Origin: Zopfochytrium polystomum
Lineage: Eukaryota; Chytridiomycota; Chytridiomycetes; Chytridiales; Chytridiaceae
Assembly: GCA_025765615.1 (NCBI GenBank)
Contig: JAIVFJ010000027.1
Coordinates: 186,001-250,000 of the forward strand
DNA length: 64,000 nt
Direction of reading: 5' to 3'
The notes under the pieces: model-generated
The model's database searches: none
What the model was told of the DNA's origin: nothing
The model's input: only the letters and a program-made list of their open reading frames with translations
Part shown: one piece after another, positions 1 to 64,000 of the stretch
Layout of the letters: each line of letters starts with the position of its first letter
Position numbering within the stretch: position 1 is the stretch's first letter
Position numbers and translations under genes: made by a program

Positions 1-1
1 G

Positions 2-1891
2 GACCTCTTTTTGCGAATGTATGAAGAGTCCAAGTATCAGAAGGACCAGTGGCCACTGCTTGATATCCCCCATCAGGAATCGGCTGATGAATTGAGCAAG
101 CGGTTAGATATCAGTATGGATTTTGAAGATGGAAGTATGAGGAAAGAAGAGATGCTCCAAAGAAATGTGGAGTGCGCGGCCAACCTTTTTGAGGAGATGC
201 TCCGATGCGGTCACACACCTGGCGTCGTCCTCTATGACATATTAATGAACGCCCACATTGATCGTGGTGAACACCAAAAGAGTATCGACCTCTTCCGACG
301 AATGATTGGAGCCGAACCGAATGTTTTTAATGCTAAAGTTGTTCCCGACCTTCGTATTTATACAACTCTTCTTGTTGCATTGACTGCGTCTGGCGACGTG
401 GAAGCGGCACAGTACGTTGTGCGACTTTTGCAATCTCGGAATCTTGCCAACCCCGACGTCGTAATGTACACTGTACTCATGAACGGTTACGGAAAGCGCG
501 GCGATGTTGGGGAGATGAAGGCTGTCTTTGCGGAGCTGCTTGAAAAGGGGTTGAAACCTACCGTCATTACGTACAGCACAATCCTTTACGCTCACTGCCG
601 GGTTGGAAATATGCGGGCGGCAGAGGAAGTTTTAAGCGAAATCAAGGCTCAAGGCCTGAAGCTGAATTTGATTGTTTACAATACGCTGATTCACGGTTAC
701 GGCAAGGCCCAAGACCTTGCTGCGGCAACGCGGACTTTTAATCGAATGCGAAAAAATCGGATAAAACCGACAATAACCACATTTAATATTCTGATGGCTG
801 CCCACATCCGTTGTGGTGACGTTCGGGGCACTATGCGCTGGTTCGAGCTGTTGACATCGCCGGCCGTCGCCGGTGGTAGCCGAACTGCGGAGAGGACGAC
901 TATGACCGCGGCGACCGCGGCGTCTCAGAGCCGACGGCCAAAGCCGCGGATGCCCGCCATCCGGCCAAACCTGATCACATACAACCTCCTGGTCTGGGCG
1001 AACGCGAAAAACCGTAACGCCCTCCGCGCGGCCGAGACGATCGCGACAATGGTCGCGCGCAGGTTCAAGCCGGACGTGGCGACGTACGCGCCGATCGTCC
1101 GGATGCACGCGAGGCAGGGCGACTACGCGGCGGCGCTCGAGGTCGCGCGGGCCGTTGGCGGTGCGGCGCGCGCCGAGGCTTTGGCCGAGGCGGCCGACGT
1201 TGGCGGAGACGGTGCTGCTGGCTGCGGGGCGGCGGCGGCATTGGCATCGGCGTCGGTGTCGGTGTCGGCGGCGGGAGTCAGTCTGCGCGACGTAGCCGCC
1301 GGGCGGGTCCCCGTCGGACCCTTGCACCTGCGGGGCACCAAGGCAGGCGGCGTTGTGTCGTACGACCCGATGGTGCCGTACAACATCATGATGTCTGCGA
1401 TGCTGCGGAACCGCGACTACGAAACGGCGGAGGGCGTTTTCGAGTGGGCGGACGCAACGACTCGCGAGCGGCGCGATGCAAACAAGGCGGCGGAGGAGGA
1501 GGGAGCCGGTGAGGGATCGGAGCAGGACGGAGGGGTTGGCGGCTTGCGGTTGAGCCCGCAGCCTGACTTGCATTCTTTCGATATGATCGTTCGGATGCAT
1601 GGCGCCATGGGCCAGAGCGCAAAATCGCGGCACTGGGTCGAGGAGGCCATCCGGAGGGGCGTGAAGCCCGACGTACGGATTTTTAACTCACTGATGACCG
1701 CTTGTCTAGCGTGCAAGGACTATGATGGTGCGGAAGACGCCTACTGGATGATGAAACGGGAAGGGTTGAAACCGGACATGGTGTCGATGGCGTTGTATTT
1801 TCGAGTTGAGAGAGAGAGGGAGAGGCTGAGGGAAGAGGAGGAGGGGGGCGAGGCAGAGGAGGAGGAGGAGGGGGAGGTCCAGCCCGTTTAA
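2..1891 (+). CDS. Pentatricopeptide repeat (PPR) protein, 5' end open
   Basis: The frame is open from the left edge to a TAA at 1889-1891, so the N-terminus may lie outside the window; the first in-frame ATG is near base 17. The protein is a run of about 35-residue helical hairpins with PPR hallmarks, such as PDVVMYTVLMNGYGKRGD and KPTVITYSTILYAHCRVGN, spread over most of its length. A GC-rich Ala/Gly insert lies around residues 390-440 and the C-terminus is a Glu-rich tail. PPR proteins bind single-stranded RNA, usually in mitochondria, and act in RNA processing or translation; the RNA target cannot be read here. No catalytic domain is visible. The gene ends about 115 bp before the 3' end of the convergent membrane-protein gene. 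The family call is firm and the specific role unknown. Confidence 0.88.
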   Translation, partial: DLFLRMYEESKYQKDQWPLLDIPHQESADELSKRLDISMDFEDGSMRKEEMLQRNVECAANLFEEMLRCGHTPGVVLYDILMNAHIDRGEHQKSIDLFRRMIGAEPNVFNAKVVPDLRIYTTLLVALTASGDVEAAQYVVRLLQSRNLANPDVVMYTVLMNGYGKRGDVGEMKAVFAELLEKGLKPTVITYSTILYAHCRVGNMRAAEEVLSEIKAQGLKLNLIVYNTLIHGYGKAQDLAAATRTFNRMRKNRIKPTITTFNILMAAHIRCGDVRGTMRWFELLTSPAVAGGSRTAERTTMTAATAASQSRRPKPRMPAIRPNLITYNLLVWANAKNRNALRAAETIATMVARRFKPDVATYAPIVRMHARQGDYAAALEVARAVGGAARAEALAEAADVGGDGAAGCGAAAALASASVSVSAAGVSLRDVAAGRVPVGPLHLRGTKAGGVVSYDPMVPYNIMMSAMLRNRDYETAEGVFEWADATTRERRDANKAAEEEGAGEGSEQDGGVGGLRLSPQPDLHSFDMIVRMHGAMGQSAKSRHWVEEAIRRGVKPDVRIFNSLMTACLACKDYDGAEDAYWMMKREGLKPDMVSMALYFRVERERERLREEEEGGEAEEEEEGEVQPV

Positions 1892-2005
1892 TAACAATGC
1901 TCCCTGGGAGGTGGCAGCATTTTTGATGCAGCTTCAGCTTGTATTTCTGTGGAGTAGAAGACGGCAACGAAAGAAAATCACGAGAAAAACAGAAGGGGAG
2001 TCCCT

Positions 2006-3950
2006 TTAGGAGCTGACCCCTTGACCAACGTACAGAAACGGCCTTCCCAAGAATTCCCCCAAATCGATCGTGCCGACGCGTGCAGCGTTGATCAAGATGC
2101 ACATTGCGATCTGGTAGCCCCACTGAAGCTCCCACTTTGAAAAATTGATGGCCAGGCCAACGAAAGTGAGCAGGGTGAGGTCCATGTTGCGAAAGAAAAT
2201 GGGGTAAATGTTGAAAAATCCGTAAAAGGTGCCCATGTACGAGAGGAAGTAAATGATGAATGAAGTGCGCGCGCCCATGTACTTCTTGAACTGTTTGTTG
2301 GTACAAGGCACGGGAGGCAGGGACGGAAGTTTTCAGGTCAGTCACCGGTGAGCCAGGCGAATGAAAATTTCCACGCGCTGACGGTCGGAGTAAAAACAAA
2401 CCTTCAAAGTCTGCAAAAAGATTGAAATGGTCGTCGAGAAGCTCGAGAATATCAGCACTTGCTGGATAAAGCGGACTTCTTCGTTGTTGACGCGGTCAAG
2501 GAAGCGGGCATAGTTGAGAAAGTACCCAATGTAGTGCTTGGCCCACACATAGAAAGACTTTGTTATCATGATGGCCGCCCTGAAAAACATGTCTCGCTTG
2601 CTAAAGGGTTTCTGTGTTAGTTTTTTTTTTTTTTTTTTTTTTCCTTGTAGCAAAAGTAGTGCGGGGGAAAGCGGGCGGAAAGCAAGCAGGACGCAAGCAG
2701 GACTCGCCTTGTCCGGTTCCGCTGATTTTCGTACGAGTCTCTGAAGGACGTTTTCGGCCACAGTGTTCGAAGGATGTACGGGAAGAACACAAAGACTTGC
2801 TCGACGAGGACTGTCGATTGGAGCAACGATCTTCCGCGGTCATCAAAGTACAGGTACTATTGGATAGGATGTGTGCGTAGAGTAGAGTGTTTTTTCAGAA
2901 GTTTTGGGGGGTGGGGGGGGGATGGGAGGATGTGTGGTGGTGGCGTGTGTGTGTGTGTGTGTGTGGCGGGTATCGGTTTGAGGGACGGAGGTCGTGCGCG
3001 TTGAAGTGTGGCGTGATGGGGGGAGTGTCCGCCAGGTTGTGCGACGTGAGAGAAAAAAAAAAGAAAAAAAAAAAGAAAAAAGTAAAAGGAAAAGGAAAAA
3101 AATGGGTTAGTAATAGCGAAACCATACAAAAACGAGAAAAACAACGGCACCACCAGTAAAAAATATAGCCAAAACAAAAACAACCGGAAAAAAAAAAACA
3201 ACGCGTGACGCTCTGATTGATAGATAGTAAACAATCATAATACTTGCCGCGTAGTAGAGGATCAGGGCAAAGAATGAGTTCTCTATGATGAACGGGTAGC
3301 TCATGATCGACTTGTCGCCAAAGTATCCGCCGTCCTTGGCCTTTTTGGGCAGGAACGTGAACGTGTAGATCGCAGTCACCGTCTGGAACACCCCCGTCCC
3401 CGGCAGCGTGAACACCAGCACCGACGCCTTGAACGTCGCGTAGTCCGCAAAGTACAGGTAGAACGCCGCCGCGTACTGCAGGAGGAACACCAGGCCCACC
3501 ACTCGGTGCACGAAAAACTGGCGCGAGAAGAACAGCTTGTACAGGAATATGACTTGCCGGAACGGCGTCACTGACTGCCAGCCTGCGTGTGTTTTTTGGA
3601 CAGCGAGCAGTGTGAGAGTGCGCACATTTGCATAAGCCATGCTCGTAACGCCTTTTTGGCACAAACGGCTTACCGGTCTTTGCTGAAACTATGCTCGTGT
3701 GGAACGAGGCAATCATCTTCTTGCGCTCCTCTTCCTCCTCCGGGTCAGGTAGGACGTCCTCGTCCTCGTCTCCGTCAGGCACGTCGCCTCGAGGAGGCTT
3801 TTCGTCGGCGGCGGCGGCGGCAAGGTTGACGCCGCTGTCGTCACGGGCAAGTCCGGCCGCGGCAGCGGTGGCGGACGGCGCCCTGTTGCGCAGGATGGCA
3901 TCGTCGCCTTCGGCGGCGGCGGCGGCTGCTGCTGCTGCTGCTGGGGCCAT
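2006..3950 (-). CDS. Polytopic membrane protein with Ala-rich, acidic N-terminal tail
   Basis: At least four minus-strand exons can be assembled. Exon 1 (from ATG at 3950) encodes a poly-Ala, acidic cytosolic-looking tail. Exon 2 (about 3582-3244) begins WQSVTPFRQVIFLYKLFF and holds three or four hydrophobic segments. Exon 3 (about 2610-2403) contains GYFLNYARFLDRVNNEEVRF. The last exon (about 2284-2006) starts FKKYMGARTSFIIYF and ends with TAA at 2006-2008. Roughly eight membrane spans are expected. I do not recognise the family, and the exon 2/3 junction is uncertain. Introns contain a poly-T tract (about 2620-2641), a GT repeat (about 2946-2963) and an A-rich run (about 3051-3092). A single gene rather than two neighbours is inferred from compatible splice sites and continuous membrane topology. 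Confidence 0.6.
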
Positions 3951-4057
3951 GTTTCTGTTGTTCGGGCGGGCTCCAGGTCCGTCTTCGGCCCTTCCAACTG
4001 ACCGGATCCGTCTCCTATATATATTGATACCCAATGGAATATTTTTTTTCCCCTTTT

Positions 4058-4060
<3 letters not shown>

Positions 4061-4097
<37 letters not shown>

Positions 4098-4105
4098 ACT
4101 CTCTC

Positions 4106-4185
<80 letters not shown>

Positions 4186-4190
4186 CTCTC
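4061..4190. repeat. Compound microsatellite (CA)n-(CT)n
   Basis: An uninterrupted CA run (about 4061-4092) is followed by a CT run of about 90 bp with one interruption. It lies just upstream of the membrane-protein start codon at 3950, on the promoter side of that gene. Long open frames across it are low-complexity artefacts. Confidence 0.97.
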
Positions 4191-4879
4191 GTCACCTTTT
4201 TGTTTGATTTTCCGTTTTGGATCTCCGACAGGCTTTTTGGAAACATGTTGATGTCGAGCCATTTTTTGTGACCAATAAGAAAATTAGAAAATCCTTACGC
4301 CTATACCTGTTGAAATTCGGCCCTGGTTGTGGTGTGGTCGTGTGGTCCCAGGAGGGGGAGGAAGGGCATGACAAGTCAAGTTTTTTTTCTTCAAATTAAT
4401 TCTTCTATTTTTCTCTCGCAAGGGCATATTCCAACACTCCTACTTCAAAGAAAGAAACTGAGTGAGAGAATTTCAAACGCCACTGCCTGGGTGAAAAACC
4501 CAAACCAATTGACTGATCTGGGAAAACTGTAGCAGGGAAAGGAAAGGAAACGTAGCTGGGAAGGCACTGCTGAGGAGAGTACTGCAAAATGGTGGGGAAA
4601 ACAAAAGTGTGCCCAAAAAGCCGAAATGAAAGAAGGAAATCTAACTGGTGCCCCACCCTGGGCCTAACCCACAACTTACCCTTGCATGCCATGCACGCTC
4701 CATGCAGCACCGTGTGTTGCATTCTTCTCCTTGTCCTTGGTCAGTTTCTGAAGAAAGTGACCTTTGCGCGTTTCATCCTAATTGCTCGTACATGCTCAAT
4801 CAACTTGTTATGTTCAGCTGGTCCCTTGCTTGAGTCAACAAGTCCAAGTAGCATTCAGCCTTCGAAAACCATGTCATGT

Positions 4880-6597
4880 CCATGCGGCTTGTTGAGGAGA
4901 TCGGTGAGCTGATCGAAGGAGGGGATGTGATCAACCTGCACAAGTCCTTCCTGAACAAGCGACCAGATGTGGTGTACGAAGTCGAATGTGCTTGGAGCAG
5001 TCCGTATGAAGATCATTCACTGTCATGTGGATTGTCAGTGTGTTGTCCTCATAAGCAGTCAGTGGTAGCTTGAGAGGCATCTTGACTGATAGGTGAAGGT
5101 TGTTAATAGCCTCAAGCTCCCGACCAATTCACTGAGGGCAATATACTCTGCTGCTGTTGATGATGTTGGGACTGTTGACAAATGCATCAACTTCCACCCA
5201 ATTGCTCCCCCTGCTAGCAGCACAAGGTATGCTATCTGTGAGTGAGAGTCATGGCGGGAGTTGAATGATGCGCGTGCGTATCTGACAGGTTGATGGTTGC
5301 TGTCTGCACTGTTTCAGTGGCCTTGACATACCCAACAACATCCAGTAGCTCACACCAATGCCGTCTGCATGGATCCTGACAAAGGAGCCAAGTAGACTGA
5401 CACTGAGTGCAAGGTCTGGTCTGGTTGATGTTGCTGCGAAGTTGAGGCTGCCGATCACTCAGAGATACTCAGTGCTGTCAACACTCTTCGTCAGGTCTGG
5501 CACACAAGGGGTGAGCTTGGAGGTAGACTTGAGTGGTATGCCTTGAGGTCTCACGGTGCTGTGTTCAGCCTCAAAGTGAGATAGGAAGTTTCAGATGAAG
5601 TTAGCTTGGTGAATGATTGTGAAGTTTGAATCACAGATAACTTCCATTGAGAGAAGGTAGGTGAGCTTCCCAAGCTCCCGAAGCTTGAACTCCCCCTTGA
5701 GGTCAGCAATCGCATCCTTGATGGCAGCAGTGTGACCAAACAAGGGAAGGTCATCAATGTAGGTGAGAATCTCCATGCTCGTTCTGCTGCTAGGACAAGC
5801 ATGGGTCCGCCTGACTTTGTAATCCCTTTGACCATAGGTGTGCTGCAAGGCGCAGGTACCAAGTCCAACCTGATTGCTTTAGCCTGTACAATCCCTTCCA
5901 ACCAAACCATTCCAGGGGATTGGTAAACCAGATGGCAGCGCCATGAAGATGGCGACATCGAGGATTCCATACAGGTAGGCTGAGGAGATGTCGATCATCT
6001 CCATGTCCCAGCCATACAAGGTGCTGAGAGCAGTCATCCATCAGAGAGTGTTACCTCAAATTACCAGCAAGTATGTCAGAGTGAAGTCAACGCCAGGCTT
6101 GTCAGGAACAGGGCAGGACAGGACAAGGCAGACAAGGAACTGAGAGGAGTGATGATTGTATTGGAAACAATAATTCACTTGAGGGATGGGACAGGTCCCC
6201 CCATCCCCCTTTTATACCTTTGGAGAGTCTTCCTTGTCAAGACTCAAAGAAAGTTCCAGAAAGAGCAATTAGTAATACAATGATACCAAAGATACCAATG
6301 ACAACAAGACAAGTCAGGAAAGCAAAGAAGGTTCCAGAAGGTTCCACAAGGTTCCATGAAGGAATGTTCTAGAAGGTTCCAGAAGGTTCCAGAAGGTTCC
6401 ATGAAGGAATGTTCTAGAATGTTCCAGAAGGTTCCAGAAGGTTCCATGAAGGAATGTTCTAGAAGGTTCCAGAGGTTTCCAGAGGGTGATTCATAACAAG
6501 GCTCCTGCATGAAACCACAAGCAACAAGTCTCACACGAAATTGTTCAATGGTGCCGTCAGGTTTGAACTTCAGCTTGTATACCCACTTACAACTCAC
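4880..6597 (-). pseudogene. copia reverse transcriptase/RNase H remnant
   Basis: Recognisable copia pol blocks in order are: CKWVYKLKFKPDG and RLVACGFMQEP (about 6597-6499), then after the solo LTR PGVDFTLTY (about 6098-6072), the polymerase box ILTYIDDLPLFG (about 5770), LGKLTYLLSMEV, TRPDLALSVSLLGSFV (about 5400), and the RNase H end with AYEDNTLTIHMT and HIWSLVQEGLVQVDHIPS finishing in LLNKP (about 4900). YIDD carries the catalytic Asp pair. Frameshifts and stops separate most blocks, so no functional polymerase is encoded. These motifs place it in Ty1/copia rather than Ty3. Confidence 0.85.
6100..6498 (-). mobile_element. Solo LTR of Ty3 family 1 in copia RT, TSD AGGCT
   Basis: This 399-bp LTR is in minus orientation (TGTTATGAATC end at 6498, CCTGACA end at 6100). 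It is flanked by the 5-bp direct repeat AGGCT (6095-6099 and 6499-6503), proving transposition followed by LTR-LTR recombination. It has the longest heat-shock-element block of all LTRs here: three copies of a module of about 45 bp. The insertion lies inside the copia RT frame; the two flanks read continuously once the LTR and one TSD copy are ignored. Confidence 0.95.
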
Positions 6598-7947
6598 AAT
6601 GTTGTGTTGGGTGGAGCTGTGGCTTCGATGAATACATCCATGCTGTGGAGCATGCTCACTTCGTACTCTTCAGCCTCTCTCCACTCTTTGGCGAAGGGTG
6701 AAGTCATGACCTCCTTGTGCATCAGCACATCCTTGTATGTGTCAGGTGACACTTGAACTGTGTTGGAGTTGACATTGAAAGCGAAGAGTGGTGTGTCTTT
6801 GTCGTATGAGTCTGACATGTAGTCAGATTGAACGTTGTTGTCGTCAGAGTCCCACCCCACGGGGCTCTCACCATCCACTGCCACCAGAACCTCTGCACTG
6901 GACTGAGATGCCATGTCCACAAAGCTGCTAGGCCCATAGCTCCAAAAGGTGAGAGGACATTCGGAGCACCAAGGAGGAGAGAGCATGTCATATCTGTCAC
7001 AATCTGGATGTGGTGTTCTGCAACCAAATTCATCTGTGGGGTTCATGATGGCGAAGGTTTGAGCTGAATGCCACGCGAATCGCAGAAGGACTTGAATGCC
7101 TGGTTGAAGTTTTCTTTGCCTCAATCCAGGCAGATGATATGGGTTTTTTTTAATGGTAAGGCGTTGCTCTTTTGGGGAATGGGCTCATTCCATGAATGGC
7201 AGGTGCTCTCACAAACAACAGTGACTGCAAAGTTGCAGCCATCAAAGGAGGTGATGGGTATTGAATTGACATCAACGTTGAAGGTGTGTGCAAAGGGGAT
7301 TGGCTCATCAGGACAGGTTGGGAAATTCTTCTGGCGCATCTTGGCTGCAATGCAGATCTCGCACTTGGGGATGTGAGAGGTGTTGAGCGGTGGAAGGTCT
7401 GCTGTTGTTCGGTGGTGAAGCATGTAGCCTAGGCGCTGGAAGCCAACATGACCCAGTGTGCGATGCAGCTGCTCAACCTCAGCGATGCAAAGTTGTTCTG
7501 CCTTGGTAGTGACTGGTGATGGGCTATCAGGTGATGGAAAGGTCTCCTGATGACCATTGCAATGGTAGCCACAGCTGTGTGACTGAGTTGATGAAGCTTT
7601 GAATTCTTGGTGACAAGGAAGTGAAGTCCTGAGTGTTTGACAGTGCAGCCAATGGGGGACTTGTCACTAGTTTTCAAGATAACACCAGGGTGGCCTTTAA
7701 ACTTAGAAAAGAAAAACTTCCCAAGTTCTTGAAGGTCGTTGGTGGCAAGGAGACTGTAAAGAGTGCTTGGGGCGTAGCAAACTTCCTTGATTAAAATCTC
7801 CACACTGTTTGGAAGAGGGATTCTTGCTGGTCCAACACCTTTGACTTTGAGCAGGGTGGAGTCTTTGTCAATGGTTCCGAACCAGGGCTGGCGGGAAGAG
7901 AAAGAGCCATCAATGGTGAACTGTAATGGGCTTCCTCCAGGTATCAC
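6594..7947 (-). pseudogene. copia protease-proximal/integrase zinc region remnant
   Basis: The segment 7947-7429 resembles the copia region around protease (FTIDGSFSSRQPWFGTID, VCYAPSTLYSLLATNDL, ending with GLHFLV). The segment 7423-7121 holds the pre-integrase zinc finger (KCEICIAAKMRQKNF) and the first integrase strand (VDVNSIPITSFDGCNFAVTV). The DDE core that should follow is missing: the next frame (7124-6594) is already the acidic linker and the start of reverse transcriptase (KEWREAEEYEVSMLHSMDVF). An internal deletion removed most of the integrase. Confidence 0.75.
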
Positions 7948-8099
7948 CTCAGCAAACCCACCCCATGCGCTACAGACTTACAGGGTCATCAGGCTTCTCC
8001 ACACCACATAAACCCACAATGATCAAAGGAGAAGGGACAATCACAGAATCAAGAAAATAGAGAAGCAAATCGGAAGGAGGTCAGTGTAAGAGAGGGGAA

Positions 8100-11006
8100 C
8101 AGCTGTGAAAGTCAGACGGTTGGGATAAGTCAGATTAGGCTACGGCCCATGTCAAGAACGTCAGGGGGTGGGTGACAAGTGGCTCTTGCTTGTTGGCATG
8201 AGGGAAGTTGTATTTTGTGGTGAAGCCAGATAATGCCTGCAACAAGTTTTATGCCGCTGAGGTAGTGGTCAATCCATCTAGAAGAAGCCTTGGTGCGCAA
8301 AAGCCAGATGCCTGGGCAAGTGTCAGTGGAGTTCCAGTGACTACATGTGGTGCAGCGAGGTTGAGAGGGCTGTGAAGAGCTGTTACAAGTTCTGTGGGAT
8401 GATGGAGTGGGAGGGAGGGAAGAGTTGATGTTTGGAGAAGACAGTGGGTGAGAGGTGCAGAGTGAGGGGTGAGAGGCCTGGGAATTTGGTGGAGGGGGAT
8501 CTGCGGGGCTTGGAGTGCTTGTCAGAGGGCTTGATGGACTTTGACTTCTCCCAAGAGATAGTGTTGTCACAACGGGGAATCCAAATAAGTTGATGGGTGT
8601 CAAGAAGGAGCTGATTGAAACCAGTGACAAGGGTTTTAAGGACAGAGGCAGCAGGGTTATCACGTGAGAATAAGGTGTCATAAAAGGATTGAGGGATGAA
8701 GCCACGAAGGAGGGAGGAAAAATTGATACAAGATTGATGATCAAAGAGAAATTCAGGGCAGATGAGCCAGTAAATGGGATGGGCTTGGGGAGGAGAGCGA
8801 CCATGAGGTGCAGGAGGAACAGAGGAGGAAAGAGTTTCAGCAAAGGTGTTGCAAATCATGGCAATGGCGTCAGCAGCTGCAGGGCATTGCCAGACATGCT
8901 CTGTGGTTTCCAAAGCATGGTGGCATCAACAACAGAGCCCATCAGGTTAGACTTGACAGTGTCGTTGGTGTAGAACTTTTGGGTGGGCAAAGTGTTGCTG
9001 AGGATTTGAAGTCGGAACTTGCGACGAGCAGAGCCAGGGAGGGTACCAAAGAGGGAAGAAGTTTTAATTCCAGAGTGGAGAACAAGAAACGTGGCTTCCC
9101 AATGAACTAGGTCAGGGTTGTGGATGTGGGCAAAGGCTGAGGTGTTCAGAAGTGCAAAATGGTGAGAGAGACCTGTGAGGAGTCGCAGTTGTCGTTGAAG
9201 TTGGACCAAGACCAGGGTATTTGAGATGAAGGCAGTGGCTGGGAGGATCTGTTGTGAGAGGATTGGTAACGAAGTTGGGTCCGAAGTCGAGGGTACAGAT
9301 GATGCCATCTTGTCTGCTCCTTCGTTGCCAGCGTTGCCATTGTGTCCATGAACCCAGGAAACTTGTGGAGGGGGGCCAATCCAAGACTGTAGAGTGGCTG
9401 CAACGCATGCCCAAAGGGTGGGGTGGGAAGTGGTGTGCAAAAGATGATGGAGGGAATTAGAGAGAGGAGGTGTGTTGAGCTCGCTGTGCGGATGGGGGCT
9501 AAAGGAGTTTGAGGGAAAGAGTTTCTCAAAAGTGTGACCACTCCAAGATTGTCAAGTGGAAAAGTGAGGGGCAGGGAAAGCTTTGCAGTGATGGTGAGGG
9601 CAGCAAGGAGAGCAGTAATTTCAGCAGTTGTGGAAGAGGCAGAGAGTGGAGGGACGTCAAAAGAAAATTCAAAGTTAAGCACAAAGCAAACAACAGAGCC
9701 AGCCATGAAGCCCTCCTCGCGAAGGGAGCCATCAATGTCAAAGGTCAAGCAAGGATGGGTGGGTATGAGCAAGGGCAGCAGGGAGGTGGGGCACATCCAT
9801 TGGTTGAAAGCAGGGATTTGTGAAGGGAACTGGATTGAAAGTGGACTGGCGGGAGGTGAGGAGTGGGAAAGGTGTGGGTGTGAAAACAGTGGTTGGGGAA
9901 GGCCAGTTAACAAAGAAGGTGGACTGGGAGGGTCGAGTTGCAGTAGCAGTTGTGCAGCTGCTGATGGGGACTGTGTAGGTGGAGTGTGCAAGGAAAGTTG
10001 GATTGTAGGGAGAGATGTGCTTGCTGCAGGGTAAGAAAATGGGGGGGAGCCAATGGGGCAGCCAAGGCATTGGACCAAGTGGAAATTGTGGAAGGAAGGG
10101 TGAAGGTGTTCGGGGAGCCTGGAGTAGTGATGAGAAAGGAGCTGGGGTTTGGGAGTGTGTGAGTTCGAAGAATTCCACTTGTGATGGGGTCATCAGACGG
10201 AAAAAACTGCCACAGGCAAGGGGAGGATGGTGAAGGGGATTCAAAGAAGATGGGTAAATGGGATTGTAAAGTGGACCATCAGGAGGGCTGTGGTAAAAGA
10301 CTGGAAAGCCAAAGGTGGGAGCAGCAAAAATAAAGGTCTTGATGATGTGGTACACTTCACAGAGTTTGTCAGGGAGAGGGCTGTCTTTGTAGGAGGGACT
10401 GGTGAGGTGGAGGTCAAAAAGTTGTTCAAAAAAGAAGACAGAGTGTGAACAGAGAGTGGGAAACACTTTGAGAAAAATATGCCAAAGAACTAATGAGTTG
10501 ATGGAGTGAGTGTGAACAGAAAATAGGGGTGGACCAAAGTATTGGAAGGATGTTTGTTGGTTAAAAAGGAGGGGAATAAGAGACTTGGTGAGTGCTTTTT
10601 TGGCTGGGACAAGGGTAAGGGATGTGAGAAACCTGGAGTTCCAGAGGCCAGGTCAAGTCGGAGGCGGTGCATCATGATACGGCTTATGTGGCCAATGAGA
10701 GAGGGGGGAGTTCAAGTGAGAGTTGAGGTCAACAATCATGTCAGAGCAGTATTCGTTGTAAAAGTCAGGGAGGTTATGGGTCATGGGGTGATGGAGTAGG
10801 GCATTGGGAAAGGAGGTGCAGTAGCCAACCAGGTGTTTGAAAGTTTTGCGACAGAGTGTGGTGAGGTTGTTGAGGAAAGTACAGGGAAGAATGGCAGTGT
10901 TCCCCAGAAAGCGGACATGTGGGAGGAGGACGTTATGGATGAGGTAAGAAGCAATTTTGTCACCCATCTTTTGTGTTTGATAATGTCGAGGAAATTGGTA
11001 GTGGTG
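8100..11006 (-). mobile_element. Non-LTR (LINE) retrotransposon 3' fragment with RNase H
   Basis: On the minus strand the fragment reads RT-connection (IASYLIHNVLLPHVRFLGN, about 10960-10900), a long Pro/Ser linker, then an RNase H domain: LTFDIDGSLREEGFMAGSV with its catalytic-type Asp, SSTTAEITALLAALTI with the Glu, and SWVHGHNGNAGNEGADKMAS (about 9340) as the C-terminal His/Asp box. The C-terminal ETTEHVWQCP motif (about 8910) is typical of the LINE 3' zinc-knuckle region. Frames shift repeatedly, so it is dead. The upstream RT part continues at 18778-19062 beyond the Ty3 element, whose TSD TGGTG shows it landed in this LINE. Similar RNase H-bearing LINEs are common in fungi. Confidence 0.8.
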
Positions 11007-11035
11007 TGTTATGAATCACCCTCTGGAAACCTCTG

Positions 11036-11132
11036 GAACCTTCTAGAACATTCCTTCATGGAACCTTCTGGAACCTTCTGGAACCTTCTAGAACATTCCT
11101 TCATGGAACCTTGTGGAACCTTCTGGAACCTT
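11036..11132 (+). promoter_or_regulatory. Tandem heat-shock elements in LTR U3
   Basis: HSF binds alternating inverted GAA units spaced by two bases. Positions 11036-11053 read GAAnnTTCnnGAAnnTTC (four perfect units). Positions 11061-11098 give GAAnnTTCnn repeated four times (eight perfect consecutive units). Positions 11105-11132 give six more with one mismatch (TTG for TTC). This lies 110-210 bp upstream of the TATA box, a normal place for an activator. The match is visible in the sequence; heat induction is inferred. Confidence 0.75.
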
Positions 11133-11243
11133 CTTTGCTTTCCTGACTTGTCTTGTTGTCATTGGTATCATTGGTATCATTGTATTACTAATTGCTCTTT
11201 CTGGAACTTTCTTGGAGTCTTGACAAGGAACACTCTCAAAAGG

Positions 11244-11289
11244 TATAAAAGGGGGATGGGGGACCTGTCCCATCCCTCAAGTGAATTAT
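11244..11289 (+). promoter_or_regulatory. LTR core promoter: TATA box and predicted RNA 5' end
   Basis: TATAAAA at 11244-11250 is followed by an 8-bp inverted repeat (GGGATGGG 11253-11260, CCCATCCC 11269-11276). The 11-mer AAGTGAATTAT (11279-11289) then starts 35 bp after the TATA box, where transcription would be expected to begin. That 11-mer is the exact reverse complement of the presumed primer site at 11362-11372. The TATA-inverted repeat-11-mer layout is kept in nearly every family-1 LTR in the window. Confidence 0.6.
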
Positions 11290-11361
11290 TGTTTCCAATA
11301 CAATCATCACTCCTCTCAGTTCCTTGTCTGCCTTGTCCTGTCCTGCCCTGTTCCTGACATC

Positions 11362-11372
11362 ATAATTCACTT
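11362..11372 (+). other. Putative self-primed primer-binding site
   Basis: ATAATTCACTT begins two bases after the 5' LTR. It does not start with TGG, so it is not a conventional tRNA-type site, but it is perfectly complementary over 11 nt to AAGTGAATTAT near the predicted transcript start. Self-priming of this kind is established for Tf1 of fission yeast. It is also present after LTRs at 13505 and 58557. Confidence 0.6.
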
Positions 11373-11399
11373 CACCCTCTCCTACTACTCTCTGCCATC

Positions 11400-12323
11400 A
11401 TGTCTGACCCAAACAACACCTTCCCTGATGCAACTGCCTTCCAAGCCTTGATGGACCAATTACAAGCCCTTTCAAGACAGACACACCAACTTCAAGAACA
11501 AGTCCTTCACCAGCAGCACCAGCTTCAACAACAACTTCACCAACAAGAACATCAAGCTCTTCCCCTGCCCCAAGCCAACCAAGCAAGAGAGCCCAAGGTT
11601 CCCAGCCCTGACAAGTTCACTGGGCTGGCCAAAGACCTTAGGAACTTTATGGCCACTGTGGAGAATGTCATCCTTCTCCAACCTTCAAGATTTCCCAGTG
11701 AGCAAGTCAAGGTTCGTTTCACAAGCACCCTCCTGTCTGGTCAAGCTCAATCATGGTACAGATCTCTCCCAAGCACACCCACCACCCTGCAAGAGCTCTG
11801 GGAGGGGCTGGAAGCTACCTTTGGTGACCCCTACGCATCTTGGACAGCAAGATCCAAGCTCAAGCATATCAAGCAAGGAAAGCAATCTTGTGTGGCCTAC
11901 ACCAACCAATTCAAGCAACTAGCCAGAGACTCCGGATACAATGATGCAGCTCTGATGGAGCTGTACCATGATGGTCTCCATGAGTCTATCCAAGACATGC
12001 TCTCCCAGTCTCTGCACATCCCTGAGACCTTGGAAGAGTACATTCTCCTTGCCATCAAGATTGACAACAGACTCTACTCCAAGAGGCTGAAGCAAAGACA
12101 AGTAGGAACTACATCAAGACCTACCCCAGTCCCTCAAGCTCTTACAGTTCCTGAACCCATGCAAGTGGATGCAGTTGAGACACTTCCTAAGGGTCCTCTG
12201 AGCCAAGAGGAGAAAACAAGGAGGGCCCAGCAGGGACTGTGTTTCTACTGTGGCTCCAAGGAGCATGCTGTCAAGGACTGCCCAAGGAAGAAGCACCCAA
12301 ACTCCCAGGTCCAGGCTCACTGA
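11400..12323 (+). CDS. gag: Ty3 family-1 Gag
   Basis: A 307-residue capsid/nucleocapsid precursor. A Gln-rich N-terminus with coiled-coil character (residues 10-60) precedes a retrotransposon gag core (about 70-230; SGQAQSWYRSLPSTPTTLQELW and ATFGDPYASWTARSKL). One CCHC zinc knuckle near the C-terminus (CFYCGSKEHAVKDCP) would bind the element RNA. The start ATG is 40 bp after the LTR. The frame is intact up to TGA at 12321-12323. Pol overlaps it in the -1 frame from 12239, with a slippery heptamer at 12296-12302. It assembles the virus-like particle in the cytoplasm. A near-identical but broken copy is at 58598. Confidence 0.93.
   Translation: MSDPNNTFPDATAFQALMDQLQALSRQTHQLQEQVLHQQHQLQQQLHQQEHQALPLPQANQAREPKVPSPDKFTGLAKDLRNFMATVENVILLQPSRFPSEQVKVRFTSTLLSGQAQSWYRSLPSTPTTLQELWEGLEATFGDPYASWTARSKLKHIKQGKQSCVAYTNQFKQLARDSGYNDAALMELYHDGLHESIQDMLSQSLHIPETLEEYILLAIKIDNRLYSKRLKQRQVGTTSRPTPVPQALTVPEPMQVDAVETLPKGPLSQEEKTRRAQQGLCFYCGSKEHAVKDCPRKKHPNSQVQAH
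12296..12302 (+). promoter_or_regulatory. Candidate -1 ribosomal frameshift heptamer
   Basis: In the gag frame CAC CCA AAC forms the heptamer C CCA AAC, which fits the X XXY YYZ rule for -1 slippage. Slipping here moves translation directly into the protease frame (reading LPGPGS). The gag stop is 19 bp further on. The site is conserved in the copies at 13.86 kb and 59.49 kb. Confidence 0.55.
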
Positions 12324-13192
12324 GGGGCAATTCCCTGGACCCTCCTCCAAGCTGCCCCTGTTTCATCACCACCACCAGCACCACAAACACCTCAGATTCC
12401 AAGCCCCACCAACTCACCATGGATGTCAAGATTCAACTCTCACCCAAGTCAATCATCACAACCAAGGCCCTTATCGACTCTGGATCATCCTGCAACATCA
12501 TTGATGCCACCCTTGCCAAGTCTTGTGCCATTCCCACCATCAAGAAATCCACACCCCTCAAGGTCCACTTTGCCAATCATGCTCTGTTCAAGGAAATCAG
12601 CCATGAAACCAAGCTAAACCTCCACATCCAAGACTTTCCACCATCCATGGTCAACCTGGAAGTATTGGATCTTGGCTCACCCACATTCTCTGTCATCCTG
12701 GGATTACCATGGCTGCAAGCCCAGAACCCTGACATTGATTGGGTCACTGGTCAAGTCCAACCTCCACCAATTGGAACAGTCACCCAAAACTCAAGTCAAG
12801 CCCCCAAGTCTCATGCTCTCAAGCCCTTGATTCAAGATTCACAGCCAGCCAAGACTCAAGTTCCACAGTTCACAGTTCACAGTCAAGATTCAAGTAGAGC
12901 TCATAGAGCTCACAGTCATGGCCAAGACTCTAGTTCACAGAACCCACAGTCAAGGATTCAAGTACCACAGTTCACAGTCCACATTCAAGATTCAAGTTCC
13001 ACAGCTCACAGTCTTTGCCAAGAACAGAACTCTCAGTCAAAGATTCAAGAATCACAGTTCCCAGTCAAGAATTCATGCCCCACTGCTGAAGAGCACAGGA
13101 ACTTGGACCCATCAGACCTTTTGCTGGCATCCAAGCTACCAAAAGAATATCTCCCTTATGCTGATGTGTTTTCCAAGACCAAGGCAGACCTG

Positions 13193-13505
13193 TGTTATGA
13201 ATCACCCTCTGGAAACCTCTGGAACCTTCTAGAACATTCCTTCATGGAACCTTGTGGAACCTTCTGGAACCTTCTTTGCTTTCCTGACTTGTCTTGTTGT
13301 CATTGGTATCATTGGTATCATTGTATTACTAATTGCTCTTTCTGGAACTTTCTTGGAGTCTTGACAAGGAACACTCTCAAAAGGTATAAAAGGGGGATGG
13401 GGGACCTGTCCCATCCCTCAAGTGAATTATTGTTTCCAATACAATCATCACTCCTCTCAGTTCCTTGTCTGCCATGCCTTGCCTTGTCCTGCCATGTTCC
13501 TGACA
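13193..13505 (+). repeat. 5' LTR of the mini-element
   Basis: A 313-bp LTR with one heat-shock-element module, TATA box and the AAGTGAATTAT 11-mer. The primer-site complement follows two bases after the LTR. It differs from the outer LTRs in the U5 tail (GCCATGCCTTGCC variant). Confidence 0.96.
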
Positions 13506-13545
13506 TCATAATTCACTTCACCCTCTCCTACTACTCTCTGCCATC

Positions 13546-13887
13546 ATGTCTGATCCAAACAACACCTTTCCTGATGCAACTGCCTTCCAAGCCTTGATGG
13601 ACCAATTACAAGCCCTTTCAAGACAGACACACCAACTTCAAGAACAAGTCCTTCACCAGCAGCACCAGCTTCAACAACAACTTCACCAACAAAAACATCA
13701 AGCTCTTACAGTTCCTGAACCCATGCAAGTGGAATCAGTTGAGACACTTCCTAAGGGTCCTCTGAGCCAAGAGGAGAAAACAAGGAGGGTCCAGCAGGGA
13801 CTGTGTTTCTACTGTGGCTCCAAGGAACATCTTGTCAAGGACTGCCCAAGGAAGAAGCACCCAAACTCCCAGGTCCAGGCTCACTGA
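13546..13887 (+). CDS. gag: Internally deleted Gag of the mini-element
   Basis: A 113-residue open frame: the N-terminal Gln-rich region of Gag (about 60 residues) is joined directly to the C-terminal zinc knuckle (CFYCGSKEHLVKDCP). The whole capsid core is missing. The joint lies in TCAAGCTCTT, a 10-bp sequence found at both ends of the missing segment in the full-length gag. The frame stays open to the normal TGA. It could not form a particle alone; whether it is translated or serves only as RNA is unknown. Confidence 0.85.
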   Translation: MSDPNNTFPDATAFQALMDQLQALSRQTHQLQEQVLHQQHQLQQQLHQQKHQALTVPEPMQVESVETLPKGPLSQEEKTRRVQQGLCFYCGSKEHLVKDCPRKKHPNSQVQAH

Positions 13888-15394
13888 GGGGCAATTCCCT
13901 GGACCCTCCTCCAAGCTGCCCCTGTTTCATCACCACCACCAGCACCACAAACACCTCAGATTCCAAGCCCCACCAACTCACCATGGATGTCAAGATTCAA
14001 CTCTCACCCAAGTCAACCATCACAACCAAGGCCCTTATCGACTCTGGATCATCCTGCAACATCATTGATGCCACCCTTTTCAAGTCTTGTGCCATTCCCA
14101 CCATCAAGAAATCCACACCCCTCAAGGTCCACTTTGCCAATCATGCTCTGTTCAAGGAAATCAGCCATGAAACCAAGCTAAACCTCCACATCCAAGACTT
14201 TCCACCATCCATGGCCAACCTGGAAGTATTGGATCTCGGCTCACCCACATTCTCTGTCATCCTGGGATTACCATGGCTGCAAGCCCAGAACCCTGCCATT
14301 GATTGGGTCACTGGTCAAGTCCAACCTCCACCAATTGGAACAGTCACCCAAAACTCAAGTCAAGCCTCCAAGTCTCATGCTCTCAAGTCCCAGATTCAAG
14401 GTTCTCAGCCTAGTATCCAAGGTCAACCACAAATGACAGCTCCAGTATCAGCCTGCAGCTCACAGATCCCAGCCAAGATTCAAGTTTCACAGTTCACAGT
14501 TCATAGTCAAGATTCCAGTACAGCTCATAGAGCTCACAGTCATGGCCAAGTCTGTAGTTCACAGAACCCACAGTCAAAGATTCAAGTACCACAGTTCACA
14601 GTCCAAATTCAAGATTCAAGCTCCACAGCTCACAGTCTTTGCCAAGAACAGAACCCTCAGTCAAAGATTCAAGAATCACACTTCCCAGTCAACAATTCAA
14701 GCCCCACTGCTGATGAGCACAGAAGGACAGACCTTGCACCTGAAGGGGGAGATGGTTTCACCCCACCATCCAAGACACACCTTTCACTGCTTCCAGACAG
14801 TGTGTGGGCCCACGCTATTTCCAAGGACCCCAAGCCTCACAAGATTAAATCAGCCAAGAAGAGGAAAAACTTGAGATACTCAAGACAAGGCATGATGCAG
14901 CAACAGCTGGACACCCAGGAGAGCACAAGACATATGAGCTTGTTTCCAGAGACTTTTACTGGCCAGGCATGAGGAAGAACTTGCAGACCAAAAGACCAAG
15001 TCCCAAGCTAGACAACCTCAAGTTGGGTCCTTTCAAGATCTTGGAGCAAATCAATCCAGTCACCTTCAAGCTGGATCTCCCTGCATCCATGAAGATCCAC
15101 CCAGTTTTCCATGTCAGCCTTTTAGAGAAGTTTGTGGCCAATTCCATTCCAGGCAGAGTTGTTCCTCCTCCTCCTCCAGTTGAGGTAGAAGGTGAAGAGG
15201 AATTTGAGGTTGAACAAATCTTGGATGCCAAGTGGTTTGGAAGAACACTCAAGTTCCTTGTTAAGTGGAAAGGTTACTCAGATGCTGACAACACCTGGGA
15301 GCCTGAGTCAAACCTCACTCACTGCCAAGACCTTCTGCTCGAGTTCAAGACCAGGTACCCCACCAAGTTGCAGAAGAGGCCTAAAAGGGGGAGA
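13866..15394 (+). pseudogene. pol: Deleted Pol of the mini-element
   Basis: The protease domain (DSGSSCNIIDA) is followed by the Ser/Gln-rich linker, slightly longer than in the outer copy. It then jumps to the end of RNase H (RRTDLAPEGGDGFTPPSK). A one-base deletion near 14846 shifts the frame. After the start of the integrase zinc region (WPGMRK) a second jump, at the 8-bp repeat TGAGGAAG, joins the C-terminal part and chromodomain (FLVKWKGYSDADNTWEPE). RT, most of RNase H and the catalytic integrase are gone. Confidence 0.88.
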
Positions 15395-15397
15395 TGA

Positions 15398-15710
15398 TGT
15401 TATGAATCACCCTCTGGAAACCTCTGGAACCTTCTAGAACATTCCTTCATGGAACCTTGTGGAACCTTCTGGAACCTTCTTTGCTTTCCTGACTTGTCTT
15501 GTTGTCATTGGTATCATTGGTATCATTGTATTACTAATTGCTCTTTCTGGAACTTTCTTGGAGTCTTGACAAGGAACACTCTCAAAAGGTATAAAAGGGG
15601 GATGGGGGACCTGTCCCATCCCTCAAGTGAATTATTGTTTCCAATACAATCATCACTCCTCTCAGTTCCTTGTCTGCCATGCCTTGCCTTGTCCTGCCAT
15701 GTTCCTGACA
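15398..15710 (+). repeat. 3' LTR of the mini-element
   Basis: A 313-bp LTR, identical by eye to its 5' partner at 13193-13505. It is preceded by the purine tract AAAAGGGGGAGATGA and followed by TSD ACCTG, after which the outer pol resumes with [11 protein letters not shown]. Confidence 0.96.
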
Positions 15711-18469
15711 ACCTGCTACCAGCTCAGAGGCCTTATGACTGTGAAATCCCACTCAAGGATGAAACTTGCAGCCCACCTTTCAAGCCACTGTACCACCTCT
15801 CTCCACCAGAAGCCAAGGCCCTCCAAGAATACATTGAAGAAATGCTGAGCAAGGGATTCATCCAACCTTCCAAGTCACCAGCTGGAGCTCCCATCTTTTT
15901 TGTCAAGAAGAAGGATGGGGGGCTGAGACCCTGCGTGGACTACAGAGATCTCAATGAAAGAACCGCTATCCACTGCCTCTCATCTCTGAATTACTGGACA
16001 AACTGAGCCATGCAAGGATATTTTCCAAGATTGACCTCAGAGGTGCCTACAATTTGGTCAGAATGAAGCCCCAGGATCAATGGAAGACTGCCTTCAGACG
16101 CAAATATGGTCACTTTGAGTACTTGGTCATGCCCTTTGGACTTACCAATGCTCCAGCTATTTTCCAAGGCATGATGAATGACATCTTCAGGGATATTCTG
16201 GACCTTTTTGTCATTGTCTACCTGGATGATATCCTGGTATTTTCGTCTGACACTGCAAGCCATATGGGACATGTCAAGACTGTCTTGGAGAGACTCAGAC
16301 AGCATCACCTCTATGCAAAGCTGGAGAAGTGTGAATTCCACAAGACCTCCATTGAGTTTTTGGGGTTCATTGTGTCTGACAAGGGGATCTCCATGGCACC
16401 AGACAAGATCCAAACTATTCTTGAATGGAAGGCTCCAAATTCCATCAAGGATGTTCAAAGCTTCCTTGGGTTTTGCAACTTCTACAGAACCTTCATTGCC
16501 AACTATTCTGCCATAGCCAAGCCTCTCACTGATCACCAAGAAGACCACCAAGTTTGAATGGACCCCAGCAGCAGAGCAAGCCTGGCTAGCTCTTAAGACA
16601 GCAACCACAAGTGCACCACTCCTTAAGCATGTGGATCCCTTGCTTCCCTTCACCTTGGAAACTGATGCCTCAGACTATGCCCTTGGTGCTGTTCTGTCCC
16701 AGCCAAGCTCTCAGGACCCCTCTGCTCCTCTGCATCCAGTGGCATATTACTCCAGGAAGCTGAACAGTGCTGAGTGTAACTACACAGTCCATGACAAGGA
16801 GTTGCTTGCAATTGTGGAAGCATTCAAATTCTGGAGACACTACTTGGCTGGTTCTAACGGCATCTCTGTCTATTCTGATCACAAGAACCTCACCTTCTTC
16901 AGGGCAAGGAGGTTGCTCAAGCAGAGGCATGCCAGGTGGGCTGAACTGCTCTCTGAGTATGACTTTAAGCTGTGCTATTCTCCTGGCCACCGTAACACTG
17001 TGGCCGATGCCCTGTCAAGAAGAACAGACCTTGCACCTGAAGGGGGAGATGGTTTCACCCCACCATCCAAGACACACCTTTCATTGCTTCCTGACAGTGT
17101 GTGGGCCCATGCTATTTCCAAGGACCCCAAGCCTCACAAGATTCAAATCAGCCAAGAAGAGGAAAAACTTGAGATACTCAAGACAAGGCATGATGCAGCA
17201 ACAGCTGGACACCCAGGAGAGCACAAGACATATGAGCTTGTTTCCAGAGACTTCTACTGGCCAGGCATGAGGAAGTACATCAAGAACTATGTCAGCAGCT
17301 GTGAAACCTGTCAAAGAAACAAATCCAGCAGACACAAGCCCTATGGACTTCTGGAGCCCCTCCCAATTGCCATCAGCCCTTGGTCATCAATATCCATGGA
17401 CTTCATTGTGAAACTGCCCCCATCCCATGGATTTGACTCTATCCTTGTTGTCATCTGCAGAAGGACAAAGTTGGCCCATTTCATCCCCTGCACTGAGAAT
17501 ATAGATGCACAAGGAACAGCAGACCTGTTTTTGCAGCACATATTCAGGCTCCATGGGCTGCCTCAGTCAATCGTCAGTGACAGAGGACCACAGTTCAGAT
17601 CTCAATTTTGGAAAGCACTCACAGCTGCCCTTGGAATCAAGTCTCAACTGTCAACTGCTTATCACCCTCAGACTGATGGACAAACAGAAAGAACAAACCA
17701 GACTCTGGAGCAGTATTTGAGGTGCTATGTCAGCTATCAACAGGATGATTGGCCCACCCTCCTTCCACTGGCAGCATTTGCTCTCAACAATTCTCTCCAC
17801 TCAAGCACCCAGCTATCTCCTTTCTTTGCAACCTATGGCTTCAATCCAAGAGGAGATCTTCTGGGACAAGAGACCCTATCCAATGTCCAAGCTCCTGCTG
17901 CGGCTTCACACTTACATAAGCTCAAGATCATCAACTCCTTCCTGGACTCCACCCTGAAGCAAGCCCAAGAAGATGCCTCAAGATTTGCCAACACTCACAG
18001 AATGGACCATGACCTTGCTGTGGGTCAGCAAGTTTGGCTTCTGAGGAAGAACTTGCAGACCAAAAGACCAAGTCCCAAGCTAGACAACCTCAAGTTGGGT
18101 CCTTTCAAGATCTTGGAGCAAATCAATCCAGTCACCTTCAAGCTGGATCTCCCTGCATCCATGAAGATCCACCCAGTTTTCCATGTCAGCCTTTTAGAGA
18201 AGTTTGTGGCCAATTCCATTCCAGGCAGAGTTGTTCCTCCTCCTCCTCCAGTTGAGGTAGAAGGTGAAGAGGAATTTGAGGTTGAACAAATCTTGGATGC
18301 CAAGTGGTTTGGAAGAACACTCAAGTTCCTTGTTAAGTGGAAAGGTTACTCAGATGCTGACAACACCTGGGAGCCTGAGTCAAACCTCACTCACTGCCAA
18401 GACCTTCTGCTCGAGTTCAAGACCAGGTACCCCACCAAGTTGCAGAAGAGGCCTAAAAGGGGGAGATGA

Positions 18470-18777
18470 TGTTATGAATCACCCTCTGGAAACCTCTGGA
18501 ACCTTCTAGAACATTCCTTCATGGAACCTTGTGGAACCTTCTGGAACCTTCTTTGCTTTCCTGACTTGTCTTGTTGTCATTGGTATCATTGGTATCATTG
18601 TATTACTAATTGCTCTTTCTGGAACTTTCTTGGAGTCTTGACAAGGAACACTCTCAAAAGGTATAAAAGGGGGATGGGGGACCTGTCCCATCCCTCAAGT
18701 GAATTATTGTTTCCAATACAATCATCACTCCTCTCAGTTCCTTGTCTGCCTTGTCCTGTCCTGCCCTGTTCCTGACA
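18470..18777 (+). repeat. 3' LTR of outer Ty3 family-1 element
   Basis: A 308-bp LTR preceded by the polypurine tract AAAAGGGGGAGATGA (about 18455-18469) and followed by TSD TGGTG. It has one heat-shock-element module against two in the 5' partner. Confidence 0.97.
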
Positions 18778-19062
18778 TGGTGGAAATGATTTGCTGCTGT
18801 GCTGCTGAGCTCAAATTGCGTAGAGAAGTTGTAGAGAGCTGCATGATAGCTTGTGGGAAAGAAGAAAATCAGAGCTTGCAAATGCACTAAAGCAAAACTG
18901 GATTGAATGATGGAGTGAGCTGGGAGAGGGTGCAGAAAATTTTTGGCCTCCCCAAACGAGAAGGTTTCTAAAGGTGAGCTGGCTGATTCTGTTTGCTGGA
19001 GGTGGTAGAAATTGTTGTTCTGAGGTAGAATCTGTGGTTGATGCAGCCAGATAGCTGGCACG
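18778..19062 (-). mobile_element. LINE fragment, upstream part displaced by the Ty3 insertion
   Basis: Minus-strand frames here (for example SLQLLYAI and STQFELSSTAANHFHH) adjoin the RT-connection segment at 11006 when the 7.77-kb Ty3 block and one TSD copy are removed. The sequence ends at 19062 against a second solo LTR and is not recognisable beyond it. Homology to the RT thumb/connection is weak; continuity across the insertion is the stronger argument. Confidence 0.6.
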
Positions 19063-19067
19063 CTGTT

Positions 19068-19375
19068 TGGTATGAATCACCCTCTGGGAACCTCTGAAAC
19101 CTTCTAGAACATTCCTTCATGGAACCTTGTGGAACCTTCTGGAACCTTCTTTGCTTTCCTGACTTGTCTTGTTGTCATTGGTATCATTGGTATCATTGTA
19201 TTACTAATTGCTCTTTCTGGAACTTTCTTTGAGTCTTGACAAGGAAGACTCTCAAAAGGTATAAAAGGGGGATGGGGGGACCTGTCCCATCCCTCAAGTG
19301 AACTATTGTTTCCAATAAGTCATCACTCTTCTCAGTTCCTTGTCAATCTTGTCCTGTCCTGCCCTGTTCCTGACA
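19068..19375 (+). mobile_element. Solo LTR of Ty3 family 1, TSD CTGTT
   Basis: Starts TGGTATGAATC (one change from TGTTATG) and ends CCTGACA, with CTGTT at 19063-19067 and 19376-19380. It carries point changes, including one in the 11-mer (AAGTGAACTAT), so it is older than the LTRs of the nested elements. Confidence 0.93.
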
Positions 19376-19381
19376 CTGTTG

Positions 19382-19793
19382 TGTAAACAGTCTACTCTGA
19401 GTAAGTGAGTGGAAGGAGTGAATGAAGTGGAAATGTGTGTTTGTGGTTGGTTGTTCTCCCAACTTGGAGAAAACGGGAAAAAACTCTGTTATGAATAATT
19501 GATACATAATGATGATATCCACACTATAACAGTTGCTAGGCAAGTGTGAGTGGCACAGAGTAAAAACCTCTCCTATATTATCTACTTGAGCAGAGGAGGA
19601 GGAAAACTGTTAACACTGTGTTTCAGTTCCACTTAATACTCAGAGTGTTTGTCAACAGCTCAAGCCAGCACCCAGGTCTGCATTGGTGGTGGCTTGCTCT
19701 CCCATGCGCATTGTGAGAACAATAACTGACAGTCACAATCAGTTCAGGTCCGTCTTGTGCCTCTTGCTGCTAACCAGTCAGTTCCGCCTAACA
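19382..19793 (-). repeat. Short interspersed repeat (family R3) with TG...CA ends
   Basis: About 412 bp. It starts TGTAAACAGTCTACTC on the plus strand and ends GTTCCGCCTAACA, so read on the minus strand it begins TGTTAGGCGGAAC and ends in TTTACA. A homologous copy in the opposite orientation is at 41222-41624 and a 32-bp remnant at 58152-58183. The ends resemble a small solo LTR. No coding potential is seen, and the flanks give no clear target duplication. Confidence 0.7.
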
Positions 19794-20202
19794 CATTGTT
19801 GATCAGTGACATGATCCACTGGATCATAACAGCCTCCTGCGCTGGATGGGTGGCACAGGCACGACAGGTGATCACCATTGCATGTCTTCTTTGGTTCCGA
19901 TCATCCACCACACCCTTCAGCCTGCAGGGTCATCACTTCCTCTTTTGTTTGCATTCCCCTTGATGGCAGTAGCAAACTGCACAGAGTAGCATCCTTCATC
20001 CACGCAGTCACACATGTACGAGGCACACCCATCGCAGAAGCGGTCTTGTTGCGTCCCGTCGAATGCGCCAGCTGTGTAGTGCGCAGTTTGAAGAAGAGAT
20101 CAAATTGGCTTCTCTGTGTGGCTGGCATGTGGGAGGAAGCGGTGCAACAAGCCAAGTTTTTTTTTCGTGATAATCTTTTCGTTTTTGCGCTTATTATCCA
20201 AA
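19794..20202. other. Intergenic; upstream region of SRP68
   Basis: No gene or repeat recognised between the R3 repeat and the SRP68 start. The last 60 bp are T-rich (for example TTTTTTTCGTGATAATC), as in a promoter or 5' UTR. Confidence 0.4.
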
Positions 20203-22578
20203 ATGAGTGACATGGACGTCGACGACAAGGCCCCACTGAAGCTGGAAGGTGTGGCGGATCTATTTTGAAAGGGGGAAGTTTGTTCTTACACAGCGATGCT
20301 TCTGGTGCGCGTATCTTTTCCAACACGCCCTGCGCCTCAGTGCTGGAGATGATCACGGACTCCCGCAACCAGCACGGTCTTCGCCATCAGGATTACCAGA
20401 GGTATCGTCAGTACTGTACACGCAAGATCAAGCGTGTTCGGAGCGTTGTTGGCCTGACTCAGGGGGAAAAGAAGAAGAAGTTCCTCAAGAAACCGATCAC
20501 ATCAGAATCCGTTAAGAGCAGCAGGTTTGAAGTTGAACCCTACTAGTCCTCTCCTTCTTAACCGTTGTTCGAATTGCCAGGCATTTAGAAATTGTGCTGT
20601 ACGAGGCAGAACGAGCGTGGAGCTACGCAATGCAGTTAAAAGCAGAGTCCGCCGCTTCACCGCGGAAGCGATTTCATCTCGTTAAGCGTCTTCAACGCGC
20701 ATCTCAGAACGCCAACAGTCTTGCAGCGCTTTGCCAGGAACTGGAAACAGACGATCGAACCAACCTTGAAGTCCAGGTTAGTAACGGTGCATCAGCATAC
20801 ATTGCAGGTTTGGAACTGAGGCATATGAAGGCGTATTCCCTTCTGATGGGAGGGTACTTGAACGTGGAGTGCCAAAAATGGCAAGTTGCCCTCGACAAAT
20901 TTGGGGCCTCTCGGACTATATATGAGAAACTTCTCTCTGCGAGCTCGGCACACCAGGAGGCCTTGTGCCAATCTTTCATCGATGCAATTGATCCGAACAT
21001 TCGGTACTGCGCGTACAATCTCCGCCTGGTTGGTGGTAGTGAGCCGAACCAGGACATCTCCGCTTTGCTCGAGATGCGCCGCCGCGCTCAAGGCGCCGGC
21101 GCCGGTTTAGATTTACTTGCTGCCCAAGTTGACGAGGTCTTGGCGCGTTCTCGTCATGATAGAGTCGCCGGGTCCTCTGCCACCGCCACAATTGAGTGGA
21201 GGGGCAAAGTTGTTCCCTGCAAGAACCAAAGGTTCATGGAAGCGCTAATGGCTGCCCAGGAGGCCGCTGCGAGTTTAGAGTCCGAGATCACCAAAGATGG
21301 ACCAATTTTGGATGAAACGAGCGGAAAGGTGCGAAGTGAAATCGTTGACAAAAGGGTCGAAAGCTACGCGAAAGTGGTTGGCTCATTTTGGGACGCAACA
21401 AAGATTGCAGAGGCGGATGTCAAAGAGGACGAGGTAAGAAACTGCACCGTCTTGGAGCGAGTCGCTGAAAGCGCTACCGCCCCAGATTGCAACGAACCGT
21501 GTGAAGTCGTCGAAGTCTGAAGAAAACACTGCGAATTTGAAGTTTATCCATTCCTACGTGTCTTTTGTTCGTTTGAACAAAACCATCGAAAGGAATCAAT
21601 TTTTGGCCGAAGCCACCACCATTAGACTGACAACAGCTACCGCGATTTCCGACAAAAAGCAGCCAAAGCCCTTTGACCTTGTTCGAGTCGACGATATCAT
21701 CCTACAAACGCTGAAAGAGATGTCAGAGTTACCGGCTGTCAAGGATGACCCATTTCTGCAGTCCACACTTTCGGTGAAGATGGCTGCGTTCAAGGGAAAG
21801 AGGTGATTTCTTGTGAGTAACGACCAGGAACAAATCTTACCAACTGTTGTCTTCTCTGGATTGGTTGTTGTATCAAATCCTATACAGGGCCGCTCACATC
21901 GCCCAGATGCTCGTTAGTCATCAGAACTTCAAGGAGGCACTTGCACTGTACAACAGGGCCAAAGAGCACACTACGCAAGCGCGTGCTGAGCTCACTCGCA
22001 TTCAGTCAAAGACAAAGTCGGGGGCAGGAAAGAAAACTGCGGCACCAGGGTCTTATTTGTCGGAGGCAGACAAACTTGAAATGGACGCTCTGGATCGGGA
22101 AGTCCGTTCCGCTGACGAGTCGTTCAGGGCGGGCTTTGCTGAAACTCACGCGCTCTGGGTGTTGCGAGGTGCAGCGGGTGTTGCTGGTAGTGTATCTAGC
22201 CTTGGAAAGGAAGTGGAATCCCTCGCATTGAAGGAAGATCCACACGCGGGAGCGCTAGCGACAGAGCCATCGCCATCGGCCAAAATGGACGCCTTTTTGA
22301 CCAACTTTGATCTAAGCCGACCTCCTGCCTTCGTAGACTTCCCTGTACGACCCAATGCTGTTCCACTCAAGCCGTACTTCTTTGACGTTGCGTTTAACGA
22401 GCTTACATATCCCGAGGAAAATATTCGCCGAAGGTCTGCCGGGCTTAGTCGCCTTGCATCATCAACAGCAATTGAGGCAGACCTCTCTGGACAAAAAGGT
22501 TCGCCAGCGAACCCGCCCGGCTCGCCCGCAGCCTCTAGCATCGGGGGTTTCTTGAGTGGGTTATGGTCGCGAAAGTAA
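20203..22578 (+). CDS. SRP68: Signal recognition particle subunit SRP68
   Basis: SRP68 binds 7S RNA together with SRP72 and belongs to the particle that targets nascent secretory proteins to the ER. The RNA-binding domain starts with the family signature HGLRHQDYQRYRQYC (about 20370-20415), followed by RKIKRVRSVVGL. After an intron near 20545-20590 comes ERAWSYAMQLKAE and PRKRFHLVKRLQRA. Further exons run to about 21433, 21486-21800 and about 21890-22578, with small introns (one ends ATACAG near 21890). The C-terminus holds the expected conserved block DLSRPPAFVDFPVRPNAVPLKPYFFDVAFN. The start at ATG 20203 (MSDMDVDDKAPLKLE) is plausible, but the first intron is not resolved because the frame changes between 20250 and 20270. 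Confidence 0.9.
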
Positions 22579-23033
22579 TTATATTGTACCTTTGGGCTGT
22601 ATGTTGACGCAAACATGAAACGGCGGCCGAATGGGATTGTGGACAATATGACGGAATTCGCACAAATCACTCCCTGACGTTTTAAAATGCCCGAGAAAGA
22701 AAGAGTGCAGGATGTGAAGCGCATCCTGAACCTGTTTTAGCGATGGAAGGTCAGATTCCGCTGGCTGGATAGTTACGTGCGAATTGCTGAGGGCGTTAAT
22801 GTTTTGTTTTTTTTTTTGGTATTTTGGGAGGACCCATTGCACCATTGCAGCTGGGCTGAAAAGAGATTTTCGGGGAAAAGATGCGGCATTCCCTTGGGCG
22901 GAGGTATTGTGCATACGCACCAAACGGAATGCCGAGTGCCGAATCAAACGAAACCATGTCAGAATGCTTTGGTGGCGTTCAAGTTTCCTCCTATGCACAT
23001 TTACTACGAAAAAAAACACCAGGCAGAATGATT
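22579..23033. other. Intergenic, 3' of SRP68
   Basis: No convincing gene. It contains a poly-T run near 22803-22817. Small frames here lack any recognisable domain. Confidence 0.4.
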
Positions 23034-23455
23034 AGGGGGTGTCAAACCCCTTCCCCGCACGGACTGGTTTAAAACGAAATGGATTCCGCTTTGCACTGTT
23101 TTTTTATTTCGTTTCCAACGAAATGAAAGTTGGTGGTCAAACCTGGCAATGGCGATGGCGATGGATATGGAGAAGGGGAGAGAGGACGAGAGGCAGACTG
23201 AGAGACAAACCACCTAGCCCCCCATTATTGGAAAGTTTTTCAATGTGCGGCAACCTTCCAAAAATGGGAAACAAAACATGATAAACAACGCTGGTTTGCA
23301 ACGAAAGTCTTTCCAACGAAAGCTCCTCGTGAGGAGCTTTCCGCAAAAGAAACGTTTTGATGGGTCCAAAATGGCAGTTTGCAACGGTGGCGGAAAAATT
23401 GTGCAACATTTTGTTTGTCTGTTCCCAACAAAAAAGAGGGGGTTTGACAACCCCT
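23034..23455. mobile_element. MITE-like element with 17-bp terminal inverted repeats
   Basis: The left end AGGGGGTGTCAAACCCC and the inverted right end AGGGGTTGTCAAACCCC differ at one base. ATT flanks both sides (23031-23033 and 23456-23458; ATTA if the terminal base is shared). It is about 422 bp with no coding capacity. The interior has several AACGAAA motifs and a perfect 11-bp hairpin (GAAAGCTCCTC / GAGGAGCTTTC with a 2-nt loop, about 23318-23341). A non-autonomous DNA transposon fits best; the superfamily cannot be assigned from the ends alone. Confidence 0.7.
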
Positions 23456-24046
23456 ATTAGAACGTGAATCTCAGTTAGCAAATAGTAAAAAAAAGTCGGA
23501 GTCAGTGGCAGGTTTGGTACTAGAATAAAATGTTACTAGATTAAAATGAAGACTGTATAGTGGAAAATTTAATAACGTAAGGAAATGACTGTCAATCCCG
23601 CTTTGTGATGGGTGACAATAAGTGATGAGGCTGTGTGAGATGTAATGTGCAAACCTTATCATAGGAAAGAAAATACTTGAAAACCTAAACTAAGACCAAT
23701 GCCTTCTGTGTGGTACTTGAGAATCGCAAAGAGGCAGAAAGCAACTGATCAGATGGCTGGCCTTCCCAAAGGATTGCTCCCCACAGTCCAACTGCCAATT
23801 GGAATTTGCAGGCCGCTGCATGAAGAGAGACTTTTGTCTACAATTCAATGTTGGATGTGCACAATGTAGCCACTGGGCAAGTGCATCCCCACCACAGGTC
23901 TCTGCTGAGATAATTGGCGCCAGCTGCGACCCAGGTGGATTTCAGACATTATGTGACCGTGGAGGATTGATGTTTCCAAGTTGCTGAAAGTCGAAGCATT
24001 TCGCTTTCCCATTCATTCTATATAACCTTGTCAGTGCACCGAGCAT
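23456..24046. other. Intergenic, upstream of the FSH1-type hydrolase
   Basis: AT-rich on the left, more mixed on the right. A TATA-like TATATAA lies near 24020, about 27 bp before the hydrolase ATG. No gene recognised. Confidence 0.4.
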
Positions 24047-25138
24047 ATGGCATCGCCCAAACTGAGGATCCTCTGCCTGCATGGGTTTTCACAAAACGCC
24101 AACCTGTTCCGCAAGAGAACTGCGGTTCTGCGAAAGGATCTTGCGCCGATCGCTGAGCTGGGTGAGCACTGACACCACTGACCTGGCAGATCGTTCCCAC
24201 TGTCGCTGATCGCCACTCTTTCACCGGCGGTAGTATACATAAGCGCCCCACACCTAGCCCCTGTAACAGAGGACGAGGTTGCGAAACTGGATGCGAATAA
24301 ACTGAAGAATTATGCTGCAAGTGAGTGGACAACCCCGTCCGTTGTGGCCGCGAAGTTGACGTTGCAGCTGAGAAGACAGCGAGGATGCGGCGCGAGCATG
24401 GTGGATTGCTTCGGCGGACAAAACCAATCTCGTTGGTTACGAGGATTCGCTAAGCTTTGTTCAACAGTTGAGTGCGCAGGAGCATCGCAGTGCGTATTGC
24501 GACCCTTGCATTGTACTCTTCAAAATGACCTCCCCACTTTTGGTCTCTGATAGTCTTGTTGCAGGACTTGGATATCTCAGGGACCGTTCCACGGTATTCT
24601 CGGGTTCTCGCAAGGGGCTGCATTTGCAGCTTTGGTCGCGACTGAGTTTATGATCCCCTCGACAGCCACAGCATCGGCAACAGTGGAAAGACTGCGAACG
24701 ATTGCTCCCCCAATGTTCCTGATTCTCATCAGTGGCTTCGCGTCGGTCGCTGGCGCGACTGACGGAGTCCTCGACCGGTGGGCGTCGCAGCCAGGGTCTG
24801 TGCTCCCGCCCCCTTCGCTTCACGTCATAGGCCAGAGCGACAGCTGGGTTAATCCAGAACGCAGCCGGGACTTGGTTGCGCAGCTGGCGCGGCTGTCGGA
24901 GGAGGATGCCAAGGCGCCGGACGCACTCGCAAAAGCAGGCGTGACGGTCCTCTACCATGAGGGCGGCCACTTAGTGCCGACGGGGGCCGAGATGCGCCTT
25001 AAGTTTCGTGAATACGTCGGCCGATTCGTGAACGGAGCTGGCGGACACGGCGGCGGTGGCGAAGCTGCGGCGAATGGTGCATCGGCAGGGGTAGATGGGC
25101 AGGCGGTGCTGAGCAGCGACGCGATGGCCACTGACTGA
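24047..25138 (+). CDS. FSH1-family serine hydrolase (alpha/beta hydrolase)
   Basis: The ATG at 24047 opens with RILCLHGFSQNANLFRKRT, the N-terminal signature of the FSH1/OVCA2 family. After introns at about 24167-24231 and 24320-24378 the frame continues VYISAPHLAPVTEDE and WWIASADKTNLVGYEDSL. The nucleophile elbow GILGFSQGAAFAALVA (Ser in GFSQG) is in the exon after about 24579. The acid is in HVIGQSDSWV (about 24830) and the catalytic His in YHEGGHLVP (about 24970). The triad is therefore complete and the enzyme probably active as a carboxylesterase; physiological substrates of this family are mostly undefined. The C-terminus is extended by a Gly/Ala-rich tail after VGRFV. Confidence 0.88.
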
Positions 25139-25768
25139 CTGATTGATGATCGATTGAAAAACAACGTAGAGGAGTCCTTCTGGTATTTGAGTTGATGTCC
25201 TGCTGGTCCTTCAGCTCTTTCGCCCTCAACTTAGTGTACAGATAATGGCCGGTGCGCGAAAGGACTCAAGAGAGCACTGTGACAGGGGGATCCGTCACTT
25301 GTTGTGCAAAACTGCACGTTCCGTCTTCTTTCTGACAGTCTCGAACCACAACCCTGCGCCCCGACGCCGGCCGTACTAGCGACCGTCGTGCATGCTGGGG
25401 CACTGTACGTCACTCACTGTACGTAAGGAAAAAGAGCTTAAATAATTACAGATCCGACGAGCCATGACCACATCCAGACTGTGCGGAGGGAGGTGAGGGA
25501 GGCTTGGGTGAAGAGCCCTGGCGACATGTGAAACATGGCGAACAAGGCCGCACATGACGTCATTGTTGCGTCTTTCATTCCTTCCAGCCAATCACAGTTC
25601 AAATGAGATATCAGGAAAGACTTGCCAAATCGGGCAAGCGCAGACAAAAGCGGAAAGGAAGAGAAAAAAAAAAATTAAAATAAAAAGAAGAACAAAGACT
25701 GGCGTGGCGGCACAGCAAGCGCACCAGCAGCCCCCGCGCTCGCGGTTATCTGTCGCCGCTGACTGGAC
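25139..25768. other. Intergenic, upstream of the Pellino gene
   Basis: No gene recognised. Contains a short A-rich stretch (about 25660-25690) and gene-type composition; probably the 3' UTR of the hydrolase and the promoter/5' UTR of the Pellino-type ligase. Confidence 0.4.
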
Positions 25769-28700
25769 ATGCAATCCCACAACGACGACGAGGGCGCCGC
25801 CGCCGCCGCCGCCGTGGCCGCAGCGGCTTCAGCAACTGCGGATACCGCCGCGTCTTTGCTGTCGCCGACTGCATCAAGCAGCCCACGCAGCATCCCGCGC
25901 GCCCAAGCCGTGGTGGAAGCAGCTGTCCTTGTGAACCCGTCCCGCTCGCCACCGCAACAAACAGCCTCCTCCTTTCCCCCTCTATCCTCAACACCCCCCT
26001 TGCCGTCATCTCCTCGGCTCGCACAGAGGGCAATTAACAGTGCTGCGTCGGCTCCGCAAGGTTCTTATACCAATGTGACCTTCAACGGCGCATCGTTCAC
26101 CGAGGGCTTGCCTCGCCTGTCTTCGTCCCCTCCGGCTGGCCTGAGCACATTCTTGGCTCGCCGCCAAACTTCGCAGCTTTCGCTGGCTGGAGGCGTCCAG
26201 GAGCCTGCCGATGTCTCTGGGAGCGGCGGGCCCTCACACCAAGCACCTCCAGAAAATACTTTAGTCGAATCAAACGCTTCGCCCTCAATTTCAGCTGCAA
26301 CTGTCAGCCCGCGGTCTCGAATAAGTAGAGAATTCACGGCCGACCGGATAGAGACCGTCGGCGATCAGGACTTTCGATCTCTAACGGCAGTCTTGGGCAC
26401 ATCTCCCCCGAGGCGCGGTGCCGTCCGCGGCAGCTTTTCTCTCCTTGCTTCGCTTTCGTCCACTCCGCCAGAGGCCCAGTATTCAATTCGATCATCACCC
26501 TCTTCTTCAACATTTCCGGATTTGAATGTGCGGGGTGGTGATGACGGAGGTACAACGCGAAGCAGTCACCCGTTTGGTCGGCGGTCGTCTTTCCTAAACA
26601 GATCAATCCATTCTGAGCCGTCGGAGCCCCCCTTAGAATACGGAAAAATCATCGTGCTTGGTTATAAAGCATCGCTTACGGCGTTCTCAACGGGATCGTC
26701 GAAAGTAAGTCTATTTTCATTGGCACTGTGCCACTCAGCGTGACAAATGATCTCAACAAATGCTCTCCAATTGTCAGGTCCAGACACTTCGTGAAGGTGA
26801 TCATAGTGCTCAATTGACAGAGTTGAATTTAAAAACTCGATTGTCTACTTTATCAGGGGGCAGTCACACTTTTTATCTCCACCGTCGTTCTTCTCCCAAC
26901 GGCTTTTCCACCCCAAAGGCCGTCCACGATGTTGATCCAGACCTTCCGTCCTCCCAACATGTCTCGAACTTCTTGTTCAATCTTCAAGTTAACCCAAAGG
27001 ACTCTCCTCTCATCACCATGATCCAACCGATTGCACAGCTGATGCAAATCATACCCAACCATCCGTCGGATATCATTCCAGACTCCCCCTCCACGTCTCA
27101 TCCAAGTTCAGCTCGGTTGGAGCGTTCAAGCAGCTTTCATCAGCAGCTTACACCCCAGCCGCGCCAGTCAATAAGCATTCTGGAAGCCGGCTCGTCGGAT
27201 GGCAGGCCTCAATATGATCTACTAAGCGGAAGGCTTGAGGACAACCGAGAAGGCTCGTTTCGATCGCCACGTCGGCGGCATTCTTCCATGAGTGTTGGAG
27301 ATGGGTCTATTCGCAGCATACCAAGCGAGGAAGTCGTCGGTGGCTCCTCTGGCAGTTTCGGAAACGATATGCCCTCCAAAACCCGCTGCATTGCTTTGAA
27401 GGTATGTTACTTAAAGTTAGCGGATAACTCTTACGTGACGCGATTGTTGGTCAAAACAGTCTCCGTCCGACCCTTCTAAGTATATCATCAATTGGTGCAA
27501 ACACTCTGAGTCTACCGATCTTTTCCAGGTCTGAAGTTGCATTTTGTATCTATTCTAAACTTTTATGAAGATGGGACGCGAGGCTGGACAAGGCGTAGAT
27601 ATGCTTGTGCCCGGTCCATCGTATATTCGACAGCGCAGTTCTTGGAGTGCAGAGTCCTCTGGACCAAGGCATTCGCCTTTTTTAATGACGTCGCATCAGC
27701 CACGATTTCCATTTCGGTTGCTTTGCTCGAGATCCGCTCCATACACTACGCGAATATTCGCGGGAGCATTTGACGCCCAGGGAAGATTGGTCCTGGGGAA
27801 AAAGTCCATTCGATTTACTGCAGGTCACAAGACCAGGCGAGACTGGCGAATGAGCACACCCAGCACAAACATAAGTTCCATTTCGGTCGACGCCCTTCCA
27901 GAGAGCTCTGTTCTGGTTTGGAGAAGGGACTGGATAGACCCGGGAGCATCACGATGGTCTCGTAGTGAACTGAAAGGACGGTGGGTTGAGGTTTCGGCTG
28001 TTAGAGGTAATGCCTATTCTTTGAGGCCCGATCCCAAGAGCAAAGGCCAAAAAATCGAAGAGTTGGACGATGGAGAAGACGGCCTTAACCTTGGGGATGA
28101 AGCAATTATCTATGCGGGAGGGGTTTGCTTTTGGTGGAAGTCCTCGCAAGGCAAAGGGGAGATTGATGAGGTTGGGGTTTCGTCACAAGCAAGTGAAAAG
28201 AAGTCCATGGCTGCTAAAACCTGGGGACTTGAGTCTTTTAGTGAGATGATGCAAGACTTCGAAAGAAAGGTGGGAGCTTCGAAGTTTGCAATGACTCGTA
28301 ACGTGTTTCACAAGGTTATTTGCCCGGTGACGCTTGATAATATACTCGTCGATCACATGGCCGAGTCTATCAGTGGAAGGTCCTTGAAGCCATGGAGTCG
28401 GCTCTTTACTCGTCTTCGATGGACTCAGGAAGCTGCAGGCAATGAGAGTACAGAAGCAGACAATGCTCTGAATCTTCAAGAAGCTTTAAGTGCTTGCTCC
28501 GATGTAGGCGAGGGGCAAAATCTGGTTACAAAACGGCCCTGGGTCTTCATAGCCTGTGGGCATGTTGTCTCTTTTATCGAACCCAAGTTTCTTCGTCCAG
28601 TCGTAGAGGAGCGGCGGCGCAGTCTTATAGGAGGAGGGCAGGATGTTGAAAATGCAGCACAAGAAGCAGAGGCAACAGCGGAGGCGAACCAAGCTGCATA

Positions 28701-29184
28701 CGCGTTTGACCCACAATCTGCAGCAGCAGCTATTTCCGCGCTTCGTACGCACTGCGTTGTATGTCGGACGGTTTCTCGATTCGTTCCCCTTGTTGCTCGT
28801 GCGCAGCCAGACTTGCTCTGCGGTCCAGCAGCATTTGTTTTCGATCCTTGCGGACACGTCATTCATGAAGAAGGAGCAACTATGTGGGGAAGAGAGGTCG
28901 CTGTTCCTCGGCTCGCAACGGTTGCACGAGATGCCAACGGCGTCATTCGAACGACCGCCAAGGCGCACGGCATTGGCACCCCAGTGATTGGCACAGACTT
29001 GGAGGCGCCTGCTGTAACAGACACCGCAGCCGTGTGTGGACCTGTTCGCGTGGAGGAGTATCCCGGCTTCAGCCTGTTTGGAAGTGCACCCCGCGCGGGT
29101 GGAACTGGTGGGTGGTGCCATTTTTGCCCGTTCTGCGCTACGGAGACAGTTGGTGTCCGAAGACTTTACTGCGTTACGGAGTGA
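25769..29184 (+). CDS. Pellino-type E3 ubiquitin ligase
   Basis: Pellino proteins use an FHA-like domain to bind phosphoproteins and a C-terminal RING-like domain to ubiquitinate them; in animals they act in Toll/IL-1 receptor signalling. After a Ser-rich N-terminus of about 280 residues comes the FHA start YGKIIVLGYKASL, then (exon from about 26778) TFYLHRRSSPNGF, a short exon ending ESTDLFQ, and MGREAGQGVDMLVPG. The FHA wing region reads YTTRIFAGAFDAQGRLVLGK and GDEAIIYAGGVCFWWKS. The RING-like part has ICPVTLDNI, RPWVFIACGHVV, CVVCRTVSRFVPLV, FVFDPCGHVIHEEGATMW and HFCPFCATE. The domain order matches animal Pellinos throughout. Exons: about 25769-26704, 26778-27402, 27466-27532, 27566-29184. 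Upstream kinases and substrates are unknown outside animals. Confidence 0.85.
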
Positions 29185-29494
29185 TTTTGTGAAAGCGTTC
29201 AATGTAGCCTCATTCGATTGTAGTGTCTCTTTCTACATGGTTATGTAGTCAGATAGGGTCTGTGCAATGCACTCGGCCTGAACGGAGGAAACTCGGTGTT
29301 CGTGGTTTTGCTGCGGTCAATCATCGAGTAGCAACGAGCACCTTCGCTTTTGCATGAAAGCAGCCCCACAATGAGAAAAATCATCGAGCAGTTTTCTTGG
29401 AACATAAGACTACTTTAGTTGCACAGACAATGCATTAAAACATCATAGAAAGACTTTTATCACCGACACCAAAGGAAAGGATCCGCTACCATTG
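29185..29494. other. Convergent intergenic spacer
   Basis: 3' ends of the Pellino-type gene (plus) and the membrane-protein gene (minus) face each other here. No separate feature seen. Confidence 0.4.
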
Positions 29495-31785
29495 CTACCA
29501 TGCGTTCTGGTCAGAAAATTTGACGTTCTCAAACAGATGGTCATCCTCTTGCTCAACATCGCCAGCCTGACGATAGGCCGGTCTTTGCTCTTGCTGCCGC
29601 TGAGAATCGGACAGTTGCCCATCGTGCCGATCTTCTGGGGCGTTAGGCTGCCCAATTCGAGAAGAGGAGCGTCCACCCTGGGCACGCATTGCTGATGATG
29701 TCACACTTCGCTGAGTTAACCACTGTGAAGCGGAGGAGGCTGCTCCGCCTTGGTCAATAGCAAAGGATGGAGCGGCTGAAGAGTCGGATGTTCCGGATAC
29801 ACCAGACGGCGGCGTCCAGCCGCCACTGTCTGATGGAGTTTGGGTATTACCGGCAACAGCTGATTGATCGACACGGAGATTGGTCGAAAAGTTTCCATTA
29901 GGATGCCCATCTTGCCGATGAGCGTAAATCACCAATGGTGCCATTGGAACCACTCCTCCATTGCTTGGTCCGACGGCTTGGCTCGTACCAGCGAAGAGTC
30001 GCCTCGCAGTTTGAGGCTTGGGAGCGTTTTCTGCCGGCAGCATCCAAGGAGGGATCTCTGCGCTATCGCCTCCGAAGGAGGTGTTTCCGGGCATCGAGCT
30101 TGATACATCATCATCGACCCAACCCATCATGTGACTTTGGGATATAGAAGTGCCTTGTGAGGCGGAAACAGGGTTGCGGACTACTGCACTGCTTGGAGCC
30201 CCATCGATCTCTTCAATGAAGCTCGCACGAGCAAGACGCTGGTTCTGGGCTTGGAGACTCCTGTTGTTCAGACGGTTCGCACCCGTTTCTGACTCAATAA
30301 AAGGAATCACTGGTCCCTGGCGGACGATCTCTTCCTTTCCGGGTCGGTGCGAGAGAGAGTTTGGCACTTCTCTTTGCGTCCCTGCTACAGTCGTCAATTC
30401 GCTCTTTGATTGCATGGTGTCTGGTTGGGTATTTCCAACGGGCACGACCCACGCACTTGCGGCGTCTTTGCTGTCTGCGCGGTGGCGGTTGCCGTAATAC
30501 CCCTGAGTTGTGCTGCGCGCAGCACCGGAAGAAGACGACCAGGGACCTTCTCGCATTTCCACCTCTGCTTCTGCCTCAATATTCTGGCGCTCGGCCTGCC
30601 GGATCGCGCGATCTTGTTTACGCTGTTCGCTTCGCACTCTTTCCGAAGAGGCCCCAGCATCACGAATTTTGAACAGAAATAAAAGGAATATAGATAGGCG
30701 GAGTGATGTCGAAAAAGCAGAGAGACCAGTATAAAATGCCGTCGTTGTTTGCACCCGAAAGCCGATGAGGAAGGCGAGTTGCAAAAGAGTCTGCATTTGA
30801 AGCATCGTGTTATTGGGCATCATTGGCTTGCGAAGAAATACGTCCTCCCTACCTCAATCACGAGGTAGACAACCCCAGTACTGTAAAGGGACACAAATAG
30901 GGCTTTGCTTTTGAGACCTCGCAATCGCGGCAGATAGAACTGAACGACGAAGTCTTTCGAAAAATTCTGTTAATACAACGCTACGCAAGTGATCAATGGG
31001 CACTCACAACCCGACAAGAAGAGCGACGAGGCAGCTTGTACAATAGAAAGCCAGCTATACGCAGCTGCACCGTTCGCCCGCTTGTCGAACTGCTGTGATA
31101 GCGCACCATATGCCCAATAAATCCCGACTATCGCAACCGAGAGAGATTCCCCAACAAGCCAGGCCAAAGCTAGCCAGCGAAGAATCTTGCTTCTTATCGG
31201 AACAACAGCAGTGAATCGGAGGTATAGAACCCAAATGAATGTTTCCGAAGTGGTAAGCAGCATCGACACAGATCCAAGGTTGGTCCAGTAGACACTGCAC
31301 ACACCATTAGCACTGATGATCACATTTTCTGACCAACATACTTTGGAGACGGAACAAGTCGCCCGAATGGAACAACGGCAGCAAAAACCGCAAACGAATG
31401 TCCCAGCAGAGTGAAGCCGATGAGAAAGGCAGTAATGTTGTTCTTGTTCGCAAACGACAACCAAAAAACAATGAAAGTACCTGCAGAAAGGTAAGCACGT
31501 CTTCCAAATTTGTCGACGACAATTACCAAGGGAAAGCGTGATAGCTGATATTCGAAGAGACAGGTCGGTCACCTGGTCTGGTGTGAAGAGGCCGTAACGA
31601 ACTGCAACATCACTTTTCCACGTTCCATTCGAGAAAATAGCTTCTAAAGTCTCCGCTGAGTAGCCGACACGAAGAACGTCGGAACCAGAGGGAGGATGGC
31701 CAGACGAGGCTGCAGCGACGGTCGTAATAAGAAGCAGAATCAACGACAGGATAAGCATGGGCGTCATGGTGAGGGCGCTGCTCAT
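29495..31785 (-). CDS. Signal-peptide polytopic membrane protein with Ser-rich tail
   Basis: ATG 31785 begins MSSALTMTPMLILSLILLLI, a strong signal peptide ending near VAAASS, followed by a short luminal region with one N-glycosylation site (SNGTW). Membrane segments then follow: AYLSAGTFIVFWLSFA, TAFLIGFTLLGHSFAVFAAV (about 31520-31320), and VSMLLTTSETFIWVLYL, WLALAWLVGESLSVAIVGIY, AYSWLSIVQAASSLFL (about 31290-31020), with more near 30950-30700. About seven spans precede a cytosolic tail of about 390 residues rich in Ser, Gly and Gln (30640-29495). Topology resembles a 7TM receptor, but no known family is recognised. Intron positions are approximate. It is transcribed divergently from fimbrin. 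Confidence 0.6.
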
Positions 31786-31896
31786 TAGTCGGTTTGCTAG
31801 AGCACGGTGCCTGCTCTTAATGAGTGATGAGACCTCTCTTTTGTTTTTAAGCGGCAGTGAGCAATCCCGCCGATGTAGGTTGGGCGTTCGTGGATG

Positions 31897-31997
31897 AACA
31901 GAATGGACGGATGGACGGATGGATGGGATGGATGGGATGGATGGATGGGATGGATGGATGAACCGGATGGATCGGTTGACGGACCGATGGATGTATG
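31897..31997. repeat. (GGAT)n microsatellite in divergent promoter
   Basis: Imperfect GGAT/GGGAT repeats of about 100 bp between the start codons of the membrane protein (31785, minus) and fimbrin (32396, plus). Length changes here could affect spacing of a shared promoter. Confidence 0.93.
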
Positions 31998-32395
31998 AAT
32001 GAGTGGTTGGATGGGCGCCGCGGCTGGGAGAAGGGACAGCAGTCGTGGCGGCGGCGGCGGCGACGGCTCGAGGGGTAAGTTTTTGTCTTCCGGCCAATGC
32101 AGCAGCGCGTGCTGCCGAGCGCCGATAAGATTGACCGACTTTTTTTCTCTATGCGCAGCATAACGAACGGGCTGAAGAGACAGAGGAACGCCAGACAAAA
32201 CTTTTGAGCAGGCTGATTTCGAAGTCCGACGTAAATATTGTCGGCAAGGCAAGCCCCCCTCCCCCCAAGCACACGAACTTGTTACGCCTGCTCTGTTTTT
32301 TTTTGTTTTTCAAATCCCGCCGAGATTGAGGTCGCACCGCTGCTGGCAAAGTGCTTATTGCCCAGTCCAACCGCGTCCTGCGAGATTCTCCACGC

Positions 32396-34715
32396 ATGCT
32401 GTCGAAGACGTCGCCAAGATCGTCGGTGACCACACGCATCGGGCAGATCCACATTGACCAAGGGAGCAATGCGACGCTCCCAGACATTTACCAGCAGTTT
32501 CCAATGTTCACCACAGCCGAGCTGGACGGCTACCAATCTCAATTCGCCACTCTTGACAAAGGAAATCGCAACGCTGTTCGTCTATCAGACTTGCAGATCC
32601 TTGCTACCACAACGGGAGAGGCACTGCAAAGTATTGTTCTGAAGTTAAATCAGCTGAATCTCACAAATCACGATGGGACCCTTTCGTTCGAGAGCTTCCT
32701 GACTGTAATATGCCTTGAAACATCTCTCGCTGCGTATCTCACAATCCAAGCACAGGCAGTTGCTGAACTTCGCGGGGATAAAAGCCTATCTCCAACAAAA
32801 GGTCCCAAAGCGGTTTTGCACACCCAGACGAGTGATAACTCCATGCACACAATAAATGAGGATGAGAAACAATCTTTCGTCGAGCACATAAATCAAGTTC
32901 TTGCGAACGACGTGGATCTAGAAGGAAAACTACCGATCGATGCTAGATCCATGAACATTTTCCCCGCTTGTCAAGGTGCAGTTTGACAATTCTTAGCGTC
33001 CTGGGCTTGTCTCACGACTAAACTGATTTGTTTCTTTCAGACGGACTCCTCCTTGCAAAGCTTATCAATGTGTCGGTTCCAGGCACTATCGACGAACGAG
33101 TGCTGAATATGTCGCGAAAATTAAACACGTTCCAAATGACGGAAAACAACAATGTCGTTGTCAATTCAGCCAAGGCGATTGGCTGCTCCGTGGTTAATAT
33201 CGGCGCCCAAGACCTGATTGAGGGCCGGGAGCACCTTATCCTAGGTCTCATTTGGCAAATCATCAAAATAGGCCTACAGGCTAAAATCGACATAAAGCAA
33301 CATCCCGAGCTATTTCGGCTTTTGGAGAAGGGTGAAAAGCTGGAAGACTTTATGAAGAGAGGGGCGGAGCAAACCCTCTGCAGATGGCTCAATTTTCACT
33401 TGGAGAAAGCAGGGTTTCCAAAAAAAGTGACCAACTTCACGAATGACGTCAAGGTATTGGCGTCGGACACTCGATGATTGGAGCTAACTTTTACCGACTT
33501 GCATTGCAAGGATGGCGAAGCGTACTATGCGCTTCTCTCACAGTTGGCGCCGAATCTTTGCGTTAAGTCACCTCACACCCTCGCCGACCCGTTGGACCGT
33601 GCCGATCTTGTTCTTTCTATTGCCGGGAAAATGGGATGCCGAAAGTATTTGACTGCAAAGACACTTGTTGAGGGAAACGCCAAGCTGAACTTTGCTTTCG
33701 TTGCAAACCTCTTCAACAAATTCCCGGGCCTAGAGACGCTATCGGATGCGGAAATGACAAATCTGGATGATTCGCTTTTCAATTCGGAGGGGTCGCGAGA
33801 AGCAAGAGGTACTGTTCGCTAAACTCGAGTGATATTTGCTGAATGCCCTATTCATTAGTTTTATCCCTTTGGCTCAATTCGTTGAACCTGGAGCCGTTCG
33901 TGAACGATCTTTTCGATGACCTTCGAGACGGCCTCATCTTATTGCAGGCTATCGACAGGGTTCGCCCAGGCTCCGTTAATTGGAGAAAAGTCAACAAGGC
34001 CCCGGTTACCTCCAAATTTAAGAAAGTAGAGAATACAAACTATGTTGTCCTGCTTGGAAAATCGATGAAATTTACACTTGTTGGTATACAAGGGAGCGAT
34101 ATTACGGATGGGCAAAGGACGCTGACACTCGGTAAGGAATACCAGTCCATTTCGTTTGCCCAGGCGACCTTCATAATCGTTTTCGTATGTAGGGCTTGTG
34201 TGGCAGCTGATGCGAGAGCACGTTATACAGACTCTAAAAAAACTCTCTCATTCCGGCAAAGATATATCGGAGAAAGACATGGTAGATTGGGCAAACGACA
34301 CCGTCAGAAGAGGCGGCAAGACAACTTCAATCTCTCAATTGCGAGACCTTAGTCTTCGAAGTGGGCTGTTTTTGCTTGACCTTCTCAATGGAATCAGGAA
34401 AGGCGCCGTCAACTACGAACTTGTTTCTTGCGGGACGGAGATTACTGGTTTGTGCTGGAATTATTGTGAACGGCGTTTGAACCATTTCTCTCCTTCAGAT
34501 GAAGCAGCGAAGATGAATGCCAAGTATGCTATATCTATTGCAAGAAAGCTTGGGGCTACAATTTTTGTGTTACCAGAAGACATCGTCGAAGTTAGGCCGA
34601 AAATGGTGATGATTCGGCTACTTCTTTTTCGTTCCCAGCTCTGACGAATACTCTTGTGCAGATTCTCACATTTGTTGGAACATTAATGGCTCTCGATCAA
34701 TCCTCTCGCTTTTAA
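32396..34715 (+). CDS. Fimbrin/plastin, actin-bundling protein
   Basis: Fimbrin cross-links actin filaments through two actin-binding domains, each a pair of calponin-homology (CH) domains. The N-terminal EF-hand pair is degenerate (LDKGNRNAVRLSDL, then LNLTNHDGTLSFESFL). CH1 contains DGLLLAKLINVSVPGTIDER and KAIGCSVVNIGAQDLIEGRE. CH2 covers LCRWLNFHLEKAGFPKKVTNF through NLFNKFPGL. CH3 has LWLNSLNLEPFVNDLFDDLR, and CH4 MVDWANDTVRRGGKTTSI and GATIFVLPEDIVEV. The ATG at 32396 (MLSKTSPRSS) is the first in frame and the stop is at 34713-34715. Six introns of about 45-75 bp split it; that after VK carries a GCTAAC branch site. All four CH domains are present. Confidence 0.93.
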
Positions 34716-34732
34716 AGTTTCATCTTTGCGTA

Positions 34733-35561
34733 TCATTGCTGCTGGGTTTTGAAACGATTGGCGCGCTTTTTCAAAGTTTCTGGGTCTATCTCGATCTTTT
34801 CAGGTGGAATAAAATAAGAAGGAATGCATGGAGAAATTAACGCGGTCACTCACCGTCGGTGGAAGTGCTTTTTTATCCGAGGTTGATGTAGAAGTGGTCG
34901 TAGCCGTTTTGTTTTTCGCCACCGATCCACCAAATCGTGCAATTCTAGCAGCGAGTACCTCTGGAGTCGGCTTAGAAGTGGCTCTCTGTGCCGACTTGGG
35001 GCCACCTAAAACGCCCGCAGCTCCAGGTCCAACCGCGAGGGGGGTTGTGATCCCAAAGCGCTCCATACGTCGACGGCGCTTCTCTCCCTCTGACAGCTCA
35101 GCTGCAGTCGACGGGACAATCGTGCTTGCTGCTCCGGTATTCGTTGCTGCAACCGTTGGTAGCAGTAGCTTGACGAGCTCTTCCTTCTTCGCCGTGTCAT
35201 TGAAAGGAATGCCACGTTTCTGCAGCTCTAGTGTCGAGGAGGGTCGTTCGAGAGAGTGTTCAGAGAGGGATACTGTTTATTCTTGGTCCAAATCCCATGA
35301 CCATCAGGTCTTTGGAGCGACAAGGAGGGCAGGGTCGATTCGATTTTCCGTTACTGGGGCCAATGACAGGTGGACGTTGATCGTCCACAGTTGTTTGCCA
35401 TGCCTCTGTGCGCAAAAAGCTGGACGCGAGGAGCAAGCATAATCACTGAAGCATCGCACATCTTGGAGCTGGGATCGGGACGACAGGGAGTGGCGTGCCG
35501 GAGGTCAAATAAAAAGGGGTACGCGGTTACCTCGCTTCAGCTCAGTGAGGTCTTTGTTCAT
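34733..35561 (-). CDS. SAP-domain protein, THO1/SARNP (CIP29) type
   Basis: Three exons (35561-35531, 35227-34854, 34795-34733) give 155 residues. The first two join to MNKDLTELKRELQKRGIPF, followed by NDTAKKEELVKLLL: a full SAP helix-turn-helix that binds DNA or RNA. The second half has EKRRRRMERFGITTPL and ARIARFGG, and the last exon ends LKKRANRFKTQQQ. These repeated R-F-G type motifs are the signature of THO1/SARNP, which works with the DEAD-box protein Sub2/UAP56 in mRNP assembly and mRNA export in the nucleus. Splice sites are GT-AG and the reading frame is exact. The stop is only 17 bp from the convergent fimbrin stop, so the 3' UTRs must overlap. Confidence 0.85.
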
Positions 35562-35578
35562 TTTCGTGGCAAAATCAA

Positions 35579-35938
35579 TCAATCAAAAAATGGATCACAC
35601 AAACTCAGCAGCTGGTGCAAGTCTTTCTGCCTTCGAGGCCACCGTTTCTCGCCCAGCCGATCGCGCGAACTCACGGGAACGGTCGGACAGCGGTAGGTAA
35701 AATTGCGTGCGACCAGAAGTGCAATAGTTAAAGCTGCGGTCTTCACAGTAACAGGAGCAGAAAGGGTGACCTCCGCATTGACGGGACAAAGCGGAAGAGA
35801 GAACATCCTGGCAGGTGAGGTGTTTCGGGCGAAACACTCCAATAAAGTGCGGCTTACATTCACATCGATTTGATAGAAATGAACGCCGAAGTCATGACAG
35901 GTGCAGTTATTACGTTTGATAAACACTCGCTCACTCAA
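35579..35938 (-). CDS. Small open frame of unknown function
   Basis: A 119-codon open frame upstream of the SAP-protein start. It has a Cys/His start (RNNCTCHDFGVHFYQ) but no family I recognise. It lies in the roughly 700 bp between the SAP-protein start and SmF and may be 5' UTR or intron sequence rather than a gene. No supporting splice or homology evidence. Confidence 0.15.
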   Translation of the reverse strand: MSERVFIKRNNCTCHDFGVHFYQIDVNVSRTLLECFARNTSPARMFSLPLCPVNAEVTLSAPVTVKTAALTIALLVARNFTYRCPTVPVSSRDRLGEKRWPRRQKDLHQLLSLCDPFFD

Positions 35939-36267
35939 TTACATGGCCAAATAATCAAGAAGATTTGAGGAGGGGTTAGTTTTCGTTCGACTCGGTTTTT
36001 GCTCTAACTGGAGACTGTCCCGTAGCCGTGAGGGAGTTAGAAAAAGACGATTGGATGTTTGGGCCAGTGGTCGTTCGATGATGAAAATGTGCGTGAGTGC
36101 TACCGGTTGGGACCGAGACTACGTTATTGTTTCTTCAGTTCTGAGTTCTGGGCAATAAAACAACAGTGCTCTTCAGTCATAAGGCCAGAGCCCTAGTATA
36201 AGATGCGTTCCATTATTAATGCACCCAACGGTCGAAGTTTTGTCGAACATGACAAATCGCCCCTTTC

Positions 36268-36753
36268 CTAGTCCTCCTCCTTAAGCTGCCGCACGTACAA
36301 AATATTGTTGCATCTGAAAGCGATTGAGGGGTCACCAAAGTCATTTAAATATGGCTGAAGATTACCTTATGAGGACCTCGCCCAGGACACCAGCTGACGC
36401 GCCATCGATTAACTCCTCCGTGTTTGCGAGCTGCGCAGCGACGTAAGTGAACGGGAAAAATAAATCCACCAAGGCCACACAATACCTGCACATTCATGTA
36501 TGAGTCAACCGATACGAGGAATCCTTTGTACTCCATGCCCCACTTGAGCTTGACGAGGACTGGTTTTCCAGTGAGGCCGTTGAGAAATGGCTTCGGGTTG
36601 ACAGGAGTGAACTACGGTGAAGAAAGAAAGTTTTGGGTCAGTTCTGAAATGAAAATCGATCGCTGATGGACGCAGAGTGTGACAGTGGAAGGGCGAGTTG
36701 CCTCAACGGGGCCGATGAAATGTTAACGAAAATGGGACGCCGCTCACATCCAT
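36268..36753 (-). CDS. SNRPF: Small nuclear ribonucleoprotein SmF
   Basis: One of the seven Sm-ring proteins that assemble on U1, U2, U4 and U5 snRNAs. Four exons give 80 residues: a tiny first exon ATGGAT (36753-36748, tentative), then 36611-36486 ([20 protein letters not shown] and [20 protein letters not shown]: Sm1 motif), 36430-36366 ([20 protein letters not shown]) and 36313-36268 ([16 protein letters not shown]: Sm2 motif RCNN). The length and both Sm motifs match SmF very closely. It is transcribed divergently from PRP38 (ATG 37031), with about 280 bp between the start codons. Confidence 0.93.
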
Positions 36754-37030
36754 GAGCGCAGTTCCTTTTGCAGATTTGCTTCCGTGACACGGTGACCAAG
36801 TGGTTTCCTTGTCAAGCCTGTCCGATTTCTTTTCGTTGGATCTCCCTTGATCTTGACCCCAGGATTGAGTTTTGGTCGACTTCACACACACTGAAGTAGA
36901 CAATTGAACAGCGAGAATGGCCAAAGTCAGTGAGTAGCCGACTCTCAAAATATCTCTTGGTGCCGCGATCGCTTTGCGTTGTGGCAGCGTTTTAATCGTC
37001 TAATCAGAAACGTCTGGGAATGCCGAGACC

Positions 37031-38395
37031 ATGAACCTGAACAATATTCTGTACCAGAACAGTGAGTGATTGTTGAGCATCGTTGCAGCACTGAACGAAT
37101 TTGGCAGTTATTGCCAGTCCATACTTCAAAAGTCTTTACGAAAAGAAAACATACCATGAAGTCCTTGATGAGATCGTGCGGAATGGTCAGCAGCTGCTCC
37201 GTTACCGTGCTCGTTATTGTTAACACCTTGATTTCTGTCACTCCCAATAGTAACAACGCTGGGTGAGTTTTTTCCCGTCCCTGGAACCGTGAAGAAAGTT
37301 CATCGAAAAGCGTTTTTTCCGTGATGCCCCCTGAGTAAACCATCGCAAATTTTTCGCTCTCGTTTGTACCGGGTCAATCGTCTTATCCTCTGATTAATCT
37401 ACGTTTCTTATTCTCTGATTAATCTATGTTTCAGAGCCGTTTTTGAAAGGAACTCATGCCTCGACGGCTTTTTGTCTCCTATACAAGCTCTGGACCCTTC
37501 GCTTGACGATAAAGCAAATGACTGGAATCTTGAATCACAAGGACTCCCCGTAAGGCCCAAACTTTTCTTCGTGTTTGATATTAAGCCAATGGATTCCAGC
37601 CACGTACGGGCGCTGGGGCTACTGTATCTGAGATACGTTGGTGATCCCTCTGAACTTTGGGATTGGTGCGTGCACTTCACCTACGCAAACTACAATAACT
37701 ACAAATCCTAGGTACGTCGATTATCTCGACGATGAAACCGAGGTTCGGGCAGAAGGCGGTGTGAAGGCCAAAGTAATGTGAGTTTCTACTGTTTCTGGCG
37801 CCGGTAGTTCTTATTGTCGGTTTAGCACGATTGGGAAAATGTGCCACATGCTGCTAATGGAGCCAAAATGGTTTGGAACGATTTTGCCAAGAATTCCGGT
37901 GCCTATAGCTCGTGATATTGAAAAGAAGTTGAAGGAGTACCATGCATCATACCAAGAAGAATTTCAAACCGAGAGAGCAAATGAGTAGGCATTTGGCTTT
38001 ATATTTTGAAACATTTTACTTATTATTCTCCATCCGCAGTGATCGTAATCGCCGTGACGACGGATATAGGCGAGGTAGAGAGGGACCTCGTTTGACGCAA
38101 CTAATTTGCTTAAGAAACTGGGCGGCGCAGATCTCGCACTCCCGAAGAACGATATAGAAGTAAGCTCTTAGTGCTGCGATTGCAATAGTCGCTCTAATCA
38201 ACCACACTATCAGGGACGGACCGATCCCGTTCTCCTAGGAGTTCCCATAAGGATCATCGCGACCGCCACTACGGCAGGGAGCGCTCGCCCGACCGCCGAC
38301 GTTCCTACGACGATAGGGCTTCTCAACGGGACCGTGACTACGGCCGTGATGGAGAACGGGACCGCGACTACAGAAGGGTCTATGACCGGCGCTAA
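37031..38395 (+). CDS. Pre-mRNA-splicing factor PRP38 family
   Basis: PRP38 is a spliceosomal tri-snRNP/B-complex factor. Spliced segments read MNLNNILYQN (37031), IASPYFKSLYEKKTYHEVLD (from about 37109), EPFLKGTHASTAFCLLYKLW and TIKQMTGILNHKDSP (37434-37550), VRALGLLYLRYVGDPSELWD, YVDYLDDETEVRAEGGVK, and IGKMCHMLLMEPKWFGTILP with RIPVPIARDIEKKL (about 37827-37930). All are diagnostic PRP38 blocks. The last exon (about 38212-38395) is an Arg/Ser/Asp-rich tail (RERSPDRRRSYDDRASQRDR, ending VYDRR), more like PRP38B. The joints between about 37980 and 38215 are not settled. At least seven small introns interrupt it. Confidence 0.87.
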
Positions 38396-38848
38396 GATTA
38401 TTATTGCAAATGATCGTGGAATAAATTTTCACTTAGTCACTCTCCATCTCAGATGTATATACAAACTTGGGAGCTCTTGCAGCCGTAGTCGCGAGAGGCA
38501 GTCTCGCCAAATTTCCGCATCCCGAAATTGGTTGATTGCTTGTCTCGACCCTGTAGGCCCAGGTGGCACATATGTGAGGACGACAGGCTGTCGAGCCTGT
38601 GACCTCAAATAAATTAAGTGTATACCCACTTTTTAACTGGTAATTGTGAGGATTACCACCCTGTCTCGACCTGCGTTTTGCTGGCAAAACGTGACTAGGC
38701 TTGGATTCCTACTCTCTTATTATTTATTGGGTTTCCATACGGCCTTTGACTGGCTCTGTATGTCTGCCTCTGAGCTCTACTATTATTACTTATTATTGGC
38801 GATGTTGCAGACAGAAAGACTCAGTCTTGATTCTAATTGCTGATACAA

Positions 38849-38912
38849 GGTTCCCTTGCTCAGTGGTTAGAGCGCTCCCTTCAATTGGGAAGGTGCCAAG
38901 TTTGAGACATGC
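38849..38912 (+). other. tRNA-derived A/B-box module in family-2 LTR
   Basis: TTGCTCAGTGGTTAGAGCG matches the pol III A box and D arm (stem GCTC/GAGC), followed by an anticodon-like stem-loop (TCCC...GGGA) and a B-box-like AGTTTGAGAC at about 38899. The other copy (61712-61772, minus) has the better B box AGTTCGAGAC. The T stem is not paired, so this is a decayed tRNA relic, perhaps a captured SINE head, fixed at the same place in both LTRs. Confidence 0.5.
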
Positions 38913-39603
38913 TAGTTGACAGACTGGGCAGAAATGCAAAGTCCTACTATGCCTGGCCAATGGCCCCTCACTTTTGGAAATGACTTAGGACTGAAACACT
39001 TCTGTGGGAGAAGTGCTAAGCCCAGATGGACAGAGTTAACAAGATGATGGCAGAGCTAACAAGCCCTACCACCTGCTACCATGATGTAATACCTCATAAA
39101 AAGGGTATGAGATCACAGGGTTTTTCTTTATCTTTTCATTGGTGATTTTTACTTATTTTTCCAATTAGTAATTTATCCTGTTTTTCCTGTTTTTCCTGTT
39201 TTCTCTTTTATTTCTTCCTTGTTGTCTCTGTCTGTGTCTATTCTTTCTTGTGTGGCTGAGAGTGACTGTCTTCCTCTTTGCACCAACCAGCTCTCTCCAT
39301 CTCCTCCATCTTTCTTGGCAGCTGATGCCAAGAAATGCTCCATGATTTTCTGAGCTGTCTCCCTTGTTTGATGGCTCAGCCCCATTGTTTGGTGACTCAC
39401 TCCTCCTCTCCCTTCTTTGCTGTTTTATTTATTGTTTTGTTCTTTTGTATATGTTTTCCCCTCTTTTCCCTTCCTTCTTCCTTCACCCTGCTGATTCCAA
39501 CCCTTTCCTATTTAAGCAGCTGCCCCCCATCTTGTTGACTGTGAGAACCTGTGCCTGAAGTCCCTTGCCTGCCCTTTTCTTCCTGACTGTATGTAGAGCT
39601 GGG

Positions 39604-39689
39604 GGTGGCAGTCCCCTGGTGTGTGACAGGAGGTTGAAGTCCTCTTGGCCATGATGGCAGTGTGCTGGGTTCAAGCCCCAGTGCACCTC
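39604..39689 (+). other. Class-II tRNA-like fold inside family-2 LTR
   Basis: An 86-nt segment folds as a tRNA with a long variable arm. It has a bulged acceptor GGTGGCA/TGCACCT, D stem GTC/GAC, anticodon stem GGAGG/CCTCT with 7-nt loop TTGAAGT, variable arm GCCA/TGGC, and a perfect T stem CTGGG/CCCAG. The B-box-like GGTTCAAGCC is present. The homologous copy at 60978-61063 has loop TTGGAGT (anticodon GGA, Ser). It starts about 95 bp after the LTR TATA box, so it would sit near the 5' end of the element RNA. The acceptor bulge argues against a working tRNA. Confidence 0.6.
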
Positions 39690-41221
39690 ACCAATTCTGC
39701 ATGCTGTTTAGGTTGGACTGGGTAGGAGCCACTTGGTGATGGAAGGATGGAGGGTAAATCTGTGGTGGTGCCTCTAGGTTCCTGTCAATACATCTAGTCA
39801 AATCCAGGTCTCTCAAGGGGATATGAATGAGCTGTCTGGTCAGGTACTGCTGCAGGAATGGTCTCTCAGGTATGCCCCCTCTTCCCTGGTTGTTGGCTCC
39901 TGTGGCCTCTGGTGGGCCTGGTCTTCACTGGGTTCAGACCCTCTTTCTCTCAGATTAATGCCTGTGATGTCATGGTGTCACATTTGGGTGAGGGAGTGGG
40001 TGTTAACCTTCCTTGCTTCTAAGATAGGGAATTCCTCTGGCTTGGTGAAGCAGATGTCTGTGTCCTAGTAGGATGAAGTAAGAAGAGTCCCACTGTCTCC
40101 CACCCCTGTGTGCCCCCTCCTTGGATTGAGTTGGAACTTCTCCTTGGAGTGAGACAAGTTGTGTCTGGTTCTGTTAAGTGGAAAACAGTTCTGATTTAAT
40201 TCAACAGACACCTCTGCACACTAACTGTTCCTTGTGTTTGCCCTCTGTGTCCAACCCCCTCCAACTTAGGGCTTGTCTTTGACAGAGAGGGAGCCTTGCT
40301 CCATGGTGGTGGCTCCAACAGACCAGGGTCTGGCCACTTTCCTCCCCACTCTCTTGTCTTCTTCAGTTGGATTGGAGTGCTGCACTTAGTGCCGCTCCCT
40401 GGAGCTTGCTGCATCTTGCACCTCCAGCATTGTTACCGGATTTCCCGGTCCCCTTTGGCTTTGGCTTTTGCCTCCCATTGGGCCCACTCTGTGTCATGGA
40501 CCAGAGAACCCTGCACATTCTTTGCTAGTGTGCCACCTTTTCACAGCTGCCTTTGGTCTGAGTGTGAGAGTCTTCACTTTGTGTGTAGTAAGAGAGTTTC
40601 TTTGTGTTTCTTGGGCTTCTTAAGACTCCAAATACATTGTCCTGTCTAGTGACCCCTAGACATCTCCTTTTTGCCCTTTTTCACTTTTCAGGATTGGTAT
40701 TTAGGCCATTGCTCTATTTGCCACCCATAGCCCAGGGTGAGGATTTAGAGAGCACAGTCTCACACATATCACATTTGATATCTTTGCCCCCATTTTGGCG
40801 CATTGACAGCGTCCCAAACTATTAGTTAAGACCCTATGGAACCTTGCACATTTCTTCTTCATAATGAGGGAAAGTTTCTGCCAAAACAGCCACCATTTTT
40901 AATGCGTAGAACACAAGGTACCACTTGTTTTAAAACATAGCAATATTGTATATTTTTTTCTGAATCATGCCAAAATCTTGCCCAGCCATCTGGCAGCCTT
41001 GCTCTTTTCCACAAATGTGCATTGGCATATTCTCTATGCAGATCAAATCAGCTTGCACAAGATTTGCTTTTGAAAGTGGTCATTTCAGGATTTGCCGCAG
41101 TGGGGTTGGAACCTTTAACCCATTCCTTTTTTGAACCCCCAACTGCTCAAATAGGCCACAAAAGGAACCATTAAGGAAAAAAGTCTACTCTGAGTGATGT
41201 AGTGGAAGGAGTGAATGACGT

Positions 41222-41624
41222 TGTTAGGCGGAACTGACTGGTTAGCAGCAAGAGGCACAGAACCTATTGTGACTGTCAGTTACCGTTCTCACGATGCCCA
41301 TGGAAGAGTGAGCCACCGCCAATGCAGGCCTGGGCACTGGCTTGCACTGATGACAAATACTCTGAGTATTAAGTGGAACGGAAACCCAGTGTCAACAGTT
41401 TTCCTCCTCCTCTGCTCAAGCAGATAATATAGGAGAGATTTTTACCCTGTGCCAGTCACGCTTGCCTAGCAACTATTACAGTGTGTATATCATCATCATG
41501 TATCAATAATTCATAACAGAGTTTTTCTCCTTTCTCTCCAAGTTGGGGAGAAGGACCACCCACAAACACACATCTCCACTTCATTCACTCCTTCCACTCG
41601 CTCACTCAGAGTAGACTTTTTACA
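41222..41624 (+). repeat. R3 repeat copy nested in an inverted R3 relative
   Basis: A 403-bp copy starting TGTTAGGCGGAAC and ending in TTTTTACA, homologous to 19382-19793. The flanks (about 41181-41221 and 41625-41690) match the opposite end of the same family in reverse, giving an obvious inverted repeat of the AGTCTACTCTGAGTG end. It looks like one copy inserted into another in opposite orientation; no clean target duplication is visible. Confidence 0.65.
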
Positions 41625-41955
41625 GAGATGTGTGTTTGTGGGTGGTCCTTCTCCCCAACTTGGAGAGAAAGAGAAAAACTCTGTTATGTGTGCGACTATA
41701 CTCACTCCTTTGACCCTGGGATCTGGGCCCTAGAGTGAGGGAAAGCAAATAATAGGCTAAAACTACCTTTATTGGGCTGTTGTCTAGGGGGTGTTTCAAC
41801 CCTACTACTTGCCTAGTCCATGAAGTATCCCTACTGATCTGTCTAACAGGGGTCTCAAACACAAAGAATGAACATTCAGAGGGACAATACTCTGAAGGAT
41901 TGGTGTGGGAGCACCGATTACTCGTGTGGCTGTGGAGCCCTGTGTGAAAGCAACT

Positions 41956-42378
41956 GGTCTCCCCACAGAGGAAAAATGATTTGAAATCTTCAGGAGCATT
42001 TCAAATCAACCAAGGTCTGTCCAGAGTGTTATGAATCACCCTCTGGAAACCTCTGGAACCTTCTGGAACCTTCTTTGCTTTCCTGACTTGTCTTGTTGTC
42101 ATTGGTATCATTGGTATCATTATAATACTAATTGCTCTTTCTGGAACTTTCTTTGAGTCTTGACAAGGAAGACTCTCAAAAGGTGTAAAAGGGGGATGAG
42201 GGACATGTCCCATCCCTCAAGTGAATTATTGTTTCCAATACAATCATCACTCCTCTTTGTTCCTTGTCTGCCATGTCCTGTCCTGCCATGTTCCTGACAC
42301 AGAGGTCTGTGTCCTGTGACCAGACTTCCCACCGAGGAAAGATTATTTGAAATCATCAGGGGCATTTCAAATCAACCA
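41956..42378 (+). repeat. Direct repeats flanking a family-1 solo LTR
   Basis: Two diverged direct repeats of about 57 bp (about 41956-42012 and 42321-42378) share the core TTTGAAATC...CAGG..CATTTCAAATCAACCA. The solo LTR at 42027-42299 lies between them. Their origin is unknown. Confidence 0.6.
42027..42299 (+). mobile_element. Solo LTR of Ty3 family 1, TSD CAGAG
   Basis: A 273-bp LTR from TGTTATGAATC to CCTGACA, with CAGAG at 42022-42026 and 42300-42304. It is the shortest copy: it lacks the repeated heat-shock module and keeps only the proximal GAAnnTTC cluster. The TATA is changed to GTAAAA; the 11-mer AAGTGAATTAT is intact. Confidence 0.94.
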
Positions 42379-42385
42379 GTCCCTG

Positions 42386-43367
42386 GTTCAACATTGGTTC
42401 AGACAACAGTCAGCTGACCTGGAGCTGCTGTGAGCTGCCCTAGTCCAACATTGGTTCCTGCCCTGGGTCAACATTTCTCTGAACCCATTGAGTGTGATTC
42501 TAATCGCATTGTTTCGCCAGCAAAGCCTCAGGAAGCAAAGCTATAATCACCACCGTCTTCACCTAACTCCTCTTGTTGGATTCAGATTGGGCCTTTCGGC
42601 TTAACCAACTTAGTGTAAGTCACATCGGCGGCAGCGGCAAGGCTGTCGTCGACATTGGAAGCTGGCTTCCTAGGCTCAAATCTCAACAAGCAGCCTCATT
42701 AATCTCTCTTACATACAACCAACCAAACCAATAAATGCCGTTTCTAAAGAATTAGATTTGTACTACTCTGATGGTGCTTCTGTGCTGAACCCTTCCTTTC
42801 CTTCTTTTTAAAGGAAGCCTGCATAGGCCTTGCCAACCAGCTGTCGCAAGCTTGACATGTATTCACACAAGTATACCTCGCTGTGAGAAGGGTTCATAAA
42901 GAATCTCTGACTGCCTGCGTGATGTGCCTTGACTAAGAACGCTGCCGTCCCCTGCGACGACGAACTGTTCGAAGACTTTCTTCACTCACAGCTTTACTCT
43001 TATTCGGGTAAAGCATATTTTTTTGGAACGCTGGCCAAATGCCGAAATTGGGGGTCAGAAATATAAAATGTGATGTGCGCCTACGGGCTCAAAGCGTTAG
43101 TACCGCAGATTGACGCCCACCCGTATTGGGTCCACAAAGAAGGAATGACCACACTATTTTGACTCCTGCGGAAACCAAAAAACTTCGTCACACCAGATCG
43201 CAGAATGGCTGCTCAGAATATCTTACTACTTACTACATTGGCGGATGCGAGCGATGACACTGGAAAATAAGAATCGCGACAGCTCTCCCAGTGAAGATCA
43301 AAAAAAAAAAACAACAAAAAACTGTAAGACTGACTCAAGAAGACTCGGGGAATAGAGTTACTGATGT
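42386..43367. other. Intergenic, no gene recognised
   Basis: Between the solo LTR/direct repeats and the 3' end of the HECT ligase. Low-copy-looking sequence with an A-rich run near 43301-43320; no coding frame with a recognisable domain. Confidence 0.4.
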
Positions 43368-47107
<3,740 letters not shown>

Positions 47108-47442
47108 TTCGGCGCACGAAGGAAGTGGATCTGCAACGAACCGTGCTTCAGTCAGAAGGTGGCAAGGGTTGACCTCACCAATCGTCCGTCAAAAAAAAAG
47201 CATCCAATCATTTGTGTGCTCGTGCTGCGGCAGTGTCTGAATAAGAAAAGATACTGTACTTCGCATTGCTTTGACCCTGTGCGAGTCCCCCACGCTTTTG
47301 AATGACTGCGACACCACAAAGATGTTACACTTTCCACGCCCGCCATCTTTTGCCTTGCTCAAGAGCCTTCCACTGCATCAGAATTTTTCGAGGTTTGGGA
47401 TTCTGATGGGAAGTGAAAGACTGGCGTGAGAAAACCAAAATT

Positions 47443-47751
47443 TCAGCTGAAGGGATGGGAGGGATTCTTATCAACCTGTCCACGGTCGTCTTGTTCGTAG
47501 AGTCTAGAACACTCCTCATCCAAGCTTTCCCCATTTAGCGTGTCGCTATCACAGGAGTCGCCGTCTTCATCCTCAGAATCCTGAAGCATCAGTGCATCGA
47601 CGTCATTGACAGTGTCCTCCTGATTTTTTTTTTCGTTCCAGCCCTGAAGGGGCCAGCAGGAAGAGAACAGGACTCCGCCCTTGCAAAAAATTGTACCTGA
47701 ATTTTCCACCAATTTGACGAATTTCACTAGGCACTGAGCTGTGATCGCCAT
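47443..47751 (-). CDS. Short acidic open frame, doubtful
   Basis: A 102-codon frame with an acidic centre (MLQDSEDEDGDSCDSDTLNG). No family recognised and no supporting splice context. It lies upstream of the HECT ligase start. Confidence 0.2.
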   Translation of the reverse strand: MAITAQCLVKFVKLVENSGTIFCKGGVLFSSCWPLQGWNEKKNQEDTVNDVDALMLQDSEDEDGDSCDSDTLNGESLDEECSRLYEQDDRGQVDKNPSHPFS

Positions 47752-49072
47752 GTTTTTTCCTTATATAGCTGATTACGAGCCGATTTTGTTTTTAACTAGC
47801 TGTTTATGGCAGATTTGCACCTGTGGATTCTGTTTGTTGCTCAATTTTGTGTTTGTTCCTCGTTGTGGGTTGCTTTCTGCACGAAAAATTTCACGAAATG
47901 AAGAGAAGTTGAAAGCAGATTTGTTGAAGAAGCTGCGCTCAGAATATCAGATCATGACCTGCTTTTTTGGACGAATGGCAGGGTGTCAAAGTCGGGATAT
48001 CATATGTGATATCACGATTTTTTGGTATCACATTTGCTATCGTTTGCATGTATGATTTTTCTTCCTCCAAAGGCCAAGCTGGAACGCTGGAGTCTAAAGT
48101 TTGCACCACACATGGAGAATTGAACACAGATCATGATTTGCATGTTGGATTGGATGGGGGCAAGGGGCAGCTGCTACCGTAGCAGCAATCGGCTTGGATT
48201 GCGAAGTTTTTTCGCTCAAACATCAATATTGATATATTCGGGTTCAAAGGGTTAAACAGTAAATTGTTTCATATTGAGGAAAGAAGTGCTATTCGAAACT
48301 TGAAGCTATCAGTACCACTAAGTGCCAACATCCCAGCTGGCCTTTTCTTTCGCTTTCCTCAGGGCATTGCGGTGGCCACCGAATCACCCCGGCCAAGGTT
48401 TAAACTACTTTGCCTTCCGCGTTATGCTTGCGTGCTGGCGCTGTCCTCCCTACAACTGACACTTGCAGGGTGACCATGTGCTCCGCCTGAAGCGTCCGAA
48501 GCACCTCACGCCTTCTGCATACAACGGCGAAGAGCACTACCACATAATTGAGACAGGCTCTTTTCGACTTTAAGTACAGAAGTTCGGGTAGTGTGGCTCC
48601 CTTGTCTCTGTATCGTCAGCCACCGCCAAGCCAGGACAACTGCAGTTGCTGTCCGTGCAATCATGTCAGCGACACCGCTGCAGCTCGCGTTACCACGTTC
48701 ATGACACTCCTCCCACGCTTCGTTTCGACGCCCAATTCTGTTGCCATCTTCCTTTCCTCAACTATCTAAGCCCACCTCCCTGAAAAATCTCTCTTCACAC
48801 CAGTGCTACTTTCTTCCATCTTTAAGGGGGCATTTTTTCATTTCTATTTTACATTGCAAGGTTCGAACGGCACTCCAGTCGCGACCGCCAAGACGCTCTC
48901 TGGAGAAAAAGGTCCTCCTTTAGAAACGAGGAGAGAACAAACGCCTGAAACTCTCTCGCCCTTTGTCCACAAGTTTGTATTTGGTTTGTTAAGGATCCAG
49001 TGAGCCTAAATCAGTTGCGCCTATCATCGGGACACCGTTTAAGTGTGTGAATAAAGTAACGTCCAGCTTCGC
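47752..49072. other. Intergenic, no gene recognised
   Basis: Contains a near-palindrome around 47997-48016 (ATATCATATGTGATATCACG) and no frame with a recognisable domain. A splice-like CTTGCAG near 48470 followed by GGTGACCATGTGC could belong to an unrecognised exon. Confidence 0.35.
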
Positions 49073-50947
49073 TCATCCATGATACCGAGTTTTGTGGGAA
49101 AAGGAACTACCACTGCGTCTAAGCCAACATTGGATGTGAAAGGGGAGTGCACTTACCTCCTTTACTCGAAATATAGTTTCGATGGAGTTACTCCGGCGAA
49201 GATTCAATCTCCTATCAACTGGTGCGAAACTCCGAAGAGAAATTACCTTCAGCCACTCATAAGCGAAAGTCATGTATAGCGTCCAAGTGATACCTTGGCG
49301 GAGTCCTTCAAGTCCAAAAACAAGTCCATTATTCTTTGGTTTAATTCAGCATCGAAGGCATAGCTAAAAAAGGCGTGAACGACAGCTTTAGAGGTCGGAC
49401 TCTCACTTGTTCTTTCAGTAAAACTTAGCTGAGGTGAGGCCAAGGCGAACACTTACGACGAAAATAACGTCTGCACGTTTTATTATTTGATGAGTTTCCT
49501 GATCGTCTAAAAAGTCGGCGTGTTTGAGACGAATTTGTCCGCACGGTTTGCCAAAGTATCTAAGGAGTGGTTGGGCAAATCTGTTCGGTCAGGCAGATAA
49601 TTGTTTGCGAACGAAACGAAACTAGTGTTGTTCCACTCCGTCATCCAAGCTTCTCACTTCATTCTCGCAAGGAACTCCACCATCTGATGATGACCCAGTT
49701 TGGCCGGGTTGTCCATGATCTCTACCCCGTATGACTCGCACAAAGCTTCTGAAGCAACCTGGAGAACAGCATTACCAGTCCCGGAGCCCTTACACCGTAA
49801 AATTAGTTGAGTTCAACTCAAAACGGGTTTAAGTTACCATATCCAGAAAGCACTGCCCCGGAGAAAGTCCCGTTTTCGAAATAAATTCACTTATAAGCGA
49901 GTGCTTCACTTCTCCGTAGACATAATTCGAGAACCCTGTTCATTCGAAATTAGCGGTACAAACTTTGTGCTAACAGCAATATTAACCTTTGTACGCGCGA
50001 AGAGAATCCACATATGGTCCGACTGTTCGTGCGTACGACTGATCGAGAATCAGGTTTATGAGCTCCGGTGAGCCGGGAACAGTGGAGGAGAGCTCTAGTC
50101 GAGGACGTATCGATTGCACGAACTCGTTGAATTTTTTCAAATTCTCGTGCAGGTCATGGGAGTTTCGACGATTGCAAGCTTTGATTATAGCTAAGGTATA
50201 CCATGAGGTCTCGCTGATAAATTTATGCAGACTTACCGCGGACAGTTCCAGTCTCCGTGTTGCCCAATGAGGATGTGTCGACGCCGGGACAGCATTGAAG
50301 TGCGATGAAGGAGACAGTGTACTTTAAGTCGCGAATGGGCGAGTACTCGTGATCTTTAATTGGTTCACACAATGGAAACCTTGAAGTTTATCGCTTAAGA
50401 AACTGGCCCGGAAACTACAAATTCACCTTTCGCCTCCCTCCTTTCCTGGATATTCAAGCACAACTTCCTTAAAGGATGGATGATGATTCGCCTCCTGGTC
50501 AGCGACTGGCTCCGGCAGGCGTGTTGGCGCGTTAGTAATCAAAGCGGATAGTCTGTGTTAGAACAAAATATAATTACATGGCCGGTAGAGGTTCGGCGTC
50601 AGTTGCACCACTTTTGCAGCGTCGATAATTTGATCAGCCTGAAGATTGAGCGTGCTGTCCAGAGCGAACGATTGGGCGGATCTAGAATTGGATCTTTCGC
50701 TGCTATTCGCCCGGCAATCTGAGGGCATTGAAGCACTTGGTGGTGGTTTGGTGCTCGCGGGTGGATGGCCGTCACCGTGGAATCCCTGCTCCAGGTGTTC
50801 AGTCCGTTTGAGGTATATGCATCGTTGAGGTCGCCACCGTTTGCCTCCGATGACTCGCTCGTGCCGTATTGTCATTTTTGCGGAGTTCCTGGCTGATGGA
50901 TGGAGAAATTTGACACGTCTTGGTGACAGGTCTGGCTGGGTTTCCAC
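49073..50947 (-). CDS. DOT1: DOT1-type histone H3 lysine-79 methyltransferase
   Basis: Exons on the minus strand give, in order: a basic/Ser-rich N-terminus (METQPDLSPRRVKFLHPS, ATG 50947); NEFVQSIRPRLELSSTVPGS; the DOT1 substrate/SAM block LINLILDQSYARTVGPYVDS; VYGEVKHSLISEFISKTGLS; motif I PGQCFLD then GSGTGNAVLQVASEAL; YGVEIMDNPAKLGHHQMVEF; GKPCGQIRLKHADFLDD; and FFSYAFDAELNQRIMDLFLD, ending SLRSFAPVDRRL and SIETIFRVKE. These are the family's characteristic motifs (E-x-MDNPAK, FLDD, F-D-x-x-LN). DOT1 methylates H3K79 in the globular domain with no SET domain. Small introns separate most motifs, and the last exon boundary is uncertain. It starts 98 bp from the divergent two-TM gene. Confidence 0.85.
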
Positions 50948-51045
50948 TCGTTCGGGTAGCCAACCGTTTGGCGCTGCCAGGCAAGGCGAGGATCCAAGCT
51001 CGCCTCAATCAGGAAACTCTACGTTGTGTCGTTGTTGTGACAGCG

Positions 51046-52375
51046 ATGACGGTCATTCCATCGGAATCTCAGCCAAGACCTTTTCTTTCGGCAACGACCT
51101 CATCTGGACCATCGGGTCCATTGCGGGAGCCTCAGGTCCATCCAGGGCTGGGATCTGAAAGCAGCAGCACTCCTCAAATCGGACCACTGTCTGAACTTGA
51201 TCGTTCTGCAACTGTGTCGTTCTCGAACGACAATGGATCCGCGCTCCTTCAAGCAAATGAACCTGCCACCAAACTCTTTGCCCTTGGCGTGTCCCCTGGG
51301 CTCCGCCGCCTGGATGGATTTGTGCTTGCGGGCACATCTACGACTTCCACTGAGACGATCGGCGAGGCCCATCCGAACGATCCCGAGGCTGTTCGACGCG
51401 AAGAACAACAGAGGAATTTGCAGGCAATGATCGACGCCCAGCGTTACCATGACAGGATGAACCCAGGGGCATACGAGCTCAATGGCGGCGAGGGGATGGA
51501 GTTGCAGGAAATTCGCCGTGTGCGGCGAACTCGATTGTTGGCGTTGCACATTCGCTACAATGAAGGAACCAAGTACTTCGACGATGCGATGCCCGAGGTA
51601 CTCGAAGGAATAGTTGAGTGCGAGCGATTTGAGACCGAAGGAGTTGCTGACCTTTCCCTACGATTTTGTTCAGATTCCGAACACCGTTTACTGCGAGCGC
51701 ATTCAAACAATCAACAAAACTCTTTCTCGCTTTCGAAGCATCCGCGACACAGGGCCTCGTTCTCGATTAATCGTTATATTGATTTCCATCATAGCTGTCG
51801 CATCCCTCGTCTTCATACGAACAGTGGGCTCCATCTCCGTGCTTTTCGTTATAATTGTTGGTTTGCTATGCGTTATTATCATCTTGGGACTGCTAAGCGG
51901 TCGTCGCATCTCTCCCGCAGAGGCAGTAAGGTCGGTGATAAAGACATTCAACGACGAAGATCACGCAAGGCGAAGATTGCATTGGGTATCTATACGTGAG
52001 GAGTCTGCGCAACTCGGCTTTCGAAGCCGTGAGACGCCTTGGATAATTGCGATTGACCTCCTCGTTGGTGGGATTGGCACCAATCCATTCGAGGAGGCAG
52101 ACGCTGACGAGGATGCACTACCCATGTACGAGGCTGGTCCACCGCCATTCTATTGGGCGACTTTGTCAAGAACCCCACCCTCTCGGGTTTCACTCTCTTC
52201 ACGACCGCCTTCAGCAGTGCCCCCCTACGAAAGTCGATCACTGTCGCGCGCCTCAGGGTACGCCACCCAGTCAGTTTTTCAGAATGAGAATCTGCTCCAG
52301 CCAAATGCGTCCGTGCCGTCTGTAGCAACTGGGCCTCCCAGCCAAGGAGAACTACTGGATGGTCCTCCACCATGA
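51046..52375 (+). CDS. Two-TM membrane protein of unknown function
   Basis: From ATG 51046 a Ser-rich, probably cytosolic N-terminus (residues 1-180) leads to a conserved-looking region (RTRLLALHIRYNEGTKYFDD). A 73-bp intron (about 51598-51670) joins it to IPNTVYCERIQTINKTLSRF. Two hydrophobic spans follow (LIVILISIIAVASLVFI and LFVIIVGLLCVIIILGLL) with a short turn, then a basic region and a Pro/Ser-rich tail to TGA about 52375. The frame before the intron also runs on past the donor in another reading, so the intron is inferred from frame and GT-AG. No family recognised. Divergent from DOT1. Confidence 0.6.
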
Positions 52376-52771
52376 CCTTAGCCTGCAACATACCCAAGCA
52401 GGCATTCCTCATTTGTCCTGATGCTATGAAGTCTGTTATTGTTGAGCCGCAAAATTTGGGAAATCAAAATTTTTGGGCACTCTGCGGAACATTCTTTTTG
52501 TCTTCATCGCCTTCTTTTGGAACGTTCTCTGAAGAAAAAGGGAAGAACGACCAAAAACGAATCAAAGAAAAATCCAGCACCTCTTCCCCAAATTGACTTC
52601 AGGTTCGTACTTAAAGTGTGGCGAAGACCTTCTCCTCGATCTATGTTCACTGAGTTGGTCGTGCTCGCAGTTGCTGATAAGCAAACCCTCGCAGTCAAAT
52701 CTTTCCGTGTAAAGAGCAGAGCCGGTGCAAGCAACTCTCATTCCCGTCAATACCAAAGCATCCTGGACAAC
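52376..52771. other. Intergenic, upstream of Ser-rich paralogue A
   Basis: No feature seen beyond a short A-rich tract; presumed 3' UTR of the two-TM gene and 5' region of paralogue A. Confidence 0.35.
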
Positions 52772-53002
52772 ATGCAGATCCTTCCGCCTCGCCGCCACTC
52801 CCACTCTCTCATGGGCCGCCGTTATGACCGCGACTTCCAGACACAAAGCAGCTCCACCCTTGCTGAGGAACTGTGGGCCTACTTCTCGCCACCCTCACGC
52901 TCGTCGTCGACGATCGGGTCACGGCGGTCCAGCTCATCTTCCGAACGGCGCTCACGATCTGAGTCAAGAACTCGCCAGCCTGCGGATATTGCGGAAATAT
53001 GA
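52772..53002 (+). CDS. Small Ser/Arg-rich protein, paralogue A
   Basis: 76 residues from ATG 52772. It shares two blocks with the gene 0.9 kb downstream: PPRRHSHSLMGRR near the N-terminus, then a short variable stretch, then AYFSPPSRSSS. It ends in a Ser/Arg-rich tail. An in-frame extension upstream exists but lacks similarity to paralogue B, so the ATG at the start of the shared region is preferred. No known family; the RRHSHS and PSRSSS motifs look like kinase sites. Confidence 0.55.
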   Translation: MQILPPRRHSHSLMGRRYDRDFQTQSSSTLAEELWAYFSPPSRSSSTIGSRRSSSSSERRSRSESRTRQPADIAEI

Positions 53003-53716
53003 TCTCACTTCGTCTGGCCCAAATGGAGCAGGGTTGTGAAGCTCCAACCATTTCTGCATGCATCTTCTCTCGTCCCCATTCAGACCTAATTAGTTTTTTT
53101 TACCACCGATATCTGAACGCGACTTTTTTCTTTTCTCGGTTCCTTTCTGCCACCCTCTTCACCCGTCTGTCGAATTATTTCCCTGGCCTCTACTCCTGCG
53201 TACCGCGATACATGCTTGTCTTGCTTTCCATTGCGCTGAAGGTCGAGTTCGACCGCATTCACCCCCCATGTGCCCACCAACGTTCATCGCACTTTCGGTT
53301 GAGCTCCGTCGGCGTTGTGTTTTCGCCCCACTTGTTCGTTTTTGTGAGACCTCATCAATAAATCTGTAAAAAAAGGAGCATTCCAACAAATCACCAAAAT
53401 TCTTTTTGTCTCCCGTTCTGTTGTCTGTCTGTCTGTCACTCGCTCTCGCCTTCCATCTTTGTCTCTCTCTCTCACTTCCTCCACCTCGCTCTCTCACAAT
53501 GCGCAAAGCTGACAGAATCGTCTATCCAGAACATCCATGGGGAAAACACCATGCGGCTGCCTGGTTCGTTCACCGCCGAGCAACAAATTTTGGTTGTGTG
53601 AGTCAGTCCAGCAACCCACTCTTATAAAGCCCACCCCGAAAAGTAGCCTGCCACACCCAACAACCGTTCGCACGTAAAAAAAAGGAAGAAATCATTCTGT
53701 TCCCCTGTTCCCCGAA
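53003..53716. other. Spacer between the tandem paralogues
   Basis: T- and C-rich tracts, including short TCTG and CT repeats (about 53420-53480). No coding frame recognised; likely the 3' UTR of A and promoter/5' UTR of B. Confidence 0.4.
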
Positions 53717-54166
53717 ATGCACCTGCGTCCTCCTCGCCGTCACTCCCATTCCCTGATGGGCCGCCGGTTCGGGAAGGACTTCGAGGCTTCGACATCGTCA
53801 AATGGCGCAGTCTCCCACCAAGACGCTGCCCTGTCCACGTCGCCTTCGTCAACTGTGTTTGACGATCTGAAGGCGTATTTCTCACCGCCGTCGCGATCCT
53901 CTTCTGCCGTTCGCGATCGCCACCACCAAAAGCCACAAAGGCGGAATGCCTCAGTGTCGGTAACTCGGCATCCATCGTCCACATCATCGACGTCATCATC
54001 GTCTTCGCCGTCCCTGTCGTCGCCTATCGCTTCCTCCTCCGGTCTTACATCGTCCGACTGCACTGGCACTGGCAACTCAGTTGAGTCTGTTGAGCGACGG
54101 GGCCGCTCCGCCAAGAGGAATGGGCCTTCCGCCACGCCGCTCAAGGAAGACCCAGCCGAAGCGTAA
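53717..54166 (+). CDS. Small Ser-rich protein, paralogue B
   Basis: 149 residues from ATG 53717. It starts MHLRPPRRHSHSLMGRR, then after about 30 variable residues FDDLKAYFSPPSRSSS, matching paralogue A in both blocks and their order. The rest is a long Ser-rich tail followed by RRGRSAKRNG, a possible nuclear localisation signal. It is intronless as seen. The tandem arrangement and conserved blocks support real genes although no family is recognised. Confidence 0.62.
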   Translation: MHLRPPRRHSHSLMGRRFGKDFEASTSSNGAVSHQDAALSTSPSSTVFDDLKAYFSPPSRSSSAVRDRHHQKPQRRNASVSVTRHPSSTSSTSSSSSPSLSSPIASSSGLTSSDCTGTGNSVESVERRGRSAKRNGPSATPLKEDPAEA

Positions 54167-55053
54167 AAGCAGTCAGCCGCATTGAATGCCAATTTTCTCC
54201 ATTGTCGCGCCATGATGCGCTAGCGGGATTGGGGGCAATCTTTTCCCTTCAGCTCTGAGCCTCGATTCTCCCAATTTTCTTGTTTTCTGCACCTCGCTCC
54301 TTGTGCCTTTGGCAGTGTTTACCCGTGGTTTCTGATGGGAGGAGGGTAGTTTTACTTCCTGCCACACTGTAATAACAAACTGATAATGACGAAGTCCCAC
54401 GTCACTCGCAGTAATTTTAATCCTCTGCGCTTCCCAGCCACCTGCGCAGATGCAGGGAAAGTGATTTCGCTCCCTGTTCCCCCTTCTTCCCTCAACGAAA
54501 CTTATTTTTGGCTGTAACCGTCATTGTCGGAGACGTGGCGAAAACGACATTACCTTTATTTTTTTAGCGGCCAGACTGGCGCACAATGGCGGACTGCGCT
54601 GTGAGCTGATTGGTTAGTCTGGTTCGGTGTGGGTCCAAGATCAAATAACTACTGATAGATTCTTATCTGCGTCTGAAGCATGTTGCTGGCCTGCCACAGT
54701 CTGAAGAGGCCTGCGGAATATCACAGGTCGGGGCAATTTTGGTGGTGATTACATTCCCATTATACTCAAACTGCATGATCAAGTATTGCGTATCAAATTG
54801 GTGGCCTCTGTGTGTAAATGTCCATAATCTCAAGGGCCGGCGTTAACAACATGCATTTGATGGAATGTTCTCAAAGGTTGTCGCGGTGGAAGCACAGCAT
54901 TGGAACGCTTCACTCTCCTGAGGCCGACTCCTTGTGAACAGGACAGACAAGTTTGACAGACAAGTTTGACTGCTGCTTGGTCCGTTGACTGCTTGGCCCT
55001 TTGCGTGTATTACATGTAATCGCCAACATCTAAAGAAAGAAAAAATACGAAGG
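54167..55053. other. Intergenic, no gene recognised
   Basis: About 890 bp between paralogue B and the coiled-coil gene. Mixed composition, no domain-bearing frame on either strand. Confidence 0.4.
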
Positions 55054-55477
55054 ATGGAGGACGTGTTGAAGGCTCTGCGGAGAGAGATTCTCAAAGCCAA
55101 CAACGGTACCAATCAACTGAAAAGAACCCCTACTTCCAACCTGAACACACCTTCTCGACAAACTCCATCGCCACAGGTATTGCATTCGCCAATCAAAAGA
55201 TCTGTGCTGATTTGGCAGAATCTTTTGGATCCACACGGTCGAACCCGACTCGCATCCTCAATCGGCTCCTGAGGTGCTGGTCACACAGACTCCATTTGAA
55301 TGTTAACTGTGGAACTATTTGCATACCAGGCTAGAGAAGGCATCCGAACAGGCGGCTGCAGATGTTGAGGAGATCGCTGGGACAATAACGAGTGCAGAGG
55401 AATCCGTGAAGGCATCTTTGTCGAGCGCAAGGGCCAAACTGCAGGCGCTTGGAGGGACCACAGGGGTTCTCCTTTGA
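55054..55477 (+). CDS. Small coiled-coil protein, unknown family
   Basis: The first exon from ATG 55054 reads MEDVLKALRREILKANNGTN and a Thr/Pro/Ser segment with TP and SP sites (about 40 residues), then a GTATTG donor near 55177. The last exon (after TACCAG near 55329) gives LEKASEQAAADVEEIAGTIT and SVKASLSSARAKLQALG, a clear amphipathic coiled coil, ending TGA 55475-55477. A middle exon near 55220-55275 is likely, but its frame is unresolved. SP/TP-rich plus coiled coil recalls small cytoskeletal or kinetochore proteins; that is only a resemblance. Confidence 0.5.
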
Positions 55478-55788
55478 TGCAATCGGTTCCATTTCGTTCG
55501 AAAAGGTGGTTGGGGTGAAGAAGGCGACCGAGACCCAGAGACTGACCGCGCAAATTTGTTCTGACCCACTCGGTTTGCCCCAAACAATCAAGTGAGAGGA
55601 GTGGAAGGAAAAAAACAAGCGAAATGGAAAAAAGTATCGTATTCCTCCAAACATCGGAATAAATAAGAAAAAACAACATCTAAAGAAAAGGAGAGAGAAC
55701 ACGTCGCACACAACGCACGGCCGCATCCACGCTCACAGAACCCCAGTCGCCAGCCTCCCCCCACACAAACGAACAGTCTTCAACAACC

Positions 55789-57177
55789 ATGAGTGCGTTG
55801 CATGGCTCCACTGGAGCTTTCCCCCCACCCTCCCACCCTCCGCACCCTAAATCAAATGGGGATGTCCTCCCCGTCGCCTGCCTTGCCAATCGAACCGAGA
55901 TTGACAATCACGCGGCTTCCATTTTCACTCTCAAGCAACAACAACAGCTTAATTAGTGGGTAGGCACACGCTACCTCAGCATGAAGCCTGATCCGGAGTG
56001 TCAATCCTCTCTACTCCTTGGTCTCACCAGCCAAGAAGCGTCCTTCCCTGATCGATCGACCACCGCGATCATGCGGCGAAGTCACTAACGAGATAGCCCG
56101 CGCTCTTCGAAACTCGCTTTGAGCTTCCCTCTCCCGATTCTAAATCACCTTGCCTGACATTGTATGTTTCTGACTGCCATGCTTTTCAGGCACCCGCGAA
56201 GACCAAGTTTACATGGCGAAGCTTGCCGAGCAAGCGGAGCGCTACGATGGTAGGTCATAACGCGTATAGTCAGTGTTGACCAACTTTGCTCACTTCCCTG
56301 TCATTCCAGAAATGGTGTCGTTCATGAAGGTAAGAGTGGTGTTCGGCCAATTGGTACCCAGTCATAACTTCAGCACATTCATACTTCCGATCACTGCACC
56401 AGGATGTCGCGAAAGTACGTCTTTGTTTCCTCTGCATAAACTACTTACTAAATCGAACTAGCTCGGCGTTGAGCTCACAGTCGAGGAGCGGAACCTCCTC
56501 TCCGTTGCCTACAAGAATGTAATTGGTGCACGCCGTGCTTCGTGGAGGATCGTCTCTTCCATTGAGCAGAAGGAGGAGCAGAAGGGCAACGAAAGCCAAG
56601 TTAAGAAGATCAAGGAGTACCGTGGCAAAATCGAAATTGAGCTCCAAGAAGTGTGCTCCGATATCCTCAGCGTGCTGGATGAGCATCTCATTCCAACTGC
56701 CGAGGCTGGTGAATCTAAGGTCTTCTACTATAAGATGAAGGGCGACTACCACCGCTACCTTGCTGAGTTTGCCACGGGCGATAAACGAAAGGACGCGGCT
56801 GGCCACGCCCACGAGGCGTACAAGGCTGCCACGGACGTTGCCCAAACCGAACTTGCGCCTACTCACCCCATTCGCCTGGGCCTGGCGCTGAACTTCTCTG
56901 TATTCTACTATGAGATTCTCAACTCACCCGACCGCGCTTGCCATCTTGCGAAGCAGGCCTTTGACGACGCTATCGCGGAGCTTGATACTCTGAGCGAGGA
57001 GTCTTACAAGGATTCAACGTTGATCATGCAACTCCTCCGTGACAACCTTACACTGTGGACATCCGACCTTCAAGACGGTGACTATTTGCTGACTACGTAT
57101 TTTTCTTTAATAATTTTTTTACAGCTGAAGTGGAAAAGGCCGAAGAGCCGAAGGCGGAAGAGGTTGAGAAAAGCTGA
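55789..57177 (+). CDS. 14-3-3 protein
   Basis: 14-3-3 dimers bind phosphoserine motifs and act as signalling adaptors in cytosol and nucleus. The first exon encodes only four coding bases (ATGA, 55789-55792). After a 397-bp intron the frame continues 56190-56249, then exons of 20 nt (56310-56329) and 12 nt (56403-56414), then 56462 to about 57079, and a short last exon. The spliced start is [20 protein letters not shown], then DEMVSFMKDVAK. Signatures present are [19 protein letters not shown] (phosphopeptide-binding Lys/Arg/Arg), [33 protein letters not shown] and [12 protein letters not shown]. The tail [16 protein letters not shown] is acidic, as usual. Confidence 0.95.
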
Positions 57178-57780
57178 AGTGCGCAGATCTTGTACTTTGA
57201 CCGTTGATGTTTTGTCTTGTCATGAAATGAATTGTTTCTTGTTTCTGTTTTTGTCTGGCACACTTTTGCCTTTGGCTGCCTGCCTGCCAAACTTACTGCG
57301 CACTCTACCCCCGACAACGGCTTCTAGACGTGCCATTCAACGGAAGCTGGATAGAAGAAATTTGCCACTCAATTTCACCGGTGCTAGCCTTTATCATACA
57401 TCGTTCCGCCCCAGACAGCTGGTTCTTCCAACGTATCGATGGAGAAGCGCGCTACCTCGACGATCATTGGAATCGACTCCGTCAGCAATGCAAAAACTTC
57501 ACACGCCTTTCACTTTACTGCTCTCGATCCATTGCCACGGTGCCAGCGCAAATCAGAGGTGTGGCTTCATTTGTACTTCTGTGTAACAGCATTGCACTTT
57601 TATCTTACTCATTTACAACGTCTGGCCGCCCGAAAACATTGGTTTCTGTTGAGATTCGGGGCCCCAGCCCCAGACGGCGATGACAGAAGTGAGAAGGTGT
57701 GTGATGGAATGCGATGGTAGGGAGGATGCTGGCTGAGGTCAGGTGACAAGCTTGGTCTTCTTGTCTTCATACTGAATAAT
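57178..57780. other. 14-3-3 3' region and repeat boundary
   Basis: T/C-rich sequence with no recognisable domain frames; probably 3' UTR and intergenic. Copia-derived sequence begins near 57780. Confidence 0.4.
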
Positions 57781-58248
57781 TGCACAGGGGCATAATCCAA
57801 CACTCCCCCTTGCATGCACACCCTACCAAGGCTTAGAGAAAACTCCTACAAAGATAAGAGACTGGGGAAGATAACATAAAGCCCTGCTCAGATAAAAAAC
57901 CCACACCAATTGGCCAATCTGGGAAAACTGTGGCAGGGAAATGAAAGGAAAATGTCTGGGATGGTCAATGCGGGGAGAGGACTTCAAAAGGGGTATGGAA
58001 GAAAGATGTGAAGGCCCAAAGCGGAGAGATGGGAAGAATGTTTCACCCAATGCCCCACCTAGGCCCTGCAACCTCTTCATGCAATACCATACGCTGCGTT
58101 CTATCCATGTCCAGTCCTTGCACAAATCTTTCCTCCACAAGTGACCAGGTGTGTTAGGCGGAACTGAGAGTAGACTGTTTACAGAAGGGCGAGACAAGTC
58201 AAGTTTTTTCTTCAATTGATTCTTCTATTTTCTTACGAGGGCACATTC
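57781..58248 (-). mobile_element. Copia 3' end fragment with LTR pieces
   Basis: Homologous to 4380-4970. On the minus strand the end of pol (58150 downward) leads to a polypurine tract CAAGGGGGAG and an LTR start TGTTGGATTATGCCC near 57800. A second LTR piece lies at 58184-58248. Between them, at 58152-58183, is a 32-bp remnant of the R3 family. The family-1 Ty3 element at 58249 inserted into this LTR piece. Confidence 0.65.
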
Positions 58249-58597
58249 TGTTATGAATCACCCTCTGGAACCTTCTGGAACATTCTAGAACATTCCTTCA
58301 TGGAACCTTGTGGAACCTTCTGGAACCTTCTTTGCTTTCCTGACTTGTCTTGTTGTCATTGGTATCATTGGTATCATTGTATTACTAATTGCTCTTTCTG
58401 GAACTTTCTTTGAGTCTTGACAAGGAAGACTCTCAAAAGGTATAAAAGGGGGATGGGGGGACCTGTCCCATCCCTCAAGTGAATTATTGTTTCCAATACA
58501 ATCATCACTCCTCTCAGTTCCTTGTCTGCCTTGTCCTGTCCTGCCCTGTTCCTGACATCATAATTCACTTCACCCTCTCCTACTACTCTCTGCCATC

Positions 58598-59523
58598 ATG
58601 TCTGACCCAAACAACACCTTCCCTGATGCAACTGCCTTCCAAGCCTTGATGGACCAATTACAAGCCCTTTCAAGACAGACACACCAACTTCAATAACAAG
58701 TCCTTCACCAGCAGCACCAGCTTCAACAACAACTTCACCAACAAGAACATCAAGCTCTTCCCCTGCCCCAAGCCAACCAAGCAAGAGAGCCCAAGGTTCC
58801 CAGCCCTGACAAGTTCACTGGGCTGGCCAAAGACCTTAGGAACTTTATGGCCACTGTGGAGAATGTCATCCTTCTCCAACCTTCAAGATTTCCCAGTGAG
58901 CAAGTCAAGGTTCTTTTCACAAGCACCCCTCCTGTCTGGTCAAGCTCAATCATGGTACAGATCTCTCCCAAGCACACCCACCACCCTGCAAGAGCTCTGG
59001 GAGGGGCTGGAAGCTACCTTTGGTGACCCCTACGCATCTTGGACAGCAAGATCCAAGCTCAAGCATATCAAGCAAGGAAAGCAATCTTGTGTGGCCTACA
59101 CCAACCAATTCAAGCAACTAGCCAGAGACTCTGGATACAATGATGCAGCTCTGATGGAGCTGTACCATGATGGTCTCCATGAGTCCATCCAAGGCATGCT
59201 CTCCCAGTGTCTGCACATCCCTGAGACCTTGGAAGAGTACATTCTCCTTGCCATCAAGATTGACAACAGACTCTACTCCAAGAGGCTGAAGCAAAGACAA
59301 GTAGGAACTACATCAAGACCTACCCCAGTCCCTCAAGCTCTTACAGTTCCTGAACCCATGCAAGTGGATGCAGTTGAGACACTTCCTAAGGGTCCTCTGA
59401 GCCAAGAGGAGAAAACAAGGAGGGCCCAGCAGGGACTGTGTTTCTACTGTGGCTCCAAGGAACACGCTGTCAAGGACTGCCCAAGGAAGAAGCACCCAAA
59501 CTCCCAGGTCCAGGCTCACCGAG
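58598..59523 (+). pseudogene. gag: Broken gag of the truncated Ty3 copy
   Basis: Nearly identical to the gag at 11400, but with an in-frame TAA near 58694 (CAATAA where the intact copy has CAAGAA) and an extra C near 58926 that shifts the frame. The normal TGA at the end of gag is CGA here, so the frame would run on into an unrelated reading of pol. The zinc knuckle and slippery heptamer remain. Confidence 0.9.
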
Positions 59524-59885
59524 GGGCAATTCCCTGGACCCTCCTCCAAGCTGCCCCTGTTTCATCACCACCACCAGCACCACAAACACCTCAGATTCCA
59601 AGCCCCACCAACTCACCATGGATGTCAAGATTCAACACTCACCCAAGTCAACCATCACAACCAAGGCCCTTATCGACTCTGGATCATCCTGCAACATCAT
59701 TGATGCCACCCTTGCCAAGTCTTGTGCCATTCCCACCATCAAGAAATCCACACCCCTCAAGGTCCACTTTGCCAATCATGCTCTGTTCAAGGAAATCAGC
59801 CATGAAACCAAGCTAAACCTCCACATCCAAGACTTTCCACCATCCATGGTCAACCTGGAAGTATTGGATCTTGGCTCACCCACAT
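59501..59885 (+). pseudogene. pol: Truncated protease region of the Ty3 copy
   Basis: The protease frame with ALIDSGSSCNIIDA is intact up to EVLDLGSPT, then ends where the family-2 LTR begins. RT and everything after are missing from this side. Confidence 0.88.
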
Positions 59886-60977
59886 TGTGAGACTGTGCTC
59901 TCTAAATCTCCTCACCCTGGGCTGGAGGTGGGAATAGAGCAATGGCCTAAATACCAATCCTATCTAATGAAAAGGGGCAAAAGAAGGTGTCTAGGGGTCA
60001 CCAGACAGGAAAATGTATTTGGAGTCTACTAAAGCCCATCATCAAACACAAAAGAAACTCTTTAAACTCAAAAAGAGCAGCTATCACACATCTAAAAGGG
60101 AAACATAAGAAAAGTGTGACAAAGGTGGCACAATCACAAAAGAAAGTGCAAAATGCCTCTGGTCCAAGACACAGAGAAACCCCAATGGCAAAGCCAAAGG
60201 GACCGAATCACTCGGTAAGGAATGAGACTTAGGGCAACAAAGGGGGCGCCTAAGGCAGCACCAACCAATCTGTGCCAGCTCCTTCCCAAGGCAGAAGCCA
60301 AGGGGAAAGGCAAGAGAGTGGGGAGGAAAGTGGCCAGGTCCCAACCTGTTGGAGCCACCACCTTGGAGCACCAGCTCCCTCTCTGCCAAAGACAAGCCCT
60401 AAGTTGGAGGGGGGTTGGACACAAAGGGCAAACACAAGGAACAATTAGTGTGCAGAGATGCCTGTTGGATCAAACCAGAACTGTTTTCCACTTAACAGAA
60501 CCAGACACATCTTGTCTCACTCCCAAGAGAGGTTCCAACTCAATCCAAGGAGGGGGCACACAGGGTGGGAGACAGTGGGACTCTTCTTGCTTCATCCTAC
60601 TAGGACACAGACTTCTGCCTCACCAGGCCAGAGGAATCCCCTATCTTAGAAGCAAGGAAGGTTAAAACCCACTCCCACACACAAGTGTGACACCATGACA
60701 TCCCAGGCATTAATCTGAGAGAAAGAGGGTCTGAACCCAGTGAAGACCAGGCCCACCAGAGGCCACAGGAGCCAACAACCAGGGAGATGGGGGCATACCT
60801 GAGAGACCATTTCTGCAGCAGCACCTGACCAGCCAGCTCATTCATATCACCTTGAGAGACCTGGATTTGACTAGATGTATTGACAGGAACCTAGAGGCAC
60901 CACCACAGATTTACCCTCTATCCTTCCATCACCAAGTGGCTCCTACCCAGTCCAACCCAAGCAGCATGCAGAATGGT

Positions 60978-61063
60978 GAGGTGCACTGGGGATCGAACCC
61001 AGCACACTGCCATGATGGCCAAGAGGACTCCAACCTCCTGTCACACACCAGGGGACTGCCACC
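60978..61063 (-). other. tRNA-Ser(GGA)-like fold inside family-2 LTR
   Basis: 86 nt on the minus strand: acceptor GGTGGCA/TGCACCT with one bulge, D arm GTC...GAC, anticodon stem GGAGG/CCTCT around loop TTGGAGT (U33 present, anticodon GGA), variable arm GCCA-TCA-TGGC, T arm CTGGG-TTCGATC-CCCAG, then CACC. The B box GGTTCGATCC fits the pol III consensus. It lies about 90 bp downstream of a TATTTAA box (61153-61159), inside the presumed R region of the LTR. Confidence 0.6.
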
Positions 61064-61711
61064 CCCAGCTCATACACACAGTCAGGAAGAAAAGGGCAGG
61101 CAAGGGACTTCAGGTACAGTTCTCACAGTCAACAAGAAGGGGGGGCAGCAGTTTAAATAGGAGAGGGTTGGAATCACAGGGAGGAGAGGAAAAAGGAGGG
61201 AAAACACATACAAAACAACAAAACAATAATAAAACAGTAAAAAAACAGAATGGATGGGTGATTCACCAAATGGGGCTGAGCCATCAACAAAGAGAGACAG
61301 CTCAGAGAATCATGGGGCCATTTCTTGGCAGACAGCCACCAGAGCAGAGTGGAGGGGGGGGTGGAGGAACTGGCAAGAAATGATTGGTGCAGACAAGAAG
61401 ACACTCACCACAGCCACAGAAAGAAAGGAAGACACACAAAGAGAGACAGTAAACAAACAACTAAATAAAAGATAAAACAAGAAAAAGAGCCAAAACAAAG
61501 GAAAATACTAATTGGAAAAATAAGTAAAAATCATCAACAGAAAGAGAAAGAAAAGCCCTGTCTTCTCATACCACTCATATGAGGCATTACATCATGGTAG
61601 CTGGGCATCTGGACTTTGCACTTCTCCCACAGAAGTGGTTCAGTCCTTAGTCATTCCAAAAGTGAGGGGGTTATTAGCTGGACATGTTGGACTTTGCAGT
61701 CCAGCAGTCTG

Positions 61712-61772
61712 CATGTCTCGAACTTGGCACCTTCCCAATTGAAGGGAGCGCTCTAACCACTGAGCAAGGAAG
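61712..61772 (-). other. A/B-box tRNA relic in family-2 LTR (second copy)
   Basis: Minus strand: A-box/D-arm sequence TTGCTCAGTGGTTAGAGCG, anticodon-like loop TTCAATT, and B box AGTTCGAGAC. Same LTR position as 38849-38912. The 3' half does not pair as a tRNA. Confidence 0.5.
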
Positions 61773-62046
61773 CCCTGTGCCAGCAGTTGAGCAGACACTG
61801 AGTCACTCGGTCTGCAGCCATTGTACAGAATAATAATAATAATAATGGCACAAATAATAATAGTGACAGGTGACGCAGGCGCGACAACAAGTGTCAGTCG
61901 GTGGCTTATGTGGACAACCAATAATAATAAAATAATAATATATACAGCAGAGTCCAAGCCGAATGCGTGTATAACGCGCTTCGAGACGGGTGGATAATCC
62001 TCACAATTATCGGTGAAAAAGTGGGTATACACTCTTTTATTTGAGG

Positions 62047-63086
62047 TCACAGGCTTGACGGCCTGTTGTCCTCACAGTACCTCTTTTTTATTCTCGCAGC
62101 CATAGATGCGACAAAATAAAGGTGTGTGCAAACGTGTTTGCAGGTCCAAGGGTCACTTGGTTTTTTGCAGGCGGGCGCTTCGTCGCGTCCAGGTGCAGGG
62201 GGTGGGATTGGTGTGGCGGGCTTGGTGGAGCTCACCAGTGGGGCAGGAGTCGCTACAGGTGCAGGTTCTTTGCCTTTTGTGGTCGAGGCACGTGTGCGCT
62301 TCGGTGGTTGGTTCGCAAGGAATCCCTCGCGTTTCTTGAACTCATCTGGGTCGTTGTCTTTCACAAGAGCCCAGTAATCGTGGATAGCTTTCGGGTGTAA
62401 GTCTTCCTCAAGCTGGTTCCAATCGTGTTTGGAGGAATATCCGAGCCACTTTGTCAGATATATGTACTTCTCACCATCAAAGGTGTGGGATTTGATTCGC
62501 TCGATTTGATATTCAACATCGGCAGGGTCTTCTTCATCCTCTTCAGGCTCAAAGTATCGCCTAACAAACTCAGGATGAATTCCAGGAGCCATTGTGGTTT
62601 TGGAAGACGGTTGGCGATGACGCTTCTTAGCAGTATGCCATTGTTCAAGTTCTTCATCATAAGTTACACCAGCAAGCTCTGCAGCTTCTTCAGCAGAGTC
62701 AGCAGGAGCGCGTTCTGTGTAAGGTCGCAGTCGTGAGACATGCACAGTCCTGGTAACAATCTGGTTTCCAGGGAATGCTTCAACAATCGTATATTGAGCT
62801 TCGGAGTCCTTGCCAGTTATTCGCAATGACTCGCACAGGGCCAACCCAACGGAACATGAGCGAGCGGTTCTTGTCGTTAAGTTTGCCAGGGATTATCAAG
62901 AGGGGACAGAAAGCCATGCTCTTGTCCCAAGTTGAATTTTATGCGCCTCTTTATCCTTATCAAGGGAGATTGATGCAAAAGGTTCTGATGGTCCTTGCAA
63001 CATGTCATGACAATCTTCTGTGCAGCAGCAAGTTTGTCAACAACTTCAGCCACATAAGGCTCCGTCAGAATGAGTTCTGAATTCAC
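62047..63086 (-). pseudogene. pol: Family-2 Ty3 Pol C-terminus with chromodomain
   Basis: Minus-strand blocks: end of integrase (EPYVAEVVDKLAAAQKIV, about 63070), then in shifted frames LQGPSEPFASIS and the GPY/F-type KLNDKNRSLMFRWVGP (about 62880-62830), then an open frame from 62844 with ITGKDSEAQYTIVEAFPGNQ, RTVHVSRLRPYTERAP and a chromodomain YQIERIKSHTFDGEKYIYL, TKWLGYSSKHDWNQLEEDL. The stop at 62047-62049 is about 30 bp inside the LTR. Two or more frameshifts make the integrase end non-functional, while the chromodomain frame is open for over 260 codons. The sequence is clearly distinct from family 1. Confidence 0.82.
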
Positions 63087-64000
63087 GATTCTTCTGGGTC
63101 TGTTGAAGGGAGTTCAACCAGGGCGTCCTGGCGCGGAAGGTTCCAGCCCGTAAAGGGGAGCAGAGCGGCGCTAGTAGTCGGCCAGCTAAGGGACGGGCTT
63201 GAACAGGTTAGTAAGGGGTGGACTGGGTATCCGTTGTTGTCTGCATTAACACATAGGCAGATTTCTCCAATTTCTGGACGAACAGCGAGGTCCGCTGAGT
63301 AGTGCTCACAGGCTAGAGCTGGTTTTTAAACAAGTGCTCGGGGTGCAGATGAGGGTGCGGGGGGCCCATACACGAAACAGGGCAAGAACAGGTCGGTTAA
63401 AATTGCGACGCAACCAATAGTGTTGTGCATTCCTCAGGGTTCAGAGAACTTCGTAGGAAGGTGGCGGGAACTTTAGCTGTTCAGGTCGTCGACCTGCAAT
63501 CGCAGGAGGTCGTTCATGAAGATGTAAAGCACATCAATGGAGTATCTGAAGATTAAACTCGCTGAGCACTTCATGAATAGGAATATTCTGTTGGGAAGAG
63601 GCCAGAGTTTCATTGGCAGATACTGTCGCAATGTGAGCCTCGGATTGAGTGTCTTTAAAAACACAATCCGGAGATTGTGGGGAAGGAGGGCAACTGGATC
63701 TTTGGAAAAGAGGGGGTAGTGCTTTCTTCGGGTACACAGCCTTTGTTGTAAGCGTCTCAAGTTCATCAAGAATGGGGCTCTGAGGCTCGCAATCGAGACT
63801 TAGGGCAGGAAACATGCTCATCATCCAACAACAACGTTTGCGTGTGTGGCTCTTCATCCTCGTCATCAGAGGGGTCAAGAGCTTTTTCCTCCTCACTTAG
63901 AGGGTCTTCTCTGTCAACTCCAAGAGAACCATATCAATAGCATCGGCAATCGCGTCCATTGCATCAGGAAAAACGGGGTTTCCCCAGTCAGCGCGGTGTG
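63087..64000. other. Unassigned; probably further family-2 internal sequence
   Basis: Short minus-strand frames (for example 63534-63896 and 63473-63769) show no domain I can name. An acidic stretch (SDDEDEEPHTQ in one frame near 63850) recalls gag/pol linkers. Orientation and position suggest it belongs to the family-2 element, but integrase motifs are not visible here. Confidence 0.3.

What the first reader, a model, noticed from the sequence alone, without database searches (positions are those of the whole stretch)
11036..11132. Retrotransposon LTR promoter built from tandem heat-shock elements
U3 of the family-1 Ty3 LTR holds GAAnnTTC arrays: four perfect half-sites at 11036-11053, eight perfect consecutive ones at 11061-11098 and six with one mismatch at 11105-11132, all 110-210 bp upstream of a TATA box. 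Eight alternating units at exact 5-bp spacing exceed ordinary heat-shock promoters. Heat-activated elements are known in plants (ONSEN, a copia element); a Ty3 chromovirus in an apparent early fungus with such an array would be an independent case of stress-coupled transposition.
Basis: partly seen in the sequence, partly recalled or inferred. Interest (0 to 1): 0.9.

Follow-up and report, generated by a model that had tools for sequence, protein, structure and literature searches.

The report
Heat-shock arrays power chytrid retrotransposon
A jumping element with more than 1,800 LTR (terminal-repeat) promoter copies in a fungal genome, very probably that of the chytrid Zopfochytrium polystomum, carries long, exactly spaced rows of heat-shock motifs upstream of its predicted start site, so it would likely be switched on by the host's heat-shock factor; if tested and true this would be a clear fungal case of stress-coupled jumping.

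Summary
Window 11035-11134 holds twenty 5-bp units in one register: 17 perfect alternating nGAAn/nTTCn units, one with a mismatch, two TTCAT spacers. It is the U3 of a self-primed chromovirus LTR (11007-11359). A separate perfect three-unit heat-shock element (HSE) lies 31 bp upstream of TATA; its core is intact in 43 of 44 LTR matches. Genome-wide, perfect four-unit HSEs occur 7,339 times against 10 for the reversed pattern, six-unit HSEs 2,188 against 0. The array grows in 45-bp steps of eight perfect units plus TTCAT (961 such modules). The genome encodes canonical HSFs, and 11 of 13 small-HSP upstream stretches carry one four-unit HSE of the same layout (11/12 letters, 30-74 bp before TATA), so the element exceeds the host genes examined. 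HSF-driven, probably heat-inducible transcription is the best explanation; binding, heat response and transposition are untested, and a test for selection on core bases was inconclusive. Relatives in kind: ONSEN, Caenorhabditis Helitrons, DIRS-1. A 2026 Cryptococcus paper calls HSF-driven TE activation undescribed in fungi.

The parts
11007..11359 (+). 5' LTR (TG...CA) of the outer element, 353 bp, one 45-bp module longer than its 3' LTR
   Evidence: target-site duplication TGGTG on both sides of 11007-18777
11035..11134 (+). distal HSE array in U3: 20 units of 5 bp in one register (4 perfect, TTCAT, 8 perfect, TTCAT, 6 with one mismatch)
11055..11099 (+). one 45-bp expansion module (TTCAT plus eight perfect units); because the stretch is repetitive the 45-bp difference to the 3' LTR can also be placed elsewhere, e.g. 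11032-11076 as one search reports it
11198..11212 (+). proximal perfect three-unit HSE (nTTCnnGAAnnTTCn), 31 bp upstream of TATA
   Evidence: unchanged in 42 of 44 aligned LTR matches, core intact in 43
11244..11251 (+). TATA box (TATAAAAG)
11279..11289 (+). predicted RNA 5' end / start of R: 11 nt complementary to the PBS (self-priming); 35 bp downstream of the start of TATA
   Evidence: Tf1-type self-priming as described for Tj1 in PMC4600332. Inferred start site
11362..11372 (+). primer binding site, 2 nt after the LTR, complementary to 11279-11289
11400..13192 (+). gag (11400-12323) and aspartyl protease frame of the outer element, interrupted by the nested insertion
13193..15710 (+). nested, internally deleted relative: gag-protease region plus the C-terminal integrase/chromodomain part; its two LTRs are identical over 313 bp; duplication ACCTG; short-form arrays
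15958..18469 (+). outer element's RT (15958-16554) and, in another frame, RNase H-integrase-chromodomain (16631-18469)
18470..18777 (+). 3' LTR of the outer element, short array form; identical to the 5' LTR apart from 45 bp
19068..19375 (+). solo LTR with a partly degraded array (duplication CTGTT)
6100..6498 (-). solo LTR, longest array form (two 45-bp modules), duplication AGGCT
42027..42299 (+). solo LTR with the shortest array, duplication CAGAG
58249..58557 (+). 5' LTR of another, decayed copy; its variant array has a six-unit perfect block

Best explanation
The U3 of this chromovirus LTR is an array of canonical heat-shock elements placed upstream of a TATA box, and it likely works as a heat-shock-factor-driven promoter that would couple transcription of the element, and so its transposition, to host proteotoxic stress. 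Shown: the in-register array, the separate proximal three-unit HSE, TATA and self-priming geometry, canonical HSF-domain genes in the same genome, the same HSE layout upstream of most host small-HSP genes looked at, and array lengths that differ in 45-bp steps that keep register. Inferred: HSF trimers would bind cooperatively, several per LTR, and raise transcription from the predicted start at 11279 under heat or other proteotoxic stress. Longer arrays would bind more HSF and give a stronger promoter; the modular growth would arise by slippage or recombination during reverse transcription or after insertion.
For: Array far beyond chance: 7,339 four-unit and 2,188 six-unit perfect sites in the genome against 10 and 0 for the reversed patterns. 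1,845 LTR promoters carry the proximal HSE-to-TATA block within 3 mismatches, control 0. Proximal HSE core intact in 43 of 44 LTR matches. Host HSP20: 11 of 13 upstream stretches have an 11/12 four-unit HSE 30-74 bp before TATA, against 1 such site in 60.6 kb of background. HSF domain: 14 exon matches, 8 fetched, all 8 with SFVRQLNMYGFHK; the domain of L005 matches solved HSF2 and HSF1. TATA to predicted start is 35 bp, set independently by the self-priming sequence. Recent activity: the outer LTRs are identical but for 45 bp, the nested LTRs are identical. 13 of 20 full-length-sized LTR spacings among the 100 listed copies are in the +45 class; six LTRs from three of these all have the eight-unit module. 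In Brassicaceae COPIA elements, four-unit HREs went with up to thousand-fold induction (PMC5059998, passages).
Against: No expression or binding data. Selection test inconclusive: in 32 short-form copies 4 of 30 core and 4 of 20 spacer sites of perfect units vary. Over the same listed stretch of the genome, 32 of 100 core-intact modules have changed spacers and 6 of 74 spacer-intact modules have changed cores, but 23 of the 32 carry one inherited spacer variant, and distinct variants are about equal, 5 against 4 (counted by eye). One half-site (CTTGT) is broken in most copies. Only 4 of 16 HSP70 loci (3 distinct promoters) and not all HSP20 loci (2 of 13 lack it) showed an 11/12 site. Fungal Hsf1 can also work without heat (recalled), so induction is less sure than binding.
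Confidence: 0.72

Rival explanations
1. The array is HSF-bound but serves as a strong constitutive or growth-linked promoter; transposition is not specially tied to heat.
For: Long gap-free HSEs are expected to bind HSF even at low activity (recalled for yeast Hsf1). The family is very abundant, 1,845 LTR promoter matches, which ordinary growth could explain.
Against: The same HSE layout sits upstream of 11 of 13 host small-HSP genes scanned, which are normally heat-induced (recalled). In plants four-unit HREs track heat induction (PMC5059998, passages).
Confidence: 0.15
2. The array is a passive 10-bp/45-bp tandem repeat that spreads with the element; its HSE form is a coincidence.
For: Array length differs by 45 bp even between the two LTRs of one element. 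Core and spacer bases vary about equally when distinct variants are counted.
Against: A random 10-bp unit would hold GAAnnTTC in some rotation about 0.24% of the time (10/4^6, arithmetic). A second, out-of-register perfect three-unit HSE lies at a host-like distance from TATA. The unit types GGAACCTTCT and AGAACATTCC differ only at spacer bases.
Confidence: 0.08
3. The array is read by another factor, such as a Skn7-type HSF-domain regulator or a silencing factor, and answers another stress or recruits repression.
For: The genome has several HSF-domain genes (14 exon matches), and HSF-domain regulators share the DNA contact helix (recalled).
Against: The layout equals that found upstream of host HSP20 genes, and all 8 fetched HSF-type domains of 14 matches have the classical helix.
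Confidence: 0.05

Closest known systems
ONSEN/COPIA78, TERESTRA, COPIA37 (Brassicaceae Ty1/copia; PMC3907296 and PMC5059998, passages read)
   Same: HSE (HRE) in the LTR; four-unit type; in ONSEN built by duplication of a proto-HRE
   Different: Copia (recalled as Ty1-type), not Ty3; four to six nGAAn motifs rather than 10 (short form) to 26 (two-module form) in-register units; heat induction and HSFA2 binding were measured there and not here
Caenorhabditis Helitrons with HSE clusters (PMC6927752, passages read)
   Same: A TE class supplies most of a genome's HSEs, often as tandem clusters; some copies hold more than 100 HSEs
   Different: DNA transposon, animal; HSF-1 ChIP and induced neighbour genes were shown there
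DIRS-1 of Dictyostelium (Zuker 1984; only the title seen, in the reference list of PMC2685390)
   Different: Inverted terminal repeats (title); tyrosine-recombinase element in another lineage (recalled)
Cryptococcus TCN3 and TCN12 LTRs (PMC12810828, passages read)
   Same: Fungal LTR retrotransposons with putative HSEs and heat-linked mobility
   Different: Two and one putative HSEs, no array mentioned; HSF role inferred only; the paper calls HSF-driven TE activation undescribed in fungi
MAGGY of Magnaporthe oryzae (PMC3978060, passages read; Ikeda 2001 recalled, not seen)
   Same: Fungal LTR element reported as stress-responsive (its chromovirus class is recalled)
   Different: The terms heat shock element, HSE and heat shock factor do not occur in the paper read
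Tf1/Tf2 and Tj1 (self-primed elements of fission yeasts; PMC4600332, passages read)
   Same: PBS complementary to the mRNA 5' end; Tf2-1-like SH3 domain match in the integrase region
   Different: No HSE array mentioned in the passages read

Membership tests
Ty3 chromovirus (chromodomain LTR retrotransposon) | gag, protease, RT, RNase H, integrase in that order with a C-terminal chromodomain | tested here: met
   (in separate frames in this copy)
Ty3 chromovirus (chromodomain LTR retrotransposon) | LTRs TG...CA with 5-bp target-site duplication | tested here: met
   TGGTG, ACCTG, CTGTT, AGGCT, CAGAG
Tf1-type self-primed elements | PBS just after the LTR complementary to the RNA 5' end | tested here: met
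   11 nt; an 11-nt match to the LTR at 25 of 4,000 random places; the RNA end itself is predicted, not mapped
HSF-driven (ONSEN-like) transposable element | at least three or four contiguous alternating nGAAn units in the promoter LTR | tested here: met
HSF-driven (ONSEN-like) transposable element | matching HSF and same HSE layout in host heat-shock genes | tested here: met
   (HSP20 11 of 13; HSP70 4 of 16)
HSF-driven (ONSEN-like) transposable element | HSF occupies the LTR | not testable with these tools
   needs ChIP or EMSA
HSF-driven (ONSEN-like) transposable element | transcripts rise with heat and depend on HSF | not testable with these tools
   no expression data held
HSF-driven (ONSEN-like) transposable element | HSE core conserved above spacer bases | tested here: inconclusive

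The most novel reading that the evidence does not exclude
The LTR is a self-lengthening heat-shock enhancer: register-keeping 45-bp modules of eight perfect HSF half-sites are gained and lost between the two LTRs of single elements, giving a dial of HSF dose per copy. The family has thereby become nearly the sole owner of gap-free HSEs in its host genome, so that heat would both fire the element and let its thousands of sites draw off HSF and bring neighbouring genes into the heat-shock response, a first such case in fungi.
Probability: 0.3. Interest if true: 0.82.

Novelty: new variant of a known kind. Interest (0 to 1): 0.63.

Why it matters
[quoted passage not shown] This family offers an unusually clear candidate: up to 26 perfect units in the 173-bp upstream part of U3 among the copies read, in a probable chytrid, with natural length variants that form a ready dose series, recent copies (identical LTRs) and host HSP20 promoters as internal positive controls. 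It makes stress-coupled transposition directly testable in an early-diverging fungus, and it raises the question of what thousands of strong HSF sites do to a host's own heat-shock response.

Tried and rejected
Core-versus-spacer conservation as proof of selection: copies too young, inconclusive. The first scans of HSP70 promoters gave little because minus-strand loci were not turned round; corrected. An rRNA search for identity failed on the machine; identity came instead from a window protein (97% identical over 100% to a Zopfochytrium polystomum record on a contig of 462,809 bases, the length of contig C27). LTRs of relatives in other species: I had no collection with chytrid DNA to scan; one search gave protein relatives only (best 68%). 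Literature on this species or on chytrid retrotransposons with HSEs: (two papers name the species; one hit on another subject); no paper on this family was seen there. Ikeda 2001 on MAGGY and Zuker 1984 on DIRS-1 were not read.

Full report
What is there. The array is real. Between 11035 and 11134 twenty 5-bp units follow one another in a single register: four perfect alternating nGAAn/nTTCn units, TTCAT, eight perfect units, TTCAT, and six units of which one is CTTGT. Fifty sequences simulated from the window's dinucleotides gave 0.06 four-unit chains per 64 kb and nothing longer. Tandem Repeats Finder reports 11018-11134 as 10-bp and 45-bp repeats.

Setting. The array lies in U3 of an LTR at 11007-11359 (TG...CA). 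The outer element spans 11007-18777 with duplication TGGTG; a second, internally deleted relative (13193-15710, duplication ACCTG) is inserted into it. Pfam shows gag, protease, RT, RNase H, integrase and a C-terminal chromodomain, so it is a Ty3 chromovirus. This copy is interrupted, and its RT and RNase H-integrase parts lie in different frames. Eleven nucleotides 2 nt after the LTR (11362-11372) are complementary to 11279-11289, the arrangement of self-primed Tf1-type elements (PMC4600332, passages). That predicts the RNA start at 11279, 35 bp downstream of the start of TATA at 11244. The array then lies at -244 to -145. A second, separate perfect three-unit HSE lies at -81 to -67, 31 bp upstream of TATA. 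It is unchanged in 42 of 44 aligned LTR matches and its core is intact in 43.

Host. A window protein is 97% identical over its whole length to a Zopfochytrium polystomum record whose contig length, 462,809, equals that of the window's contig, so the host is very probably this chytrid (Chytridiales). Some genes occur in near-identical pairs on different contigs (e.g. L007 and L008), so haplotypes may be uncollapsed and copy counts inflated.

Genome-wide. GAAnnTTCnnGAAnnTTC occurs at 7,339 places against 10 for the reversed pattern; six units at 2,188 against 0. Four overlapping six-unit places at C5:43355-43412 make a perfect 12-unit chain, the longest I saw in the listed places. A four-unit site with W/W spacers, which this family was not seen to use, occurs once; other spacer combinations were not counted. 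In 294,169 held bases outside the LTR matches there are two three-unit chains and none longer. The proximal HSE-to-TATA block is found 1,845 times within 3 mismatches, control 0; the 45-bp module 961 times within 3 mismatches, control 0. With two four-unit places per short array and three more per module, about 2,200 LTRs would account for all 7,339 places (my arithmetic). Nearly all gap-free four-unit HSEs of this genome thus seem to belong to this family; that is an accounting, not a place-by-place check.

Array forms. Of 43 LTR matches from the window and fetched loci, 41 had a readable 5' end: 32 with an 83-bp upstream part (short array), 3 with 128 bp, 3 with 173 bp, and one each of 48, 73 and 93 bp; 1 of the 43 has no array. 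Two further partial matches, both in L087, were set aside by the script, although that LTR, read by eye, has a short-form array. Steps of 45 bp are eight perfect units plus TTCAT. The two LTRs of the outer element are identical except for 45 bp, and the nested element's LTRs are identical, so array length changes on a short time scale and the family was active recently. Among 100 listed exact promoter copies (of 1,845 matches), 20 neighbouring same-strand pairs have full-element spacing: 13 at 4,949-4,953 bp (the +45 class), 6 at 4,907-4,908 and 1 at 4,864. All six LTRs read from three of the 13 carry the eight-unit module. The listed copies are the exact ones, so the youngest.

Host heat-shock logic. 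Fourteen exon matches to the HSF domain; all 8 fetched have SFVRQLNMYGFHK, and the domain of L005 matches solved HSF2 and HSF1 structures. Of 13 fetched HSP20 upstream stretches (of 33 matches), 11 have a four-unit HSE with 11 of 12 core letters, 30-74 bp before TATA; 2 have none. Of 16 HSP70 loci scanned (of 30 fetched and 58 matches), 4 have such a site, from 3 distinct promoters, and one more has a 10/12 site; 11 have none. The background is 1 site of 11/12 or better in 60.6 kb of the window. The HSP20 genes are paralogues, so these are not independent. None of the 29 host loci scanned has more than one four-unit site at 11/12 or better, and none has a perfect one.

What does not support the reading. 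If the core were under selection, spacer changes should outnumber core changes. In 32 short-form copies 4 of 30 core and 4 of 20 spacer sites in perfect units vary. Two shared core changes in imperfect units both restore a perfect half-site, but each is in only 2 of 32 copies. Genome-wide, modules with all cores intact number 1,045 and modules with all tested spacers intact 930. Over the same listed stretch (to C13:211,437) I count by eye 68 exact modules, 32 with changed spacers and 6 with changed cores; but 23 of the 32 carry one inherited C-to-A spacer variant, and distinct variants are 5 against 4. Beyond that stretch the listing shows one further core variant, in both LTRs of one element on C16, so a core change can be passed on. 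Selection is neither shown nor excluded.

How it most likely works. HSF trimers would bind the distal array and the proximal element and fire transcription from about 11279, as HSFA2 does at the ONSEN LTR (PMC3907296, passages). Because U3 is copied from the RNA's 3' end into both new LTRs, an array lengthened in the 3' LTR would be passed on to both LTRs of the next copy (general retrotransposon knowledge). Binding, heat induction and transposition are inferred.

Known kinds. ONSEN and related COPIA elements (four to six nGAAn motifs; PMC5059998, passages), Caenorhabditis Helitrons (tandem HSEs, most of the C. elegans HSEs; PMC6927752, passages), DIRS-1 (title only). In fungi, Cryptococcus TCN12 and TCN3 have one and two putative HSEs, and the authors write that heat-shock-induced activation via host machinery remains undescribed in fungi (PMC12810828, passages). 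Magnaporthe elements respond to heat stress (PMC3978060, passages). Searches for this species or for chytrid retrotransposons with HSEs gave no paper on the subject. I therefore rate it a new variant of a known kind: known principle, new host group and element class, and an unusually long, modular array.

Noticed in passing
window 27565-29184 (+): Gene with Pellino FHA and Pellino RING domains, a ubiquitin ligase family best known from animals (recalled); the one search made returned three proteins, the Zopfochytrium record and two Phlyctochytrium species (only the 7,996 best candidates scored).
   Followed up: partly
window 13193-15710: Internally deleted chromovirus that keeps a gag-protease region and the integrase end with chromodomain; no RT or RNase H match was found in its frames scanned. 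Identical LTRs, inserted in another copy. Repeated LTR spacings of about 2,828, 3,602, 4,016 and 4,160 bp suggest several such deleted subfamilies.
   Followed up: partly
G000 contigs C11 (43038, 47054, 51070) and C18 (60666, 64268, 67870; 210673, 214833, 218993): LTR promoters on one strand at equal repeated spacing in a row, as in tandem LTR-internal-LTR-internal-LTR chains from LTR recombination.
   Followed up: no
window 38949-40259 and 60410-61685: Long inverted repeat pair (78-96% by piece), not identified; the second arm may belong to the decayed copy that starts at 58249.
   Followed up: no
window 19068-19375 and 20594-22578: A solo LTR with HSEs lies about 1.2 kb upstream, same strand, of frames matching SRP68: a possible case of an LTR-supplied heat-shock element near a host gene.
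   Followed up: no
window 62047-62844 (-): Frame with a weak chromodomain match below the Pfam cut-off.
   Followed up: no
L007/L008, L044/L045, L078/L079: What look like near-identical gene copies on different contigs, suggesting uncollapsed haplotypes or recent duplication in the assembly.
   Followed up: no
G000:C5:43355-43412: Overlapping six-unit places that together make a perfect 12-unit HSE chain, longer than any array in the window.
   Followed up: no
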